Shown here one piece after another: positions 1 to 64,000 of a stretch of DNA of 64,000 nt. Position 1 is the stretch's first letter. Each line of letters begins with the position of its first letter. Made by a program: the position numbers and the translations under genes. This DNA comes from Pyrococcus kukulkanii (lineage in GTDB: Archaea > Methanobacteriota_B > Thermococci > Thermococcales > Thermococcaceae): NCBI RefSeq assembly GCF_041647995.1, contig NZ_JARRIB010000004.1, positions 1 through 64,000 of the forward strand, written 5' to 3'. Below the pieces are notes generated by a model. It was given only the letters and a program-made list of their open reading frames with translations, was not told the DNA's origin and did no database searches.

Positions 1-14
1 TGGCTGAGGTGGAA

Positions 15-70
15 CTCCCTACCGCCGATACAAAGTGACACACCTCTATACAAAATGAAGCGGTAGGGAG
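15..70. repeat. 10-bp perfect inverted repeat at the broken end of the calcium-binding gene
   Basis: CTCCCTACCG (15-24) and CGGTAGGGAG (61-70) are perfect inverted copies separated by 36 bases. The pair sits where the reading frame of the repeat protein breaks. It could be the end of a small mobile element or a hairpin; no transposase is visible. Confidence 0.45.
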
Positions 71-803
71 AAACGGCACCAATCCAAGATCTAAAGATAC
101 AGATGGAGATGGCCTAACAGATTACTATGAAGCAAGAAGTCTACAAACTAGCCCTAAATCCAAGGACACGGATGGAGACGGTTTAACAGATTATGATGAA
201 GTGAAAGTATTTAATACTGATCCAAAACTAAGTGACACTGACAGAGATGGACTATCAGACTACGATGAGGTAAAAGTTTTTGGATCTGACCCCAATGATC
301 GTGATTCTGATAGAGATGGAGTGATAGATGGAAAAGACTTAGCTCCGACTGGTAATGCAGTAGTTGAAGTGTACATTGAGGAATTCTTAGAAGTATCTAA
401 GGCTGATGCCATAAGTGGATATGGGGATCCATATTTCGTCATTGCGGTTTATGATGAGTCTGGAAATGTTGAACTCGGTAGGATCCAAACAGAGCCAGTT
501 ATAGATGCAGTGAAGTTAACAGGTTTAGGTCCATACTATATAGACGTTCCAGATGATTACAGCGGAGATATGTTTATAGTTGCTATAGCTGCCTATGATG
601 AAGATACATGGAATGAGGATGATTTATATGATATTAACCCTGACCCGCAATACTACAGCCTTGCAGTATACGTGCAAACTGAGAAAGTTTCGCCAAGTGG
701 TGTTCATGTTCCAGTCCCAATAGAAGGAGACGGAACAGGCGACAGAAATCCTGGAGAGAACGACGCTATTTTACGTGCTTGGGCGGTTTTAACTCTACAA
801 TAA
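39..803 (+). pseudogene. C-terminal part of a thrombospondin-type-3-repeat calcium-binding surface protein (broken or partial)
   Basis: The frame is open from 39 to the stop at 803, but an in-frame TGA at 36-38 precedes it and no good start is visible. An internal ATG at 201 would give 200 residues. The readable protein opens with four Asp-rich repeats of the type DTDGDGLTDYDE, a calcium-binding pattern of secreted proteins. A folded domain of about 140 residues without recognisable motifs follows. The repeats begin upstream of the ATG at 201, so that start is probably not native. The upstream end was most likely lost by frameshift or insertion, or lies outside the window in another frame. 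Confidence 0.6.
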
Positions 804-834
804 GCTCCTTTTCTTAAATTTTCCTTTTTGGAGC
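804..834 (+). terminator. Possible terminator with T-rich loop
   Basis: Directly after the TAA at 803, GCTCC (804-808) can pair with GGAGC (830-834). The bases between include long T runs, as in archaeal T-rich terminators. The stem is short, so this is only a candidate. Confidence 0.35.
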
Positions 835-923
835 CATTTAAATTGTTAATGAAGTTTTAGTGTCTATCTTCTTGCGACACCTTTAAAAAGCCCATGAATT
901 CCATGAAACTCAGGTGAGAGATT

Positions 924-1343
924 ATGGTCACTAAGAGACTTCCTGGGAAAGTTAGGCGGGCCCTTAGGGCGAGATATTATGATATTGAACCTAGAGCATG
1001 GATTGGGAAGAGGGGATTAGAGGAGAGCGTAATAAAGGAGATAGAGACACAACTAGCGAGGACTGGAGTTCTCAAAGTCGAGATTAGAAAAGGAGCTTTA
1101 ATTGCCACAAAAATGACGAGGAAGGAGATAGCCGAAAAGGTCGCAGAGCTAACTGACAGTGAACTCTTGGAGGTTAGGGGCAAAAGGTTTATATTATTCA
1201 AGCCGAGAGAGGGTTGGGAAAGGTATTTAAAGAGGCTCCAGATGAAGGAGCAATCAAAGAAGAAGGTTAAAGAAGAACCCGTTCGCAAGATCAAGCTTGA
1301 TATCCTTGAGTTCAGGAAGAAATTCAAAAGAGGGAGGGGTTGA
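924..1343 (+). CDS. YhbY/CRS1-type (CRM domain) RNA-binding protein
   Basis: 139 residues. The first ~95 match the CRM/YhbY fold, including the glycine loop WIGKRGLEE near residue 33 that precedes the RNA-binding surface. A basic Lys/Arg-rich tail follows. Family members bind rRNA during ribosome assembly, which fits the S19e gene starting 3 bases after its stop. A TATA-like CCTTTAAAAAGCC (about 879-891) and a GGTGAG ribosome site before the ATG support this start and place a promoter here for the operon. Confidence 0.85.
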   Translation: MVTKRLPGKVRRALRARYYDIEPRAWIGKRGLEESVIKEIETQLARTGVLKVEIRKGALIATKMTRKEIAEKVAELTDSELLEVRGKRFILFKPREGWERYLKRLQMKEQSKKKVKEEPVRKIKLDILEFRKKFKRGRG

Positions 1344-1346
1344 AGA

Positions 1347-1799
1347 ATGGCGACAGTTTATGATGTTCCCGGTGATCTTTTGGTTGAGAGGGTCGCTCAG
1401 AGGCTTAAGGAAATCCCCGAGATAAAGCCTCCGGAGTGGGCGCCGTTCGTTAAGACCGGAAGACACAAGGAGAGGCTTCCAGAGCAGGAGGACTGGTGGT
1501 ACTACAGGGTAGCCTCAATCCTTAGGAGGGTTTACATCGACGGTCCAGTTGGTATCGAAAGGCTCAGGACGTACTACGGTGGAAGGAAGAACAGGGGACA
1601 CGCTCCGGAGAGGTTCTACAAGGCTGGGGGTAGCATTATAAGGAAGGCCCTTCAACAGTTGGAAGCTGCCGGTTTCGTTGAGAAAGTCCCAGGTAAGGGC
1701 AGGGTTATTACCCCAAAGGGCAGGAGCTTCCTTGATAAGATAGCCACTGAGCTCAAGAAGGAGCTTGAGGAGGTTATTCCAGAGCTCAAGAAGTACTGA
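1347..1799 (+). CDS. rps19e: 30S ribosomal protein S19e
   Basis: 150 residues, the usual archaeal/eukaryotic S19e length. It begins [18 protein letters not shown] and has the conserved stretch [19 protein letters not shown] and the winged-helix part with [19 protein letters not shown]. It is a small-subunit head protein needed for 40S-type assembly. It lies in the same operon as the upstream CRM RNA-binding protein. Confidence 0.97.
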
Positions 1800-1842
1800 A
1801 ATGTTTTTATACTTCTATTTTAACAACTTTTAGGGATGTGCA

Positions 1843-2124
1843 ATGGTTAGGATAAGGGCTTCTAAGTTGAGGGATGTTGAGCTAATTACGGACACGGGAG
1901 TAAGACTTGGGTGGATCTATGACATACTCTTCGATGAAGATGGTAGCCAGGGAGAAAAGGGGGAGATACTTGCAATTCTTGCGGATCCAGATGAAGATCT
2001 AGACTTAAGCTCCTTCGTTGTAACGGAAGATGGATTGCTTGTAATCCCCATGAGGGCAGTTAAGAGCATTGGAGAAGTTATAGTTGTTGATTCCAACGAA
2101 TTGGCAAAAGTTGCGAGGAAATGA
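1843..2124 (+). CDS. PRC-barrel domain protein
   Basis: 93 residues forming one PRC-barrel: MVRIRASKLRDVELITDTG, then GWIYDILFDED and a strand-rich second half ending KSIGEVIVVD. In Archaea such stand-alone domains are common, and some act as cell-division or RNA-linked adaptors. Its exact role is unknown. A TATA-like TTTTTATACTTC lies just before it. Its end overlaps the next gene by 4 bases (ATGA), so the two are probably co-translated. Confidence 0.8.
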   Translation: MVRIRASKLRDVELITDTGVRLGWIYDILFDEDGSQGEKGEILAILADPDEDLDLSSFVVTEDGLLVIPMRAVKSIGEVIVVDSNELAKVARK

Positions 2125-2726
2125 TCAGGCGGTTGTTTCCTCAGGAAGGTAAGGTGTATGAGACTCTCCTCGTTACTTCTTCTAACTTAACCCCTGTTGG
2201 TGTGCGTAGGAAAAATAACTGTCTATTCTTTAGGATCTTTGAAGGGAAAAGCTATCGGGATTTACTACGGAATACAGAAGCAGTTATCCAAATAATACCA
2301 GATGCGGAATTCCTTGTTTCCGTAGCTTTTAACATATTTCCTAGGATAGAGTTTTTACCTTCCCAGGAAGTCAGGATTAGAAGAATTAAAGGATATCCTT
2401 GGATTGAGGGATACGTGGAATGTAAAAAAATAGTAGTAGTTGATTCTTTGGGCAGAAGCAAAGCTCTGGATTGTGTTTTTGAGCCGGTCTATGTTGGTAT
2501 GGTCAAGGCTATTCCAACCCCAATAAGCAGAGCTGACAATGCTTTACTTGAGTTGGGGGTTCTTGCAAGTAGGTTATTAGTGGGGTATTCTAAGGGCTCT
2601 TCAGAGACTGAAAAACTCAAGCTTAAGGTTAGGGAACTTTATAGGTTATATAAAAAATTGGGGGGTAGATCGGATATTGCGGAGGAAATATACATGTTGG
2701 CTATGCGAGGATCAGATGGAGAGTAG
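2121..2726 (+). CDS. DUF447 (flavin-reductase-like fold) family protein
   Basis: 201 residues, recognised as the archaeal DUF447 family. It has an N-terminal half resembling a split-barrel FMN-binding domain (ETLLVTSSNLTPVGVRR) and a helical C-terminal half. The reaction is unknown. The start overlaps the PRC-barrel stop (ATGA). The 3' end overlaps by 26 bases the convergent gene on the other strand. Family assignment is fairly sure, function is not. Confidence 0.75.
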   Translation: MIRRLFPQEGKVYETLLVTSSNLTPVGVRRKNNCLFFRIFEGKSYRDLLRNTEAVIQIIPDAEFLVSVAFNIFPRIEFLPSQEVRIRRIKGYPWIEGYVECKKIVVVDSLGRSKALDCVFEPVYVGMVKAIPTPISRADNALLELGVLASRLLVGYSKGSSETEKLKLKVRELYRLYKKLGGRSDIAEEIYMLAMRGSDGE

Positions 2727-4236
2727 CCTCCTCTCCTGGTTCTAATTTGTCAATTTGCCATATTACAATATTCCCTTCAACCCTTACTGTCCCCTTCTCA
2801 GCCCAGGCTTCTTCCACGGTTGCCAGTTTTTCATACTTGAACTCTTTCAATGGAGCCAAGCGTGGCGCTTTAATTTTGATGAAGTAGTACCTCCCGATTT
2901 TGTCCTCCACAACGATTGGTCTAAAGAAGGCAAGGTATGAGCTTATCCCTAAGGTAATAACGAATACAATAATTAGCCCTATGAGTCCCTTATCTATCTT
3001 CTTGCCCTCCTTAACAACTGGGGTTGCAGTTTCCGTCTTAAAAATAGTTGTGGTTATAGTGGTTGTGGTTGTAGACGTTTCAACCTCTTGCTTAAGGGGT
3101 GGTTTAATGGTTATCGAGGTCGCGGATGGTAAATATTTAATGCTATTGGCCTCTACTTTTATCTTCCCATATCCAACTTCAGATAAGTTAAACTCGCATA
3201 TTCCCTCTTCGTTCGTTACTCCATAAAAAGTTCCCCTTTCTGAAGTTACCTCCACCGTTATACCTTTGATGGGCTTTCCAGTGGAATCTAGAACTTTGAT
3301 CTTTAAGGAGGAATTCTTAACGATGGGGACCACTATTGGCCTTTCTACGGTTATCAACTTCTCCGAGATTACTCCATCTAAATTCACCCTTATGAGGTAA
3401 GTGCCTGGGGAGTTAACGGGGTACATTACAACGCCATTTTCGTCCGTGTACATTGTGGTGTTTCCTATTGTGACTTCAATGTTCTTAACGGGCGTTCCTT
3501 TTTGAGTAACCTTAACGATAATCTCTCCGTTTTCGAAATATGCCTCGTAGGTTAGGGGCCTTCTAAATACAGTGAAATTAAAGGTTGTGTTCTTGATTCT
3601 ATTATAGAAGTTTGCCGAGAATATTACAGAGTAGTTTCCGATTTCAGGCCTTGGAATAATGATATTTTCGCTCCAAGATTCCCAGGGTTTTATCATTGGT
3701 CTGTAGTTTACTTCCTTCAATACTTGGCCATCTTTTAATATCACTATTTTTGCATTCCCATATAGTAGGACGTTTGAGTTTGAGTTTATTGAAACAACCA
3801 TAGAGACATTCCGCCCATAGATTACCATTACTGGCCCCTGAATCCTGAGGGTGTAGTTTATGACCGATTTGACCTTTAATTTGAGATAATCCTCCGCTAT
3901 GTAGTTCCCAAGTTTTCCTACAACTGTTAGCTTGTAAACCCCTGCTTCGGGTTTTATTAGATACGCTTTAAGGGTTATATTTGCAGTTGTGTTTGGGGGG
4001 ATTGATCTGATAAATCCCTGAGTGAATAAGATGCCCTTGACCTTATTGAACACGAAAACAGTCACGTTTTCTGCAGTCGAGTTCCCTACATTCGTAATGG
4101 TAACGTTAAAGGTAAGCGTGTCCCCAGGCTTTCCTTCGATTTCTTTTGGGGTTGCTTCAATTATTAAAACGGGTTGAGCATATACTGGGAGAAGTATTGT
4201 TGCAAATAGAACGATGACCATTATAACTTTCTTCAT
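2701..4236 (-). CDS. Secreted surface protein with CARDB/Ig-like repeats and a C-terminal membrane anchor
   Basis: 511 residues. A signal peptide spans 1-20 (ends LLPVYA). Beta-rich modules of the CARDB/NEW3 type follow ([21 protein letters not shown]), then carboxypeptidase-regulatory-like modules ([19 protein letters not shown]). A Thr-rich stretch of about 20 residues lies just before a membrane helix near 425-445, and about 65 more residues follow the helix. This is typical of an archaeal envelope protein on a glycosylated stalk. The partner is unknown. The stop side of hjc overlaps the start by 4 bases. Confidence 0.75.
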
Positions 4237-4601
4237 TCTTTCTCCCCCAATGTTTTTTGTATTCCGAGTATTATATCTATAGGTAAACCTTCGTTAACAT
4301 GGAGGGTTACCTTCTCATCCTTTTTTAATTCTACAAACCTCCAACCCCTTCCTATGAACTTGACAGCTAATATAGGGGTACCACCAAATTTGCTCGCAAA
4401 GTCTCTTACCCTTTCAACTTCTTCCTTCTTGATTGATAGTTTCTCTTTCCTCGTAGATTTTACCTCTATGCATAAGTACCTGTTTCCATTGCCGGCAACT
4501 ATATCTACTTTCTTACTACCAGCAGACCTTATAACTGCAAATCCATACTTTTCTAATAACCTTATTAGCTCTCTTTCGGCGTTCGCCCCTTTTCTGTACA
4601 T
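4233..4601 (-). CDS. hjc: Holliday junction resolvase Hjc
   Basis: 122 residues, the normal Hjc length. It begins [20 protein letters not shown] and has the nuclease core [12 protein letters not shown] followed by [12 protein letters not shown]. This supplies the catalytic Glu (N-terminal helix), Asp and Glu-x-Lys of the restriction-endonuclease-like fold. It cuts four-way junctions during recombination. It is divergent from the Lhr-type helicase across about 50 bases, a neighbourhood that fits DNA repair. Confidence 0.95.
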
Positions 4602-4650
4602 GTAATATCCTTATATGGGCTATCTTTTTAAGTTGCTCTCCCTTGTCACT

Positions 4651-7386
4651 ATGATGCACATATTACTAAGGAAGGCAATTAAGGAGAAGTTTGGGAAGCT
4701 TAATAGTCTCCAATTAGAGGCTTTCAGGGTTATAGCGGGAGAGAAGAAAAGTGCTCTTATCGTAGCCCCTACCGGGAGCGGAAAGACTGAAGCTGCTATA
4801 CTTCCGATTTTTGAGATAATAATGAGAGAAAATTTACCTCCAATATCCGCACTATATATAGCCCCACTTAAGGCTTTAAACAGAGATTTACTGGAAAGGA
4901 TAAAATGGTGGGGAGAGAAGTTAGGAGTGAGCGTTGAAGTTAGGCACGGTGATACTCCTCAATCAAGAAAGGCTAAACAAGTTAAGAATCCTCCCCACAT
5001 CTTAATAATAACCCCCGAAACTCTTCCTATATTGCTCACGATGAAGTCCCTCAGGCAGTTTTTAAAGAACGTTAAGTTCGTTGTAGTGGATGAAGTCGTT
5101 GAGCTGGTCGATAATAAGAGAGGTGTTCAGCTAGCCTTAAACTTGGAAAGACTTTCTCTAATAGCGGATTTCATTAGGATAGGGTTATCGGCTACAGTTG
5201 GGAATGAGGAAGAAATAAGAGAGTGGCTAAAGGCTGACGTCATAATAAAGCCAAAAGTTAAGAAGAGATACAAATTCCACGTCCTCTACCCTAAGGTAGA
5301 AGAAGACGATGTAAAGCTTTCTGAGCAATTAAAAGTCCCTCCAGAAGTCGCTGCTAGACTTAGGGCTCTTTGGAATATAGTGGAGAAATCCAACAGAGCC
5401 TTAATATTTGTAAATACTAGGCAATTCGCTGAGGTGTTATCTCATAGGTTAAAGGTGTGGGGGAAGCCTGTGGAAGTTCATCACGGTAGCCTTTCGAGAG
5501 AGGCTAGAATTGAGGCCGAGAAGAAGTTAAAAGAAGGAAAAATCAAGGCATTAGTCTGTACATCTTCGATGGAGCTTGGGATTGACATTGGAGATGTTGA
5601 CGTTGTTGTCCAATACATGAGCCCTCGACAAGTTAATAGGCTAATCCAGAGGGCCGGGAGAAGCAAGCATAGATTGGGGGAAACAAGTGAAGCATATATA
5701 ATAGCGGTAACCCCTGAAGATTATCTTCAAAGCCTTGTAATAGCTAAGAGAGCTTTGGAAGGGAAATTAGAGCCTGTAAAACCCTATAAAAACGCATTAG
5801 ATGTTTTGGCTCATTTTATAGTTGGGTTAGTAATTGAGTATAATAAAGTTGACATTCATGAGCCGTATACGATAGCAAAACGGACCTATCCTTATAGGGA
5901 CTTGAGTTGGGAGGACTATCTCTCTGTTATCAGCGTTCTTGAAGATGCGAGGATAATAAGGCGAGAAAATAATGTGATTAAGCTTAGGAAAGGGGCATAT
6001 AGGTATTACTTTGAGAACTTGTCAACGATACCAGATGAGGTCAATTATAGTGTGATTGATGCAGTCTCAGGCAAATTCATAGGGAGGCTTGACGAGAACT
6101 TTGTGATGGATCTTGAGGAGGGAATGGAATTTATTATGCATGGGAGAAGCTGGCTAGTCCTTGAGATAGATGAAAAGAACAGGCTTATAAAAGTTAGGGA
6201 AAGCAGTAACGTTGAAGGAGCAATTCCAAGTTGGGAAGGGGAATTAATTCCAGTTCCCTATGAAGTGGCAGTTGAAGTAGGGAGGTTGAAGAGGCTCTTA
6301 GCCTATGATTTAAGGGGAGCTAAGGAACTCGTTAGGGGAGTTGATTTTGATGTTAAGGATTTGGAAATTGTACGAAACGAAATAATGGAACTATATTCAA
6401 CGGATAGAGACATTGTGATTGAGGTCGTTGGTAAAACAACTGTCATACACGCCGATTTTGGCAATAAGGTAAATGAGGCATTAGCAAAGCTCATTTGGAC
6501 TTTACTGTCCTCAAAATATGGTAACATATTTTCAATAAGGTCATATGCGCATGCGATAGTAATAAGATCTCCATTCACCTTGAATCCAAAAGACATTGAG
6601 GAGATCTTGCAGATAGGGCCTAACATAGGGGGAATTATAATTAGGGGGATAAAATTTGGCCCCATATATAGGTGGAAGACGTTGAATGTCGCAAGAAGAA
6701 TCGGAGCAATAGCTAGGGATGCAAAGATTAAACGTGTTGAAAGGTTATTCGAGGGAACAGTAGTGGAGTTCGAGGCAATCAATGAAATCCTGCAGGAGAA
6801 AGTTGACATTAAAAATGCAACTTTGGTGCTTTCCAGGGCAAAAAGCGGGGAAATAAGAATCAGATCGGTCATGAGAGAGAAGTTGAGCAAAACTGCTCAA
6901 CAGTACGTTAAGTTTGTGGGAGAATTCCTACTGACCCTTCCGCTTACGGAAGAAGAGATTGAAGATATGTTTTACAAATCCCTTCTTGAGAAGGATATAG
7001 TCATGGTCTGCACCAATTGTGGATGGTATTGGAAAACAAAGGTTGGAAGGGTTATCGAGAGGAAGGACTTAAGATGCCCCAAATGCGACTCAATGATGCT
7101 TGCTCCTCTACATCCTATTGATGCGGAAGCCTTTGTTAAGGCGTTGAAAAAAATAAAGCATAGAGAGCAGGTGGATAAAGAATTAGAGCGGGCGTACCTT
7201 AGGGGAATAAAAGCTGCTGATTTATTCATTTCTTACGGGGAGGATGCCCTATTGGCCTTAGCGACATATGGGGTGGGAGTTGAGGGAGCATCAAGAGTTC
7301 TTGGGAATGTTCCAAGAAATCAATTAATTCGTGAGTTAATGAAGCTAGAAAAGAACTACATAAAAACAAGGAAGTTCTGGGACTAA
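4651..7386 (+). CDS. lhr: Lhr-type superfamily 2 ATP-dependent DNA helicase
   Basis: About 911 residues. Walker A is APTGSGKTEAA, followed by the two RecA domains with SATVG (motif III) and LIQRAGRSKHR (motif VI). A winged-helix and DEAD-associated region comes next, then a C-terminal zinc pair (CTNCGW ... CPKCDS). Motif II reads DEVV where Lhr proteins usually have DEIH or DEVH. An upstream in-frame ATG at 4615 exists, but a TATA-like CTTTTTAAG at about 4622-4630 lies between the two, so the MM at 4651 is a likelier near-leaderless start. It is divergent from hjc. Confidence 0.85.
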   Translation: MMHILLRKAIKEKFGKLNSLQLEAFRVIAGEKKSALIVAPTGSGKTEAAILPIFEIIMRENLPPISALYIAPLKALNRDLLERIKWWGEKLGVSVEVRHGDTPQSRKAKQVKNPPHILIITPETLPILLTMKSLRQFLKNVKFVVVDEVVELVDNKRGVQLALNLERLSLIADFIRIGLSATVGNEEEIREWLKADVIIKPKVKKRYKFHVLYPKVEEDDVKLSEQLKVPPEVAARLRALWNIVEKSNRALIFVNTRQFAEVLSHRLKVWGKPVEVHHGSLSREARIEAEKKLKEGKIKALVCTSSMELGIDIGDVDVVVQYMSPRQVNRLIQRAGRSKHRLGETSEAYIIAVTPEDYLQSLVIAKRALEGKLEPVKPYKNALDVLAHFIVGLVIEYNKVDIHEPYTIAKRTYPYRDLSWEDYLSVISVLEDARIIRRENNVIKLRKGAYRYYFENLSTIPDEVNYSVIDAVSGKFIGRLDENFVMDLEEGMEFIMHGRSWLVLEIDEKNRLIKVRESSNVEGAIPSWEGELIPVPYEVAVEVGRLKRLLAYDLRGAKELVRGVDFDVKDLEIVRNEIMELYSTDRDIVIEVVGKTTVIHADFGNKVNEALAKLIWTLLSSKYGNIFSIRSYAHAIVIRSPFTLNPKDIEEILQIGPNIGGIIIRGIKFGPIYRWKTLNVARRIGAIARDAKIKRVERLFEGTVVEFEAINEILQEKVDIKNATLVLSRAKSGEIRIRSVMREKLSKTAQQYVKFVGEFLLTLPLTEEEIEDMFYKSLLEKDIVMVCTNCGWYWKTKVGRVIERKDLRCPKCDSMMLAPLHPIDAEAFVKALKKIKHREQVDKELERAYLRGIKAADLFISYGEDALLALATYGVGVEGASRVLGNVPRNQLIRELMKLEKNYIKTRKFWD

Positions 7387-7459
7387 TCCATACCAAAAGA
7401 CCTTTATACTTTGTAAAATTCCTAAACTTAAGGATCATTAAATAACGGGGGATGGGGCG

Positions 7460-9541
7460 ATGAGAAAGGTTAGTGCTTTAATTTTACTCCTGGTAATGTC
7501 ATCAATGTTATTAATTCCGGCCGTTAGGGCAGGAACGTATTACTCAAAGCTTTCGACCGTAGGTCTAAAACTTGGGGGAGTACTAAAGTTTGGGGATTAT
7601 GAGGTAAAGTTCAAGGACGTTACAAGCACTTGGGACAAGGTGATGATAGATATATATCATGGAGGGACCCTCGTAAAATCTCTAACCTTGCAAGAGGGAG
7701 AGCAAGGATATTATCCTTCCCAGGATGACGCAAAGATTATAGTAAAGATCTCAGGAATATGGGAAGATAAGGGAGTTGTTTATATTACAGTCTCAACACC
7801 CATGAAGATCCTTGAAGAGAAGCTTGTACTAAGTGAGGGCTCTTCATATACACTTCCTTCCCTGTTCCCACGGTACACGTTTAAAGTAGTCGATATACCC
7901 GAAGATGATAAGGTAAAAGTTAAAGTTACATATCCTGATGGCACTTCTGTGTACAAAGTTCTTGACAAAACTACTCCAATCCAGGTCTCATACAAGGTTT
8001 CGAGCGAACTAACTCAATCCCCAGTTGTTGTGGTTGAACTTGTTGAGGCAAAAAAGAACGATGAAGCCGTAGTCAATATTTATGTCCCCGAACTGTTTTT
8101 CACTAATCCCCAAGTCATAAACCCTGGGGAAGAGGAGGAAGGGCAACCTGTTGAAGAGGCAGATATAGTTCAGTCCGTCTATGAAGGAATTCTGTACGTT
8201 GGGGAAAGCTTAACGGTGGAATACAATAGCACAATATACAAAATAAACCTCGTCAGTGTCGGTTATTACTCAAGGTTTAAGCTCTTGGACTCTAACGGTA
8301 ACCTCATGGAAGAATTTACGATACGAGAAGGGACTGGTTACACATCAACTAAGGCTCCAATAAGAGTCGAGATTCCCCCAAATGGAGTCGATTTAACGTA
8401 CAATAGGACATATATAAAGGTCTACACTCCAGTAGGAGGAGTGGCTAAGCCCATTATAAGGGAAGCGAAAGTTACTGCCGAGTTAAGTGTTAGCGAAAAA
8501 TCCCTTCTATTGGGAGGAGACGAGTTAATAGTGTTCATAAAGGTTAAGAACGTAGGAAAAGGCAACGCCTTCCAAGTTAAAGTGATAGCGCCAGTTCCGA
8601 ATAACTTTGAATTAAGGAGTGGAATTGGAGCGTGGATTCTTAGTAGACTTGAGCCCTTCTCCGAGATGCCAGTGCTAGTTTATACATTAAAACCAAAGGC
8701 GGTGGGTACGTATACCCTTGGTCCCGTTGTAGTGGAGTATTACGATGAAGCCGGGAAGAAAGTTACAGTTAAGTCGAACATAATAGAGAAGATAACCGTG
8801 TATTCGACGCCTCAAATTAAGTTAAAGGCCGCTGGGTTCTCGAATTCGTCATGGTCTAATTACATAAAGACAGAGGAGAACTCTACGATAAAGCTGAGGT
8901 TTGTAGTATCGGCGACTGGGGCAAACCCCGAATATGAGTTTATAAAGAATGCAAAGCTCACCGTTAATCTTGGGGGATTTTTAGATGGTGAAGATGAGAT
9001 ATACTTAGGGACGATAAAGGCTGGAGAGGAAAAAGTAGTTGACGCTCAATACTTGGTATTGAAACAAGGGCTTTATCCAGTTAGCGTTGCATTAAAATAT
9101 CAAGACCCCTTGGGCAATTGGCATATTGTTAATTATCCGAACTTGGTCTTGGTTGATAGCGTACCTCCAAAAGTGAAGGTGTTGGTCAAAACCGAAACCA
9201 AAGTCATCGAAAAGCTACCATCACCAGAAGAACTTCCAACTATAGTCGAGGATATCCTTAAACAACAGAGTAATCCAGCTCCCCTGGCTTCAAGGATCCA
9301 GAATGTGACTGCAAAGTTCACCACTCCCAAAAAAGAACCAAACTATAAAGCGATAGCAACAGTACTTGGTGCTCTTGTCGTTGTCCTTGGTCTGGTGGCA
9401 ATAGGCACTGGATATTATATGACAAAGTACAAGGAAGAGCTAAGGAAGCTTCGGGCTAAAAAGAAAAAGCCCAGGCCAGGTGGTCTCCCAAAGAGGTCTG
9501 AGGATGAAAAGGAAGTCAAAGAAATAAATGTTGTTCAATAA
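7460..9541 (+). CDS. Secreted COG1361/S-layer-like protein with C-terminal membrane anchor
   Basis: 693 residues. The signal peptide is 1-24 (ends IPAVRA). Many beta modules follow, with a CARDB-like unit around 340-440 (VFIKVKNVGKGNAFQVKVIA). A membrane helix lies near 633-657, followed by a short Lys/Arg-rich inner tail. This topology fits an S-layer-associated or envelope protein. Purine-rich GGGGGATGGGGCG precedes the ATG. It opens a plus-strand run of surface genes that continues to 22.7 kb. Confidence 0.7.
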   Translation: MRKVSALILLLVMSSMLLIPAVRAGTYYSKLSTVGLKLGGVLKFGDYEVKFKDVTSTWDKVMIDIYHGGTLVKSLTLQEGEQGYYPSQDDAKIIVKISGIWEDKGVVYITVSTPMKILEEKLVLSEGSSYTLPSLFPRYTFKVVDIPEDDKVKVKVTYPDGTSVYKVLDKTTPIQVSYKVSSELTQSPVVVVELVEAKKNDEAVVNIYVPELFFTNPQVINPGEEEEGQPVEEADIVQSVYEGILYVGESLTVEYNSTIYKINLVSVGYYSRFKLLDSNGNLMEEFTIREGTGYTSTKAPIRVEIPPNGVDLTYNRTYIKVYTPVGGVAKPIIREAKVTAELSVSEKSLLLGGDELIVFIKVKNVGKGNAFQVKVIAPVPNNFELRSGIGAWILSRLEPFSEMPVLVYTLKPKAVGTYTLGPVVVEYYDEAGKKVTVKSNIIEKITVYSTPQIKLKAAGFSNSSWSNYIKTEENSTIKLRFVVSATGANPEYEFIKNAKLTVNLGGFLDGEDEIYLGTIKAGEEKVVDAQYLVLKQGLYPVSVALKYQDPLGNWHIVNYPNLVLVDSVPPKVKVLVKTETKVIEKLPSPEELPTIVEDILKQQSNPAPLASRIQNVTAKFTTPKKEPNYKAIATVLGALVVVLGLVAIGTGYYMTKYKEELRKLRAKKKKPRPGGLPKRSEDEKEVKEINVVQ

Positions 9542-9598
9542 TTCCCTTATCATAAATTTTATTTACAATACATTTTAATTTTCTTGGGAGGGAAAATT

Positions 9599-11659
9599 AT
9601 GAGGTGGATTAGTCCCTTAATATTAATGATGATCCTTTTGGCTCCAGTATCTGCCGTCGAGATGCTCGACTTTTCGGTGAATGTTGCTAAGGCCTATCCA
9701 GATGAAGAGAGAACTGAAAGGCTCAGCATAATTGTGATGGCTCTCTCCCAGGCCTTAAATAAGACTCCTTCCTTGTCAGCTGAAGATGTATGGAGAAAGG
9801 TTGAGAAGTTAATTTCATGGCAGAATGATGATGGGGGATGGGGATATTTTTATGGTAGCATTAGTTCAGTCCCCGATACGGGTTATGCCCTCATAGGGTT
9901 AAAGTACGCGTACGAGGCATTTAAGAATGAGCCTGAGAAGAGAGAGGAGATAAGGGTTGCGATACTGAACGGGATAAGATACCTGGAAAGGGCCTTTAGT
10001 GGAAATGGTTGGGGTTACCTCCCAGGAATGATTCCGGATTATAGAAGTACACTGCTTGCTTCAGCGGCTTTAACTCTTTTAGGAGAGGACTTAGACTTAG
10101 TGAGGAGGGCATATCCAATTATTAAGGAGAAACTCCCAAGCGATCCTTACCTCCTGCATTTGTGGATAACAGTTGCATACAACATGGAAGGTAAGATTCC
10201 AGAAGAATCCCTGAAGCATTTCGGTAACCAAGAGGGTGCCATGGCCCTTGAGGCCTATACCCTCCTGAGCCTAAAGGGATTGGACTTTCAAACAGCATTA
10301 CTGTTGGCAGAACTTGAGGAGTACAGGCACAATTGGACGGACAAGTACTATCCCTTGTACTCCACGATGGCGTTTTCCTTGGTCTCAGAGAACGTCGTTG
10401 GGCCAAGTGAAGACAAGTTGAAAAAAGTTTGCACGATCCTTGAGGCCTCTCAGAATGACGATGGAGGATGGGGAGTGTACGTTGGCTCTCCATCAAGTGC
10501 CTCGGTTACATATTTCGTGCTGGATTCCTTAAGGATATGCAATCCTATGAGCGAGGCCGTTAAAAGAGGGCTTGAATACATGCGTGGAATTTACAAGAGA
10601 GATATGGAGGAGATTAAGTTCGATAAATATCTCAGGCAGTCTTATCTCTTCGCTTTATTGTCCCTCCTTGAGTATAGGAACCTAACGTACTCAGAGAGGG
10701 AAGAAGCAAAGTCCCTTATATTATCTTCATTCTGGGGCGATAAATTTGGCAAGCAACCATTAATTACTGCACTTGCAATTAAGGCATTAACGATGCTTGG
10801 AGTCCCTAAGACAGATAAGGTCATAGAAGAGAACCTAGATTGGCTAATGGAAATGAAGGAAAATGGTGGCTGGGGCTTTATATTTGAGACGGATTTGTCA
10901 TCTTGGTACTTTGCTCCCATGTACCCTGAAACTACGGTAATCTTGTACTTGATAAAGGACCTTGTTCGGCCGAATGATGTTCAAGATGTCGTTGAGTACG
11001 TAAAGGATAATCCCCCGAGGCAGGCTTGGGAGTTGCTTAGTGCATACTTAACGCTCAAGGAAATGGGAATTAATCAGAGCATCGAAGTTGAAATACAGGA
11101 ACCTGGGAAGAGCCCATTGTACGATTCTTTCCTCGTTAAATACTACACGGTTAATCCTGAAGTCCCGAGGGTTAACATATACACCGTTATCTCGAAGTTC
11201 AGGAACTCAAGCGTGAAGATAATATCCACGGATCCAGGCTTGTCCACTATAGTTGCGAAAGGTTTGGAGAATGTACTCTCTGCAAACACCTCGATTAGGC
11301 TAACGGAGCTCATAAGGATTCCGGAGTCTGGGGACTACATATTGATATATCCCGTGGGTAGGGTGGATGTTTCAAGGTACAACAGCGATGTGAAAATTTA
11401 CATCAGAGCGGGGCATCTAACGCTTAATGGGGTGCCCTTGTCCGGCGATGGTACCCTCATAATAATTCCGGGAAGAAACAGGGACGGAGAGTTATTGTTC
11501 GTTCTTTATAGGGGAGAAGGGTACAAGGACATTGCCAACCTCATATTCAACAGCCCGATCCTTAAGTACCTCCATGGAAAGGCCGTAATTGCCTCTTGGG
11601 TGGACACGAACAAGGATGGGAAAGTTCAAGTAGAAGAGCTGAGTGTGAAGTTTCTCTGA
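9599..11659 (+). CDS. Secreted prenyltransferase/squalene-cyclase-like alpha-alpha repeat protein
   Basis: 686 residues. The signal peptide ends LLAPVSAVE. The body holds repeated alpha-alpha hairpins with the marks WQNDDGGWGYF, SQNDDGGWGVYVG and MKENGGWGF, typical of the (alpha/alpha)6 toroid of prenyltransferases, terpene cyclases and complement-like proteins. The C-terminal ~180 residues are different and end with a single EF-like stretch (DTNKDGKVQVEELS). A TTG at 9584 is possible, but GGGAGG at 9587-9592 sits properly before the ATG at 9599. An extracellular binding or scaffold role is likelier than catalysis. Confidence 0.7.
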   Translation: MRWISPLILMMILLAPVSAVEMLDFSVNVAKAYPDEERTERLSIIVMALSQALNKTPSLSAEDVWRKVEKLISWQNDDGGWGYFYGSISSVPDTGYALIGLKYAYEAFKNEPEKREEIRVAILNGIRYLERAFSGNGWGYLPGMIPDYRSTLLASAALTLLGEDLDLVRRAYPIIKEKLPSDPYLLHLWITVAYNMEGKIPEESLKHFGNQEGAMALEAYTLLSLKGLDFQTALLLAELEEYRHNWTDKYYPLYSTMAFSLVSENVVGPSEDKLKKVCTILEASQNDDGGWGVYVGSPSSASVTYFVLDSLRICNPMSEAVKRGLEYMRGIYKRDMEEIKFDKYLRQSYLFALLSLLEYRNLTYSEREEAKSLILSSFWGDKFGKQPLITALAIKALTMLGVPKTDKVIEENLDWLMEMKENGGWGFIFETDLSSWYFAPMYPETTVILYLIKDLVRPNDVQDVVEYVKDNPPRQAWELLSAYLTLKEMGINQSIEVEIQEPGKSPLYDSFLVKYYTVNPEVPRVNIYTVISKFRNSSVKIISTDPGLSTIVAKGLENVLSANTSIRLTELIRIPESGDYILIYPVGRVDVSRYNSDVKIYIRAGHLTLNGVPLSGDGTLIIIPGRNRDGELLFVLYRGEGYKDIANLIFNSPILKYLHGKAVIASWVDTNKDGKVQVEELSVKFL

Positions 11660-11671
11660 GGTGATAGCGAC

Positions 11672-12772
11672 GTGAGGGCTATAATAATAGGGATAGGCCA
11701 GTGCGGAACCAAGATTGCTGATATATTCTCCCTTGTAGATTTTGAGGCCTTAGCTATTAACACCTCTAAAGGAGACCTGGAGTACCTGAAGCACATACCC
11801 CAGGACAGGAGAGTCCTGATAGGTGAGAGCATAGTTGGAGGTAAGGGAGTTAACGCCAACCCAGTCCTGGGAAGGGAAGCCATGAAAAGGGATCTTCCGA
11901 TGGTCATGAGGAAAATAAGGTCTTTGGTAGGTTACGAAGACGTTGATATCTTCTTCTTAACCTTCGGATTTGGGGGCGGAACGGGAGCTGGGGGTACTCC
12001 AGTTTTAGCGGAGGCCCTCAAGGAGGAGTATCCAGACTCCCTCGTAGTCGCTATAGGGGCCCTCCCCTTAAAGGAGGAGGGGATAAGGCCAACCATTAAC
12101 GCCGCGATAACCATAGACAAGCTCTCCAAGATAGTTGATTCCATAATCGCCATAGACAATAACAAGCTCAAGGAGAGCGGAGAAGATATAAGCCAGGCCT
12201 ATGAGAGGATAAATTACGCGATAGTTGAGAGGATAGCTTCTCTCTTGGCATTAATAGACGTTCCTGGGGAGCAGACCTTAGATGCAAGTGACCTAAAGTT
12301 CGTTTTAAGGGCCATGGGAAGCTTTGCCACCGTTGGCTACGCTAAGGCAGATGCATCCAAGGTGAAGAGCTTGTCAAGGCTTATAGTGAGATCGTTCGAG
12401 AACGAGGGTTTGTACCTCGACGTTAATATAGAGTCCGCCCTATACGGCCTAGTCGCTATCCACGGTCCCCCCGAGGCATTGAAGGCCAACGAGATATTTG
12501 AGGCACTGAACGAACTCACGGGGAGGATAAGGGGAAAGCAGATATTCAGGGGCTTCTACCCAGACCCCAGGGAGAGGGAAGTTGAGGTTGTGACCCTATT
12601 GAGCGGGATCTACGATAGCAAGAGCATAGAGGATATAGTCGTTACAGCAAAGAGGTACGCTCAAGAATTCATGAAGGCCAAGGAAGAAGGGGAGATCAAG
12701 AAAAGGCAACTTTTAAGCGGCCTACCAGATTTCGATGATATCTACCCGGGTGAGATCAATGATCAAAGTTAA
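11672..12772 (+). CDS. Tubulin/FtsZ-superfamily GTPase, CetZ-like
   Basis: 366 residues with a GTG start after GAGGTGATAGC. The N-terminal Rossmann part begins MRAIIIGIGQCGTKIAD. The nucleotide T4 loop is GFGGGTGAGGTP (residues 99-110). The T7-like segment LDASDLKFVLRAMG carries acidic residues expected to help hydrolysis in a polymer. The pattern fits the archaeal CetZ group rather than division FtsZ1/2. CetZ proteins shape cells and organise surface appendages in haloarchaea. Its place between secreted-protein genes and a pilin-like cluster is suggestive. The C-terminus overlaps the next gene by 14 bases. Confidence 0.8.
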   Translation: MRAIIIGIGQCGTKIADIFSLVDFEALAINTSKGDLEYLKHIPQDRRVLIGESIVGGKGVNANPVLGREAMKRDLPMVMRKIRSLVGYEDVDIFFLTFGFGGGTGAGGTPVLAEALKEEYPDSLVVAIGALPLKEEGIRPTINAAITIDKLSKIVDSIIAIDNNKLKESGEDISQAYERINYAIVERIASLLALIDVPGEQTLDASDLKFVLRAMGSFATVGYAKADASKVKSLSRLIVRSFENEGLYLDVNIESALYGLVAIHGPPEALKANEIFEALNELTGRIRGKQIFRGFYPDPREREVEVVTLLSGIYDSKSIEDIVVTAKRYAQEFMKAKEEGEIKKRQLLSGLPDFDDIYPGEINDQS

Positions 12773-13352
12773 GGATTCGGTTGAAGTTGCGCTGGAGTTG
12801 GATGAGAAAAGCGTTTACTCCCACATAGCGCACGAAAGCGCCGAGGACATAATAAGGATAATCTCCGCCATAGATGCTGAAAGAGCAAGGCTTAGGGGGA
12901 TTGAGGTTTATTACGAAGATGACTGGGACGAGCTAATTAGGGAGAGGATAAGGAAGGGGAAAAGGCATACCGCCTTTGACTTTTACAACCCTGAGCTTCT
13001 GGAAGTTTGGGAGGAAAAGGTTAAGGAGGCGAAGAGGTACATTAAACTGTCCAAGTATCTCCCGATGACCATCCTCTTCTTTACGATAGTTACTGCCATA
13101 GTGACGATCCTCATTCTAGTTCCCGTGGTGATAGTGGGCCTTGCAACGCTTCCCTTGGCCCTGTACTTCCATGAGATGTTCAAGGCGAATGCCGATCTAA
13201 GGTACCAGGAGTTGGTTCAATTCTTCATATATGAGTTAAAAGAATTAATTGGGAAATTCGGCCTTGATAGGAACAAGTACAAGTTTGAGCTATACAACAG
13301 GGACTATAAAGGGGTTAAATTCATTAAAGGAGGTAAAGCAGTCGTCGAGTAG
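12759..13352 (+). CDS. Membrane protein of unknown function coupled to the CetZ-like gene
   Basis: About 197 residues. The start ATG at 12759 has GGGTGAG at 12749-12754 inside the end of the CetZ-like gene, so translation is probably coupled. The longer frame from 12735 lacks such a site. An N-terminal soluble region rich in charged residues is followed by two close membrane helices near 107-145 (LPMTILFFTIVTAIVTILIL; VVIVGLATLPLALYF) and a C-terminal soluble part. It could anchor the tubulin homologue to the membrane; that is inference. I do not recognise the family. Confidence 0.65.
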   Translation: MIKVKDSVEVALELDEKSVYSHIAHESAEDIIRIISAIDAERARLRGIEVYYEDDWDELIRERIRKGKRHTAFDFYNPELLEVWEEKVKEAKRYIKLSKYLPMTILFFTIVTAIVTILILVPVVIVGLATLPLALYFHEMFKANADLRYQELVQFFIYELKELIGKFGLDRNKYKFELYNRDYKGVKFIKGGKAVVE

Positions 13353-13434
13353 CGGTATTTTGGGCTTAGCCGATCAAATTTGAAGGATAAATGTTAAATA
13401 AGCTCTCGTGTAAAATACTTGAGAAGGGATAACG

Positions 13435-14049
13435 ATGAGGAGGGGTCAGATATCACTCGAACTGATGTTCTTAATGATTGTGTTCATGCTCATTTTAGTT
13501 TACTCCCTAAGATTGGTGACATTTACAAGCTCCTCATCTCAGGATGTCATCGCTCTTCAAATTGGAATCGAAGCTAAGGGATTTGCAAGTGCAATATCCA
13601 ACGCTATAAGTCAGGTTTATGCTCAAGGCCCCGGGGCAAAAGTAACAGTTAATTATAGGCTAACATACCTGCGAGATAAAGAATACCTTAGTAAAGCATT
13701 TGCCCTAAATAACCCGACGATAGCTATTTCATACTTAAATGGAACTTATGTAATGCTTTTAAATGGGAGTGGAACTGTATTAGTAAATCTTAGGGGGCCC
13801 TATAAGAACGTATTTTGGGCAAACTCTCTATATAAAGAGGATATCTTAACTAATACTTCAGTCTTTCCTGACCTAATTCCAAATGTTAATTTTGATGGAA
13901 ATATGGTTAATTTAGCTTGCATAAAAATACCCCCTAGCAATTTACCAAAAATGGTGAAAATAGTTGTCGAATGGAATCCAGATAATAGTGAGAGTTGGGT
14001 CTATAATGTAACTTCAGGTGAATTGGTTATAAAGATAAATCCAAGGTGA
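13435..14049 (+). CDS. Type IV pilin-like protein
   Basis: 204 residues. It starts MRRGQISLELMFLMIVFMLI: a short basic leader, Gly, then QISLE followed by a hydrophobic helix. This is the class III signal of euryarchaeal pilins, cleaved after Gly by an EppA/PibD-type peptidase. The rest is beta-rich with several Asn-x-Ser/Thr sites. GAGAAGGGATAACG precedes the ATG. It is the first of six consecutive genes with such N-termini. The region is very AT-rich compared with most of the window. Confidence 0.75.
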   Translation: MRRGQISLELMFLMIVFMLILVYSLRLVTFTSSSSQDVIALQIGIEAKGFASAISNAISQVYAQGPGAKVTVNYRLTYLRDKEYLSKAFALNNPTIAISYLNGTYVMLLNGSGTVLVNLRGPYKNVFWANSLYKEDILTNTSVFPDLIPNVNFDGNMVNLACIKIPPSNLPKMVKIVVEWNPDNSESWVYNVTSGELVIKINPR

Positions 14050-14055
14050 GTGACG

Positions 14056-14511
14056 TTGAGATGTGAAGGCCAGCTAAGTATTGATTTCTTGTTTGCTATA
14101 ACCCTTATTATGGTACTATCTGTAGGAATAATTGAAATTGGAATTCAGGAAAGTGAGAATACCGAGGCATTTTCGATAGCGTCAAAAATTAAAGTCTTTG
14201 CAGTTAGCACCCGAGATTTGATAACAAAGGCTTATAGTATAGGGCCAGGCTATTCGATTAGAGTTAAGTTTCCCATCTCTCTCTCCCAGGGAGATTATGT
14301 TAACATTATCCTGACGGGAGATGCTGTGGTGATCAATGCAAATATAAGTGATACTTTATACTCAACAGCTGTGAAACTGCCAATTAGAGTGTCCTCTCAT
14401 ACATCCGTATTAATAACTGAAAACTCTCCTGACTTCTGGATTATTGCATATTATAATGAAACTAAAGGTGGTGTAGATGTCAAACTCGCGAAGAGCCCAG
14501 ACGGCCATTGA
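14056..14511 (+). CDS. Type IV pilin-like protein
   Basis: About 151 residues. A TTG at 14056 (MRCEGQLSIDFLFAITLI) preceded by AGGTGAG (14044-14050) gives a leader just like the other five genes. A GTG at 14050 would overlap that ribosome site. The leader reads Gly then QLSID plus a helix, again a class III signal. It begins a few bases after the stop of the previous gene, and its end overlaps the next gene by 35 bases. Confidence 0.7.
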   Translation: MRCEGQLSIDFLFAITLIMVLSVGIIEIGIQESENTEAFSIASKIKVFAVSTRDLITKAYSIGPGYSIRVKFPISLSQGDYVNIILTGDAVVINANISDTLYSTAVKLPIRVSSHTSVLITENSPDFWIIAYYNETKGGVDVKLAKSPDGH

Positions 14512-14974
14512 AGGACTGCTCTTGATGAGTATTGTGGTATTATCCATTGTTATAGTTATACTACCTTATTTAGAGAATTCTCGGGAGGCCACAATTCTTC
14601 TCCGGCTCAAGGATTCTGCGAGTTTTAGTGCTTCTTATATTACAAATGGTGTTGTAATCGGGGAGGAGAAGTTCGACCCATTAAATAGTGTTATTAAAAA
14701 TTACACAGGATCTTCAGGAGTAAAATTTTCATTCCTCGGACTTAAAATAGTAAGGGAAAACTCTAGTGAAATTGTAGTGCTGCTAAAATTTTCCCATAAT
14801 TTGAATCTAACAAAAGATAAAAACTCTAAAATCGCAAAACTTATTGGAGAATTTGTCGAAGATTCATTAAAAGATTTGTCAATTATTAGTACTTATAATG
14901 GAAAAATGTACAGTGGTGAAAAACATCTCATATTAAATATAACAGTTGAAGATGGATGGAGCGTGATAAAATGA
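14477..14974 (+). CDS. Type IV pilin-like protein
   Basis: 165 residues. The leader MSNSRRAQTAIEGLLLMSIV has the QxxxE signature but Ala instead of Gly before the Gln, so processing may differ. One membrane helix spans about 11-30 and a short extracellular domain follows. The start lies inside the end of the preceding gene, indicating a tightly packed operon. The bases are very AT-rich: 13 of 60 at 14881-14940 are G or C. Confidence 0.65.
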   Translation: MSNSRRAQTAIEGLLLMSIVVLSIVIVILPYLENSREATILLRLKDSASFSASYITNGVVIGEEKFDPLNSVIKNYTGSSGVKFSFLGLKIVRENSSEIVVLLKFSHNLNLTKDKNSKIAKLIGEFVEDSLKDLSIISTYNGKMYSGEKHLILNITVEDGWSVIK

Positions 14975-16680
14975 AAAGAGCTCAAATATTTTCACTTGAT
15001 GCATTTATAGCATTAACCTTAACAATCCTACTTATAGGTACAATATCAGCAACGTCTGAATCCTTAAGGAATGCAATATCTTCCGTTGTTTCGTGGTATG
15101 AGAGGGCGAATATTCCAGACAATATGTTAGATGTTCTTTTAAAAACTCCTGGAGAGCCCTCTAATTGGAATGAGGATCTAGTTTTATTAAAAAGCATTGG
15201 GCTCAGGGAAGAGGATTCACCCTTTATATCCTACGAGAAGGCTTTAATGTTTTTTAATCTTGTGGAGAATCAGAATCCTCTAGTTTTGGACTTTCTTAAG
15301 AATCTAAGTTTAGGAAAGCCCTTCTGCTTTGAGTTTTATCTTGGTGTATGGAATTTCACAGCAGACTTTACATGGAACCCTAATGCTAGCGGAGTTTTAA
15401 GTGAATTTGAGGTTTACTCTGGCGAGTGTACCATTAGGGGGAATAGAGAGTTGACGTTTACTGATCCAACTATAATCCAGTGTGCTCCTTTTGATGTTAG
15501 GGGCTCGGCTTCAATATCGAGCGATGCTCCTCTCTGCATTCTTGGGAGTGTCGATACCCACGGCTCCTTAACAATAACAGTGGGTAATTATCCTCCCCTA
15601 GCAGGTGGTTCTTATCCTTACTTGGCAATTAATGGGGACTGGGTTATAACCGGAGCTGTAACCGTTAATGTAGGGGGAAATGCCTACATAGGCGGAGCAT
15701 TAATAGTTAGAGGAGAAGGCGCTAGAACAATAAACATTGCAAAGGATCTAGTGATATTTGGAGACAACACCACTAATCCTTATCTTATTGACATATCCGG
15801 CTCTGCCACGATTAACATAGGAATTTCAGGCTATCTTCCTGGAAACCTTTACCTTAAAGTTGGAAATACGTGGTATGCCTCAAATAAGACTGGGGAATGG
15901 TACGAGTGGAGTGGAGAGGGGTGGAGGAAGGTTAGCGAGCCCCCCGTTATAAGGACAACTGGAAGTTCCACATTGAACATAAACGGCTATCCACTCTCTG
16001 AGACTTGGAGTCCTCCAACTCCACCCCCATGCTTTACAGCTAACCTCCCCATTGAGGTCTCTTCGGTAAATTTGGATTACACTTATCCACAGGCTCTTAA
16101 CAGATCTGAGGCATGGGGCAGGGTTGCCTACTCCAAGAACGACTTCACGGTTAATCTCGTTGAGATACCAGAAAACGCTAGCTGGGTTGAATATGCTAGC
16201 AGGGTTGTATCCGTTGACATGAGAAAGTACAATACAACGATAGAGGTCACGTCAAACTACACGAGACTTATCTCAGGTGTTCTTAAGTACACCCCTCCAG
16301 CCTATGCAAGGTTCGAGATTAGGGTTCCAAATGAGACTGGTTATGCCCTGTTCATAATAGTGGATGGGGAGGAGATGAAGCTCCTAGGTGTCGTGAAGAC
16401 GAGGGTTTCCCCTTATGTTCAGGCATATCTGTGGACGAATGCTACTGGAAACGTAAGTCTGCAGAAGACCTATGTGGGCAATGAAACATCAGTCAGAATA
16501 CGTTGGGTTGACGTGTTCTCTGAGTTCTCAAGTGAGACCGGGAAGCCCATTGAGATATGGATTTACGAAACGAACTTTAGTGATCCTATATATATTATTG
16601 ATGAGTACAACATAGGGTTGTTGCTCGATAGGAAGTATGAGCTGGGGTTGGTAAAGCTGTGGGTGTGGGATGAGAGATGA
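14971..16680 (+). CDS. Large pilin-leader surface protein with beta-repeat region
   Basis: About 569 residues from the ATG at 14971 (ATGA overlap with the previous stop). A start at 14956 is also open. The leader MKRAQIFSLDAFIALTLTIL matches the QxxSxD-helix pattern. Residues ~165-300 form a repetitive beta region rich in Gly, Val, Ile and Asn (TITVGNYPP, VTVNVGGNAYIGGALIV), resembling a small beta-solenoid. Beta-rich domains with many glycosylation sites follow. It is far larger than a normal pilin, so it may be a tip adhesin or a wall-exposed anchor. Confidence 0.6.
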   Translation: MKRAQIFSLDAFIALTLTILLIGTISATSESLRNAISSVVSWYERANIPDNMLDVLLKTPGEPSNWNEDLVLLKSIGLREEDSPFISYEKALMFFNLVENQNPLVLDFLKNLSLGKPFCFEFYLGVWNFTADFTWNPNASGVLSEFEVYSGECTIRGNRELTFTDPTIIQCAPFDVRGSASISSDAPLCILGSVDTHGSLTITVGNYPPLAGGSYPYLAINGDWVITGAVTVNVGGNAYIGGALIVRGEGARTINIAKDLVIFGDNTTNPYLIDISGSATINIGISGYLPGNLYLKVGNTWYASNKTGEWYEWSGEGWRKVSEPPVIRTTGSSTLNINGYPLSETWSPPTPPPCFTANLPIEVSSVNLDYTYPQALNRSEAWGRVAYSKNDFTVNLVEIPENASWVEYASRVVSVDMRKYNTTIEVTSNYTRLISGVLKYTPPAYARFEIRVPNETGYALFIIVDGEEMKLLGVVKTRVSPYVQAYLWTNATGNVSLQKTYVGNETSVRIRWVDVFSEFSSETGKPIEIWIYETNFSDPIYIIDEYNIGLLLDRKYELGLVKLWVWDER

Positions 16681-18770
16681 GGAGGGGATTTATATTTACG
16701 CTTGACGTTCTCTTAGCTTTCATCCTAGTATCCACAATAGTTGTGGGAGTAGTTACAACTCAAATAAACACCCAATCACTGTATCAAACCTACATGAGAG
16801 AGCAGAGCATGAAGAGTGCGGGAGATGTGTTAACTATTTTGAGAACCGTTCCCCTTAATCAGTTGGTTCCAGGGGACGTTATTAAGGAGTGGATTCAGAA
16901 TGGAACCCTTAATACAACCCTTGTATCTCCTGACATGTCTCCTTTAGACATTTTGGCTACTTACTGGGCCATACAGCCCCTATACCCTTCTGTTGACTAC
17001 AAGAGAAGGGCAAAAACGGTAATTAACTATGTTCTCCAGCGCCTTCTCCCTGGCTATGGGTACGAGTTTGTAGTGAGCAATGAATCATTTATTAGAACTT
17101 CCAACCCTCAGGCGGCAGAGGACATTTCAACTTCTAGTATGGTTCTTAGCGGATATTCTTATAACAGAACTCCTAGAGGATACGTTGCTAGAGCATATCT
17201 TACGAGGGCTACTGTAATAAGAGAGGATTTATACGGATGGTTCAGAGTTCTTGCAGGCGGCGGGGATAATGTTCTCAACATAACCAGAGTGATTCACCTC
17301 CCCTCCGATGCTCAGATATTGGAGGCTGACGGGAAGTTCGTTACGAGGCAGGGAGAGAGGGTCACCCTATATATTAATGGAAGGCGTGTTAGTAGGAGAT
17401 ATGACCAGATAAATATCAACGATTTAACGGGATATTTGCAAGGAGGAGATAATGTATTTTCTTTAGTATTTGACGATGGATACGATGAAATAGGTTCGGC
17501 GAGTGGTACTACGGTGTATGTCAAGTACAAAAGTAACAGCTTGGAAGTTGAGGATCCTGGATTGATAAGGATCTATAATGTAATATCCGAAAGAACAGGA
17601 ATAATGTATCTACTTGAAATGTTCGTTCCCGGGAATATAACTTCAATAAATATGAAGTTTAAGGTAAGAAATGTTAACATTGTGAGGCTGTATTATGGAT
17701 TTGGAGGGAATTTGTACCTTCTCCTAGAAAAATATGCAAACCCCAACGGAGATGCTATTGTGGAGTTTACCGATGATGAGATTAGAACTAAGGTCAATGA
17801 AGTGTTATGTGGAGGTAATGACTGTTATGAAGAATTCAAGAAAAATATAAGCAGGATGGTGTTTGATTTCGTCATTGGCTTTGACGCATATTATGAAGAT
17901 GGAGACTGGTACTATGAAGGATACGACTATAATCAGTGGAAAAGGGAAAAGGAAAGAATAATCTACGGTTACCCTGACTCTTATGTGAAAATAGAGTACA
18001 TCCCAAGAACAGTGAGAACAATGTACAGCATCCCAATCTCTATATACTTCCCTTACGGTGACTCTAGGGTCTCATATCCAGGTCAGGGGCTGAGGGTCGA
18101 GTATTATTTACCTCCTACCGCTGAGCCATGGTATGCAGACTGGTGGGTGGGTTATAGATTCAGGGATTACTCCACAATCCAAAATCTATACGAAAACAAT
18201 AGGAGATTCTATTCTGGGCCTCTCGGAAGGTATGCCATAAGGGTTGCTTACACTAGGCTTTACGACTGGATGATGCAACCAGGTCAGAACAACGTTTTTG
18301 AAATTAAAATGACAAATGGAAACTCTTATGTAAGAAACGGAGAAACTAGAGGGATAATTAAATACTTCATTCAAGGTTACGCTGGTTATGGCGATGTATT
18401 CCCTTACCTACTTCAGGGCTATCCCACATACAAGGGCTACAACCTCACCTACTACTATTACAACGGGAGAACAACAGAGGAGAGAACAATACTCGTAGGA
18501 GATTCACCTTACAAAGTTATTTCGGTTGAGGATTTAGATCCAACAAAGTATGCAGTTGATGATGCGGTTCTAAGGCTGTTCAACCAGCTTAACTATTTGA
18601 ATGACCTAAATCCCGGAGACTGGAAAGTTCCACCGTACGATGGCTCTCAGCAGAATCCAATAGATGTTGACCTCCCAGCAGGGGTGACCATTCAAATGGC
18701 AAGCATGGGTAATATTCCGGGATTATTTACTCCAATAACTGTGACACTTAGGATATGGAGGGAGTCCTGA
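16677..18770 (+). CDS. Large pilin-leader surface protein
   Basis: 697 residues. ATG 16677 overlaps the previous stop (ATGA). It begins MRRGFIFTLDVLLAFILV, the same basic-Gly-hydrophobic layout as its neighbours. The body is Tyr- and Asn-rich and beta-like without motifs I recognise. It carries an acidic Asp/Glu/Tyr-rich stretch (YYEDGDWYYEGYDYNQW). An extracellular structural or adhesive role is likely. Confidence 0.6.
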   Translation: MRRGFIFTLDVLLAFILVSTIVVGVVTTQINTQSLYQTYMREQSMKSAGDVLTILRTVPLNQLVPGDVIKEWIQNGTLNTTLVSPDMSPLDILATYWAIQPLYPSVDYKRRAKTVINYVLQRLLPGYGYEFVVSNESFIRTSNPQAAEDISTSSMVLSGYSYNRTPRGYVARAYLTRATVIREDLYGWFRVLAGGGDNVLNITRVIHLPSDAQILEADGKFVTRQGERVTLYINGRRVSRRYDQININDLTGYLQGGDNVFSLVFDDGYDEIGSASGTTVYVKYKSNSLEVEDPGLIRIYNVISERTGIMYLLEMFVPGNITSINMKFKVRNVNIVRLYYGFGGNLYLLLEKYANPNGDAIVEFTDDEIRTKVNEVLCGGNDCYEEFKKNISRMVFDFVIGFDAYYEDGDWYYEGYDYNQWKREKERIIYGYPDSYVKIEYIPRTVRTMYSIPISIYFPYGDSRVSYPGQGLRVEYYLPPTAEPWYADWWVGYRFRDYSTIQNLYENNRRFYSGPLGRYAIRVAYTRLYDWMMQPGQNNVFEIKMTNGNSYVRNGETRGIIKYFIQGYAGYGDVFPYLLQGYPTYKGYNLTYYYYNGRTTEERTILVGDSPYKVISVEDLDPTKYAVDDAVLRLFNQLNYLNDLNPGDWKVPPYDGSQQNPIDVDLPAGVTIQMASMGNIPGLFTPITVTLRIWRES

Positions 18771-21700
18771 TGAGGAAGGGATTTATAATTAATGCCTCGA
18801 TCCTCGTCCTCTTAATCCCCATAATCTTGCTTTTAGCTACTTATGAAGAGGTGTCATCTCAGGTAGCCCTCAGTCAAAGCGAGAGGACTTACTCTGAGAG
18901 AGTCTATCAGGTGATTTCTGCACTTCAGCTGGAATTTAAGAGAGCTTTGGAGATATCTGGAAAAAGGGCAATTATTGCTGTTATAGACTACGTTGCGGTA
19001 TCTGGAAACTTCATATCTCCAACGTATGGTGTCAACAACACGATAAGGGATCTGATTTTATCAGGTGGCTCTCCCTCAATTTCTGGATACGATGTAGAAA
19101 GAATCATGGGGAATCAGACCATAGAGGGATGGCTGAAAGAGGTGGCAAATCAACTTAGGAAACAAGGCTTAGTTTTTGGAATGGATGAAGATGAAATAAT
19201 AAGCAACACTGAGATTTTAGTTGCTCCTCTGGATTCATTTAGGATTGTGATTAAGGGAAGGATAAACAGGATAGTTGTTAAAGATGTCTCAGGTAAAGTA
19301 ATCTATGAGGGCAGCATTCCCGAGAAGGGCTATGTATATTCGGTGGTTGACTTGAACGGACTTGAGGATCCAATGTTTTCCGCCATTACGGGAGGTAGAT
19401 ACCAAAGGGTTTTGAGGGCATGCAAGTACGCTTATCCAGAGATCTTCACCAAGCCGATAAAGTTTTTGGAGGGAGCAGGGGTTAGTAGCTATTCCCCAGT
19501 GGTTGGAAGGTTCTCGACGGCAGTTTCTTCGGACACAATATATATCGGTGAAAGTTACCCTGGGGATGGGGCCTTAGCTTACGTTCTTAAGGAGGGAGAT
19601 TTCTCTCAAACAACATCTCCAATAATAGTGAACACAACTCTTGATGGAGAGATAGTTGATCCAACTGAAGTGCTCACGGAAGGTGGTATGGGTGTGCTTG
19701 TGTTTGGGAGCAGCGTGACTTGGTGTAATTACACCTATCCGTATAGAGTTGCTTTCACGATTCCCTCCGATTACATTGGAAAATTAGTCCTCTTAGAGTT
19801 TAACGCTACCCAGTATCCCTTTAGGATAATCCCACACTCTGGAGAATTTGGAGCATTAAGAATATATGGCTCTGACTGTGCAGAGGCCAGCTACTGGATA
19901 GAGTACTGGGGCAATGATAAAGTGCTTATCTGGCTAAGGCCAACGGTGACAACTTACTACATCTACTACTCAAAATCTGCAGATGTTCCCTTCTTGAGGG
20001 GTTCAATAACATCTGTCTTTGGAGCGAATTATACTGTTGATGTTAGGGTTTTGGCAGGGGAGAAAATATCTCTGTTCTCAACTCAGTCAACTCAGTTCTT
20101 TGTGAGGTATAATTTGTCGGCATCTTGGAACAATGACTTTAACGGAGGAATTGAGATAGGGTTTACAGGTGTAGGATTTTCAGGCGTTAGGGTTTGGGAA
20201 GTGTCTCTGGACTATCCTCAGACTGTTACCGATGTTCAAGTTCCCATATACCTAAACAGCACTATAGCCGGCCTAATTCCACACACCGTCACACCACCTA
20301 AAGCAAAGATAAAAGTCTACGCTGACAGTGAACTTACCAGAGAGCTCCCTTTCTGGATAGAATACTGGGACAATAGCGGGGCACTTATTTGGGTTAAGAC
20401 CGATATACCTAGCACCGTCTACATAGCCTACTCCGACTCTTTCCCATATACTAGAGGAGATGGAGATTCAGTATTCTTGTTCTTTGATGACTTCAATGAG
20501 AGTTCAATTAATGAGCTAGAACAGAAGTGGGTAATATTAGGTCAAATAGGTGGCCTAGACCCAACTGGGAATGGGACTCTTACAATATTAGGAGGGAATA
20601 GTGTATTAGCTCTTCGCACAAGAAACTCTCTCACTATCAACTACCAGTTTGCCGTTAGATTTAGGATGAGACCTAACTTTGAGTATAATGATGACTGGGA
20701 TGCTGGGATAGGGCTTGAGGATTATTATGTGAGCAATGAGGGCTATCGCCTCCTTCTGTTCACTGATGATATTGGGGATAGACAAGATTTCCTAGCCCAA
20801 CATCGTGCATGGTGGCGGTATGAAAGTTCAAGCTCAGATGAAAGGGGGGATTACTCGTTCCATACATATTCTGTTGAGATGACCAATTACTACAGAAGGA
20901 GAAGGAGATATCGTGGAGATTTCACGTTCAGAGATATAACCGCTTCAAATAGACAAGAGAATACTGGTAGTTGGAGCTTTAGATATCCGCTCCTTTACTT
21001 ATATCTCGTCATTGATAGTGAATCTCAATCAAGAGGGGCAATCTTTGATTGGATATTCATTAGAAGGTACATAGACCTAAGCTCACTCTCTCAAAGTATT
21101 ATTGAGCTTGGAACCCCAGTAACGTTCCAGTTCGTAGACAACTGGACTACTGAGAAGCTCTTCATTCTGAAGGACTGGAATGCCTTAGCCAGCTACTCAC
21201 CTGGCACTTGGTTCATATCAAGCCCCAATAGGTATGAGGTTAGAATTAACACAACACTAGGCCTAAACTTCACTTACACTCATGAACCTCAAGCCTCTTC
21301 CGAAACTTCCCAAGCTTACATTTCTGGAGCTGTAATATCGCCAATTTCAGTCTATCTGGTTGTCAGCAATACTCTCAATAATGCTGGATACTTCTCTTGG
21401 GTGATCTGGGGAACATCGTACATAGAGTATTCACCCCGGCTCTTAGAGGAAGAAACTAAGCCACCAGAGAATCTTGCGAAGGTTTATGACATTGAGCCTT
21501 TTCTGCTCTGCATAAACGAGCAGGAAAGGGTTGGCAATAAAGAGGGTGAAATAGGATACTTCGGCGTTTCATGGGGCATGTCCTTCTTTGAGAGGCTTGA
21601 GGGGAGCACGGAGAATCATGAGAAATACATCACCCTTGCAAAAGGAATGCAGGAAGAGCTTGGCCTTGCCAAAAATGGACTCTACTATCCGATAGGATTA

Positions 21701-22003
21701 GTGAGCTTCATGATACCAACAGATAGTATGACCTATTATTTTGATGAGAAACTCAATAGGCTATTTCTGACAGTTCTTCAAAAACCTCCAGAAGAATATG
21801 TCAATAGTGTTGACTTCTGCTTTCTTGATCACTATTTCCCAGGGAAGCTTTCCATTAATAGCCCAGTTTGTAAACAACAGACGTACAGGGTTTATGGAAT
21901 TTCAGACTCTCCTGATAGGAAGGGAGTCTACTTCTTTATTGACAACACAACTGCCATGTCTCTATTTGGTATCACAGGTGCATCTGAATTGTTGCAGAAG
22001 TAG
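18770..22003 (+). CDS. Very large pilin-leader surface protein with DUF2341 domains
   Basis: About 1077 residues. The ATG at 18770 overlaps the previous TGA (TGATG) and has GAGGGAG upstream; a start at 18755 is weaker. The leader is MRKGFIINASILVLLIPIIL. Two DUF2341-type modules are seen (CNYTYPYRVAFTIPSDYIG near 320 and LDYPQTVTDVQVPIYLNS near 485), a family common in archaeal surface proteins. A jelly-roll-like segment with Arg-rich YYRRRRRYR follows. Three Cys near the end may form disulphides. A probable surface adhesin or filament component, the last of the six pilin-like genes. Confidence 0.6.
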   Translation: MRKGFIINASILVLLIPIILLLATYEEVSSQVALSQSERTYSERVYQVISALQLEFKRALEISGKRAIIAVIDYVAVSGNFISPTYGVNNTIRDLILSGGSPSISGYDVERIMGNQTIEGWLKEVANQLRKQGLVFGMDEDEIISNTEILVAPLDSFRIVIKGRINRIVVKDVSGKVIYEGSIPEKGYVYSVVDLNGLEDPMFSAITGGRYQRVLRACKYAYPEIFTKPIKFLEGAGVSSYSPVVGRFSTAVSSDTIYIGESYPGDGALAYVLKEGDFSQTTSPIIVNTTLDGEIVDPTEVLTEGGMGVLVFGSSVTWCNYTYPYRVAFTIPSDYIGKLVLLEFNATQYPFRIIPHSGEFGALRIYGSDCAEASYWIEYWGNDKVLIWLRPTVTTYYIYYSKSADVPFLRGSITSVFGANYTVDVRVLAGEKISLFSTQSTQFFVRYNLSASWNNDFNGGIEIGFTGVGFSGVRVWEVSLDYPQTVTDVQVPIYLNSTIAGLIPHTVTPPKAKIKVYADSELTRELPFWIEYWDNSGALIWVKTDIPSTVYIAYSDSFPYTRGDGDSVFLFFDDFNESSINELEQKWVILGQIGGLDPTGNGTLTILGGNSVLALRTRNSLTINYQFAVRFRMRPNFEYNDDWDAGIGLEDYYVSNEGYRLLLFTDDIGDRQDFLAQHRAWWRYESSSSDERGDYSFHTYSVEMTNYYRRRRRYRGDFTFRDITASNRQENTGSWSFRYPLLYLYLVIDSESQSRGAIFDWIFIRRYIDLSSLSQSIIELGTPVTFQFVDNWTTEKLFILKDWNALASYSPGTWFISSPNRYEVRINTTLGLNFTYTHEPQASSETSQAYISGAVISPISVYLVVSNTLNNAGYFSWVIWGTSYIEYSPRLLEEETKPPENLAKVYDIEPFLLCINEQERVGNKEGEIGYFGVSWGMSFFERLEGSTENHEKYITLAKGMQEELGLAKNGLYYPIGLVSFMIPTDSMTYYFDEKLNRLFLTVLQKPPEEYVNSVDFCFLDHYFPGKLSINSPVCKQQTYRVYGISDSPDRKGVYFFIDNTTAMSLFGITGASELLQK

Positions 22004-22023
22004 AGACAAGGAGGTGGCTTATC

Positions 22024-22743
22024 TTGGATATAATAAATATACTAGACAGAATAGGATGTTGGACTCAAAACGTGATAAAAGTGCTTAAGCTTTTTTTCTT
22101 CCCTAAACCCTTAAATAGGCCTCCAAAAATCAGACTTAAAAAGTATACAATCCATGAAACATTCAGCCTATATCTTCAGCTTGTTTTCATACTATACCTT
22201 GTCATAGGGGTTTTGATGATAATAGCAAAAATGCCAATTCATGCTGTTCTTGCCTTATGTATTGTGGCATACCTTGCTATTAGGTTTATATTGATCGCTG
22301 GAGCTAATTTTATCATTAATGTCCCCGCATATAGATTTTTTTATTATGGTCTTGTAGGCATATCCTCTGTGGCGTTTGTTGGATATATGATCCTAAGAAG
22401 AATTAAAAATGACCCGATGTACTTGTATGGGTTTATTGGGAGCATTACAGTTGTCGTTCTTGCGTTTAGGAGTTATTTTAAGGTAAGATTTGGGAGAGAT
22501 TACACATACGGTGTCGTAGAAGAGGTAAAGGGTGAGCTAGCGAAAGTATTTGTGCATGATGATATTAGTGCCAATGTTAAGCCTGGCTATTACTGGGTGA
22601 CGTGTAACCTTAAAGTTAAACCAGGAGATTTAGTTAAGATTGCTATAGAGAACAAAACATTAAGAGGTGCCATCCCTAAGGGGGTTATTGAGGTTGCTCA
22701 ATCCTCCCAAACCAAAACCGAGCCAAAGGCTGAGACCGAGTAA
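22024..22743 (+). CDS. DUF2101-type membrane protein
   Basis: 239 residues from a TTG start with an excellent GGAGGTGG (22010-22017) upstream; no other start has one. Four membrane helices lie at about 48-70, 72-95, 103-125 and 135-150. They are followed by a soluble beta-domain (YGVVEEVKGELAKVFVHDDI) and a Lys/Glu tail. I recall this layout as the Thermococcales DUF2101 family. It follows the pilin-like run by 20 bases, so it could be a platform or export partner for it (inference). Its end overlaps the next gene on the other strand by 46 bases. Confidence 0.6.
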   Translation: MDIINILDRIGCWTQNVIKVLKLFFFPKPLNRPPKIRLKKYTIHETFSLYLQLVFILYLVIGVLMIIAKMPIHAVLALCIVAYLAIRFILIAGANFIINVPAYRFFYYGLVGISSVAFVGYMILRRIKNDPMYLYGFIGSITVVVLAFRSYFKVRFGRDYTYGVVEEVKGELAKVFVHDDISANVKPGYYWVTCNLKVKPGDLVKIAIENKTLRGAIPKGVIEVAQSSQTKTEPKAETE

Positions 22744-22967
22744 AGTATGAGGAGATATATTGAAGTCACAGGCTCCTTTCCGTAAGTCTTTACGAATCCT
22801 TCTCCCTTTGCTGGAATGAGCAAGCTTTCAACGCTCTCCCCTTTTATCATTACGGAGTCGTTAGAAAGTTCAAGCTCAATCCCTAACCCATGGCAAATCC
22901 TCTCAATGAACTTAACAAACTCACTCCACCTAGTTATCCTAACTCTGTAATATATCGTGTATCCCAA
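22698..22967 (-). CDS. Small conserved-looking protein of unknown function
   Basis: 89 residues starting at a TTG with GGTGAT just upstream on the minus strand. It begins MGYTIYYRVRITRWSEFVKF and has a compact alpha/beta look (FVKFIERICHGLGIELEL). No motif points to a function. Its promoter region abuts that of the divergent C/D-box RNA on the plus strand. The 3' end overlaps the DUF2101 gene tail. Confidence 0.5.
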   Translation of the reverse strand: MGYTIYYRVRITRWSEFVKFIERICHGLGIELELSNDSVMIKGESVESLLIPAKGEGFVKTYGKEPVTSIYLLILYSVSAFGSVLVWED

Positions 22968-22995
22968 AGTATCACCATTAATAGTAAAAGCTAAA

Positions 22996-23008
22996 CCTTA
23001 AAAAGTTT
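22996..23008 (+). promoter_or_regulatory. TATA-like element for the C/D-box RNA
   Basis: CCTTAAAAAGTTT lies about 25 bases before the expected 5' end of the guide RNA at ~23020, the normal archaeal TATA-to-start distance. Confidence 0.45.
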
Positions 23009-23018
23009 ATTCTTCAGA

Positions 23019-23086
23019 ATTCCGTGATGATGACTAAACCCGTTGCTGAAGGAAAAGATGATGACAGGATCGACTAGCTGATCTCT
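23019..23086 (+). ncRNA. C/D-box guide sRNA (2'-O-methylation guide)
   Basis: All four boxes are present in order with archaeal spacing: C box GTGATGA (23024-23030), D' box CTGA (23046-23049), C' box ATGATGA (23058-23064) and D box CTGA (23078-23081). The guide before D' is TGACTAAACCCGTTG (15 nt) and the guide before D is CAGGATCGACTAG (13 nt). It would pair with rRNA or tRNA and direct fibrillarin to the base paired five positions before each D box. Its last part is antisense to the 3' end of guaAA (stop at 23074-23076). Targets were not determined. Confidence 0.85.
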
Positions 23087-23643
23087 CCGCAAATCTTGGC
23101 GAAGTTCCTAAGTACTTCAGCTCCGTGCTCCGTGTGCGCGACCTCCGGGTGGAACTGAACCCCATAGATTGGCAACTTTTCGTGTTTCATTGCCTCTATC
23201 GGGCACGTCTCGCTCTTGGCCAACAACTTAAATCCTGGGGGAAGCTCCTTAACTTCATCCATGTGGCTCTCCCAGACCTTGAGCTTCTTCGGCAATCCTT
23301 CGAAGATATCATCCTCATCAACGATTTCGATCTCAACTAAGCTGTACTCGGCTTTCTCCCCCCTACCAACTTTTCCTCCAAAGAACTTAGCGATCAGCTG
23401 GTGCCCCAGGCAGATCCCCAGGATCGGGACGTTGAATTCCTCGTAGTTCTCAAGGATCTTTTCGCAGTTGCCCGTGTTCTCCAAGCTTGGGCCGCCCGAG
23501 AATATTATTCCCTTCGGATTCATATTCTTTATCTCCTCTAGGGGAGTGGTGTTGGGGATTATCTTGGCCTCAACCCCGAAGTAGCGGAGTGTCCTCCAAA
23601 TCCTGTGCACGTATTGACCTCCGTTATCCATGATAACTATCAT
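23074..23643 (-). CDS. guaAA: GMP synthase subunit A (glutamine amidotransferase)
   Basis: 189 residues starting [20 protein letters not shown], the usual length for the separate archaeal subunit. The class I amidotransferase core is visible: FSGGPS, nucleophile Cys in LGICLGHQ, and the His/Glu pair in [14 protein letters not shown]. It releases ammonia from glutamine for the ATP-pyrophosphatase subunit GuaAB, making GMP from XMP. GAGGAGGTG just before this ATG decides the start over a longer frame from 23694. A toxin-antitoxin pair separates it from guaAB. Confidence 0.96.
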
Positions 23644-23752
23644 TTCTTTCACCTCCTCTAAGACGAAGGAGATAATCGGTAGGATCTTCCTCAAAGTTTT
23701 CGGGGGTTACCTTCTTACGAATTTTCCTTGCAAGCTCTATGAGATCATCCAT
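23624..23752 (-). CDS. Small protein resembling the C-terminus of the neighbouring antitoxin
   Basis: 42 residues, ATG at 23752 with GGTGAT upstream that overlaps the toxin stop. Its 20-residue stretch [20 protein letters not shown] is 11/20 identical to [20 protein letters not shown] at the end of the AF2212-like antitoxin gene upstream. The N-terminal DNA-binding barrel is missing, so it is only the toxin-binding tail. It overlaps guaAA by 20 bases. It may be a duplicated and truncated antitoxin remnant or a mini-antitoxin. Confidence 0.6.
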
Positions 23753-23756
23753 AATA

Positions 23757-24209
23757 TCACCGGTTTTTGGTTTTAATGAACCTAAAGAACTCATCTGCTT
23801 CTTCGAGAAGGTAAAATGTCTTTATTCCAATAGACTTTGCGACCATTGCCATTTTCCTGTCATTTGTTATTAAAATTGCATTTAAATGCTTGGCAGTCGC
23901 GATAAAATATAGATCGGGAACTCTGTGTGAAGTTAAAAATGCTAACCCTCTAATGGTGTCAATAATCTCACTCTCTCCAATGAATTCATCTATGAGGGAT
24001 CTGTACTCCTCCCAAGCTTCTTTGGTTAGATCGTCGGGTAAAAATCTTGAGATAACTGATATAAATTCAAATTCACCTAAGCGGGGAGAATATAAGACCA
24101 GTTCCCCCTCCTCTGCCAGAATTGCAATTTTCTTGGCAACTTCAGTTCGATCTGGATAAAAATTGGAGAATAAATTAATGATAACTGAGGTGTCTATAAC
24201 GACTCTCAT
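23757..24209 (-). CDS. vapC: VapC-type toxin, PIN-domain ribonuclease
   Basis: 150 residues. PIN-domain acidic residues are in place: Asp in [12 protein letters not shown], Glu in [12 protein letters not shown], Asp in [12 protein letters not shown] and Asp in LITNDRKMA. These bind Mg and cut RNA. The start overlaps the antitoxin stop by 4 bases (ATGA), a standard toxin-antitoxin layout. It is inserted between the two GMP synthase genes on the same strand. Confidence 0.85.
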
Positions 24210-24409
24210 CTCCTCTCCTCCCTAAGGCGGGCAAGATACTCTTCAGGACTTTCTTTAAACTTTTCTGGGGTTATTATTTTTCTGAACTTTTCTGTTCTCT
24301 CTATTATTCCTTTTTTGTATATTTTTACAACTAAGACTTCTCCATCTTTTAAGTTGAGGGGCTTTAGAGGTTTTAGTACTCCATTTTCATAAATTACCTC
24401 AATTGTCAA
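24206..24409 (-). CDS. AF2212-like (DUF104) antitoxin
   Basis: 67 residues from a TTG at 24409 preceded by GGGAGG. It reads [20 protein letters not shown], the canonical opening of AF2212-like antitoxins, a small beta-barrel followed by a toxin-binding tail ending [16 protein letters not shown] at 24430 is also open but adds seven residues that overlap the ribosome site. It neutralises the adjacent PIN toxin and probably represses the pair. Confidence 0.85.
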
Positions 24410-24465
24410 AGGTCCTCCCAACTCTCTCACCTTAGTGTTCTTACGGTAAAATTAGGATAAAAAGT

Positions 24466-25389
24466 TCACTCGAACTCAATGGTTGCAGGTGGTTTGTTGG
24501 TTATATCATATAGAACCCTTCCAACTTGAGGAATCTCGCTGGTTATCCTGAAGGCTATCCTCTGCAGGACTTCCCAGGGGACGTTCATGGCATTGGCCGT
24601 CATTCCATCTACGCTCTCGACTATCCTAACGGCAATCGTCTCCTTGTACGCCCTTATATCACCTTGAACTCCAACTGTTTTAACTCCCAACAGAACTGCA
24701 AAGGCCTGCCATGGCTTGAGGCCCGCCTTTTCAACTTCCTCCTCTACTATAGCATTCGCCTCCCTGACGATCGCTATCTTTTCAGGGGTTACCTCCCCTA
24801 TGACCCTGACCGCAAGGCCGGGGCCTGGGAAGGGCATCCTGTTGTAGATCTTTTCAGGGAGGCCCAATTCTTTGGCCAGTTGCCTGACCTCGTCCTTGTA
24901 AAGATCCCTTAAGGGTTCGATTAGCTTGAGGTTGAGCCTCTCCGGTAAGCCCCCAACGTTGTGGTGGCTCTTTATCTTTCCTTTGCTCTCTATCCAGTCC
25001 GGGGCGATCGTTCCTTGAATTAAGTACTCGGCTCCGATTTCCTTGGCGACCTCCTCGAATACCTCTATGAAGACGCGACCGATTATCTTCCTCTTCTCCT
25101 CTGGGTCTGTAACTCCCTTCAAGGCCTCAAAGAACCTGTCCTGGGCGTCAACGTAATGGAGGTTCATGCCAAACTCGTCCCTGAAAGTTTTGACGACGAA
25201 CTCCGGCTCCCCCTTCCTTAGGAAGCCCGTGTTAACGAAGACCGCATGCAGTCTATCTCCGATGGCTTTATGAGCTAGAACTGCGGCAGTTGAGCTGTCA
25301 ACTCCACCCGAGAGGGCTATTATCGCCTTAGCATCCCCAACGGTTTCCCTGATCTCTCTAACTTTCTCCTCTATGAACTTCTCCCACAT
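24466..25389 (-). CDS. guaAB: GMP synthase subunit B (ATP pyrophosphatase)
   Basis: 307 residues from [27 protein letters not shown] directly before this ATG favours it over an ATG 39 bases upstream. The PP-loop is [13 protein letters not shown], and the C-terminal dimer domain ends [20 protein letters not shown]. It adenylates XMP and receives ammonia from GuaAA. The two subunits would normally be adjacent; here about 800 bases of toxin-antitoxin DNA lie between them. Confidence 0.96.
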
Positions 25390-25729
25390 CCCTCTCACCT
25401 TATCAAGATCTTGTCTAAAATATGCCACATTTAAAGTTTATTTTGACATATATTTGGCAACTTATTACCTCTGTATCGAGCTCTTCTACTTAAAAAATAT
25501 TTTAAGATTTCCTTGGTAAAACTAAGACTAACGACTAGCTAGCGTAACGGGTGAATGTATTTAAAACTTAATTTAGTAAACTCTGCTAAGATATGACAGA
25601 GTTTGCCGAATTAATATGGCTATTTTTCAATAAATAAAGCAATATTTGACTAAAATTCAAAATTTATGAGAAACATTTCTACAAACTTAAAAAAACAAGA
25701 CAAAGAAAAACATTACGGGAGGCTTTCAC
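25390..25729. other. AT-rich intergenic region with two palindromes
   Basis: No gene seen. It contains the guaAB promoter side (TTTAAATG on the minus strand) and the upstream region of the AAA ATPase. CTTAAAA/TTTTAAG (25489-25506, 4-base loop) and AAACTCTG/CAGAGTTT (25578-25604, 11-base loop) are inverted repeats that could be operators or hairpins. The stretch is strongly AT-rich. Confidence 0.5.
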
Positions 25730-27885
<2,156 letters not shown>

Positions 27886-27953
27886 TTAGCCAAAATTATG
27901 TAAAATTCACCGCATTTTTAAAGGTTATTTTTACATGTTTTTATCAACGGATG

Positions 27954-28007
27954 ATGTTCTGTAGACAGTCCAACCATTTATAAATAGATGGACTACTGAC
28001 AGAACAT
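27954..28007. promoter_or_regulatory. Imperfect inverted repeat flanking a TATA-like centre
   Basis: ATGTTCTGT (27954-27962) pairs with ACAGAACAT (27999-28007), and inside it AGTCCA (27967-27972) pairs with TGGACT (27989-27994). The centre is ATTTATAAAT (27976-27985), itself palindromic and TATA-like. This could be an operator around a promoter or the end of an old mobile element. It is about 140 bases before the transporter gene, which has its own nearer TATA-like ACATTTAAAAAC (about 28104-28115). Confidence 0.5.
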
Positions 28008-28017
28008 AAAAAGCGTT

Positions 28018-28114
28018 ATGTTGGAGCCCATTGAAATTCCCAAGAATGCGCTGGCTATCTCAGCGTTATAGTAAGCTTGAGGAAATGGCTCTTAGTTTGA
28101 TAACCTACATTTAA
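28018..28114 (+). pseudogene. Short coding-like relic
   Basis: From ATG 28018 the frame reads MLEPIEIPKNALAISAL then TAG. A shifted frame continues SKLEEMALSLITYI then TAA (28114). The peptide looks coding and directly follows the inverted repeat with a TATA-like centre. It may be the 5' stub of a lost gene, possibly a transposase; the family was not identified. Confidence 0.3.
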
Positions 28115-28147
28115 AAACTCGGTGCTTAGGGAAATTCGGTGGTGGAG

Positions 28148-29191
28148 ATGAAGAAGGCGGTTGCAATAGCTTTGGTTCTGCTAACGTTCCTGGGACTTGG
28201 ATGCATAAGCTCTCAGGAACAACAAACTCCGAGGACTCTAACGGTTTACGCCTACGACAGCCTTGAATACTGGCTCAAGGAGGTAATTCCCGAGTTCGAG
28301 AAGGAGTACAACGTCAAAGTCAACCTCGTCTTGGTGGGAAGTACGGGGGAGTTGGTTAACAGGCTCATCCTTGAGAAGGACAATCCTCAGGCTGATGTTG
28401 TGGTTGGAATCGACAACACGTTCATGGCCAAGGCAATAAACGCCGGAGTTCTTGAGAAGTTCAGGCTCAGGAACTTCGACGTAATAAGGAAGGACATACT
28501 AGAATACTTCCCCGCGGATGACTATTTAACTCCATTCGACTACGGTTTTCTGGCCTTCAACTACAGGACTGACATGATAGAAGAGCCACCGAAGAGCCTC
28601 GATGAGTTGATAACGCCTGAGTGGAAGGGGAAGATAATAATCGAAGATCCAAGAACTAGCTCTCCCGGCTTAGCATTCATGCTGTGGACGATAGCCGTTT
28701 ACGGAAATTCTTGGCTCGAGTATTGGGCGAAGCTCAGGAACAACGTTCAGATAGTTAAGGGCTGGAGCGCCGCATGGGAGGCCTTCAGCAAGGGTGAGTA
28801 TCCGGTAGTTCTCAGCTATGCTACTTCTCCGGCAGCCGTTGTGTACTACGACAACAAGACGAACGTTAAGGCAGTTCAGTTCAGGAGGGGCAATTTCATC
28901 CAGGTGGAGGGGGCCGGAATAGTTAAGGGGACGAAAAACAGGGATCTCGCCGAGAAGTTCATAGAGTTCCTTATAAGTGAGAAGGCTCAAGAGAAGTTGC
29001 CAACGACCCAGTGGATGTACCCGGTAAACAAGAACGTCAAGCTACCCGAGGTCTACAAGTACGCCCTCAACGTTACCAAGCCGATCTCCCTTGATCCTGG
29101 GCTCGTTATGGAGAACCTCGATAAGTGGCTGAAGCAGTGGACTGCTGTCGTCGTTGAGGGCAAGAGTCCCCAGGAGGCAATTAAAGGATGA
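28148..29191 (+). CDS. ABC transporter substrate-binding lipoprotein, probably thiamine
   Basis: 347 residues. A lipobox LGLGC (Cys 19) ends the signal peptide, so it is lipid-anchored outside the membrane. The mature part matches the thiamine-binding TbpA group: LTVYAYDSLEYWLKEVIPEF, ADVVVGIDNTFMAKAINAG, and the ligand-loop region VVLSYATSPAAVVYYD. ATG 28148 follows GGTGGTGGAG; a GTG at 28139 is also open. Unusually, it faces the ATPase and permease genes tail to tail, overlapping the ATPase end by 11 bases. Confidence 0.75.
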   Translation: MKKAVAIALVLLTFLGLGCISSQEQQTPRTLTVYAYDSLEYWLKEVIPEFEKEYNVKVNLVLVGSTGELVNRLILEKDNPQADVVVGIDNTFMAKAINAGVLEKFRLRNFDVIRKDILEYFPADDYLTPFDYGFLAFNYRTDMIEEPPKSLDELITPEWKGKIIIEDPRTSSPGLAFMLWTIAVYGNSWLEYWAKLRNNVQIVKGWSAAWEAFSKGEYPVVLSYATSPAAVVYYDNKTNVKAVQFRRGNFIQVEGAGIVKGTKNRDLAEKFIEFLISEKAQEKLPTTQWMYPVNKNVKLPEVYKYALNVTKPISLDPGLVMENLDKWLKQWTAVVVEGKSPQEAIKG

Positions 29192-30167
29192 CGTAGTTTT
29201 CGATCCTTATCTTAACTTTCTTTTTCTTAGGATCGAACCTAGAGAGCTTCTCCTCTGCTATAATCTCAACTCCATGAATCCTGAGTCTAATTCTCACCCT
29301 CCCTGGGAGTAGCTCGTAGTCGATGACTTCAGCTTCAGCACCATCTCCTATCTCAACGCTTTCGGGCCTGAAGAACACCCTAACCTTTCCATCTTTTGGT
29401 GTTTTGAAGCAGAGCTCGCCCAAGCAGGCCTTTCCGTTCTCGGCGTGCAACTCTAGAATGTTTCCAGTCCCCAGGAACTTGGCTACAAACTCCGTTTTTG
29501 GCCTCATGTAGAGCTCCAAGGGCTCGCCAACTTGCTCTATCCTCCCGAGGTTCATTACGGCAATCCTGTCGCTTATCGCCATGGCCTCCTCTTGGTCGTG
29601 GGTGACGTACACGGTTGTTATCCCTAGATCCCTCTGAATCCTCCTTATCTCTCCCCTGAGCCTCTCCCTCACCTTGGCATCTAGGTTGCTCAAGGGTTCG
29701 TCGAGCAATAAAACGTCCGGCTCTATAACCAAAGCCCTGGCCAAGGCAACCCTCTGCTGTTGCCCTCCAGAGAGCTGCTCCGGATACCTGTTCTCGAACC
29801 CTTCAAGGCCGACGAGCTTTAGGGCCCACCTCACCCTTTTCTCTATCTCGTTCCTGGGGAGCTTCCTCATCTCTAATCCAAACGCTATGTTCTTGAACAC
29901 CGTTAGGTGCGGGAAGAGGGCATAATCTTGAAACACCATCCCTATGTTTCTCTCGTATGGCTTCCTCTCGGTTACATCCTCCCCATCGAAGAGAACTCTG
30001 CCTGAGTCTGGCCTTTCAAGCCCGGCGATGATTCTGAGGGTTGTGGTCTTTCCGCACCCACTTGGTCCTAGAAGGGTCATCAGCTCTCCATCCCTAACCT
30101 TGAGGTTAACGCTCAGCGTGAATTCATCGTACCTCTTAACCACATCCCTAAGCTCAATGCTCACCAT
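29181..30167 (-). CDS. ABC transporter ATP-binding protein, probably thiamine uptake
   Basis: 328 residues. Walker A GPSGCGKTTTLR, Q-loop MVFQDYALFP, signature LSGGQQQRVALARAL, Walker B DVLLLDEPLSNLD and H-loop VYVTHDQEEAM are all intact. A C-terminal TOBE-like domain follows, as in iron, spermidine and thiamine importers. Its start overlaps the permease end by 7 bases. Substrate is inferred from the neighbouring binding protein. Confidence 0.8.
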   Translation of the reverse strand: MVSIELRDVVKRYDEFTLSVNLKVRDGELMTLLGPSGCGKTTTLRIIAGLERPDSGRVLFDGEDVTERKPYERNIGMVFQDYALFPHLTVFKNIAFGLEMRKLPRNEIEKRVRWALKLVGLEGFENRYPEQLSGGQQQRVALARALVIEPDVLLLDEPLSNLDAKVRERLRGEIRRIQRDLGITTVYVTHDQEEAMAISDRIAVMNLGRIEQVGEPLELYMRPKTEFVAKFLGTGNILELHAENGKACLGELCFKTPKDGKVRVFFRPESVEIGDGAEAEVIDYELLPGRVRIRLRIHGVEIIAEEKLSRFDPKKKKVKIRIENYVIL

Positions 30168-31732
30168 ACCTCCTCACCAATCCTCTCTATAAGGGCGAAG
30201 CTAACGCCGGAAATTGCCATGAGAACAACGGCTAGGGCTGATGCAGGGCCGAACTGCCTTGAGGAGATGAACTTGTATATGGCTAACGTGAGGGTCGTGT
30301 ATTCTGGCCTGGCGAGCATGTACGTCGTTGCGAGCTCGGCTATGCTCATTGCAAAGGCGAAGATGGCCCCGACTATTATTCCCTTTGACGCTAAGGGCAA
30401 CTCCACCTTAAGGAATGCCCTCTCTTCATTCGCCCCCAAGGTTAGAGCAGCTTCATACAGGTTCTCCTTTATCTTGACGAGGGCTGAGCTCACGGCCCTC
30501 AGGACGAAGGGATAAGCGACTATCGAGTGGGCCAAGGCAACTATCATCCAGCTTCCGTAGAGCGGAGTTCTCCTAAAAATTAGGAGGTAGCCTAGACCAA
30601 GTATTACTGGAGAACTCGCTAAGGGCAGGGTCGCAAGTGCATCCGCGATAACTTTACCCTTGAATCTCCATTTAACGAGGGAGTAGCTTAAAGGTAGTGC
30701 CACCAGAGTTGATATCACGACGGTTAAAACTCCAAAGAAAATTGAATTTGCGATAGTTCTGAGCACGGTAGTCCCGAACATCGGGTTGTACTCTTGCGAA
30801 AATGCCCTCCTGTACATCTCCAGGCTGAAGCTCCCGGTATAGAATAAGGAGTCATAAACCACTGCAATAAGTGGTCCGAGGATTAGAATCGATACCAGTA
30901 AGAAGTAGGGAACCGCCCACAGGGCCGTTCTTAAGGTTATTCTCTCCGGCTTTCTCATGACCTTCTGCTCCTCCCTCTTCGCGTAGAGCTGTAGGGCTTT
31001 GAGGTAGAGGTACATGAACGCTAAACTCAGGAGAATTTGGAGTAGGGCCAGGGAAGAAGCCGTCTTGAAGTCGAGCATCACCATTGCAGAAGTGAATATG
31101 TCAACTTCGAGCGTAGCGTACCTGTAGCCTCCGAGGATCAGGGGAATTGAGAAGCTCATGAAGGAGAATGTGAAGGTTAGAAGGGCCGAGGCAAGGATTC
31201 CGGGCATGATAAGAGGTAGAATCACCTTTCTGAAGAGCGTGAAGCCTTTAGCTCCGAGAGTCATTGCGACCTCTTCATAACTTGGGTTCACCCTCTCTAT
31301 TAGGGCCGAGACCATCCTAACTACCACCGGAAAGTTGTAGAATGCGTGGGCGAGAACTATGGCCTTCCATGAGTACAGGATGTCTAATCCTCCGAAAGGC
31401 CCACCCTTTCCAAACAGAAGGAGGAAGCCTAAGGCCACCATTACGCTGGGCATCACGAAAGGAATCGTCATTATCGCCTTCAGAATCCTCTTCCCAGGAA
31501 AGTCGTACTTCCCAAAGATGTAGGCCCCAGGAAGACCTATGGCAAGGGTCAGAAGAGTTGAGGCCAGGGCTTGGGCGAATGTGAAGGATATTACCCTCTT
31601 ATGGTAAGAATCTGAGAGAATCTGGATTATAGCTTTGGGATCAAAGCCCAAACCTATGACCGAGAGCAGGGGAAGGTAGAAGAAGGTAAGCAGGAACGCA
31701 AAGGCTGGAAGTGCTAGGAGGAGCCTTCTCAT
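30161..31732 (-). CDS. ABC transporter permease (fused two-domain, ThiP/FbpB type)
   Basis: 523 residues with about 12 membrane helices in two halves. Each half carries the coupling loop of importer permeases (EVAMTLGAKGFTLFRKVILP near 175 and EAALTLGANEERAFLKVELP near 430). The duplicated layout is that of ThiP-type thiamine or Fe permeases. It forms an operon with the ATPase downstream. Its start overlaps the upstream AAA ATPase gene by 4 bases. Confidence 0.8.
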   Translation of the reverse strand: MRRLLLALPAFAFLLTFFYLPLLSVIGLGFDPKAIIQILSDSYHKRVISFTFAQALASTLLTLAIGLPGAYIFGKYDFPGKRILKAIMTIPFVMPSVMVALGFLLLFGKGGPFGGLDILYSWKAIVLAHAFYNFPVVVRMVSALIERVNPSYEEVAMTLGAKGFTLFRKVILPLIMPGILASALLTFTFSFMSFSIPLILGGYRYATLEVDIFTSAMVMLDFKTASSLALLQILLSLAFMYLYLKALQLYAKREEQKVMRKPERITLRTALWAVPYFLLVSILILGPLIAVVYDSLFYTGSFSLEMYRRAFSQEYNPMFGTTVLRTIANSIFFGVLTVVISTLVALPLSYSLVKWRFKGKVIADALATLPLASSPVILGLGYLLIFRRTPLYGSWMIVALAHSIVAYPFVLRAVSSALVKIKENLYEAALTLGANEERAFLKVELPLASKGIIVGAIFAFAMSIAELATTYMLARPEYTTLTLAIYKFISSRQFGPASALAVVLMAISGVSFALIERIGEEVW

Positions 31733-32757
31733 GTTTCAACATTTGGTTTTAGCTTTAAAGCCTTTCTAATAGCTAGCAATTCGAGCTTTCCTTGTGGTCT
31801 TACGACACCCTTTAGAGGGTCAACGAAGAGGATGTTAGCCTTAACCAGCCTTCTAAGTGGCCTGCTTATCACCCCATTAAATGGTATCTCTTCTTTGTCT
31901 TGGAACTCCTTTAAGAGTCTTGCCAAACTCTTCCTTCCATGGATGAGGGCATTAACGGCCTGTACCCTAAGCCTTAACTGGCTTTCGCACCACTCTTTCA
32001 ACTCGTCCTTGTGCTTTATAGATTCAACTAAGTAGACTGGCTTTCCTCCAAAGTACTCCCATACAAGCTCTGCTTCGTTAATACTAAACCCTTGATTTTT
32101 CAAGAACTCAACTGCAGTTTCTCTATCGAAGTCATCAACTAGGAAGTACTCTGCCCTGCCCTGGAGCATTGCCTCGTTGTAAACCTTATCTATGAATAAG
32201 CTGTCAGAGGTAACGACGAATACGTGGCTCAAATGCCTCTCCTTAGTTAAGTGTACAAAAAAGTTGAAGAGCTCATAGATGAGTGGGCCGTTAATCTTTA
32301 AGTCTCCTATAACTTGAAGCTCATCAAGAATTAAAATCGGCTTCTTACCGGCTTTTTTAACTTCCTCAATTAGCGTTGCAATGTATGCGAACGCATTCTT
32401 TGGCTTCTTCTCCCTAATTATTCCTTCTAGAATGGGAGTGGGAATTGGGAAGCCCAAAACTTCCTTTCCAGCGGAGAGGATGAGAGAAACAGCTTCCTTG
32501 AGGGTTTTAACTTTACTCCTGAATTCGACAGAAAATAGAACGTCAATAAAATCGTCGTAGCTCATGACGGGGGTTCTTCTGAGGTTTATATAGAATGCAA
32601 CATACTCATCAGATAGTCTCCTAGTAAGCTCCATCATTAGGGCTGTTTTCCCTGAGTTGATTGGTCCATAGATGAAAGTTATCATATTAGGCTCGGTAAA
32701 GACGAGCCTTATTAGCTTATCCAACTCATGTTGTCTGTTGAAAAATATCACTTTCAC
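31729..32757 (-). CDS. Archaeal AAA ATPase (COG1672 type)
   Basis: 342 residues. It begins MKVIFFNRQHELDKLIRLVF, then Walker A GPINSGKTALMMEL and Walker B PILILDELQVI. A sensor-like HVFVVTSDSLFI and a winged-helix C-terminal part follow. Such STAND-like ATPases are frequent orphan genes in Pyrococcus. The ATGA overlap with the permease suggests coupled translation with the transporter, though this may be chance. Confidence 0.75.
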   Translation of the reverse strand: MKVIFFNRQHELDKLIRLVFTEPNMITFIYGPINSGKTALMMELTRRLSDEYVAFYINLRRTPVMSYDDFIDVLFSVEFRSKVKTLKEAVSLILSAGKEVLGFPIPTPILEGIIREKKPKNAFAYIATLIEEVKKAGKKPILILDELQVIGDLKINGPLIYELFNFFVHLTKERHLSHVFVVTSDSLFIDKVYNEAMLQGRAEYFLVDDFDRETAVEFLKNQGFSINEAELVWEYFGGKPVYLVESIKHKDELKEWCESQLRLRVQAVNALIHGRKSLARLLKEFQDKEEIPFNGVISRPLRRLVKANILFVDPLKGVVRPQGKLELLAIRKALKLKPNVET

Positions 32758-32873
32758 TACCCCCTATAATTAACCTTTCGAGGTGTAGTTTCATAACACT
32801 TTTGACGCTCATAACTCTTCTCTCCCAATGTTCATTTCAGGAGGACATTTTGAGCTTGAAACATAGTGCTCTT

Positions 32874-34166
32874 CTAAATTAGTCCAAGGAAGACCCACCA
32901 CGGAATCATGAGGATATCACCTTTAATTTCAAATCTTTTGCCGATCACTATACCTTTCTCGGCATTTAACCTTTCCATACTTCGCCTAACTTGGGAAATG
33001 TCACTCTTACCTAGACTAACTTCAATGACATAGCGCTCTCCATTCTTAATTAGAAGGAAGTCAGCGCCACCTTTACCCGGTTCGTATTCCAGCCTTCCAG
33101 CCCCATGAAGGTAGAGCGCTACTGCATCCTCAAGCAATGCTGCCTCATCCACGCTCTCGAACTTGTGGAGTATGGATGCCCTCATCGCTGGAGCGAGGAA
33201 CTTCAGTTTCGGGCCCTTCCTGACTTTCCGTGTCAGGCTTCCTGCGGGAGGTATCTCGACGAGAAGGCCACTCCTGACAAGTGCCCTAACGATTTCTATT
33301 ACCGTGCTCTTTGAAATTCCGAGTGTTTTTGATAACCTTTCGTAGCTGAACCTTTCCCCCCTCGGATTGGCCAAGATGAAGAGGAGCTTCATAGCGAAAT
33401 CCAGCGTTGATGAGTCGAAGTTCCTGAAGTCCTTCAGATCCCTATAAATTATCCTCTCAATCAGCGTAAAAATGTATTCATATGCTTCCTCTTCGCTGAG
33501 TTCAAGCGTTATGGGGAGTGAGCCTAGCCGGAGGTAGCGTTCTACCTCTTTTCCATGTTGGGCTACTGTAGAGAAGGCTTTCCTTAGCAAATTTTCATTG
33601 AACTCAAAAAGTGCCTCAAGGCCTACCGGTTTAACCTTCTCTCCTTTAAGGTGAAGGTACTCGAGGAACGTTAAGGGCTTGACCTCAATATGCTTAGCCC
33701 TCCTAGCTAAGTCCGGGCTTTCCCTTAATTTGAGTGCTGAGGAGCCCGTGGCCACTATGAAATACTCCATCCTATCGTGGAGAACCTTCAAAGTTAAGTC
33801 CCACTTCTCATCGTAGTGAACTTCATCAAGGAGTATTATTGGTTTTTTGGGTCTGAAGAGTTCTAAATACTTATCGATTGCTTCATACAGACTGAAGCCG
33901 AGGAGGTGGAGTTCATCGACTGGAATATAAATCACTTCGGGCGTTTTTGAGAGAGCATAAAAGTACAGTTGTCCGAGCAGGGTTGTTTTGCCGGTTCCCC
34001 TTAATCCCGGCAGGAGGATTGTAGATGTTTTATCTTCATCGAGGTATTTATCTAGCCTGCTCCTTACTTCTTTGAAGATGAACCTTCTCCTCAATCTCCT
34101 CGCATAGTTTAATCTTCTCGGAACTTCTGCTGCTAGCCTTATAAGGTAGTCGCTTAATTGTACCAT
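32874..34166 (-). CDS. AAA ATPase with DUF4143-like C-terminal domain
   Basis: 430 residues from MVQLSDYLIRLAAEVPRRLN; two further in-frame starts lie up to 21 bases upstream. Walker A is PGLRGTGKTTLLGQ, Walker B is PIILLDEVHYD and sensor I is YFIVATGSSALKL. The C-terminal DUF4143 region includes a nuclease-like stretch GGADFLLIKNGERYVIEVSL with the Asp and Glu-x-Ser arrangement of restriction-endonuclease folds. TATATATTTGG upstream is a TATA candidate. Role unknown. Confidence 0.75.
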   Translation of the reverse strand: MVQLSDYLIRLAAEVPRRLNYARRLRRRFIFKEVRSRLDKYLDEDKTSTILLPGLRGTGKTTLLGQLYFYALSKTPEVIYIPVDELHLLGFSLYEAIDKYLELFRPKKPIILLDEVHYDEKWDLTLKVLHDRMEYFIVATGSSALKLRESPDLARRAKHIEVKPLTFLEYLHLKGEKVKPVGLEALFEFNENLLRKAFSTVAQHGKEVERYLRLGSLPITLELSEEEAYEYIFTLIERIIYRDLKDFRNFDSSTLDFAMKLLFILANPRGERFSYERLSKTLGISKSTVIEIVRALVRSGLLVEIPPAGSLTRKVRKGPKLKFLAPAMRASILHKFESVDEAALLEDAVALYLHGAGRLEYEPGKGGADFLLIKNGERYVIEVSLGKSDISQVRRSMERLNAEKGIVIGKRFEIKGDILMIPWWVFLGLI

Positions 34167-34230
34167 GATAGCCCCCATTTTGGTCATCTAAATAACCAAA
34201 TATATAGGAATTTTGGTCGTTTAGTTATTC

Positions 34231-36213
34231 TTAATGAAGCTTAACTATCCTCGCAGCCGAGAACTTCAATTCCGGGGTTCCGGCTTTATTTAATGCGTCG
34301 TTAGTTAGAACATTTGCATCGAAGTGGGAGGGCACAACTATCACACCTTCCTTCACGTTGGCTATCTTCGCCTTCAGGGTTAAGCTACCTCTCTTGGTTT
34401 CAACCTTAACTAGATCCCCATCCTTTATCCCGTACTTCTTTGCATCTTCTCTGCTTATGTAAACCACGGGCTCGCTCATCAGCTTCACGAGGGATGGACT
34501 TCTCAGGGTTATCTCTCCGGTGTTGTAGTGACTTATAACCCTGACCGTAGTTAATATCAGGGGATACTCTCCGTTAGGAGTTTCCCAGGGCATTATTTGT
34601 TCCACAGCGTACATCCTTGCCTTGCCATCTGGCGTGGAGAACTGGATCGTGTGAAGCCTCCTGTAGGGGATTATTATTCCCTCGGAGTTCTTCAGCTCTT
34701 CGATGCTTCTCCCCTCGAGCTCTGGAAACATCTTGAAGTACTCTTCCGTTATCTCCTCAACCTTGGAGTAGTTGAAGCCTGACAATCCTAGGGCTTTGCC
34801 AAGCTCGCTCAGGATTACCCAATCAGGCTTGGCCTCTCCTGGGGGATCGCAGACCTTAAAGCTCCACTGAATCCTCCTTTCACTGTTCATGTAGCTTCCT
34901 TCCTTCTCGCAGAATGCAGCAGCTGGAAGAACGTAGTGGGCAAATCTAGCAGTTCTCGTGAGGAATATGTCCTGAACTACGAGCAGATCAAGCTTCGTTA
35001 AGGCCTTTCTAACCTTTAAGACGTTAGCTTCGCTCACGGCTGGGTTCTCTCCGACTATGTAGAGGGCCTTAACATCTCCTTCAAGTATGGCATCCCAGAG
35101 CTCGGTTAAGTAAAGCCCCCTCTCCGTTGGGAGGTCTTCAACTCCCCAGAGCCTCGCGACCCTCTTCCTGAAGTTCTCATCGCTTAGGGGAATGTACCCA
35201 GGGAGGAACTCGCTCAGAGCCCCCATATACGCAGCCCCCTGGACGTTGTTCTGGCCTCTCATTGGGTAAAGGCCGCCTCTGTCCCCTATATATCCCAAAA
35301 GGAGGGCTATGTCTATTATCGCGAGAACGTTCTCCACTCCGGAAACATGTTGCGTTAAGCCCATCCCCCACATTATCGCCCCGCTTCCAGCCTTCGCAAA
35401 GACCCTGGCAACTTCCCTTATTAGCCTAGAATCAACACCAGTAACCTTCTCAGCGTACTCCGGGGTGTACTTCTTAACCCCCATCTTAACCTCCGAGAAC
35501 CCTGTAGTTCTCGTCTTAACGAAGTCCTTATCGTACAGGCCCTCAGATATTATGACGTTCATCATGGCATTTGCAAGGGTCGTGTCGGTTCCAGGCTTGA
35601 TTATGACCTTGTAATCTGCAAGCTTCATGGTTGTGGTCTCCCTCACATCGACAACTATTATTTTCGCCCCCTTCTTCTTCGCCTTCAGTATGTAATCCAT
35701 GACAACGGGGTGGGTTTCCGCTGGATTGTAGCCCCATATTAGTATGGCCTTAACGTTCTCCAAGTCAGAATATGGATTGGTTTGGGCTCCAGTTCCAAGT
35801 GTCATCTTCAAAGCGTGAACGCTGGCTTCATGGCATAGACGGGCACAATTATCGATGTTATTCGTTCCAAAAAGCCTAGCTATCTTTTGAAGGAGGTAGT
35901 TTTCCTCATTTGAAACCTTTGAAGAAGCTATGAACGCAACGGCATCTGCTCCATAGTTCTCCCTTATTTCAAGGAGCCTTGAAGAAATCTCTTCTATGGC
36001 CTTATCCCAGCTAATTCTAACGAAGTCCTCTCCCACCTTTTTTAAGGGATACATGAGTCTGTCCTTAGAGAACACGAACTCTAGGGCATGCAGTCCTTTT
36101 GGGCAGAGCTTCCCCCTATTGGGCTCTCCCTTGTAGGGGATTATCTTGAGGGTCTTCGGATCTATAAGGATGTTACAGCCAAAGCCACAATAGGGACAGA
36201 CTACCTTTATCAC
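34231..36213 (-). CDS. Formate dehydrogenase-like molybdopterin (tungsten or molybdenum) oxidoreductase, catalytic subunit
   Basis: 660 residues from a GTG with GGTGGT upstream, giving MIKVVCPYCGFGCNIL. A longer frame to 36264 would run over the TATA-like CTTTATATTTTT (about 36244-36255); an ATG at 36231 is an alternative. CPYCGFGC and a later LCPKG supply the [4Fe-4S] ligands. The metal-binding Cys is in NCARLCHEASV where FdhF has Sec/Cys. The bis-MGD domains and C-terminal molydopterin-dinucleotide domain (VSHYNTGEITLRS-type) are complete. No hydrogenase or electron-transfer genes adjoin it. Confidence 0.85.
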   Translation of the reverse strand: MIKVVCPYCGFGCNILIDPKTLKIIPYKGEPNRGKLCPKGLHALEFVFSKDRLMYPLKKVGEDFVRISWDKAIEEISSRLLEIRENYGADAVAFIASSKVSNEENYLLQKIARLFGTNNIDNCARLCHEASVHALKMTLGTGAQTNPYSDLENVKAILIWGYNPAETHPVVMDYILKAKKKGAKIIVVDVRETTTMKLADYKVIIKPGTDTTLANAMMNVIISEGLYDKDFVKTRTTGFSEVKMGVKKYTPEYAEKVTGVDSRLIREVARVFAKAGSGAIMWGMGLTQHVSGVENVLAIIDIALLLGYIGDRGGLYPMRGQNNVQGAAYMGALSEFLPGYIPLSDENFRKRVARLWGVEDLPTERGLYLTELWDAILEGDVKALYIVGENPAVSEANVLKVRKALTKLDLLVVQDIFLTRTARFAHYVLPAAAFCEKEGSYMNSERRIQWSFKVCDPPGEAKPDWVILSELGKALGLSGFNYSKVEEITEEYFKMFPELEGRSIEELKNSEGIIIPYRRLHTIQFSTPDGKARMYAVEQIMPWETPNGEYPLILTTVRVISHYNTGEITLRSPSLVKLMSEPVVYISREDAKKYGIKDGDLVKVETKRGSLTLKAKIANVKEGVIVVPSHFDANVLTNDALNKAGTPELKFSAARIVKLH

Positions 36214-36395
36214 TCTACCACCAATAAACATGAATACGTCAAAAATATAAAGATTTTTGGCCAAAATTGACCAATTTATGTTAATCTTTTATTTTTCCCT
36301 TAAAACCTTACCCTTCAGGGCAAGGAGACGGCCAGATTTCATTAGAAAATATTTATTTTTGGCCTAAACCTTCATTACTAGAAGGGGAAATCAAC

Positions 36396-36809
36396 ATGGA
36401 GCGCCTTGAATATCAGGTTGAATTAGAATGGGATGGCAATGTTGGGAGTGAGGCTAAGGTTAGGGAGTTCTCGTTCAGGATTGACACGAAGACGGATGGT
36501 CATAACTCTGGACCAAACCCCACAGAGTACCTGCTTGCCGCCATAGGTGGCTGTTTAACCGTGAACTGGGGCAGGCTTATAAAGAAAATGCGTCTGAAGG
36601 TCGAGAGCATGGAAATAACAGTCTATGGATGGAGGGACAGGAAAGAGCCTCAATTGAAGGAGATTACCTACAAGATCCGTATCGTGACGAACGAGCCCGA
36701 GAAAAAGATACTCCGCGTCAAGGAGCTCGCCGAGAAGTATGGGACGGTCTTCAACACAGTTGGGGCGGGGAAGATAAAGGGTGAGGTGGAGATAGTCAGG
36801 CCTAGGTGA
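36396..36809 (+). CDS. OsmC-family peroxidase-like protein lacking one catalytic Cys
   Basis: 137 residues. The OsmC fold is clear from GHNSGPNPTEYLLAAIGGCL, with the first catalytic Cys in GGCL. The second Cys, normally in a helix start like CPVS, is replaced in KYGTVFNTVGAG. OsmC proteins reduce organic hydroperoxides with a Cys pair, so this protein may use one Cys or bind other ligands. The ends of this gene and the convergent ABC-2 permease overlap by 8 bases. Confidence 0.8.
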   Translation: MERLEYQVELEWDGNVGSEAKVREFSFRIDTKTDGHNSGPNPTEYLLAAIGGCLTVNWGRLIKKMRLKVESMEITVYGWRDRKEPQLKEITYKIRIVTNEPEKKILRVKELAEKYGTVFNTVGAGKIKGEVEIVRPR

Positions 36810-37542
36810 ACCTTCTCTCCAGGACTTTTCTGTGGATTGCAGTGCCCGTGAGGAAGAACGCGAGGCCAAACAGGGCCAGCATTAAAAGGTCAAGCCACAC
36901 GGGAAGGTAGCCTTTTCCAAGTGAATGCCTCAGGGCGTCAACATAGTATGTCAGCGGTGAGATGAGGGAAATCCACCTGCCATAAGCCGGCAGGTTTTCG
37001 ATGGGGACGAAGATACCGCTGATGAAGAGGAGCGAGAACTTGACAAGTGATGACAGCATCATGACGTCGGCGGGAACGTCCGTGGGTGGGTAGGAGGACA
37101 TGAGCACCGTCATTGCGGAGAAGCACCCGACCGCCAAGAGCGTGGATAGGACGAAGAGCCAGATAGCAGGGTGGACTGAGAGGTAGAGCATTGCTGGAAC
37201 GGTTATTGCGAACGTTATCGCAAGCCCGAAGTAGAGGGAAGCTTGGAAGTCGCCGAGGAGCACTGTGGTCAGTGAAACAGGGGCTGTTATGAGCCTCTCG
37301 AAGGTTCTTCCCCTGCACTCCCACGGGATTATCGTGGGGCCGACGGCGGTGGATGTGAAGAAGGCCGTCATGGCAGTTAGAGCAACGAAGAGATGGCCCC
37401 CGGAGAGGTTGCGCCCTATCATGAAAGCTAAGAACAGGAAGAAGGGGAAGAGGAGGCCCATTATCACGACAGGACCCTTGAGGTAGAAGATGTGCATGTC
37501 CTTCTTCGCTATGGCAAAAGAACGTTTGAGCGTTTCAATCAT
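36802..37542 (-). CDS. ABC-2 type transporter permease
   Basis: 246 residues from MIETLKRSFAIAKKDMHIFY with GGTGAGG just before the ATG; the frame is open to 37572 but without a site. Six membrane helices match the ABC-2 exporter fold, including a DALRHSLGKGYLP-type C-terminal motif. The start lies 8 bases inside the ATPase gene. With that ATPase it forms an exporter of lipids, drugs or polysaccharide; the substrate is unknown. Confidence 0.8.
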   Translation of the reverse strand: MIETLKRSFAIAKKDMHIFYLKGPVVIMGLLFPFFLFLAFMIGRNLSGGHLFVALTAMTAFFTSTAVGPTIIPWECRGRTFERLITAPVSLTTVLLGDFQASLYFGLAITFAITVPAMLYLSVHPAIWLFVLSTLLAVGCFSAMTVLMSSYPPTDVPADVMMLSSLVKFSLLFISGIFVPIENLPAYGRWISLISPLTYYVDALRHSLGKGYLPVWLDLLMLALFGLAFFLTGTAIHRKVLERRFT

Positions 37543-38461
37543 TTTCCTCACCCACCAGCTTGATGAAGACATCCTCCAGTGAAGGAGAGAGCGTTCTTAG
37601 GCTCACTATCCGCAGGTTATTTCTTTCGGCGTAGTGGACGAGCTCTTTAACCGTTGCATCAGGATCTTCTGTGAAAACCCTCGCCTTGTCCCCCATCAGC
37701 TCGACCCTCGTTGCCGAGGCTATCTCAGAGGGGTCAAGTTTCATCGGCTCAAAGCTAACTTCAACTGAAACGCTACCCTTAACCAGTTGCTTTAGCTTCT
37801 CGGGCGTGTCAATCGCTATAAGCCTTCCTCTCCTTATAATTCCAATCCTCTCGCACAGCTCGTTTGCGTCGATCATGTTGTGGGTTGTCATGAATATCGT
37901 CTTCCCCTTCCTCTTCTCCTCGCGGATGACGTCCTTTATCATACGTGCGCTTATAACATCGAGTCCGCTCGTCGGCTCATCCAGAATTAGGAGCTCGGGA
38001 TCGCTTATCATGGCCATCGCAAGAATAAGGCGTTGCCTCATTCCCTTGGAAAAGGCCCTCACCTTCACGTTCCTCTTCTCGTAAAGACCAAAAAGCTTGA
38101 GGAGTTCAATTGAGCGTTTCTCTATCTCCCGTCGCTCCATCCCGTAGAGCTCGCCCATAAGCCTGAGGTTCTGCATCGCCGTCAGATCAACGTAGGGGTT
38201 AGCCATCTCTGGAACTATGCCCATCCTTTCTCTTGCCTTTATCTTTTCCCTCTCGTCAAGCATGTCATAGCCGAGGACCCTTATCTCCCCAGAGTTTGGC
38301 TTCAAAATGCCGGTAATCGTTCTAACTGTGGTTGTCTTTCCAGCTCCATTCGGACCAAGGAAACCAAAAATCTCACCTTTCTTAACGTCAAAGCTCACGT
38401 TATCAACGGCGAGAAAGGAGCCGTAGTACTTGGTGAGTCCCACGACTTCTATGGCTTTCAT
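37535..38461 (-). CDS. ABC-2 exporter ATP-binding protein
   Basis: 308 residues. Walker A GPNGAGKTTTVRT, signature-like AFSKGMRQRLILAMAMI, Walker B ELLILDEPTSGLD and H-loop FMTTHNMIDA are present. The C-terminal extension is typical of the DrrA/CcmA-like group. It is translationally coupled to the permease downstream. It is more G+C-rich than the purine genes. Confidence 0.85.
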   Translation of the reverse strand: MKAIEVVGLTKYYGSFLAVDNVSFDVKKGEIFGFLGPNGAGKTTTVRTITGILKPNSGEIRVLGYDMLDEREKIKARERMGIVPEMANPYVDLTAMQNLRLMGELYGMERREIEKRSIELLKLFGLYEKRNVKVRAFSKGMRQRLILAMAMISDPELLILDEPTSGLDVISARMIKDVIREEKRKGKTIFMTTHNMIDANELCERIGIIRRGRLIAIDTPEKLKQLVKGSVSVEVSFEPMKLDPSEIASATRVELMGDKARVFTEDPDATVKELVHYAERNNLRIVSLRTLSPSLEDVFIKLVGEEND

Positions 38462-38499
38462 GCCCTTGACACCTGAATGAACTAAGGTTCATGGATTAA

Positions 38500-38589
38500 A
38501 AGTCTTTGGAACTGAGTGAAGCTATAGGAGAATTAGAAGCTATAAGAGAATCTGCTGAGATGAATACATGGAAAAGTGAGTTTTACTAA
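38500..38589 (+). pseudogene. Relic of a small antitoxin-like gene
   Basis: After a TAA at 38497-38499 the frame encodes KSLELSEAIGELEAIRESAE and a tail ending NTWKSEFY, then stops at 38589. It contains a 16-base direct repeat (GAAGCTATA-R-GAGAAT). The acidic helix and the tail resemble the toxin-binding end of VapB-like proteins. No start or DNA-binding part remains. Family assignment is tentative. Confidence 0.35.
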
Positions 38590-38667
38590 AAATTTTTCAC
38601 ATGTAGTATCTATCAATCGAACTAAACTTTATAAGAAAGTGCCAAAGCCCTATTTTAGGTGAGCCTA

Positions 38668-40497
38668 ATGAAAGAAGATTATCCTAAGTTATTTGAACCA
38701 ATAAATATCGGTAACGTTGAGCTCATGAACAGAGTAGTATTTGCGCCGATATCGACAAACTTTGCCCGTGAGAACGGAAGGCTAACGGAGAGATTCGTCA
38801 AGCACTACGAGAGACGCGCAAGGGGTGGTGTTGGTCTGATAATAGTGGAAAACACATCCATAGATTTTCCAGAAGGAAAACACATGCCTTTCCAGCCGAG
38901 GATTGACTCAAAAGCCGTCCTCAAGGATTGGGAATGGTTGACCTTTGAGGTTCACAAGTACGATGGAGTTAAACTCTCAATTGAGCTCGCCCATGAGGGA
39001 TGGAAAAAGGATGGTGTAGACTACCTCTCACCTGAGAAGATAGAGGAGCTAGTGGAGAAGTTCGCATACTCTGCGAGGCTTGCAATGGATGCAGGCTTTG
39101 ATATGGTCGAGATACAAGGTGCCCATGGGCTACTGGTTAACCAGTTCCTTTCCCCCCTGACCAACCATCGTGAGGACAAGTGGGGTGAACCGACGAGGTT
39201 TGCAATAGAGGTGCGGAAGCGCATAGCGAAAAAATGTGGCTGGGATTTTCCGGTGACGATAAGGCTGGCCGTGGATGACTTCCTTGACGGAGGTATAACC
39301 TTGAGTACTGGGCGGGAGATAGCATTAACTCTCGCCAAGGCAGGTTATGACATGATACAGGCAGATATAGGCCTTGGACCTAAGGAGAAGCGTCTCGAAC
39401 CGATGTACTATCCCCAGGCCTGGCGTGCTTATTTAGCAGAGAGAATAAGGCCTCTACCTGTTCCGGTGGCGGCAGTTGGCATGATAAGGGAACCTGCTGT
39501 CGCGGAGAAAGTTCTCGAGACGCAAGCGGATCTCGTCGTCCTCGGAAGACCCTTGATAGCAGATCCTGATTGGGTAAAGAAGGTTGTAGAAGGAAAGGAG
39601 CATCTAATAAGGCGTTGCATAGGGTGCAGTGAATGCATTAAGGCAGTTCATGACGAAAAGGGACCAATAAGATGTGGCATCAATGCCAATGTTGGAAATG
39701 AGGAGGAGATCCCAAAGGCTCCGAGAAAACGAGTTGTAGCGATAATTGGAGCTGGGCCAGCAGGTCTTGAGGCTGCAAGGGTTGCGGCCGTGAGAGGACA
39801 TGAGGTTCATCTATTCTATGAGGTCTTTGGCGGTCAGCTTACTCTGGCGATGGTTCCACCTGGGAAGGAGAAAATCGGCTGGCTTATCGAGTATTACCGC
39901 AATGTTCTGTCCGAGATGCCCAATGTCCACTTCCATGAGGGGGAGGCAACAAAAGAAGATGTATTAAGGATAAACCCAGAGGCAGTCGTTATAGCTACGG
40001 GGGCGAAGCCGTTCCTGCCCTGTAGCGGTGAACGTGGTTTGATAACGCCCTTTGACAAGGTTCTACGTGGAGAAATCAGGATCGAGAACAAAGACGTCCT
40101 AATTGGCGGAGGGGGCCTTGTTGGAATTGAAACTGCCCTGTACCTTGCCCAGTTCAACAACAGGATCAAGATAATCAAGCGCAGTCCAGCAATCCTTCCC
40201 AACGTTGAGAGGATAACGCGCGGATACCTCTTGCGGGAGCTTGAGGAGAAGGGGATATCCATCCTAACCGGTAGGCGCTTTGTAAGTGCTGGTGAAGGGT
40301 ACGCGATAGTAGAGAACATTGAGACAGGGGAGAAGGAGATGATAAAGTGTGATGTAATCGTTGGAGCGTTTGGGATGAAATCCTACGTGCCCTTCATAAT
40401 AGATGATATTGAGTATTATATTATCGGTGATGCAAAATCGGTGAGAAACATAGCCAGTGCGGTAAAGGAAGGCTATGAGGTTGGGAGAAAGCTTTGA
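38668..40497 (+). CDS. Old-yellow-enzyme family NADH:flavin oxidoreductase with Fe-S cluster (2,4-dienoyl-CoA reductase-like)
   Basis: 609 residues; ATG 38668 has AGGTGAG five bases upstream. The N-terminal TIM barrel (LFEPINIGNVELMNRVVFAP; GAHGLLVNQFLSPLTNHRED) binds FMN. The cluster CIGCSECIKAVHDEKGPIRC has two residues between the second and third Cys, where FadH usually has three. The C-terminal part holds two dinucleotide folds, GAGPAGLEAA and GGGLVGIETA. It would pass NAD(P)H electrons through FAD, Fe-S and FMN to an enoate or similar substrate. It stands alone, with TATA-like CTTTATAAG upstream. Confidence 0.85.
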   Translation: MKEDYPKLFEPINIGNVELMNRVVFAPISTNFARENGRLTERFVKHYERRARGGVGLIIVENTSIDFPEGKHMPFQPRIDSKAVLKDWEWLTFEVHKYDGVKLSIELAHEGWKKDGVDYLSPEKIEELVEKFAYSARLAMDAGFDMVEIQGAHGLLVNQFLSPLTNHREDKWGEPTRFAIEVRKRIAKKCGWDFPVTIRLAVDDFLDGGITLSTGREIALTLAKAGYDMIQADIGLGPKEKRLEPMYYPQAWRAYLAERIRPLPVPVAAVGMIREPAVAEKVLETQADLVVLGRPLIADPDWVKKVVEGKEHLIRRCIGCSECIKAVHDEKGPIRCGINANVGNEEEIPKAPRKRVVAIIGAGPAGLEAARVAAVRGHEVHLFYEVFGGQLTLAMVPPGKEKIGWLIEYYRNVLSEMPNVHFHEGEATKEDVLRINPEAVVIATGAKPFLPCSGERGLITPFDKVLRGEIRIENKDVLIGGGGLVGIETALYLAQFNNRIKIIKRSPAILPNVERITRGYLLRELEEKGISILTGRRFVSAGEGYAIVENIETGEKEMIKCDVIVGAFGMKSYVPFIIDDIEYYIIGDAKSVRNIASAVKEGYEVGRKL

Positions 40498-40546
40498 AAA
40501 TCCATCTTTTTAACATTTTTGAAAGCCAGCCATCAAAGAAAAAGAA

Positions 40547-41578
40547 TCAGGAAGCTCCTGGGATGATCTCCTCTTCTTTCAAAACTTTGCAGTTCCAGAG
40601 CCTCGCTATTTTTCTCCAGGCTTTAACGTAGCCAACCAGGAAGGGTATCTGGACTATTGGGGTCACTGCGGGCGCTATCGCCATGAGACCCGTCCCTGCG
40701 GCAAGGGCTATGGCCATCGCCGTCCCCTCGTTCTTTCCAACGGATGTAAACGTTATTGCCATGTGGTCCCTGTAAGGGATCCCAATGGCCCTGTCCACGA
40801 GGGTCATGAAGAGCAGGGCGGTCGTATAGTAGATGACCAGGGGAATCAGGGCGATGCCGACGATGCTTGGCTTGCTGGCTATGAGCTTCGCCTTCTCCAT
40901 GAATATGAGGAAGACGATGGTGTACATGCCCATGAGCGAGATTGCCGGGAAGGCGGGTTTTATTCTCAGGAAGCCCTCAGGGCCGAGTTTTCTCATGAGG
41001 TAGGATCTCGTGAGAACGCCGAGTATCATGGGTGTTATGACGACTATGAGAATCGTCTTGACGAGGAGCCAGGCCGATATTGAGACGTGGTAGCTCGACG
41101 CGAAGACCTTGAGCCAGGCCGGAACCGTCACGATGGCCAGCGTGAAGCTCAGCGCGACTACTATGGTCGCCAGCTCGATGTTGCCCTTCGTGAAACCCGT
41201 GTAGGCTATGCTCATCGAGGAGCAGGGCACGACGACGGCCAGAAGAAGCCCGAGGGCGAGTGTGTGATTTATTGGGTGGATAAAGTTCGTCAGCCATATC
41301 GCCCCGTACATTATGAGCGGGGAAATCACGAGCCCCATCGTGAGACCTATGGCAAGCTGCTTCCCGAGCTTGGCACTGTTCTTAAGCTCGCCAAGGCGGA
41401 GGTTGATCATCATCGGGTATATCATGCTGATGACGACGAGCATATTCAGGGTTTTGAGCGTGTTATGGTAGGGTTTGAGGTTCGCGCGTGTCCCGACGTA
41501 AAAGCCCGTTATCATGGCAAGTGTGACGTAAACCGGAAGGTACTTATCGAGATTGTTCTTGAGCTTCAGCCAGTTCAC
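40547..41578 (-). CDS. ACR3/BASS-superfamily transporter (arsenite exporter-like)
   Basis: 343 residues with about 10 membrane helices. VVPCSSMSIAYTGFTKGN carries the helix-4 Cys that ACR3 arsenite exporters conserve, and SVGKNEGTAMAIALA is the second conserved helix. It could export arsenite or antimonite, or carry another anion of the bile-acid-symporter superfamily. The start overlaps the UspA stop by 4 bases. The gene is G+C-rich: 38 of 60 at 41101-41160. Confidence 0.7.
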   Translation of the reverse strand: MNWLKLKNNLDKYLPVYVTLAMITGFYVGTRANLKPYHNTLKTLNMLVVISMIYPMMINLRLGELKNSAKLGKQLAIGLTMGLVISPLIMYGAIWLTNFIHPINHTLALGLLLAVVVPCSSMSIAYTGFTKGNIELATIVVALSFTLAIVTVPAWLKVFASSYHVSISAWLLVKTILIVVITPMILGVLTRSYLMRKLGPEGFLRIKPAFPAISLMGMYTIVFLIFMEKAKLIASKPSIVGIALIPLVIYYTTALLFMTLVDRAIGIPYRDHMAITFTSVGKNEGTAMAIALAAGTGLMAIAPAVTPIVQIPFLVGYVKAWRKIARLWNCKVLKEEEIIPGAS

Positions 41579-42063
41579 CCTTTATCCTCCCCGCACTCGG
41601 GGTGCGTTTTTATGACGAGAACGGGCCTCTTCGTTTTTCTAAGCACGCGGACCATTGTAGAGCCAAGGAACTCATGCGAGAAGCCGAGCTTTCCGTGACT
41701 AGGCAGGAGTATGAGCGACACGTCCTCCTCTTCAGCAACCTTGACGATTTCCTCCCACGGGAGGCCAAACCTGACAAGGGGTTTCACGTTTTCGATGCCG
41801 AACGTCTTCTTCACGTCCTCGACCTTGGCCTGGAGCCTCTCCATAGTCTTCTTGAGCAGTTCCTCTTTGATGACCTCGATTTCCAGCTCCTCATCGTTAT
41901 AGAGGAGTGAGTATCCGTTGAGAAGCTCTTCGAGGGTCCCCTCGTCTATCACATGAAGAAGAACAACCTCTCCGACTGGCATGTTGTTGACCTTCTCGAA
42001 CTGCTTTGCTGCCCTGTACGCTCCCTCGCTGAAATCCGTTGGAAAAAGTATTTTCCTAAACAT
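41575..42063 (-). CDS. Universal stress protein UspA family
   Basis: 162 residues from MFRKILFPTDFSEGAYRAAK; AGGTGAG lies upstream of this ATG, and a GTG 9 bases earlier is less likely. The ATP-binding loop reads LPSHGKLGFSHEFLGSTMVRV, close to the G-2x-G-9x-G(S/T) pattern of nucleotide-binding members. Its stop overlaps the ACR3-like gene, so it is co-expressed and may regulate the transporter. Confidence 0.85.
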   Translation of the reverse strand: MFRKILFPTDFSEGAYRAAKQFEKVNNMPVGEVVLLHVIDEGTLEELLNGYSLLYNDEELEIEVIKEELLKKTMERLQAKVEDVKKTFGIENVKPLVRFGLPWEEIVKVAEEEDVSLILLPSHGKLGFSHEFLGSTMVRVLRKTKRPVLVIKTHPECGEDKG

Positions 42064-42231
42064 TAATCTCACCTGTCGTATCTTTCATTTTAGGCGTTTT
42101 TCACATATTAGGCTACCCTAACTGCTTTTAAGGTTTGTTGGCCAGGGGTGGGTATTAAAGAAAAAATAAATCGAGGATGCAACCTGAGTAGGTGCTGTGA
42201 AAAGCTTCTCAGGCCTTAGAGCCTTCGATAA
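42064..42231 (-). promoter_or_regulatory. Intergenic promoter region of the UspA-ACR3 pair
   Basis: On the minus strand AACCTTAAAAGCAG (about 42122-42135) is a TATA candidate for the uspA operon. Nothing coding is apparent in these 168 bases. Confidence 0.35.
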
Positions 42232-43230
42232 TCACATTGGCTTCTTACTTTCCGCCCACTTCGCCCTCAGGCTGGCGAAGAGCCTTACGAAGAGTATCAT
42301 GAGTATCATGTCGCTGAAGGGACCTCCTAAGGCGGTTCCAACGGCCGCGAGGGAGCCAAACGTCCCTATTGCCATCGCCGTCGCGAGGGTCATGTTGGAG
42401 CCGGTTGAATATACGAGAGATATGATGTGCTCTAGAGGAAAGCCAAGCGCTTTTCCGGTGAAGTAAGCTATGGCCGCACGCGTTAGGAAGTATGCGTTCA
42501 TTATGAGCGCTCCAACGACTATAACCTCCGGCTTCTCGACTATCATCTTCCCGTTTATGCCGAAGACCACGATTATCATCCAGTACATGCCGAGGAGCGA
42601 GAGGCCCACAAGGGGTTCCTTGAGCTTCATGAGGGTTTCTTTTCCCTTCCACCTCACAACCGCGTACTTCGTTAGCTGGCCTGCCACGAGGGGCACTATG
42701 ATGTAGAGGACGAGCGACTTGAGGAGTAGCCACATGGGGACTTTTATGAGCGTGTGGAGGAGCAGCTTGGCGTAAACAGGCATGACAAAGAGCGAGAGGA
42801 TGAACGTCCACACGACGCCGACGAGCGTCAGCTGGAACTTTCCACCCGCGAGGTTCGTGAATGCTGGAGCAGAGCTTGGGAGTGGAGCGAGGCTTATCAG
42901 CACAATCCCCGCGAGCAACCTCGGGTCAGTGTTCGGCATTACCGCAAGCCAGAACTTGAGGAGGAGCCACGTTAGTGCTGGAAAGAGGAGGACATAGAAG
43001 GCTGTCAATGCTACGAGGTACTTCGTCTTTATCTCGGTTCTCGTCGTGAAAGCTTTTCTTATGTCCATGAAAACCATCGGCTGGAAGAGCATCATAAAGA
43101 GCGCAATTGGCAGCGTCCATTTGAGAGATAGAAACACCTCCCTGTGATAGATGCCAGCGTAACTCGATAAGATTATGAGCGTGAAGACGATGTAAATCAT
43201 CCTATCCTTCAGGAACTTCACAACTTTCAT
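42232..43230 (-). CDS. Second ACR3/BASS-superfamily transporter
   Basis: 332 residues from MKVVKFLKDRMIYIVFTLII, with AGGTGG upstream. About 10 membrane helices; the conserved helix-4 segment reads LISLAPLPSSAPAFTNLAGG, so the ACR3 Cys is replaced. VYSTGSNMTLATAMAIGTF is the second crossing helix. It is related to the other transporter nearby but with a different binding site, so probably a different anion. G+C-rich (34 of 60 at 42781-42840). Confidence 0.7.
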   Translation of the reverse strand: MKVVKFLKDRMIYIVFTLIILSSYAGIYHREVFLSLKWTLPIALFMMLFQPMVFMDIRKAFTTRTEIKTKYLVALTAFYVLLFPALTWLLLKFWLAVMPNTDPRLLAGIVLISLAPLPSSAPAFTNLAGGKFQLTLVGVVWTFILSLFVMPVYAKLLLHTLIKVPMWLLLKSLVLYIIVPLVAGQLTKYAVVRWKGKETLMKLKEPLVGLSLLGMYWMIIVVFGINGKMIVEKPEVIVVGALIMNAYFLTRAAIAYFTGKALGFPLEHIISLVYSTGSNMTLATAMAIGTFGSLAAVGTALGGPFSDMILMILFVRLFASLRAKWAESKKPM

Positions 43231-43261
43231 CCCGACCACCTTCTATTGGAAAAATAAAAGC

Positions 43262-43576
43262 TCAGGCGAGCCAGAGAAGGCCCACCACCCTTCCATTCTT
43301 CACGAGCTGGACCTTCGTTCCCCACTTTCCGTGCCAGTAAGCGCCGACTTCGAGTTCTCTCGGCTCAACGTCCTCCCAGAGCTCTCCAACTATCTCCCCC
43401 TCAACGAGCAGGGGGACGTGGAAGGTTCCGCAGCGGCAGTGCCACGCGGGCCCTTTCGTGGCCTTCTCGAGCAGTGCCTTCGCCTTTGCCTTAATCTCCT
43501 CGTAGCTCGGCTCCTTTTCCATCACGTAGCCAAACCTTCCAACCTTCCACTTCCATCCGGGAACACCGAACGGCAT
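43262..43576 (-). CDS. Small protein with a Cys-x-Cys-Gly-x-x-His motif, function unknown
   Basis: 104 residues. Strong GGAGGT before the ATG. The central WHCRCGTFHVPLL could bind a metal or a soft anion such as arsenite or sulfide. The rest is Trp- and Gly-rich beta structure (ELEVGAYWHGKWGTKVQLV). It lies between TauE/SafE and an ACR3-like transporter, so a role in binding or sensing the transported anion is plausible. I do not recognise the family. Confidence 0.65.
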   Translation of the reverse strand: MPFGVPGWKWKVGRFGYVMEKEPSYEEIKAKAKALLEKATKGPAWHCRCGTFHVPLLVEGEIVGELWEDVEPRELEVGAYWHGKWGTKVQLVKNGRVVGLLWLA

Positions 43577-43615
43577 CTCAACTACCTCCTACTTTTTGCT
43601 CAAACAACGAAAGGG

Positions 43616-44455
43616 TCACGGGGAGGGGAAGGGCCTTCTCGCCATGTGTCTCCCCATTCCGCACAGGAAGGCCAGGAAGCCGCTCACAACTACCCCCACG
43701 CTGAGTATGTGGAGTGTCTCGGGCACGTTCGCCGTGAGTATCTTCGCCGTTATCTCAACGGTTGCAAGCGAGAGCAATGCCATTGTTGTATAGCGGACGT
43801 AGAGTGGTTTCACCCTGTGCATCAGGAGTGTACCCGTTACCCCACCGAGGAAGCCCGCAGTCGCCACTGCCACGAGAGTTTCCGTGGCTATAGGTATCCT
43901 TGGGAGCAAGAGAGCGTACGTCAGGAGGGTAACGCCCGAAACTCCGAGTGCAGTTGCCGCAGTGTTCGCCGAGACCTTCTTCGGGTTTCTGAAGAGGTAT
44001 GAGAAAGCTATGATTGCTATTGGCGATGCGTCCACACCTATGAGCCCCGCGGTGAAGCCCTGAATGGCTCCCAGTAAGTATGTCTTCCATCCATCTTTGC
44101 TCTCTGCTACTCCACCGGTAACCATGCGGTAGATAGCAAAGAGGAAGAACAATGCAAGGGCGACGAGTACGAGGATCCTTGGGGTGTGGACATTCACGTA
44201 CGCCCCTAAAGGCACGAAGAGCGCCGCGGGAACGAATACCCTTGCAACATTTCTCCATTCTATGAGGCCCTTCTTCCAGTTCATGGCAGTTGCAACGGTC
44301 AGCTCCGCGGTGTTTTGGGCCAGCCCGAGTAGCATGGCCGCGTGAACGCTCAATCCTATAGCTATGTAGTTGGGTATGAGCACCCCTGCCGCTCCCATTC
44401 CAGCTATCGCGAATACACTCGCGAGGATGTAGGTGAGTACCACCATTCCCAACAT
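43616..44455 (-). CDS. TauE/SafE-family sulfite/anion exporter
   Basis: 279 residues with about 8 membrane helices in two repeats: LASVFAIAGMGAAGVLIPNY and GFTAGLIGVDASPIAIIAFS, the Gly-rich signature of TauE/SafE permeases. These move sulfite, sulfoacetate or other sulfur/carbon anions. GGAGGGATG precedes the ATG. It is divergent from an ArsR-type regulator gene and heads the minus-strand anion-transport run. Confidence 0.75.
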   Translation of the reverse strand: MLGMVVLTYILASVFAIAGMGAAGVLIPNYIAIGLSVHAAMLLGLAQNTAELTVATAMNWKKGLIEWRNVARVFVPAALFVPLGAYVNVHTPRILVLVALALFFLFAIYRMVTGGVAESKDGWKTYLLGAIQGFTAGLIGVDASPIAIIAFSYLFRNPKKVSANTAATALGVSGVTLLTYALLLPRIPIATETLVAVATAGFLGGVTGTLLMHRVKPLYVRYTTMALLSLATVEITAKILTANVPETLHILSVGVVVSGFLAFLCGMGRHMARRPFPSP

Positions 44456-44590
44456 CTTTTCATCCCTCCATGTTTCCTGTTTTGTAATATCACAAAAGTC
44501 TTTATAAAGTTTTCTATAATATTCGAGCTAAACTTGCCCGAAAGCGGTAATTTTATAAAGATGGGGGAGTAATAATCAACGGTGGTGGGA
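44456..44590. promoter_or_regulatory. Divergent promoter region between TauE/SafE and ArsR genes
   Basis: CTTTATAAAG (44500-44509) is a perfect palindrome and TATA candidate for the minus-strand gene. ATTTTATAAAG (about 44550-44560) serves the plus-strand regulator. The short distance suggests the regulator controls both directions. Confidence 0.45.
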
Positions 44591-44920
44591 GTGCCAAGAT
44601 GGATGATGGGCAACATGGCTAGTCTTAAGAACCTGATGATGATGCTCAAACCTTTGATGGCCGAACCGAGGCGAAGCATTATAAAAATCCTTGGAGAAGG
44701 TGTTAAGGGGACTAATGAGATATATCAAGCCCTACAGGAGAGGGGCTTTAACATGCCCCGCTCAACGCTCTACTACCACCTCTCGGCCCTCGAAGATATG
44801 GGAATAATTGAGATGGCTGGCTATCGAGAGGAGGGGGGAGGGGCACCCGAGAAGCTCTGGAAGCTTAAGATCAGAAAAATAGGGATAGATCTCGTTACTG
44901 GAGAGATATTCAGGGAATGA
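44591..44920 (+). CDS. ArsR-type winged-helix transcriptional regulator
   Basis: About 109 residues from a GTG at 44591; in-frame ATGs at 44603 and 44606 are possible. The winged helix is visible: EPRRSIIKILGEG, KGTNEIYQALQERGFNMPRS, TLYYHLSALEDMGIIEM. No metal-binding Cys pair remains, so it may sense another signal. It is divergent from the TauE-containing run and is the likely local repressor. Confidence 0.75.
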   Translation: MPRWMMGNMASLKNLMMMLKPLMAEPRRSIIKILGEGVKGTNEIYQALQERGFNMPRSTLYYHLSALEDMGIIEMAGYREEGGGAPEKLWKLKIRKIGIDLVTGEIFRE

Positions 44921-45085
44921 GTCTAAAAAAGGAACCTCAGAGCCCACCCATTCTAATTGTCTCTGTCTTTCTGTCTTGGGGAAGCTACCATAATCGTTAC
45001 CAGCTACCACTTAAATAGTAGAGCTTGGGAAAAGGATCACGGGCGGAAATTAAATGCTACAACTGGTAATTCTGTCACAAGAAGC
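44921..45085. other. Non-coding stretch after the ArsR gene
   Basis: I see no open frame with a sensible start, no RNA boxes and no repeat here. It leads into the pseudogene block that runs to about 45940. Confidence 0.4.
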
Positions 45086-45279
45086 TTAATAGGGCTTCTT
45101 TCCTTTCCTGGCTCTCCTTTCCATGTTCTCAACTAAATCACCCTCCTTTTGAACAATCAAGAGAATTCTGAACGCATCAACACTCGAGCACATTTCCACA
45201 CAGTTATATTTACCCCGCACATGGGCGGTTGCACATGTTCAGCAACAACCAATTCGTCTGAGATGGTGCCTTCGCTCAT
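45086..45279 (-). pseudogene. Frameshifted small gene
   Basis: On the minus strand ATG 45279 opens MSEGTISDELVVAEHVQPPM followed by CGVNITVWKCARVL, stopping at 45157. A second frame over the same end reads CSSVDAFRILLIVQKEGDL and ends RRARKGKKPY with a stop at 45086. Both halves look coding, so one frameshift probably broke a gene of about 60-65 residues. It starts 10 bases after the HTH_10 pseudogene, likely its former operon partner. Family not recognised. Confidence 0.5.
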
Positions 45280-45288
45280 ATAATTAGG

Positions 45289-45754
45289 CTAGCAGAAGAT
45301 AAAACACCCAAATGGCACTCGGAGAGGACATCCTACAAGCTCTCCAAGGATTTTTTTCTGTGCCTTTCTTAAATGCTCCTTTACAGTTGAAGGGCTGGAG
45401 GTTCAGTATCCCGGCGAGCTCCCTTAGAGTAATCCTCCTTAGATTGTCGAAGTAGCAACTCTTGTATGTCGGGAGCAGTGTATCAAGCTATTTTCCGGTG
45501 AGCTTTGAGAATAAGCTCTCTTCCGGGGGAGTACTCTGTGCTCGCCAGCTTCTAGCCCTGCGCTTTCTTTACTACCAAGATAGCCTCCTCACAAGATCCT
45601 CCTCACAGACTGCGTACAAGTAAACTCGCTGGGTGTGAGGGATCTTCTTAGACACTGATGTGGGAGATTTCAAGGAGTCTTTTAACGGTTCTCTCAGAAT
45701 TTACTGCTTTCTCGAGAGGTCAAACTATAAATGCACAGAAAACAATTTTCTCAT
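45289..45754 (-). pseudogene. Decayed HTH_10 (bacterio-opsin activator-type) transcriptional regulator
   Basis: The minus strand retains a start MRKLFSVHL (ATG 45754 after GGTGAG) but stops in frame soon after. Later pieces read VYLYAVCEEDLVRRLSW; SLFSKLTGK, stop, LDTLLPTYKSC; YFDNLRRITLRELAGILNL; and, after a frame change, STVKEHLRKAQKKILGELVG. The last two are the diagnostic YFD..RRI.LRELA and STV.EHLR.A..KI parts of the HTH_10 domain. At least three stops and frameshifts make it non-functional. Confidence 0.75.
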
Positions 45755-45834
45755 AACATCTCACCAGTCTATTCTCGCCTTAAAAACGTAAGAGGATTCT
45801 GAAAGCTTCAAACCAATTTGAACCTATATTTATG

Positions 45835-45944
45835 TCTTCTCAGCCGTGAGTTTGGCCATTCCAAACCACTTGTCGGACGGGACTAGCTTCAAGATTTTAG
45901 TGGGTTCCTACAGCTCAACTCCTTATCAAACTCTCCAGCACAGC
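45835..45944 (-). pseudogene. C-terminal relic of an unknown gene
   Basis: On the minus strand, downstream of the flavodoxin gene, two adjoining frames read EFDKELSCRNPLK and ILKLVPSDKWFGMAKLTAEK followed by TAA. This looks like the end of a lost protein. No start or family is recognised. Confidence 0.3.
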
Positions 45945-46412
45945 TCAAGAACCACTTAGGGTCTTCAACTCCTCAACAAATTCCTTTATCCCTTCCTCTA
46001 GCCTTTTTCTCACCAGGATCTTCCTGAGGACGGGCCTCTTGCCAAGGATTTCCTCCATCTGCTCGAGGCACTTTCCGGGCCTTCCTGCGCACGTGCAGAA
46101 AAAGGCGGCGTTCCTAATCTTCCCCCGGTTCTGGAGTAGGTAGGTCCTTATGGCAGGAGTCACGCAACCGTTCCAGACAGGTGTGCCAATGACCACGAGG
46201 TCATAGCTGAGAGGGTCTTTCTCAAACTCTATCTCTGTAGTTTTACCCATCGTTGCGTCATAACCGGCTATGAGGAAGCCAAGAATTCCCTTCCTGGGCT
46301 TTTTGTCAATGATCTCGTCAATATCGGCGTTAAGGGCCTTAGCCACCTCCTGGGCGATTCGTTTTGTAGTTCTGCTCCGTGAGTAGAAGACAATGAGTGT
46401 TTTCATGGGCAT
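45945..46412 (-). CDS. Flavodoxin-like protein
   Basis: 155 residues (ATG 46412; ATG 46406 would give 153). The FMN phosphate loop is YSRSRTTKRIA near residues 10-20, and VVIGTPVWNGCVTPAIRTYL forms the isoalloxazine loop. CTCAGRPGKC near 108 is Cys-rich and might form a redox disulphide. It carries electrons or reduces quinone-like acceptors. It is divergent from a MarR-type regulator whose start region holds a perfect palindrome. Confidence 0.8.
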   Translation of the reverse strand: MPMKTLIVFYSRSRTTKRIAQEVAKALNADIDEIIDKKPRKGILGFLIAGYDATMGKTTEIEFEKDPLSYDLVVIGTPVWNGCVTPAIRTYLLQNRGKIRNAAFFCTCAGRPGKCLEQMEEILGKRPVLRKILVRKRLEEGIKEFVEELKTLSGS

Positions 46413-46472
46413 CCCTGACTAAATTCCCTGTTGAGGTTAATATGAGTTTCCAAGAATGCTTTTAAACCCAAA

Positions 46473-46488
46473 AGTTTCAATTGAAACT
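46473..46488. promoter_or_regulatory. Perfect 16-bp palindrome, probable MarR operator
   Basis: AGTTTCAATTGAAACT ends directly before the regulator ATG at 46489, downstream of the TATA-like CTTTTAAACC (46459-46468). Binding here would block both the marR-MATE operon and the divergent flavodoxin promoter. Confidence 0.65.
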
Positions 46489-46905
46489 ATGCCCGCAGAA
46501 GAAGAAAAGGCATGCGACCTTATATCGGAGCTTTACTGGGCCATGAGGAAGATCTTTGAAGATAGGCTTGAGGAACTGGGGATTACTTTTCTTGAGTTCA
46601 AAGCCCTGATGCACCTGAAGAGTACAGAGACCCAGGGAGACCTCCTGAGAGAAATGGGCGTTTCCAAATCAACGGCCTCAAAAGTGCTCTCCTCCCTTGA
46701 GAGAAAGGGGATTGTAAAAAGGGAGCGCAGAGGGAGGGCGTATACTATTGAACTAACCGACAAGGGCCTTGAGATGCTAAAGGCCATCGAGAAGGCTGGA
46801 ATGGAGCTTGAGGAAAAGATGTTCTCCCGGATGGCTCGCAAAGAAAAATCTGAATTTCTGTCTCTCCTTAAAAAAGCGATAAATGGTCTGGAGGGAAACA
46901 GATGA
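46489..46905 (+). CDS. MarR-family transcriptional regulator
   Basis: 138 residues. The ATG at 46489 fits a nearly leaderless transcript from the TATA at 46459-46468; an ATG at 46456 would lie before the TATA box. The winged helix is GITFLEFKALMHLKSTETQG, GVSKSTASKVLSSLERKGIV and RERRGRAYTIELTDKG. It heads an operon with a MATE exporter (4-base overlap), the usual layout of a drug- or oxidant-sensing repressor. Confidence 0.85.
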   Translation: MPAEEEKACDLISELYWAMRKIFEDRLEELGITFLEFKALMHLKSTETQGDLLREMGVSKSTASKVLSSLERKGIVKRERRGRAYTIELTDKGLEMLKAIEKAGMELEEKMFSRMARKEKSEFLSLLKKAINGLEGNR

Positions 46906-48269
46906 GTGGAAAGATGACAAAGGGTGTCCAGATTTTAAGGGGCGACCCGAAAAAGGCCATAATAAAGCTCTCAATCCCGATGATGATAGGCATGTTGGTG
47001 CAGACAATATATAACCTCGCCGACGGAATATGGGTCTCTGGCCTCGGCCCGGACGCTCTGGCCGCCGTTGGACTTTTCTTCCCGATTTTCACGGGGATCA
47101 TAGCACTCGCCGCAGGTCTTGGTGTGGGCGCGAGCTCCGCGATAGCGAGGAGGATTGGAGCCAGAAACAAGAAAGGAGTCGACAACGTTGCCGTGCACGC
47201 CATCATTCTCTCGCTCCTCTTGGGTGTAGCTATACCGGTTGTCATGCTCCCCACGATAGATTCGTTCTTCAGGTTAATGGGCGCCAAAGAGGATGTCGTT
47301 GAGCTGGCCACAGCCTACGCGAGGGTGCTCCTTATTGGGGCTTTTATGGCCGTCTTCAACAACGTCGGAAACGGTATCCTAAGGGGAGAAGGAGATGCAA
47401 ACAGGGCAATGCTTGCAATGGTGCTTGGTTCAGGACTCAACATAGTTCTTGACCCAATATTTATTTATACCCTAAACTTTGGAATCGTTGGTGCCGCTTA
47501 CGCAACCTTGCTCTCCATGACAATCACTTCACTTTTCATTGCTTACTGGCTCTTCATCAAGAGGGACACTTACGTTGAGATTACCCTCAGAGACTTCTCG
47601 CCGAGCTGGGAAATCCTTAAGGACATATTGCGTGTTGGTCTTCCTGCCTCACTCTCTCAGCTCTCCATGTCTATAGCGATGTTCTTCCTCAACCGCGTTG
47701 CGATAATGGCGGGCGGGGAAAATGGTGTTGCCGTCTTTACCAGTGCTTGGCGTGTTACGATGCTCGGAATAGTACCAATACTTGGTATGGCTGCTGCAAC
47801 AACTGCAGTAACTGGAGCCGCTTACGGGGAGAGAAACACTGAAAAGTTGGAAGCTGCCTACCTCTACGCAATAAAGATAGCATTCATGATAGAGCTTGGC
47901 GTAGTCTCCTTCATAATGGCCTTCGCTCCTCAAGTGGCCTATCTTTTCACGTACTCCGAGATAGCACAGGTGATAAAGCAGGAACTCATCTCCGCCCTCA
48001 GAACCCTTCCAATATTTTTACTCCTAACACCCTTCGGCATGATGACCTCCGCAATGTTCCAAGGCATAGGTGAAGGAGAGAAGTCTCTGATTTTAACGAT
48101 ATTCAGAACTTTGGTCATGCAGGTTGGCTTCGCTTATACCTTCGTGAACCTGGGGCTCGGCCTTAGGGGAGTTTGGCTGGGGATAGTTGTCGGGAACATG
48201 GTGGCAGCTGTTATGGGCTTCACCTGGGGAAGAGTAAGAATAAGGGCACTAAGACGAGCTTTGAGGTGA
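46902..48269 (+). CDS. MATE-family efflux transporter
   Basis: 455 residues with about 12 membrane helices. The MATE signatures are seen: SIPMMIGMLVQTIYNLADGI and GDANRAMLAMVLGSGLNIVL. It exports cationic drugs or metabolites against Na+ or H+. The start overlaps the marR stop, so the two are co-expressed. Confidence 0.9.
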   Translation: MSGKMTKGVQILRGDPKKAIIKLSIPMMIGMLVQTIYNLADGIWVSGLGPDALAAVGLFFPIFTGIIALAAGLGVGASSAIARRIGARNKKGVDNVAVHAIILSLLLGVAIPVVMLPTIDSFFRLMGAKEDVVELATAYARVLLIGAFMAVFNNVGNGILRGEGDANRAMLAMVLGSGLNIVLDPIFIYTLNFGIVGAAYATLLSMTITSLFIAYWLFIKRDTYVEITLRDFSPSWEILKDILRVGLPASLSQLSMSIAMFFLNRVAIMAGGENGVAVFTSAWRVTMLGIVPILGMAAATTAVTGAAYGERNTEKLEAAYLYAIKIAFMIELGVVSFIMAFAPQVAYLFTYSEIAQVIKQELISALRTLPIFLLLTPFGMMTSAMFQGIGEGEKSLILTIFRTLVMQVGFAYTFVNLGLGLRGVWLGIVVGNMVAAVMGFTWGRVRIRALRRALR

Positions 48270-48847
48270 AATAAATAGAATATGGGTATTATATCTGATA
48301 GAAGCTTTCCATCCACCCTCTTTATTAACTCCCTCTTAGTTTCTACATCGGCTTTTGATCCCTCAATTATCACCGTTGGCGTGGCTTTCCTCAAATTAAC
48401 CTTCGTTTTCACACGTCAAAATGTTTAGCAAACTTGACTAATACTCCAAAGGACCTTTCATTATGAGTTAGACCTTTTCATTATTAGCCAGAAAACGCTC
48501 TCTTCACGGTGGGAGAGTCACCTTTAACAGTTTTTTGTGTAATACCCAAGCTAAGGCGGGAAGGTTTATGGACTCGTCACTTGCTTCCGTTGCTAGTTCC
48601 AGCTCCAGCCCGCAGGCTCGATTTTGGTCCTATTACCCTTTGACTTGAAGTTCCTTGGTAACCTCCCCAAGCCTACATTCCAATAGGGCTTCGACAGTTA
48701 AAGACCAATTGGGTAGTTGGATCCCGCCCTAACGGACAAGGCTTGAAAAAGAGTCACTCAATATTGGCAGAAGAAGCATCTCAATCTTTTGTGCCTATGC
48801 ACAAAGCTTATATGAGAAAAAAATTTCAATTAAACGGGTGATGTAAC
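48270..48847. other. Intergenic region with decayed coding fragments and a regulatory end
   Basis: On the minus strand from GTG 48412 about 45 residues look coding (KATPTVIIEGSKADVETKRE) before the frame runs into the MATE gene, so this may be a gene fragment. 48550-48760 has higher G+C and partial coding character in several frames (minus-strand VEALLECRLGEVTKELQVKG before a stop), without a recognisable family. The last 60 bases hold the operator and TATA of the next gene. Confidence 0.4.
48788..48815 (+). promoter_or_regulatory. Inverted repeat beside the TATA box of the NifX-like gene
   Basis: TTTGTGC (48788-48794) and GCACAAA (48799-48805) flank CTAT. The TATA-like GCTTATATGAG (48806-48815) follows at once. 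A regulator bound here would cover the promoter. Confidence 0.5.
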
Positions 48848-49243
48848 ATGAGGATAGCTGTTCCAGCCGTTGATGATAAAGGCTTAGAAAGCGAAGTGAG
48901 TAGACACTTTGGCAGGGCAAGGTACTTTGTATTTGTTGACGTTGAGAACAACGAAATTAAAGGTGCGGAGGTCGTTGAGGTTCCTTTCGAGGAGCATGGA
49001 CCAGGGGATCTTCCAAGGTTCGTCAAGGAGCACGGAGGAGAAGTCGTCCTTGCTTATGGAATGGGGCATAAAGCGATTTCATTCTTCAACGAGCTCGGCA
49101 TAGAAGTCGTTACTGGGGCCTATGGAAGAATAAGAGACGTGGTTGAGGCCTTTATACATCAGGTTCTGGAGTTAGATCCTCACTGGAAGGAGAAGATAGA
49201 GCGCGAAAAGGAAAGGGAGGGATGCGAAAAGCCCGGGCAGTGA
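48848..49243 (+). CDS. Dinitrogenase iron-molybdenum cofactor (NifX/NifB C-domain) family protein
   Basis: 131 residues. It has MRIAVPAVDDKGLESEVSRH, then FGRARYFVFVDV and a Gly/His-rich AYGMGHKAISFFNELGIEVV, the fold of small proteins that carry Fe-S or Fe-Mo clusters. Pyrococcus does not fix nitrogen, so a general cluster or metal-binding role is likelier. GGGTGATG is a good ribosome site. A charged Lys/Glu tail ends with Cys. Confidence 0.8.
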   Translation: MRIAVPAVDDKGLESEVSRHFGRARYFVFVDVENNEIKGAEVVEVPFEEHGPGDLPRFVKEHGGEVVLAYGMGHKAISFFNELGIEVVTGAYGRIRDVVEAFIHQVLELDPHWKEKIEREKEREGCEKPGQ

Positions 49244-49313
49244 GATGGTTTCTAACGAGGGGTTCAAAAAATCTTTAAAATTTTTCATATGGTGCAATCT
49301 TCTGGTGAAGTAA

Positions 49314-50318
49314 ATGAGGATAAGTATAAAGGACTTTGCTCCTAGCTGGTTCGCGAGCGTTATGGGAACAGGAGCTTTAGCTTTGACGAGCAAAGCGTAC
49401 TCATCGAGGCTTCCAGCCTTAGCTGGATTTGCGAAGTTCCTCGTCTACCTCAACACCCTCCTATTCTTCATCCTTCTAATTCCATGGCTTCTCAGATGGG
49501 TGAAGTACACGGAAAACGCCTTAGAAGACCTAAAACATCCGATGGTGAGCCACTTTTACGGGACGATAGCAGTGGCCATGCTCGTCCTCTCGGCCGATTA
49601 TCTGGTCATACTCAAAAAGACCACCATCGCGAAGGCATTCTGGATCCCTGGGACAGTTCTAACGATATTCTTTGCTCTGCTAATACCCTATTTGATGTTC
49701 GTGGAGAAGGAGATAGACCTCAAGTCCGTTACCCCAGCCTGGTTCATTCCCCCCGTGGGGCTTATCGTGATTCCCATGGGAGGTGCGGGCCTAATCTCAA
49801 GCTTCTCTGGAACTGCCCGGGAGATCGCCTATGCGGTTAACTACTTCGCCTGGGGGGCTGGCTTCTTCCTTTATTTGGGCCTGTTCGCGATAGTGTTTTT
49901 CCGCTTCATAAGACACGAACCGATGCCCTGTGGTATGGCTCCAGCTGTATGGATAAACCTCGGACCCATTGGAGCAGGAACTTCAGCTCTCTACGCACTC
50001 GTCAAAGCCAGTGAGTTCCTAACAGTTAAAGAGCCTTTCCTGGCGTTCGGTTTAATATTCTGGGGCTTTGGCGTCTGGTGGCTGGTGATGGCCATCATGA
50101 TGACCATCTACTACATCAGAAAACTCAACTTACCCTATAGTCTGGCTTGGTGGGCCTTCATCTTCCCACTCGGAGCCTACGTGGGGGCAACGCACAACGT
50201 TGGTACAGCCTTTGGTATAGGAATTATAGACAGCTTTGGCTTTGTTCTTTACTGGCTTCTACTGGCGATGTGGCTGATCACGGGTGTAAAAACTGTAAAG
50301 CACGTGCTTCTCGAATGA
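49314..50318 (+). CDS. SLAC1/TehA (TDT) family transporter
   Basis: 334 residues with about 10 membrane helices. It starts MRISIKDFAPSWFASVMGTG, the first pore helix of the TehA/SLAC1 fold. Later elements include LGPIGAGTSALYAL and SLAWWAFIFPLGAYVGATHN. Members pass anions, C4-dicarboxylates or sulfite. TATA-like CTTTAAAATTT lies about 40 bases upstream. Substrate unknown. Confidence 0.8.
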   Translation: MRISIKDFAPSWFASVMGTGALALTSKAYSSRLPALAGFAKFLVYLNTLLFFILLIPWLLRWVKYTENALEDLKHPMVSHFYGTIAVAMLVLSADYLVILKKTTIAKAFWIPGTVLTIFFALLIPYLMFVEKEIDLKSVTPAWFIPPVGLIVIPMGGAGLISSFSGTAREIAYAVNYFAWGAGFFLYLGLFAIVFFRFIRHEPMPCGMAPAVWINLGPIGAGTSALYALVKASEFLTVKEPFLAFGLIFWGFGVWWLVMAIMMTIYYIRKLNLPYSLAWWAFIFPLGAYVGATHNVGTAFGIGIIDSFGFVLYWLLLAMWLITGVKTVKHVLLE

Positions 50319-50353
50319 TTTTTAACTTTTTATTGATTGTTAGATTTAAACTA

Positions 50354-51304
50354 TCATTCTCCCAAGAGACCCTTTATAATGAGCTCAGCCGCTTCATCCT
50401 CTGTTAGACCCTTAGCCATGAGCTGAATGAGCTGGGCTTCGTTTATCCTTCCTATGGATGCCTCGTGCGTGAGCTCGGCCTTGTCGTTCTTTACCCTTAG
50501 GAGAGGAACGGTCTGAACGTCAGCATCACCTTTAACAATCTCGTGGCACTCAACGTGGCCCTTTGCATAGTCACCGAGGCCGTAGGCCTCGTTTATGACG
50601 TTAGCTCTTGCCCTGTCAAAGGCTATAACCGTGCTCCTTAGTTTTGCCCTTGAGTGTGCCCCCTCCAGATAGGCGACTTCCTTTATCTCAACTGAATCAT
50701 CTTTAACTGCCTTCACCTTCGACTCAAGCTCAAGAACAGCCCTCTCATCGAGTCTCGCGATCATCTCAAGCTTCAGCTTCTTTGCCCTGTGCTTCGTTAG
50801 AGAGAACCTCCCCGTGTAGCGGGCACCCCTGCCCACATCCACCTCTGTCTTGCCGATCATCCTTACACCCTCGCCGTGCACGTGTTCATCGTCGTAGAGC
50901 ACGCTTGAACCTTCTCCAATTTTTATCCTTGTCACCGCCTCGTGGGCGAAGTTCTTTGCGTAGGGAAAGATGCAATGGGATATGAATTTAACCTTCGAGT
51001 TTTTGCCGACATTTATGTCAAAGACAACCCTCTGGTACCCCTCGCTTTTCAAATAACCAGTGCAAAGGTGAACGGGAAAGGGAAGCTCAACGTTGTCCGC
51101 GATTTTAACTTCAGCTTTAACCCCGTTCTCAATCTCCTCCCCCTTTATCTCAACCCCTGGAACATTGTTGAGCCCGATGATTTTGTCTCCGCTGATGATT
51201 ATCGCTGCTATTCTGCCCTCAAAAAGGGAGGTGTCAAGACCTTCTCGCTGATAGGCCTCAACTAACGCCTCGTATTCTCTAGTGAGATCAATCTTTATCG
51301 TCAT
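50354..51304 (-). CDS. sufB: SufB/SufD-family Fe-S cluster scaffold
   Basis: 316 residues from MTIKIDLTREYEALVEAYQR with GGAGGGCTGAGG upstream. The right-handed beta-helix region of SufB/SufD is seen (VFDINVGKNSKVKFISHCIF; TKHRAKKLKLEMIARLDERA) and the C-terminal helical part (THEASIGRINEAQLIQLMAK). It is short like archaeal SufB-type proteins. With SufC it builds [4Fe-4S] clusters for the many Fe-S enzymes in the window. It directly follows sufC. Confidence 0.85.
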   Translation of the reverse strand: MTIKIDLTREYEALVEAYQREGLDTSLFEGRIAAIIISGDKIIGLNNVPGVEIKGEEIENGVKAEVKIADNVELPFPVHLCTGYLKSEGYQRVVFDINVGKNSKVKFISHCIFPYAKNFAHEAVTRIKIGEGSSVLYDDEHVHGEGVRMIGKTEVDVGRGARYTGRFSLTKHRAKKLKLEMIARLDERAVLELESKVKAVKDDSVEIKEVAYLEGAHSRAKLRSTVIAFDRARANVINEAYGLGDYAKGHVECHEIVKGDADVQTVPLLRVKNDKAELTHEASIGRINEAQLIQLMAKGLTEDEAAELIIKGLLGE

Positions 51305-51306
51305 CC

Positions 51307-52017
51307 TCAGCCCTCCGGGAAGGAGCATCTTCTACAGGTCTTCCGATAGTAGTCAACGACCTCATGTGAAAAGCCTTTCTTCACCAATCTGCCTGCGCAG
51401 ATGAAGTATGAGAAGTCTGTTTTGGCTGCTATCTCCTCGTGGTGGGTGATGAGTATCACGGTGGTACCGTACTTCTGGAAATAGTTGAGAACCCGCTCTA
51501 TGAGTTCTTTGGCCGTTATGTCGAGGCCCGAGTCAGGCTCATCGAGAATTGCATACCTCGGTTTAAGGAGAAGAAGCGATGCGAGCTCTATTCTCTTCCT
51601 CTCACCGCCGCTCAAGCTTTTATCCACAAAGCGGCGAGCATAAAGCTCGTAGGGCAAGCCTACAAGTTCAAGGACTTCCCGTATTTCATCTTCCTCTATT
51701 CTGAGCTTCCCACCGAGGGTAAGATAGTCCCTCACGGTTATGCCCTCATACCGAGCCGGCTCCTGCCAGGCCATGCTTATTCCCCGTCTTGCCCTTTCTG
51801 TAACGCTCAGTTCTGTTATGTCCTCGCCGTCGAGGAGAACATGGCCAGATGTGGGTCTAAGCTCTCCAATTAAAATGCGTGCTACGGTGGATTTCCCTGC
51901 GCCATTCGGCCCAAGTATTGAGTAGCTTATCCCCTCTCTGAAGGTCATGTTTATTGAGTGGAGAATTTTTCTACCATCCCTTGAGTATTCAACGTTCCTT
52001 AGGCAGAGCATTTTCAT
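51307..52017 (-). CDS. sufC: SufC, ATPase of Fe-S cluster assembly
   Basis: 236 residues from MKMLCLRNVEYSRDGRKILH. The open frame to 52095 overruns the promoter palindrome, so it is not the start. Walker A is GPNGAGKSTVARI, signature SLSGGERKRIELASL, Walker B ILDEPDSGLD and H-loop LITHHEEI. It drives conformational change of SufB during cluster building. Same operon as sufB. Confidence 0.9.
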   Translation of the reverse strand: MKMLCLRNVEYSRDGRKILHSINMTFREGISYSILGPNGAGKSTVARILIGELRPTSGHVLLDGEDITELSVTERARRGISMAWQEPARYEGITVRDYLTLGGKLRIEEDEIREVLELVGLPYELYARRFVDKSLSGGERKRIELASLLLLKPRYAILDEPDSGLDITAKELIERVLNYFQKYGTTVILITHHEEIAAKTDFSYFICAGRLVKKGFSHEVVDYYRKTCRRCSFPEG

Positions 52018-52023
52018 CCCCAG

Positions 52024-52039
52024 AATTTCATTTGAAATT
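52024..52039. promoter_or_regulatory. Palindrome in the sufC promoter
   Basis: AATTTCA-TT-TGAAATT lies just before the sufC ATG (52017) and after the TATA-like AAATTTTAAGTTAA (minus strand, about 52040-52055). Its core TTTCA-N2-TGAAA is the same as in the palindrome before the MarR gene at 46473-46488. Confidence 0.6.
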
Positions 52040-52146
52040 AACTTAAAATTTTCTGCCCAGGATTGACCAAAACTTTTGGTTGAAAACAATGACATATGAA
52101 AAATATTTTAAATTAATGTCGGTATCTTTTCCTTGAGGTGATAACA

Positions 52147-52563
52147 ATGTCCAGTGAGGAGGCTCCCATCATCGGGAAAGATGCACTTGGGAGGCCAGTT
52201 AAAGATTTAAGCGTTATCCCATGGTGGGGAGTTGATAGGAAGAAGATAGAGTGGTATCCGAGGATAAACTACGACAGATGTGCGGGATGCGGTCTTTGCT
52301 TTGTAACATGTGGAAGAAGGGTATTCGACTGGGATAAGGAGAAGGGGAAACCAGTTGTTGCGAGGCCCTACAACTGTATGGTTGGATGTAGCACCTGCGC
52401 CATGCTCTGTCCCTGTGATGCCATAGAATTCCCCGATAAAGCCTATGTGAGGAAATGGGTAGCAAAAGCGAAGGTGGTTAAAAAAGCCTTTGAAATCGTT
52501 GATTCCATAATGCCCAAGAATCACCTAAGCGAAGAAGAAATCAAGAGCACTCCAGAGGGATGA
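52147..52563 (+). CDS. Ferredoxin-like protein with two [4Fe-4S] sites
   Basis: 138 residues; ATG 52147 follows AGGTGATAAC, a GTG at 52138 lies in that site. Two Cys sets are visible, CAGCGLCFVTCGRR and CMVGCSTCAMLCPC, giving a 2[4Fe-4S] fold near residues 45-100. A Trp-rich front segment and a helical tail are additions. It is divergent from sufCB across 130 bases, a sensible place for a cluster acceptor and electron carrier. Confidence 0.85.
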   Translation: MSSEEAPIIGKDALGRPVKDLSVIPWWGVDRKKIEWYPRINYDRCAGCGLCFVTCGRRVFDWDKEKGKPVVARPYNCMVGCSTCAMLCPCDAIEFPDKAYVRKWVAKAKVVKKAFEIVDSIMPKNHLSEEEIKSTPEG

Positions 52564-53031
52564 GGGGATATCGTGCCCTAGTTAACAGGGAATGGGGGAA
52601 TTCTCTCTACCAAATCACTAGCTCTCTAAGGTAGGAAATAATGGAAAACCTGGGTAGAAGGGTCTTTAACCTATAATTACAATCATCTAGGGTTATAAGG
52701 TCCATTATGACCCCCTATTATCTTTTTTACCTGTTCTGAACTTATTTTGAAGTCATCAGATGAGTTCCAAACCAGCCCCCAGCTATGGTAAATTGAAACC
52801 CAGAGGAACAGTTTCCAATCCAGCGTCTTCACTCTCCAGTAGGTTAGAAAATCGCTGAGGAACGGGAAGAACACGGGCAATGCCGTCATTGCGGCGACCT
52901 TTTTGGTTCGTAGCCGAGCATTATAAGAGCATGGCTGATTATACCTCATTTACTGACGCCGAGAGGATTGCCAAGGAAACCCACTATTCCTTCAATTAAT
53001 GGATCCTTAGTTTTCACTGCTTCCCCTTCTT
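52564..53031 (-). other. Decayed region with two coding-like minus-strand fragments
   Basis: From 52683 a minus-strand frame ends a protein tail (MTALPVFFPFLSDFLTYWRV ... EQVKKIIGGHNGPYNPR). Just upstream another short frame reads KDPLIEGIVGFLGNPLGVSK then TGA. Neither has a convincing start or family. The region borders IS605-type relics, so these are probably remnants. Confidence 0.35.
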
Positions 53032-53160
53032 TTGGGCCTGAAGAAAATTACCGTGCTAGGAGATAGTACAAAAGCCATAAACCTCAGAGAACACATGGTT
53101 TGGGAGGTAAACTTGCTCGCCAAGCTTTTCGTGCTTTATTTCTCCCGAAAACTTCGCCGT

Positions 53161-53307
53161 TTAGGGCGGGGATGCAGACACTCTAAGATCGAAGTTAAAT
53201 ACCTCACCATAATTTTGAGGAAGGTAGCCGACGATTCCGGAAGGATAGCCGTTGAGAGTGAGGGTACTCCCGGTGAAGTCTCACGAAGCCCCGCCCTTAA
53301 GGGCGGG
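53161..53307. mobile_element. Small IS200/IS605-type relic (MITE-like)
   Basis: TTAGGGCGGGG (53161-53171) and CCCCGCCCTTA (53289-53299) are inverted with one mismatch. The right end forms the perfect 18-bp palindrome CCCGCCCTTAAGGGCGGG (53290-53307). Such C/G hairpins mark ends of Thermococcales IS605-type elements. The inside reads on the plus strand like a TnpB C-terminal tail (GRIAVESEGTPGEVSRSPAL). It sits inside the broken radical SAM gene. Confidence 0.5.
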
Positions 53308-53455
53308 ACAGATCACGCTGATATAGAGCCAGATGGAACCGTAGTTCCTTGTGTTTTCCTTCCATTACCAATTGGAAATGTCAGAAATAGATCATTCAAT
53401 GAAGATATGGGAAAACAACAAGATATTCAATATCCTTCGCGATAGTGATAGTTAG
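53308..53455 (+). pseudogene. Radical SAM/SPASM protein, middle fragment (frameshifted)
   Basis: The fragment reads DIEPDGTVVPCVFLPLPIGN followed by VRNRSFNE, then changes frame: one extra base at GAAGATATGG is needed to read IWENNKIFNILRDSDS. This is the SPASM region of radical SAM proteins (PC..P..GNV...SFEEIWEN). Upstream it abuts the small IS605-like relic, downstream a TnpB element. Its continuation is at 54287-54499. Confidence 0.65.
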
Positions 53456-54286
53456 GAGGGGGCTGTTTCCGTTATTAGTGTCTTTGTGTATCATTTTGTT
53501 CTTTTTAGTGCTTTGAGGGCTATTATGTAGGCGGATGCTGCATGCCTGTCTAACCCTAACTTTCTCTGCAGTTCTTCCGTGCCGGTAGAAGTTCTGGCGG
53601 GGTTTACGAAAACCACCCTAAGTCCGTAAAGTGGAGCCTTATACGCGATTCTCTCAATCACCGAATTCCTGAACGTGGCAACCTTGTAATTGTAATTCCC
53701 CCCGTACCTCCCACCATTCCTGATCCAGTAATACTTCAGGTAGCCAAGCACTTTGTCGAGGAGTTCACCACTCCTGTTCACGATTGCGAGATTTACCCTG
53801 TCAGAGTTTACATCAATTCCACCAATATTATCACCCAAAGGGCTCTCAAATCGCTTCATAACTTCATGGTAAAGTCAAGGCGAGTCATGACTTGAATTTC
53901 TCCAAAAACGTGCATGCTGTGAGGGTAGAAGTTCGCTTCTTTCACAATGACCCTTGCCGGGTACGCGAACTTTCCACTCACCGAAAGCTCAACAATCCTA
54001 TCAAGAACCTTCCTATACCCTCTCGAAAACTTCACGTCAAGCTTTATCCTCTCAGAATTCTTGGAGTAATCAAAAGTGAGCACTTCCACCTTGTCCTTGT
54101 AGAGGCGAATGTTTTGATTCCCCTTCTTGTCCTTCTCACCCTCGCACTGGAATAAAAGCCAGTCCGAAAGCTCGAGCTTTTGAATGTCCACCCCAAGCTT
54201 TTTTGCTGACTGAAGTGTTGAATAAATGAGTTTTGCCATTCCATCAACATACCTCCTGTTTGGGAGGATACCCCCGCCTGTTTTCT
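53456..54286 (-). mobile_element. Decayed IS605-type insertion carrying a TnpB relic
   Basis: These ~830 bases separate two pieces of one radical SAM gene and contain only TnpB sequence on the minus strand. The ends are estimated from where the SAM reading resumes; exact boundaries and target site are not visible. No TnpA is present. Confidence 0.55.
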
Positions 54287-54293
54287 TGCGCAA
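53491..54293 (-). pseudogene. tnpB: TnpB-related protein, truncated, frameshifted and internally deleted
   Basis: Two minus-strand frames join at 53856-53859. The first holds LPNRRYVDGMAKLIYSTLQS and AYPARVIVKEANFYPHSMHV; the second has the RuvC-I motif NIGGIDVNSDRVNLAIVNRS, then VLGYLKYYWIRNGGRYGGNY and the RuvC-III motif GLDRHAASAYIIALKAL. The family normally has about 60-70 residues with the RuvC-II Glu between GELLD and VLGYL; they are missing. The N-terminus is cut and no zinc finger is seen. It cannot be an active guide-RNA nuclease. Confidence 0.75.
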
Positions 54294-54499
54294 GGGCCTA
54301 TCATTACACTCTTGACTTGAAAGGAGATGACCCAGGATGTATAATAAATAAGCATTTTTGGGAAGAAATAGTGAAGCATGGGGAGCCCAAAGGGCTTACA
54401 GAAGTTAATTGGGTTGATGAAAGTGTTATCCTTTGGGGACCGGTCCCTTTATGTACCCATATTACAGAGGTCTCGAGGCTTCAGGGGAGAAAATCGTGA
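54287..54499 (+). pseudogene. Radical SAM/SPASM protein, C-terminal fragment
   Basis: The frame reads CARAYHYTLDLKGDDPGCI and ends SVILWGPVPLCTHITEVSRL with a stop at 54499. CxARAY.YTGD...DPGC is the characteristic end of SPASM-type radical SAM proteins that modify haem or peptides. It continues the fragment at 53308-53455 across the TnpB insertion. Confidence 0.65.
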
Positions 54500-54551
54500 G
54501 TAGGAGTTACGAAGTTCCAGAAATTCATACTTAAAGATGAGGAAGGGAGCA

Positions 54552-55142
54552 TTAGAGAAGTTTTTCCAAAAAGTACTCATGGATCCTCGTATCGTCAGTA
54601 AGCTCGGGGTGGAATTCTAGCCCTATGATATTGTCCTGCTCAACACCCACAACCCTGTCCTCGAGCCATGCTAAGGGTTTCACCTTGTCACTAAGTAACT
54701 CAAGTATCCTGGGAGCCCTTATAAAGACTCCTATAAATGGCTCATCATCAAAGGAAAGCTTCACGGGTGCCTCAAAGCTGTCTACCTGCCTTCCGTAGGC
54801 GTTCCTATTAACTTTCACGTCAAGGATCTTTAGAAATTTCTGTTCTGGAGTTGCTCCAATTACCTCCTTGGATAACATTATCAATCCCGCGCATGTTCCC
54901 ATCACTGGCAGCCCATCCTCAATAAGCTTTTTCACAGGCTCAAATAATCCTGTCCTCTGCATAAGCCTTGAAATTGTAGTGCTCTCTCCCCCAGGGATTA
55001 TTATCGCGCTTATCTCTTTAAGCTGTTCTGGTTTCCTGAGCCAAATTGGCTCTCCGGACACCCCGAGGTTTTTCATAGCTCTCTTTGTGGCATCAATATG
55101 CTCGCTGACATCACCCTGCACTCCAATAACCCCTACCTTCAT
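54552..55142 (-). CDS. pdxT: Pyridoxal 5'-phosphate synthase glutaminase subunit PdxT
   Basis: 196 residues, usual length. Oxyanion segment IIPGGESTTISRLM, nucleophile Cys in MGTCAGLIML and the His-Glu pair in GLEFHPELTDD are present. It supplies ammonia to PdxS, which makes PLP from ribose 5-phosphate, glyceraldehyde 3-phosphate and ammonia. It lies 36 bases after pdxS in the same direction. Confidence 0.97.
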   Translation of the reverse strand: MKVGVIGVQGDVSEHIDATKRAMKNLGVSGEPIWLRKPEQLKEISAIIIPGGESTTISRLMQRTGLFEPVKKLIEDGLPVMGTCAGLIMLSKEVIGATPEQKFLKILDVKVNRNAYGRQVDSFEAPVKLSFDDEPFIGVFIRAPRILELLSDKVKPLAWLEDRVVGVEQDNIIGLEFHPELTDDTRIHEYFLEKLL

Positions 55143-55170
55143 TCTAAAACCTCCTAAAAGAAAAAGGGGA

Positions 55171-56178
55171 TTAAACGCCCCTCTCCTCCATCCTTACCTC
55201 GAGCTCCGCTATGTCCTGACCTCTCATTGGCTCTCCTATCTCTCTGCTTATCTCCGCAAGGACATCTGGCTCGTCCCAGTGGTTAACGGCTTCAACTATC
55301 GCCCTCGCCATCGCCGGTGGGTTTGAGCTCTTGAAGATTCCTGAACCTACGAACACTCCGTCCATTCCCATTGCCATCATCAAGGCTGCATCCGCTGGAG
55401 TTGCAACTCCACCGGCGGCGAAGTTAACGACTGGTAACCTGCCAAGTTTCTTGATCTCGAGGAGGATCTTATAAAGTCCTTCAACGATCTCCCTGTACGT
55501 GAAGCCCTCGTAAATTGGCTCGTTCTCTAGAACCCTCTTTGGAAGACCGCTTATCTCCTTGACGCTAAACGCAAGCCTCAGGTAGGGCTCGGCGAACTTC
55601 TCGGCGACTCCGTAAATTTCTTCATCAGTCATCCTCTGAATGAGCCTTATGTTCTCGTTCACCAGCCTTACGTGCCTTACAGCCTCGATTATGTTTCCAG
55701 TTCCCGCCTCTCCCTTGGTTCTTATCATCGCAGCTCCTTCCCAAATCCTTCTTACGGCCTCACCAAGGTTCCTCGCACCGCAAACAAAGGGGACAGTGAA
55801 CTTCTTCTTGTAGATGTGGAAGAACGGGTCTGCTGGAGTTAAGACTTCGCTCTCATCAATCATGTCAACTCCCAACGCTTCAAGGATCCTTGCCTCTGCT
55901 TCATGCCCTATCCTGACCTTGGCCATTACTGGAATTGTCACGGCATCCATTATCTCCTGAATCTTCTCAACAGGGGCCATCCTCGCTACTCCGCCGGCCT
56001 TTCTTATATCTGCGGGAACCTTGTGGAGGGCCATGACTGAAACGGCACCAGCCTCCTCAGCTATTCTTGCCTGTTCTGCATTTGTAACATCCATGATAAC
56101 TCCGCCCTTAACCATCTTTGCGAAACCCCTCTTCAGCCTCTCAGTTCCCTTCTCCATGATTACCTTCAGCTTGTCCAT
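55171..56178 (-). CDS. pdxS: Pyridoxal 5'-phosphate synthase lyase subunit PdxS
   Basis: 335 residues from [20 protein letters not shown] with GAGGTGATCC upstream; a GTG 9 bases earlier is in that site. The (beta/alpha)8 synthase has [20 protein letters not shown], the catalytic Lys in [13 protein letters not shown] and the phosphate loop [19 protein letters not shown]. Slightly longer than bacterial PdxS because of an insertion typical of Archaea. Operon with pdxT. Confidence 0.97.
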
Positions 56179-56284
56179 ACGGATCACCTCAAGTCTAAGC
56201 TTTTCAATTTATATCAAGTTAAAACTTGCATATAAGGGTTACCGTTAACACTTTGGGTGACTAATTAAATTAAAAAGAAGAGGG

Positions 56285-57037
56285 TTAGAGCTTGGAAAGT
56301 ATCTCCTGGGCAGCTTTTCTGCCGCTTAAGAACATTCCACCGAAGATTGGACCCATCCTTGGGGCTCCGCTCACGGCATTGGCTGCCATTCCGGTAACGT
56401 ACAGTCCTGGGTACACCTCTCTGGTGTTCTCCACCGTTAGCCTCTCACCCTGGTCTGCCCACATTGGGCCTTCCCCAGGGATCCTCTCTATCAATCCCCT
56501 CTTGAGGAGGAACTGAGTCACTTGGGCTCCATGTCCAGTTGAATCTATTACGTACTTTGCCTCGACAGTTAAAGGATCGACGTGAAGCCCCGTCATGTTG
56601 ACTGGGGTCCAGTTAATCACTATTCCCGAGACTCTATTGTTCTTCACAACCAGATCCTCAACTTCGATCATGTTGAATATCTTAACCCCAGCCTTCACAA
56701 CTTTGCTGGCTATGGTTGTTGCCACTTCAATAGCGTCAGCCACGTAGTAGCCTTCTTCAAACTTCTCGTACCTTATTCCAAATTCGTCAAGGATCTCTTT
56801 AGCTTCTTCCTGAACCACGATCTTGTTGAAGCCCATTGCACCTCCCCAAATCCCTCCGCCTATTGAGAGCTTCTTCTCGAAGATCGCTACCTTGGCCCCT
56901 CCCTTCGCTAAGTAATATGCGGCAACCATCCCTGAAGGCCCAGCACCAACTATGGCAACGTCAAGCTCGAGGTTGTTGAGTAGATCCTTGAAGTAACTCT
57001 CGATTATAGCCCTGCTAATAGTTACATCCCTCAGCAT
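56285..57037 (-). CDS. thi4: Thiamine thiazole synthase Thi4, archaeal His type
   Basis: 250 residues from [20 protein letters not shown]; a GTG 6 bases upstream is also open. The FAD/NAD fold has [16 protein letters not shown] and [12 protein letters not shown], and the C-terminus [17 protein letters not shown]. In [13 protein letters not shown] a His stands where yeast Thi4 has the sulfur-donor Cys. Archaeal enzymes of this kind use free sulfide and turn over many times. It makes the thiazole half of thiamine. It is a neighbour of pdxST, another cofactor route. Confidence 0.9.
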
Positions 57038-57077
57038 AGGCACCCCTGCAAAAACTTAGTTTTATATTATAAAAACA

Positions 57078-57089
57078 TTGTTATAACAA
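57078..57089. promoter_or_regulatory. 12-bp palindrome upstream of thi4
   Basis: TTGTTATAACAA is a perfect palindrome about 40 bases before the thi4 ATG, next to the TATA-like TTTATAATATAAAAC. It may be an operator for thiamine-dependent control; the regulator is unknown. Confidence 0.4.
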
Positions 57090-57093
57090 GGTA

Positions 57094-57528
57094 TTATGGT
57101 GCCCTGGGTATATTAAGGGTCGAGAAGACGTAAGCTATCTCCTCCGGCCTGTTGGTCGAGAAAGATACCGATATTCCCTTCTTCCTCGTTATGAGTACAC
57201 ACGCCTTGGCCGGAAGCGTGAAGTGGAGTAAAGCAAAACAGCTGGCCCAGCCTTCCTTTACGGAGTAGCTCTCTATATCCTCTATTTTGATTGTCTTCCT
57301 GACTAGAAGGCCGAGCCTTCCCCTTATCTTTATCTCTTCCTGGGTTATCCTGATGTTGAGAGCTGAAACATCCCATATTATCGCGAACACTATTATAGCC
57401 TCAATCCCCACTATCCTAACCGCTGGCGGGTTGTTTCTAACGGCAAAGAGGACTATCAGGATTGGGACAAATATTATCGCCAAGAATAAGTTGAATGTCC
57501 TACTCTGCACGGTTTCCTCGTACAGCAT
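57094..57528 (-). CDS. Membrane protein with PH-like domain
   Basis: 144 residues. Two helices near 14-28 and 38-55 (LFLAIIFVPILIVLFAV; AIIVFAIIWDVSALNI) precede a beta domain (ITQEEIKIRGRLGLLVRKTI) resembling bacterial-type PH domains. No enzymatic motif. It precedes thi4 on the same strand by about 60 bases, but the thi4 promoter lies between them. Confidence 0.55.
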   Translation of the reverse strand: MLYEETVQSRTFNLFLAIIFVPILIVLFAVRNNPPAVRIVGIEAIIVFAIIWDVSALNIRITQEEIKIRGRLGLLVRKTIKIEDIESYSVKEGWASCFALLHFTLPAKACVLITRKKGISVSFSTNRPEEIAYVFSTLNIPRAP

Positions 57529-57549
57529 GAAATCCCCTTCACGAAACCC

Positions 57550-58317
57550 CTATTTGTGAGTTTCGATTCCCTCCACTCTAACGTTCAGTCTTTTGAGAAC
57601 ATCTTTAATGCTCCTTAGGTAACTAGTAAACTTATCATAGTCTGTTAGCACAGCGTAGCTCTCGGGGAACTCCTCCTCCAAATTTTTCCTGAATTCTTCT
57701 CCAGCTTTCCTCAAGTTCAAGAATTCTAGGAAGTACCAACCGACGAAGTCTCTGGTTTCCCTTATTATTTCCTCAACGTCCGTTATCCCAGGAATTATTG
57801 GGCTGATAAAAGCGTAGTTCTTTATCCCCTCCTCATATAGAGCCTTGAGCGCGTTGATCCTTACCCTTTGGATGGGAGTTAAGGGCTCGAAAAGCTTCTT
57901 TTCCTTCCCCTCGAAGGAATTCACCGTAAGTCCAACCTCTACCCTGGGGAATAGCTTTAGAACGTCAACGTCCCTGACGACTAAGGGGGACTTAGTTAGA
58001 ATCATGAGTTCGTTTCTCTTGTCCATGAACCTAAGAACGCTTCTCGTGAGCTTAAGCTTGGCCTCTATTGGCTGGTATGGATCGCTCACCGAGGACATTA
58101 AAATAGTGCCTTTGACTCTCCTCCTCGCCAGATCGGGTGCGTTAACCTTAACTTCAACCCAAGTGCCCCAGGACTCTTCCCTTCTAACTATCTCCTTGGC
58201 GTAGCAGTATTTGCAGGCAAATTGACAGCCGACGTACTGATTAACGCTCCACTCTATCCCGGGGATCTTTGAGCGGGTGTAGAGTGTCTTTACCTTTTTC
58301 CTAATTATCTTGATCAA
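57550..58317 (-). CDS. Radical SAM protein of the SplB/Rv2578c-like group
   Basis: 255 residues. The cluster motif CQFACKYCYAKEI (Cx3Cx2C) lies near residue 31, and SSVSDPYQPIEAKLKLTR is the second conserved segment of the group related to spore photoproduct lyase. It generates a 5'-deoxyadenosyl radical; the substrate is unknown. Confidence 0.8.
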   Translation of the reverse strand: MIKIIRKKVKTLYTRSKIPGIEWSVNQYVGCQFACKYCYAKEIVRREESWGTWVEVKVNAPDLARRRVKGTILMSSVSDPYQPIEAKLKLTRSVLRFMDKRNELMILTKSPLVVRDVDVLKLFPRVEVGLTVNSFEGKEKKLFEPLTPIQRVRINALKALYEEGIKNYAFISPIIPGITDVEEIIRETRDFVGWYFLEFLNLRKAGEEFRKNLEEEFPESYAVLTDYDKFTSYLRSIKDVLKRLNVRVEGIETHK

Positions 58318-58396
58318 TTTTCAAGCCTCCCAAGGTTAAATTAAAAACCTTTCTAAAAATTTTTAAGGTATTGCGAACACACTTTTGGCGGGTTTC

Positions 58397-59680
58397 ATGG
58401 TTCCGGGTGTTAGGGTTAAAATAGATGAGAAGGTTGAATCTAAAAAAGCTGTTCTCTTCGGCCTTCAGCACGTTCTTGCAATGTTCGGAGCTACAGTGGC
58501 GGTGCCTCTAGTCGTCGGAACTGCAGTCGGTCTTTCAAAGCACGAGATAGCTTTGATGATCCAGGCGGTTCTCTTGTCGATGGGCATTGCAACCCTGCTC
58601 CAGACCACGATAGGCTCGAGGTATCCGATAGTTCAGGGGTCGAGCTTCGCCTTCATTCCTGGGCTCATAAGCATAGGGAACAGCCTCGGGATGGCGGCAA
58701 CCCAGGGGGCCCTAATAGTCGGAGGAATCATTGAGGCACTTGTCGGTGGGCTTGGCATAGTGGGGAAGGTGAAGAAGCTCTTCACACCGCTTGTTACGGG
58801 AGTTACGATAATGCTAATAGGATTCTCCTTGGCGGACGTTGCGGTCAAGTACTTCTTCAACTACTACGCAGATCCCTCAGGAGCAAGCATTCCTAAGGCC
58901 ACCTTAGTTGCCCTAATAACCTTCGCAACAACGGTCTACATAGCCTTAAAGGCTAAGGGAGCCTTAAGGGCAATGCCCGTGATAGTTGGAGCGTTCGTTG
59001 GTTATCTCGTTAGCATTCCACTGGGACTTACGAACTTCCAGCTAGTTCACGAGCTCCCCGCGGTGAGCGTTCCAAAGCTGTTTCCCTGGGGAACCCCCGT
59101 ATTCGATGCAACCGCAATAATAACACTGCTCTTCGCGTTCATGGTGAGCATAATAGAGAGCGTCGGTGATTACCATGCTATCTCGGCTATAGCAGAGGCC
59201 CCCATCACCAATAGGCACATAAACAGGGGAATAATGAGTGAGGGGATTGCCTGCTCAATAGCTGGAGTTCTTGGAGCCTGCGGTACAACGAGCTACTCAG
59301 AGAACATTGGACTGGTAGCTTTGACTAAGGTGGCAAGCAGGTACGTGGTTCAGGTCGGGGGATTGATTCTGATCGTCATTGCGATGTTCCCCAAGTTCGC
59401 TGGAATTTTAGCATCGATGCCCGCCCCAGTATTAGGTGGATTAACGCTGGCCCTATATGGAATGATCAGCGTGACTGGCCTAAGGCTAATTAAGGAGAGA
59501 GTTGAACTTGATGACAGGAATACACTAATACTTGCTGCAGCACTAATAGCTGGACTCGGTGCACCTCAGCTACCTCCAGAGTTTCTCGAGCACTTTCCCA
59601 GGATAATCGCGAGTATACTAGAATCCGGAATGGCCGTTGGTGCTATTACGGCGATAGTTTTGGATCAGTTGCTGAGGTGA
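58397..59680 (+). CDS. uraA: Uracil/xanthine permease (NCS2 family)
   Basis: 427 residues; ATG 58397 follows GGCGGG, and a TTG at 58385 would overlap this. About 14 helices. NCS2 marks: [34 protein letters not shown] and [20 protein letters not shown]. It imports uracil with a cation. It is followed 4 bases later by upp, giving a clear uracil salvage pair. TATA-like AAATTTTTAAGG lies upstream. Confidence 0.9.
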
Positions 59681-59684
59681 TAAT

Positions 59685-60383
59685 ATGATTGAGGATAAGA
59701 GGTGGGAGAAGGTTTACTCCTTTGAGGATTCCCCGTTTATTATGGAGATACTGACCCAGCTTAGGGACAAGAACACTGGTAGCATAGCCTTCAGGAAGGG
59801 TCTAGTCAAGCTTGGAAGGTACATGGCCTATGAAATTACGAAGACAATGGAAACTGAGACCGTAAAAGTTGAGACCCCTCTGGAGGAGACCGAGGGAATA
59901 ATAGTCAAGGATAGGAGGAACGTAGTTATAGTTACAGTCCTCAGGGCTGCAATTCCCTTAATGGAAGGGCTAATTAAGGTATTTGAGCACGCAAGGGTTG
60001 GAATTGTGTCGGCAGTAAGGGGCAAGGCTCCAAAGTTCGAAATCGAGATGAACTACGTTAAGATACCTCAGATAAAGCCTGAAGATACCGTGATAATAGC
60101 AGATCCAATGATAGCGACCGGATCAACACTGACAAGGGTGTTGGAAGAAGTAAAGAAGTACGGCGAGCCAAAGAGGACTGTAATCGTTGGCGTTCTTGCT
60201 GCACCTGAGGGGATTACAAAGATAAAGAGCAAGTTCCCAGACGTTGAGATATTCGTGGCGAAGATAGATAGAGAGTTAGACGACAAAGGCTACATCCTTC
60301 CTGGCCTTGGAGATGCAGGTGACAGGGCATTCGGTGAGCCTCTAAAGCTAACTACCCTTCCCCAGGTTCACTATATCGAGTGA
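59685..60383 (+). CDS. upp: Uracil phosphoribosyltransferase
   Basis: 232 residues, slightly longer than bacterial Upp. PRPP loop [15 protein letters not shown] and the uracil-binding end [15 protein letters not shown] are present. It converts uracil and PRPP to UMP after import by the adjacent permease. GAGGTGATA is the ribosome site. Its end overlaps the convergent oxidoreductase gene by 32 bases. Confidence 0.96.
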
Positions 60384-62283
60384 CCTCAACCCATGTTGAA
60401 TGAAAGGCTGAGCCCTTCCCGTACTTTTCTACCTTTTTATCAGTTGTTAGGAAGTTGACGTTCCATCCAAGTATTGAAGGCCAAAAGGCTTTGTATAGTA
60501 GAACTACTCCCTGGGGAACGTCCTCCGTGAGCTTTACCGTTGTTACTATCTCTCCTAGCTCATTGAAGACCCTAACTTTATCTCCATCTTTAATTCCCCT
60601 CTTCTTGGCATCTTTAGGGTTCATGTAGAGGCTTGGATCTATCATTCCGTGGGTGTTGTGGTATTGGCTAGTTATCGTCATCCTGTAGGTTGGGCTTAAC
60701 AGCCTTAGCGGATAATTCCCCGAATACCTCTCGTACTTGGGCAACGGACTTAACCCCCTTCTAACGGCCCTTTGAGAGTAGAATTCTATCTTTCCGCTTG
60801 GTGTGTTCCACTTTCTGGGCTTTTCAGGAATTTTAACGAATCCCTTCTTTTTTAGTTCTTCCCAACTGATTCCATTGTCCGCGAGAACTCTCTTTATCAC
60901 GGCTTCATCACTCTCATAGAGATACCTGTTCTTTATGCCTAGTGCCTTAGCTATTAATCTAGTTACTTCGCTGTTGCTCTTTCCTGGGCCCTTTGTGACC
61001 GGCTCGTTCAGTAGAACGTACCTGTGATAGTAGGAGTCCACTATATCAAGTCTCTCAAAGAAAGTGTTGGCTGGTAAAACTACGTCCGAGTACAGGGCTG
61101 TATCAGTTAAGAATACATCGTGGGTAACTATGAATACATCACTTTTCTTGATCGCCCTTCTTAGCCTATTCTGGTTTGGATAGCTCGCTAAGGGGTTTGA
61201 GTTGTAGATATAGAGGAACTTAACCTCGCCATCTTCGATAGCCTCAGCTAGCTCCATCTGAGGAATTAGATTTTCAGGCTTAGTTCTCAGGAATTTCGCT
61301 TGGGCGTAGCTCTTGTCTATGGTTTTCATGTCATAGATAAATCCAAACTTATGGCCAACTAAAGCTGGAAGGATTGCAATTGCCCTCACTGCTTCTCCCC
61401 CAGCTAATGAGCGCTGGAGGCCGTAGCCTATATGAATTACCCCTTTCTTCTCAGCGAATTCCCTCGCAAACTCTTCAATTCTCTCAACGCTAAGCCCGGT
61501 TTCCTGGGCCACGTAATCCAATGATAACGTTTTTACATAATTCTTGAATTCTTTAAATCCATAGACGTTGTCCTTAATGAACTCCTTATCGTACAATCTA
61601 TCCTCGATGATCACCTTAGCCACGCCAAGGGTAAAAAGAACATCTGTATCGGGCCTTATCTGGAAGAACTTATCACTTTTCTTGGCCGTTTCCGTTCTTA
61701 TGACATCAACCGTCCAGATCTCAAGTCCATACTTTTTCACAAGCATGAAGCCGTGCAGGTTAGTCCAGAAAGCGTTAATTCCCCAGTAGACTATTAGCCT
61801 ACTTTTCTTTAGCTTTTCTGGATCCATTCCTACAGCCGTTCCATAAACATCCTTTAGGGCCTCCTGCCCAGCCCTATCGCAGATTGCCCCATCTATTGTG
61901 GATGCATTTAGGTAGTGAAAGAGCCTCATGGGGAAGTAATAACTCACGACTCCTCTATCTCCCGCATATTTGTAAACAAGTACAGAATAACTTCCATACT
62001 CCCTTATAGTCTCATTGATATTCTCTGCAATGAGATTTAGTGCCTCCTTCCAGCTTGCCTCTCTAAACTCTCCACTACCCTTCTTTCCTTCGAGGATTAA
62101 TGGTTTCCTTAGCCTCTCCTTTGAGTGGAACCACTTGGGCAGTAATGCCCCCTTTGGGCAGAGAAATCCTCGCGTTATTGGATGTTCCGGATTTCCCCTA
62201 ACCGTGAGTCTGCCGTTCTTAAAGTCTGATATTATCGAGCATGTATCGTAGCAGTCCCTCATGCAAGCTGAAAACAACTTCAA
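60352..62283 (-). CDS. Molybdopterin oxidoreductase (tungsten or molybdenum), formate-dehydrogenase-like
   Basis: 643 residues. N-terminal CMRDCYDTC and FLCPKG bind a [4Fe-4S] cluster. The metal ligand is probably the Cys in [14 protein letters not shown]. Conserved pterin segments include [33 protein letters not shown] and a complete C-terminal domain ([17 protein letters not shown]). Substrate unknown; the gene lies in an operon with a small Cys protein whose stop overlaps its start. It differs clearly from the enzyme at 34-36 kb. Confidence 0.85.
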
Positions 62284-62549
62284 TCCCTCTCGAGCTTATA
62301 CCTAACTACGTACCTTCCTTCTTCGAAGTCTTCCTCGCTCTCAATTATTTCAACTGGCTTAATTTTTAATCCGAAATCAATAGCCTCCCAGGCTATGTCA
62401 TCAAAGTAATCATACAATCCGCAGGTTTTGCAAAATGTTCCCCTAAACTCTATTATGACTTCGTCCTCTTTAGCTTCGAGTATTCTAGCTTGAGCCTCGC
62501 TTCCATGCCACTTATTGAATTCCCTAATTACATAATCAAGTTTTTCCAT
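62280..62549 (-). CDS. Small CxxC protein linked to the molybdopterin oxidoreductase
   Basis: 89 residues. FRGTFCKTCGLYDYFDDIAW carries a Cys-x2-Cys pair; the rest is acidic alpha/beta. ATGA overlap with the oxidoreductase start indicates coupled translation. It could be a chaperone or small electron carrier for that enzyme (inference). GGTGACTAAT, at the end of the preceding frameshifted gene, is its ribosome site. Confidence 0.65.
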   Translation of the reverse strand: MEKLDYVIREFNKWHGSEAQARILEAKEDEVIIEFRGTFCKTCGLYDYFDDIAWEAIDFGLKIKPVEIIESEEDFEEGRYVVRYKLERD

Positions 62550-62551
62550 AA

Positions 62552-62831
62552 TTAGTCACCTCCGATGTAGTCCAAGGTTTCATCAATGAAGTCCTCGAAT
62601 GCCTCCTCACTTACTTCCTCTAGCTTAAAAGTGAATTCCCTTCCAAGGTACCATCTAACTGCAACTTTCCCCTTATTGGTTTCAGCTATCACAAGTCCAA
62701 AGGGCATGTCTCCCGCCCAGTGATGCCTGTAAAAGGTGCCCTCGTAACTTCCTCTCTCAACTTCTTCAGCACGAACTTCAGGGCTTCCTCGGGTCCACCA
62801 TCTATTTTCGAGAATCCTATAGTTGGCATTC
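62552..62831 (-). pseudogene. Frameshifted small gene
   Basis: ATG 62831 follows AGGTGA. It reads MPTIGFSKIDGGPEEALKFV then LKKL. One base too many in TTGAGAGAGGAAG (about 62750-62770) shifts the frame. The other frame then reads ERGSYEGTFYRHHWAGDMPF and VAVRWYLGREFTFKLEEVSE and ends DETLDYIGGD with TAA at 62552. Read together it is about 92 residues. It lies directly before the CxxC protein gene in the same operon. Real mutation, programmed shift and sequence error cannot be told apart here. Confidence 0.6.
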
Positions 62832-62857
62832 CATTCACCTTTGGTTTGAATTTCTAA

Positions 62858-63322
62858 TCATATTGATTTATTATTCAAATGTTTAAATGCCTTTCGAAGG
62901 TTCTCTATGGAATATTCCTCGCCCGTTAAACTATCGATTATTGAACCTCCCGTTATCCAAAAGACCTTATAGGCCTTCTCCCACCTTACCACCTCAACCC
63001 TGGGATACCACCAGGAAACTACCCTTGAGTTTCCCCATGTTATCGCGCTTTCAATGGCCTTTTGTTTGGCCTCTTCGAAGTCAACTAGGTACTCCATAAC
63101 GGTGTTCTCTGGAACCTCCCATTCCTCGATCTCGATGAATGAATTTCCCCTTTCAGCCCCGAATCTGTAAGCGTCGATATATGCGAAATAATCAAAGATT
63201 TTGTCCTTCATTCCTAGACGTTTGTAAAATAAACGTAGGTGGAATATCCAGTATGGGTAAAGTATGAACTTACATTCACTTTTTGGTTTGAATATTGGCC
63301 TCATAATCTTTACATTTTTCAA
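62858..63322 (-). CDS. Conserved-looking protein of unknown function
   Basis: 154 residues from a TTG at 63322 with GGGGGTGA upstream; the frame is open to 63337 and an ATG lies at 63304. It starts MKNVKIMRPIFKPKSECKFI and is rich in aromatic residues (YPYWIFHLRLFYKRLG; VVSWWYPRVEVVRWEKAYKV). No membrane helix or catalytic motif is apparent. It looks like a ligand-binding or accessory protein. Confidence 0.55.
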   Translation of the reverse strand: MKNVKIMRPIFKPKSECKFILYPYWIFHLRLFYKRLGMKDKIFDYFAYIDAYRFGAERGNSFIEIEEWEVPENTVMEYLVDFEEAKQKAIESAITWGNSRVVSWWYPRVEVVRWEKAYKVFWITGGSIIDSLTGEEYSIENLRKAFKHLNNKSI

Positions 63323-63374
63323 ATTTTTCACCCCCAATATTTACAACTATATTCATGTATATTAATGTTCACTT

Positions 63375-63390
63375 AACTTTTATAAGGTTG
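63375..63390 (+). promoter_or_regulatory. TATA-like promoter of the symporter operon
   Basis: AACTTTTATAAGGTTG precedes the 55-residue gene by about 45 bases, and GGGGGTG just before its ATG at 63434 is the ribosome site. Confidence 0.5.
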
Positions 63391-63433
63391 TATTTCCCTT
63401 AATTAATTTTGTAAACCTAATGGGGGTGTTCGC

Positions 63434-63601
63434 ATGGGTCTCAGTGGTGCGGCCTGGGCTACCCTCTTAATTCCAACGATTTTGGCGTTTGTTGTGATGC
63501 TGCTGTATGGATTCTGGGACAGAATTACTGGAAAGGAGTACTATGTGGATGAAGAGATTCTCGCGTACGATGAAGAACTCCTTAGGGAGGGAGGCAAATG
63601 A
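63434..63601 (+). CDS. Symporter small accessory protein
   Basis: 55 residues, starting MGLSGAAWATLLIPTILAFV, with one membrane helix (about 8-27) and an acidic tail ending YDEELLREGGK. The stop overlaps the next ATG (ATGA), so it is co-translated with the sodium/solute symporter. Small one-helix proteins before SSS symporters are known in Archaea as accessory subunits. Confidence 0.75.
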   Translation: MGLSGAAWATLLIPTILAFVVMLLYGFWDRITGKEYYVDEEILAYDEELLREGGK

Positions 63602-64000
63602 ACTTTGGCGTGCTCTTTGGGTTCTTGGTATATTTAGGTATACTAGCATATATAGGATGGTGGGCCAATAGATATACAAAGACTGAGGATCAGTACTTCG
63701 TTGGTGGGAGGAAAGTTCATGTTCTCGCGGCAACTTTGTCGGATAAGGCAAGTGATTTTTCAGGCTGGCTAATGCTTGGTTATCCTGGGAGCGCATTTAA
63801 AGCAGGACTTGGTGCTTTCTGGGCCGCAATAGGCTGTCTCTACGGAACCTTAGCGGATTATCTGCTAATAGGTCCGAGGCTAAGGATCTATGCGGGAAAG
63901 TTCAGGGCAATAACTCTGCCCGACTACTTGGAGGCAAGGCTAAAGGACAACACGAAACTGATAAGAATCCTAAGTGCAGCCATAATCCTCGTCTTCATGA
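63598..64000 (+). CDS. Sodium:solute symporter (SSS family), N-terminal part
   Basis: 134 residues to the window end. It begins MNFGVLFGFLVYLGILAYIG, then YTKTEDQYFVGGRKVHVLAA and SDFSGWLMLGYPGSAFKAGL, the first helices and Na/substrate-binding segment of PutP-like symporters. FRAITLPDYLEARLKD is the conserved loop after helix 3. The substrate (proline, pantothenate or other) cannot be told from this part. Confidence 0.85.
   Translation, partial: MNFGVLFGFLVYLGILAYIGWWANRYTKTEDQYFVGGRKVHVLAATLSDKASDFSGWLMLGYPGSAFKAGLGAFWAAIGCLYGTLADYLLIGPRLRIYAGKFRAITLPDYLEARLKDNTKLIRILSAAIILVFM

Follow-up and report, generated by a model that had tools for sequence, protein, structure and literature searches.

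In Thermococci, according to the excerpted text of Makarova et al. (2016, PMC4858521), loci for type IV pili of clade 1 combine genes for a GTPase of the FtsZ family and a squalene cyclase with those for DUF2341 proteins and no fewer than five minor pilins; the excerpt credits the link of the GTPase and the cyclase to Szabo 2007 and describes the DUF2341 proteins as proposed tip adhesins. Brown and Duggin (2023, PMC9856176) reported that all the Thermococcales cetZ regions that they analyzed are associated with pili and have a conserved gene order, and they proposed a scaffold role. Published work already includes the link of CetZ and the squalene cyclase to pilins as well as the proposals of DUF2341 adhesins and of a scaffold, and no experiment testing the tubulin–pilus link in Thermococcales was found in the literature searched. 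Proteins that combine a pilin part with a bulky functional module, for which a place at the tip has been proposed, include Streptococcus sanguinis PilB (PMC8179133) and GspK of the type II secretion system. Thermococcales also possess VARTIG proteins, which are secreted and carry hypervariable Ig modules, with a C-terminal domain that varies via recombination between Thermococcales (PMC8416519). The locus analyzed here shares its type, plus additional membrane proteins, with the clade 1 pili of PMC4858521, but it also displays conserved ends, variable middles, and exchange between lineages, which the excerpted text of that paper does not describe.

The window, namely, the whole 64-kb stretch of DNA that was analyzed, comes from a Thermococcales genome of 2.05 Mb in nine contigs (G000). 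Between 7460 and 22743, it carries 11 plus-strand ORFs, numbered g2 to g12, which lie head to tail with overlaps or small gaps; a helicase gene (4615–7386) lies upstream, and the next genes past 22743 are on the opposite strand. The product of g2 (7460–9541) is a secreted Ig-like protein of 693 aa with a signal helix (residues 4–22), a C-terminal membrane anchor (transmembrane helix at residues 631–649), and weak matches to TRAP_beta/DUF11-like Ig. The next gene, g3 (9599–11659), encodes a secreted squalene-cyclase-like toroid protein of ~686 aa with a signal peptide; translation more probably begins with the ATG at 9599 than with the TTG at 9584. CetZ (366 aa) is encoded by g4 (11672–12772), which is overlapped by g5 (12735–13352) for a protein of 205 aa with two transmembrane helices; the start of g5 may be at 12759. 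Three genes for putative minor pilins follow, namely, g6 (13435–14049; 204 aa; leader MRRG/QISLE), g7 (14050–14511; 153 aa; leader G/QLSID), and g8 (14477–14974; 165 aa; leader A/QTAIE), and then three for large modular pilin-like proteins, g9 (14956–16680; 574 aa; leader A/QIFSLD), g10 (16677–18770; 697 aa; leader G/FIFTLD), and g11 (18755–22003; 1082 aa; leader G/FIINAS). The last gene, g12 (22024–22743), encodes a DUF2101 protein of 239 aa with four transmembrane helices (DUF2101, E = 7e-65). A DUF2341 module had been predicted among the large pilin-leader proteins from the letters of the DNA, and it was found in g11 (E = 3e-17). No NCBIfam family was matched by g5 to g9 or by g11, and a weak NCBIfam match of g10 to DHFR was judged to be due to chance. 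A promoter and terminator scan, of which the model is bacterial and the host archaeal, gave promoter-like sites not above chance. An archaeal TATA-like run at ~7402–7409, ahead of g2, and the 82-bp gap between g5 and g6 are suggestive only.

We compared the locus with 20-kb loci from 67 further genomes, which cover six genera and make 68 loci with the window; all the family members that were found served as queries in the census. CetZ, g5, and g6 to g11 were present in unbroken order in 68 of the 68 loci. g3 was present in 65 of the 67 other loci (absent from L087 and L094), and g12 was undetected in one (L035). From g4 onward, neighboring genes usually overlap by a few bases, and the sole gap is that between g5 and g6 (median of 38 bases). 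Among the 67 other loci, g2 and the preceding helicase gene are confined to the genus of the window; outside this genus, the upstream gene is a conserved one that, by eye, resembles that of the wyosine enzyme TYW1. A preliminary description of the window had presented the 11 strand-uniform genes as one cluster and had named neighbor conservation in related genomes as the check on it. The CetZ pair and the pilin-like genes are linked in the same order in 67 of 67 other loci, and this conservation of order and content indicates that the cluster is not due to chance. The view of CetZ and the pilin-leader genes as one surface-filament system agrees with this linkage but is not new (PMC9856176; excerpted text of PMC4858521), and the locus is the already known, standard minor-pilin locus of Thermococcales type IV pili. 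We read it as the accessory locus, for minor pilins and tip, of the Thermococcales clade 1 type IV pilus, which would have exchangeable heads and a scaffold of CetZ and g5, and we put the probability of this whole model at roughly 0.7.

The product of g4 matches Tubulin (PF00091, E = 2.7e-30) and CetZ_C (PF21011, E = 6e-16), and the solved structures most closely related to it are 4b46, 4b45, and 3zid, all of them CetZ structures. The GTP-binding glycines (GGGTG) and Asp207 of the T7 loop are invariant in the 68 CetZ sequences; by these sequence features, g4 is a CetZ and a predicted GTPase with intact motifs. It is the sole CetZ_C match among the three tubulin-family genes of the source genome. 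Within Thermococcales, CetZ and the pilins alike are universal, the CetZ orthologues are 81 to 98% identical, and the few genomes without an orthologue are incomplete or fragmented assemblies. Weak matches to transmembrane regions aside, neither CetZ_C nor g5 was found in 21 genomes of the class from outside Thermococcales. Candidate g5 homologues in G096 and G113 were discounted, since their weak profile matches span only the transmembrane and C-terminal region, and the g5 family was found only in Thermococcales. The two transmembrane helices of g5 lie near residues 105–143, and conservation is highest in the soluble N-terminal half, which is taken to be cytoplasmic. The structural model of g5 is almost wholly helical and has no known structural relative, and a fold search gave no convincing known fold. 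The CetZ, its conserved pilin neighborhood, and the proposed scaffold role are the same as those of Brown and Duggin (2023, PMC9856176); the gene order in 67 further genomes, the restriction of g5 to Thermococcales, and the absence of exchange in CetZ and g5 while the tips are exchanged go beyond that study.

In the least certain step of our model, g5 would tie CetZ to the membrane, and the pair would form a cytoplasmic scaffold that localizes or anchors the pilus machine. We advance this step tentatively, at somewhat below even odds, and the same caution applies to the earlier suggestion that CetZ may position pilus assembly. Because CetZ and g5 are never exchanged with the tip alleles, such a scaffold would touch only constant parts. 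It is also quite possible, though less likely than not, that CetZ is a mere neighbor of the pilin genes, in which case CetZ and g5 would work in cell shape or in some other process and would owe the shared operon to expression or to history. The CetZ of Haloferax acts in cell shape (PMC9856176), and the median pairwise identities of CetZ (83%) and g5 (56%) show that these proteins are conserved, whereas the pilins are not (24 to 41% for g6 to g11); moreover, CetZ and g5 do not follow the exchanged alleles. By contrast, adjacency without a break in every locus of six genera, with genes that overlap or nearly touch, argues for a closer connection, and a CetZ–pilus link has been reported in Halobacteria as well (PMC9856176).

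No secretion ATPase, TadC, or prepilin peptidase gene was found in the window or in the loci of the 67 relatives, unlike the clade 1 pili in the excerpted text of PMC4858521; in the source genome, these genes lie at other places. Contig C3 carries the one non-archaellar pilus operon, which encodes a DUF515 protein, a secreted protein, an intein-containing PilB, and two TadC proteins. A prepilin peptidase with an Arc_PepC domain is encoded on contig C2, together with three small stand-alone class III pilins, which are candidate major pilins. The expectation that the cluster would borrow its assembly machine is borne out by the single DUF515–PilB–TadC–TadC operon outside it. The minor pilins, DUF2341, the FtsZ-family GTPase, and the squalene cyclase occur together in one locus, and the genome has the secretion ATPase and two TadC proteins expected of clade 1, an assignment based on these features. 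DUF515 was detected in 92 of 94 Thermococcales genomes, including all 74 of good quality, and the clade 1 machinery is present in all 74. The PilB intein carries a LAGLIDADG homing endonuclease (L066:12777-16202, which equals G000:C3 ~302776-306201). In G007, the nearest relative with the locus, the pilus operon has a DUF515 gene that is split and contains an in-frame stop (G007:C1:891993-893319), which may mean either an impaired pilus or an assembly error.

Each of the g6 to g11 proteins has a single N-terminal hydrophobic helix. A match to the Pfam class III signal was obtained only for g6 (23.5 bits, for a cut-off of 23.7) and, with 17.2 bits, for g8; the remaining leaders (g7 and g9 to g11) were read by eye and by conservation across genera. 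An acidic residue occupies position +5 in g6 to g8; g9 and g10 have a conserved Asp at +6, not +5, and the leader of g11 has no acidic residue at +5 or +6. Of the six claimed pilin-like leaders, those of g6 to g8 thus have the acidic +5 residue, but the leaders of g9 to g11, which are below Pfam detection, are atypical in sequence. GspK of type II secretion has its place at the tip without an acidic residue at +5. The lack of this residue in g9 to g11 fits a tip position, as in GspK; alternatively, these proteins could escape processing as pilins. In the first step of our model, the archaeal prepilin peptidase of the genome would cut g6 to g11, and the single PilB–TadC machine would assemble them via their N-terminal helices on a shaft of small class III pilins. 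The same genes might instead give rise to an independent adhesin complex (bindosome-like), either short and pseudopilus-like or anchored to the surface, and not to a clade 1 pilus tip; this reading would suit the atypical leaders of g9 to g11, their very large ectodomains, and the location of the PilB operon apart from the locus. However, the genome has only one non-archaellar PilB–TadC operon, and the excerpted text of the published analysis assigns such proteins to the clade 1 pilus (PMC4858521). We consider a separate complex unlikely.

The g6, g9, g10, and g11 proteins have conserved ends and variable middles. Along g10, sequence identity is ~50% over the first 200 residues, 24 to 38% in the middle, and 64% at the C-terminus; along g11, it is 62% at the N-terminus, falls to 7 to 15%, and then reaches 34 to 48%. 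Across loci, the lengths range from 331 to 834 aa for g9, from 640 to 878 aa for g10, and from 359 to 1217 aa for g11. A long g10 (~843–878 aa) is paired with a short g11 (~359–377 aa) in L038, L077–L079, L082, L086, L093, L098, L104, and L110, as if a module had moved between them or there were two allele types. The model of g10 (pLDDT 85) begins with a long N-terminal helix and continues with an alpha/beta part up to residue ~175 and with mainly beta-sandwich up to ~600, after which come another helix and a final strand at residues 684–695. Foldseek matches of this model with good E-values included the cellulose-synthase protein BcsB, glycosidases, and further proteins of the jelly-roll type; the global TM scores were near 0.1, so these matches suggest only a domain type. 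No pilin was matched by g10 in Foldseek, a viral fold library yielded nothing more specific than tail, capsid, and jelly-roll proteins with low TM scores, and the solved structures included no sequence relatives of g10 or g11. The preliminary description had proposed beta-solenoid-like modules in the large pilins; for g10, the model instead shows beta-sandwich domains, and it suggests that the middle is made of domains of the sort seen in carbohydrate-binding modules. In the second step of our model, the conserved N- and C-terminal parts of g6, g9, g10, and g11 would fit the filament, and these proteins would be located at the tip of the pilus, with surfaces, glycans, or other cells as their binding targets. 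S. sanguinis PilB and GspK are bacterial proteins, whereas the g10 module has conserved parts on its N- and C-terminal sides and is swapped between species.

Comparison with G007 located the exchanged part of g10. The other g2 to g12 proteins are 87 to 100% identical between the two genomes, but the DNA identity within g10 drops abruptly to ~45% across 17206–18702 (plus strand; approximately residues 177–676) and then recovers, so that both flanks are near-identical. The edges of this segment (~177 and ~676) lie near the first and the last of the boundaries in the g10 model. The N-terminus of the G007 protein is 96% identical to that of the window, whereas its middle shares 61 to 62% identity with alleles from three other genera. 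In a tree of the g10 N-terminal part, the window and G007 are placed together with a support of 88; for the middle, the grouping of these two was rejected (p-AU 6.8e-35), as was the genus as one clade (p 1.6e-7, with one divergent row left out). In the whole 64-kb window, the only shared genes for proteins of >150 aa with under 70% identity to G007 are g10 and an AAA ATPase gene (31729–32757). Genes of the window that are divergent from or absent in G007 comprise two AAA ATPase genes adjoining an ABC permease, a further AAA ATPase gene, and an insert of two genes (31729–32757, 32874–34187, 25730–26872, and 40547–42072).

The same pattern recurs among close pairs of loci (CetZ ≥ 96% and g5 ≥ 88% identity; n = 20). 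Replaced segments in g6 to g11 were counted by eye in 18 of the 20 pairs, which share members and are not 18 independent events; no replacement was seen in CetZ or g5, and two were seen in g3. Single middles were replaced separately in g6, g9, g10, and g11 between L089 and L100, and a block from g6–g8 to the start of g12 was replaced in L084/L091, L085/L101, and L097/L098; the C-terminal part of g12 is constant and limits the exchanged block. The remaining two pairs are uniformly similar and serve as a control. The g3 protein is only 45 to 49% identical, beside 99% for CetZ, between the close species L049/L089 and L100/L109; because g3 is replaced in this way and is missing from L087 and L094, variability is not confined to the pilins. 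Taken together, the identities and trees demonstrate at the sequence level that middles of g10 have been traded between species and genera. In the third step of our model, as the sequences and trees show, middles are exchanged between Thermococcales lineages either singly or as the block from g6–g8 to the start of g12. Rapid divergence in place under relaxed or diversifying selection would explain why every pilin gene of the locus is variable, as surface proteins often are, but it is very improbable in view of the sharp edges inside one gene (~95% against ~45% DNA identity), the likeness of the G007 segment to alleles of other genera, the p-AU of the g10 test, and the uniform similarity of the pairs without replacement.

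In Neisseria, antigenic variation of pilin alters the exposed part by recombination, and the N-terminus is kept. Silent donor cassettes of the pilE/pilS type were considered for g10 and rejected, because the genome holds no donor copy of the variable segment. The source genome has a single copy of g10 and lacks the G007 allele, of which G007 itself has one copy; this indicates that the variable segments come from other lineages and not from an internal cassette store. The locus thus differs from the Neisseria system in having no silent copies and in that the variation affects minor pilins, not the shaft pilin. VARTIG (PMC8416519) was rejected as an identity for the large pilins, which are different proteins in a different arrangement; the gene content of VARTIG varies, whereas the pilus locus is fixed and its order is conserved. 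No report of conserved ends with variable middles in these pilins, or of trade of the middles between lineages, was found in the literature searched, which covered few subscription journals.

It is possible, at just short of an even chance, that the binding heads of tip pilins are traded across genera through recombination at their conserved ends, while CetZ, g5, and the machine stay fixed, and that this trade provides strain-specific recognition of surfaces or partners or escape from pilus-binding viruses. What deserves further attention is this trade of pilin heads across genera next to a CetZ–g5 pair that does not vary. A fixed CetZ and g5 next to swappable tip proteins offer a clean way to test the tubulin–pilus link. 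If the exchange governs attachment or recognition, the locus would be an archaeal counterpart of the variable adhesins of bacteria, working through trade between lineages and not through silent cassettes.
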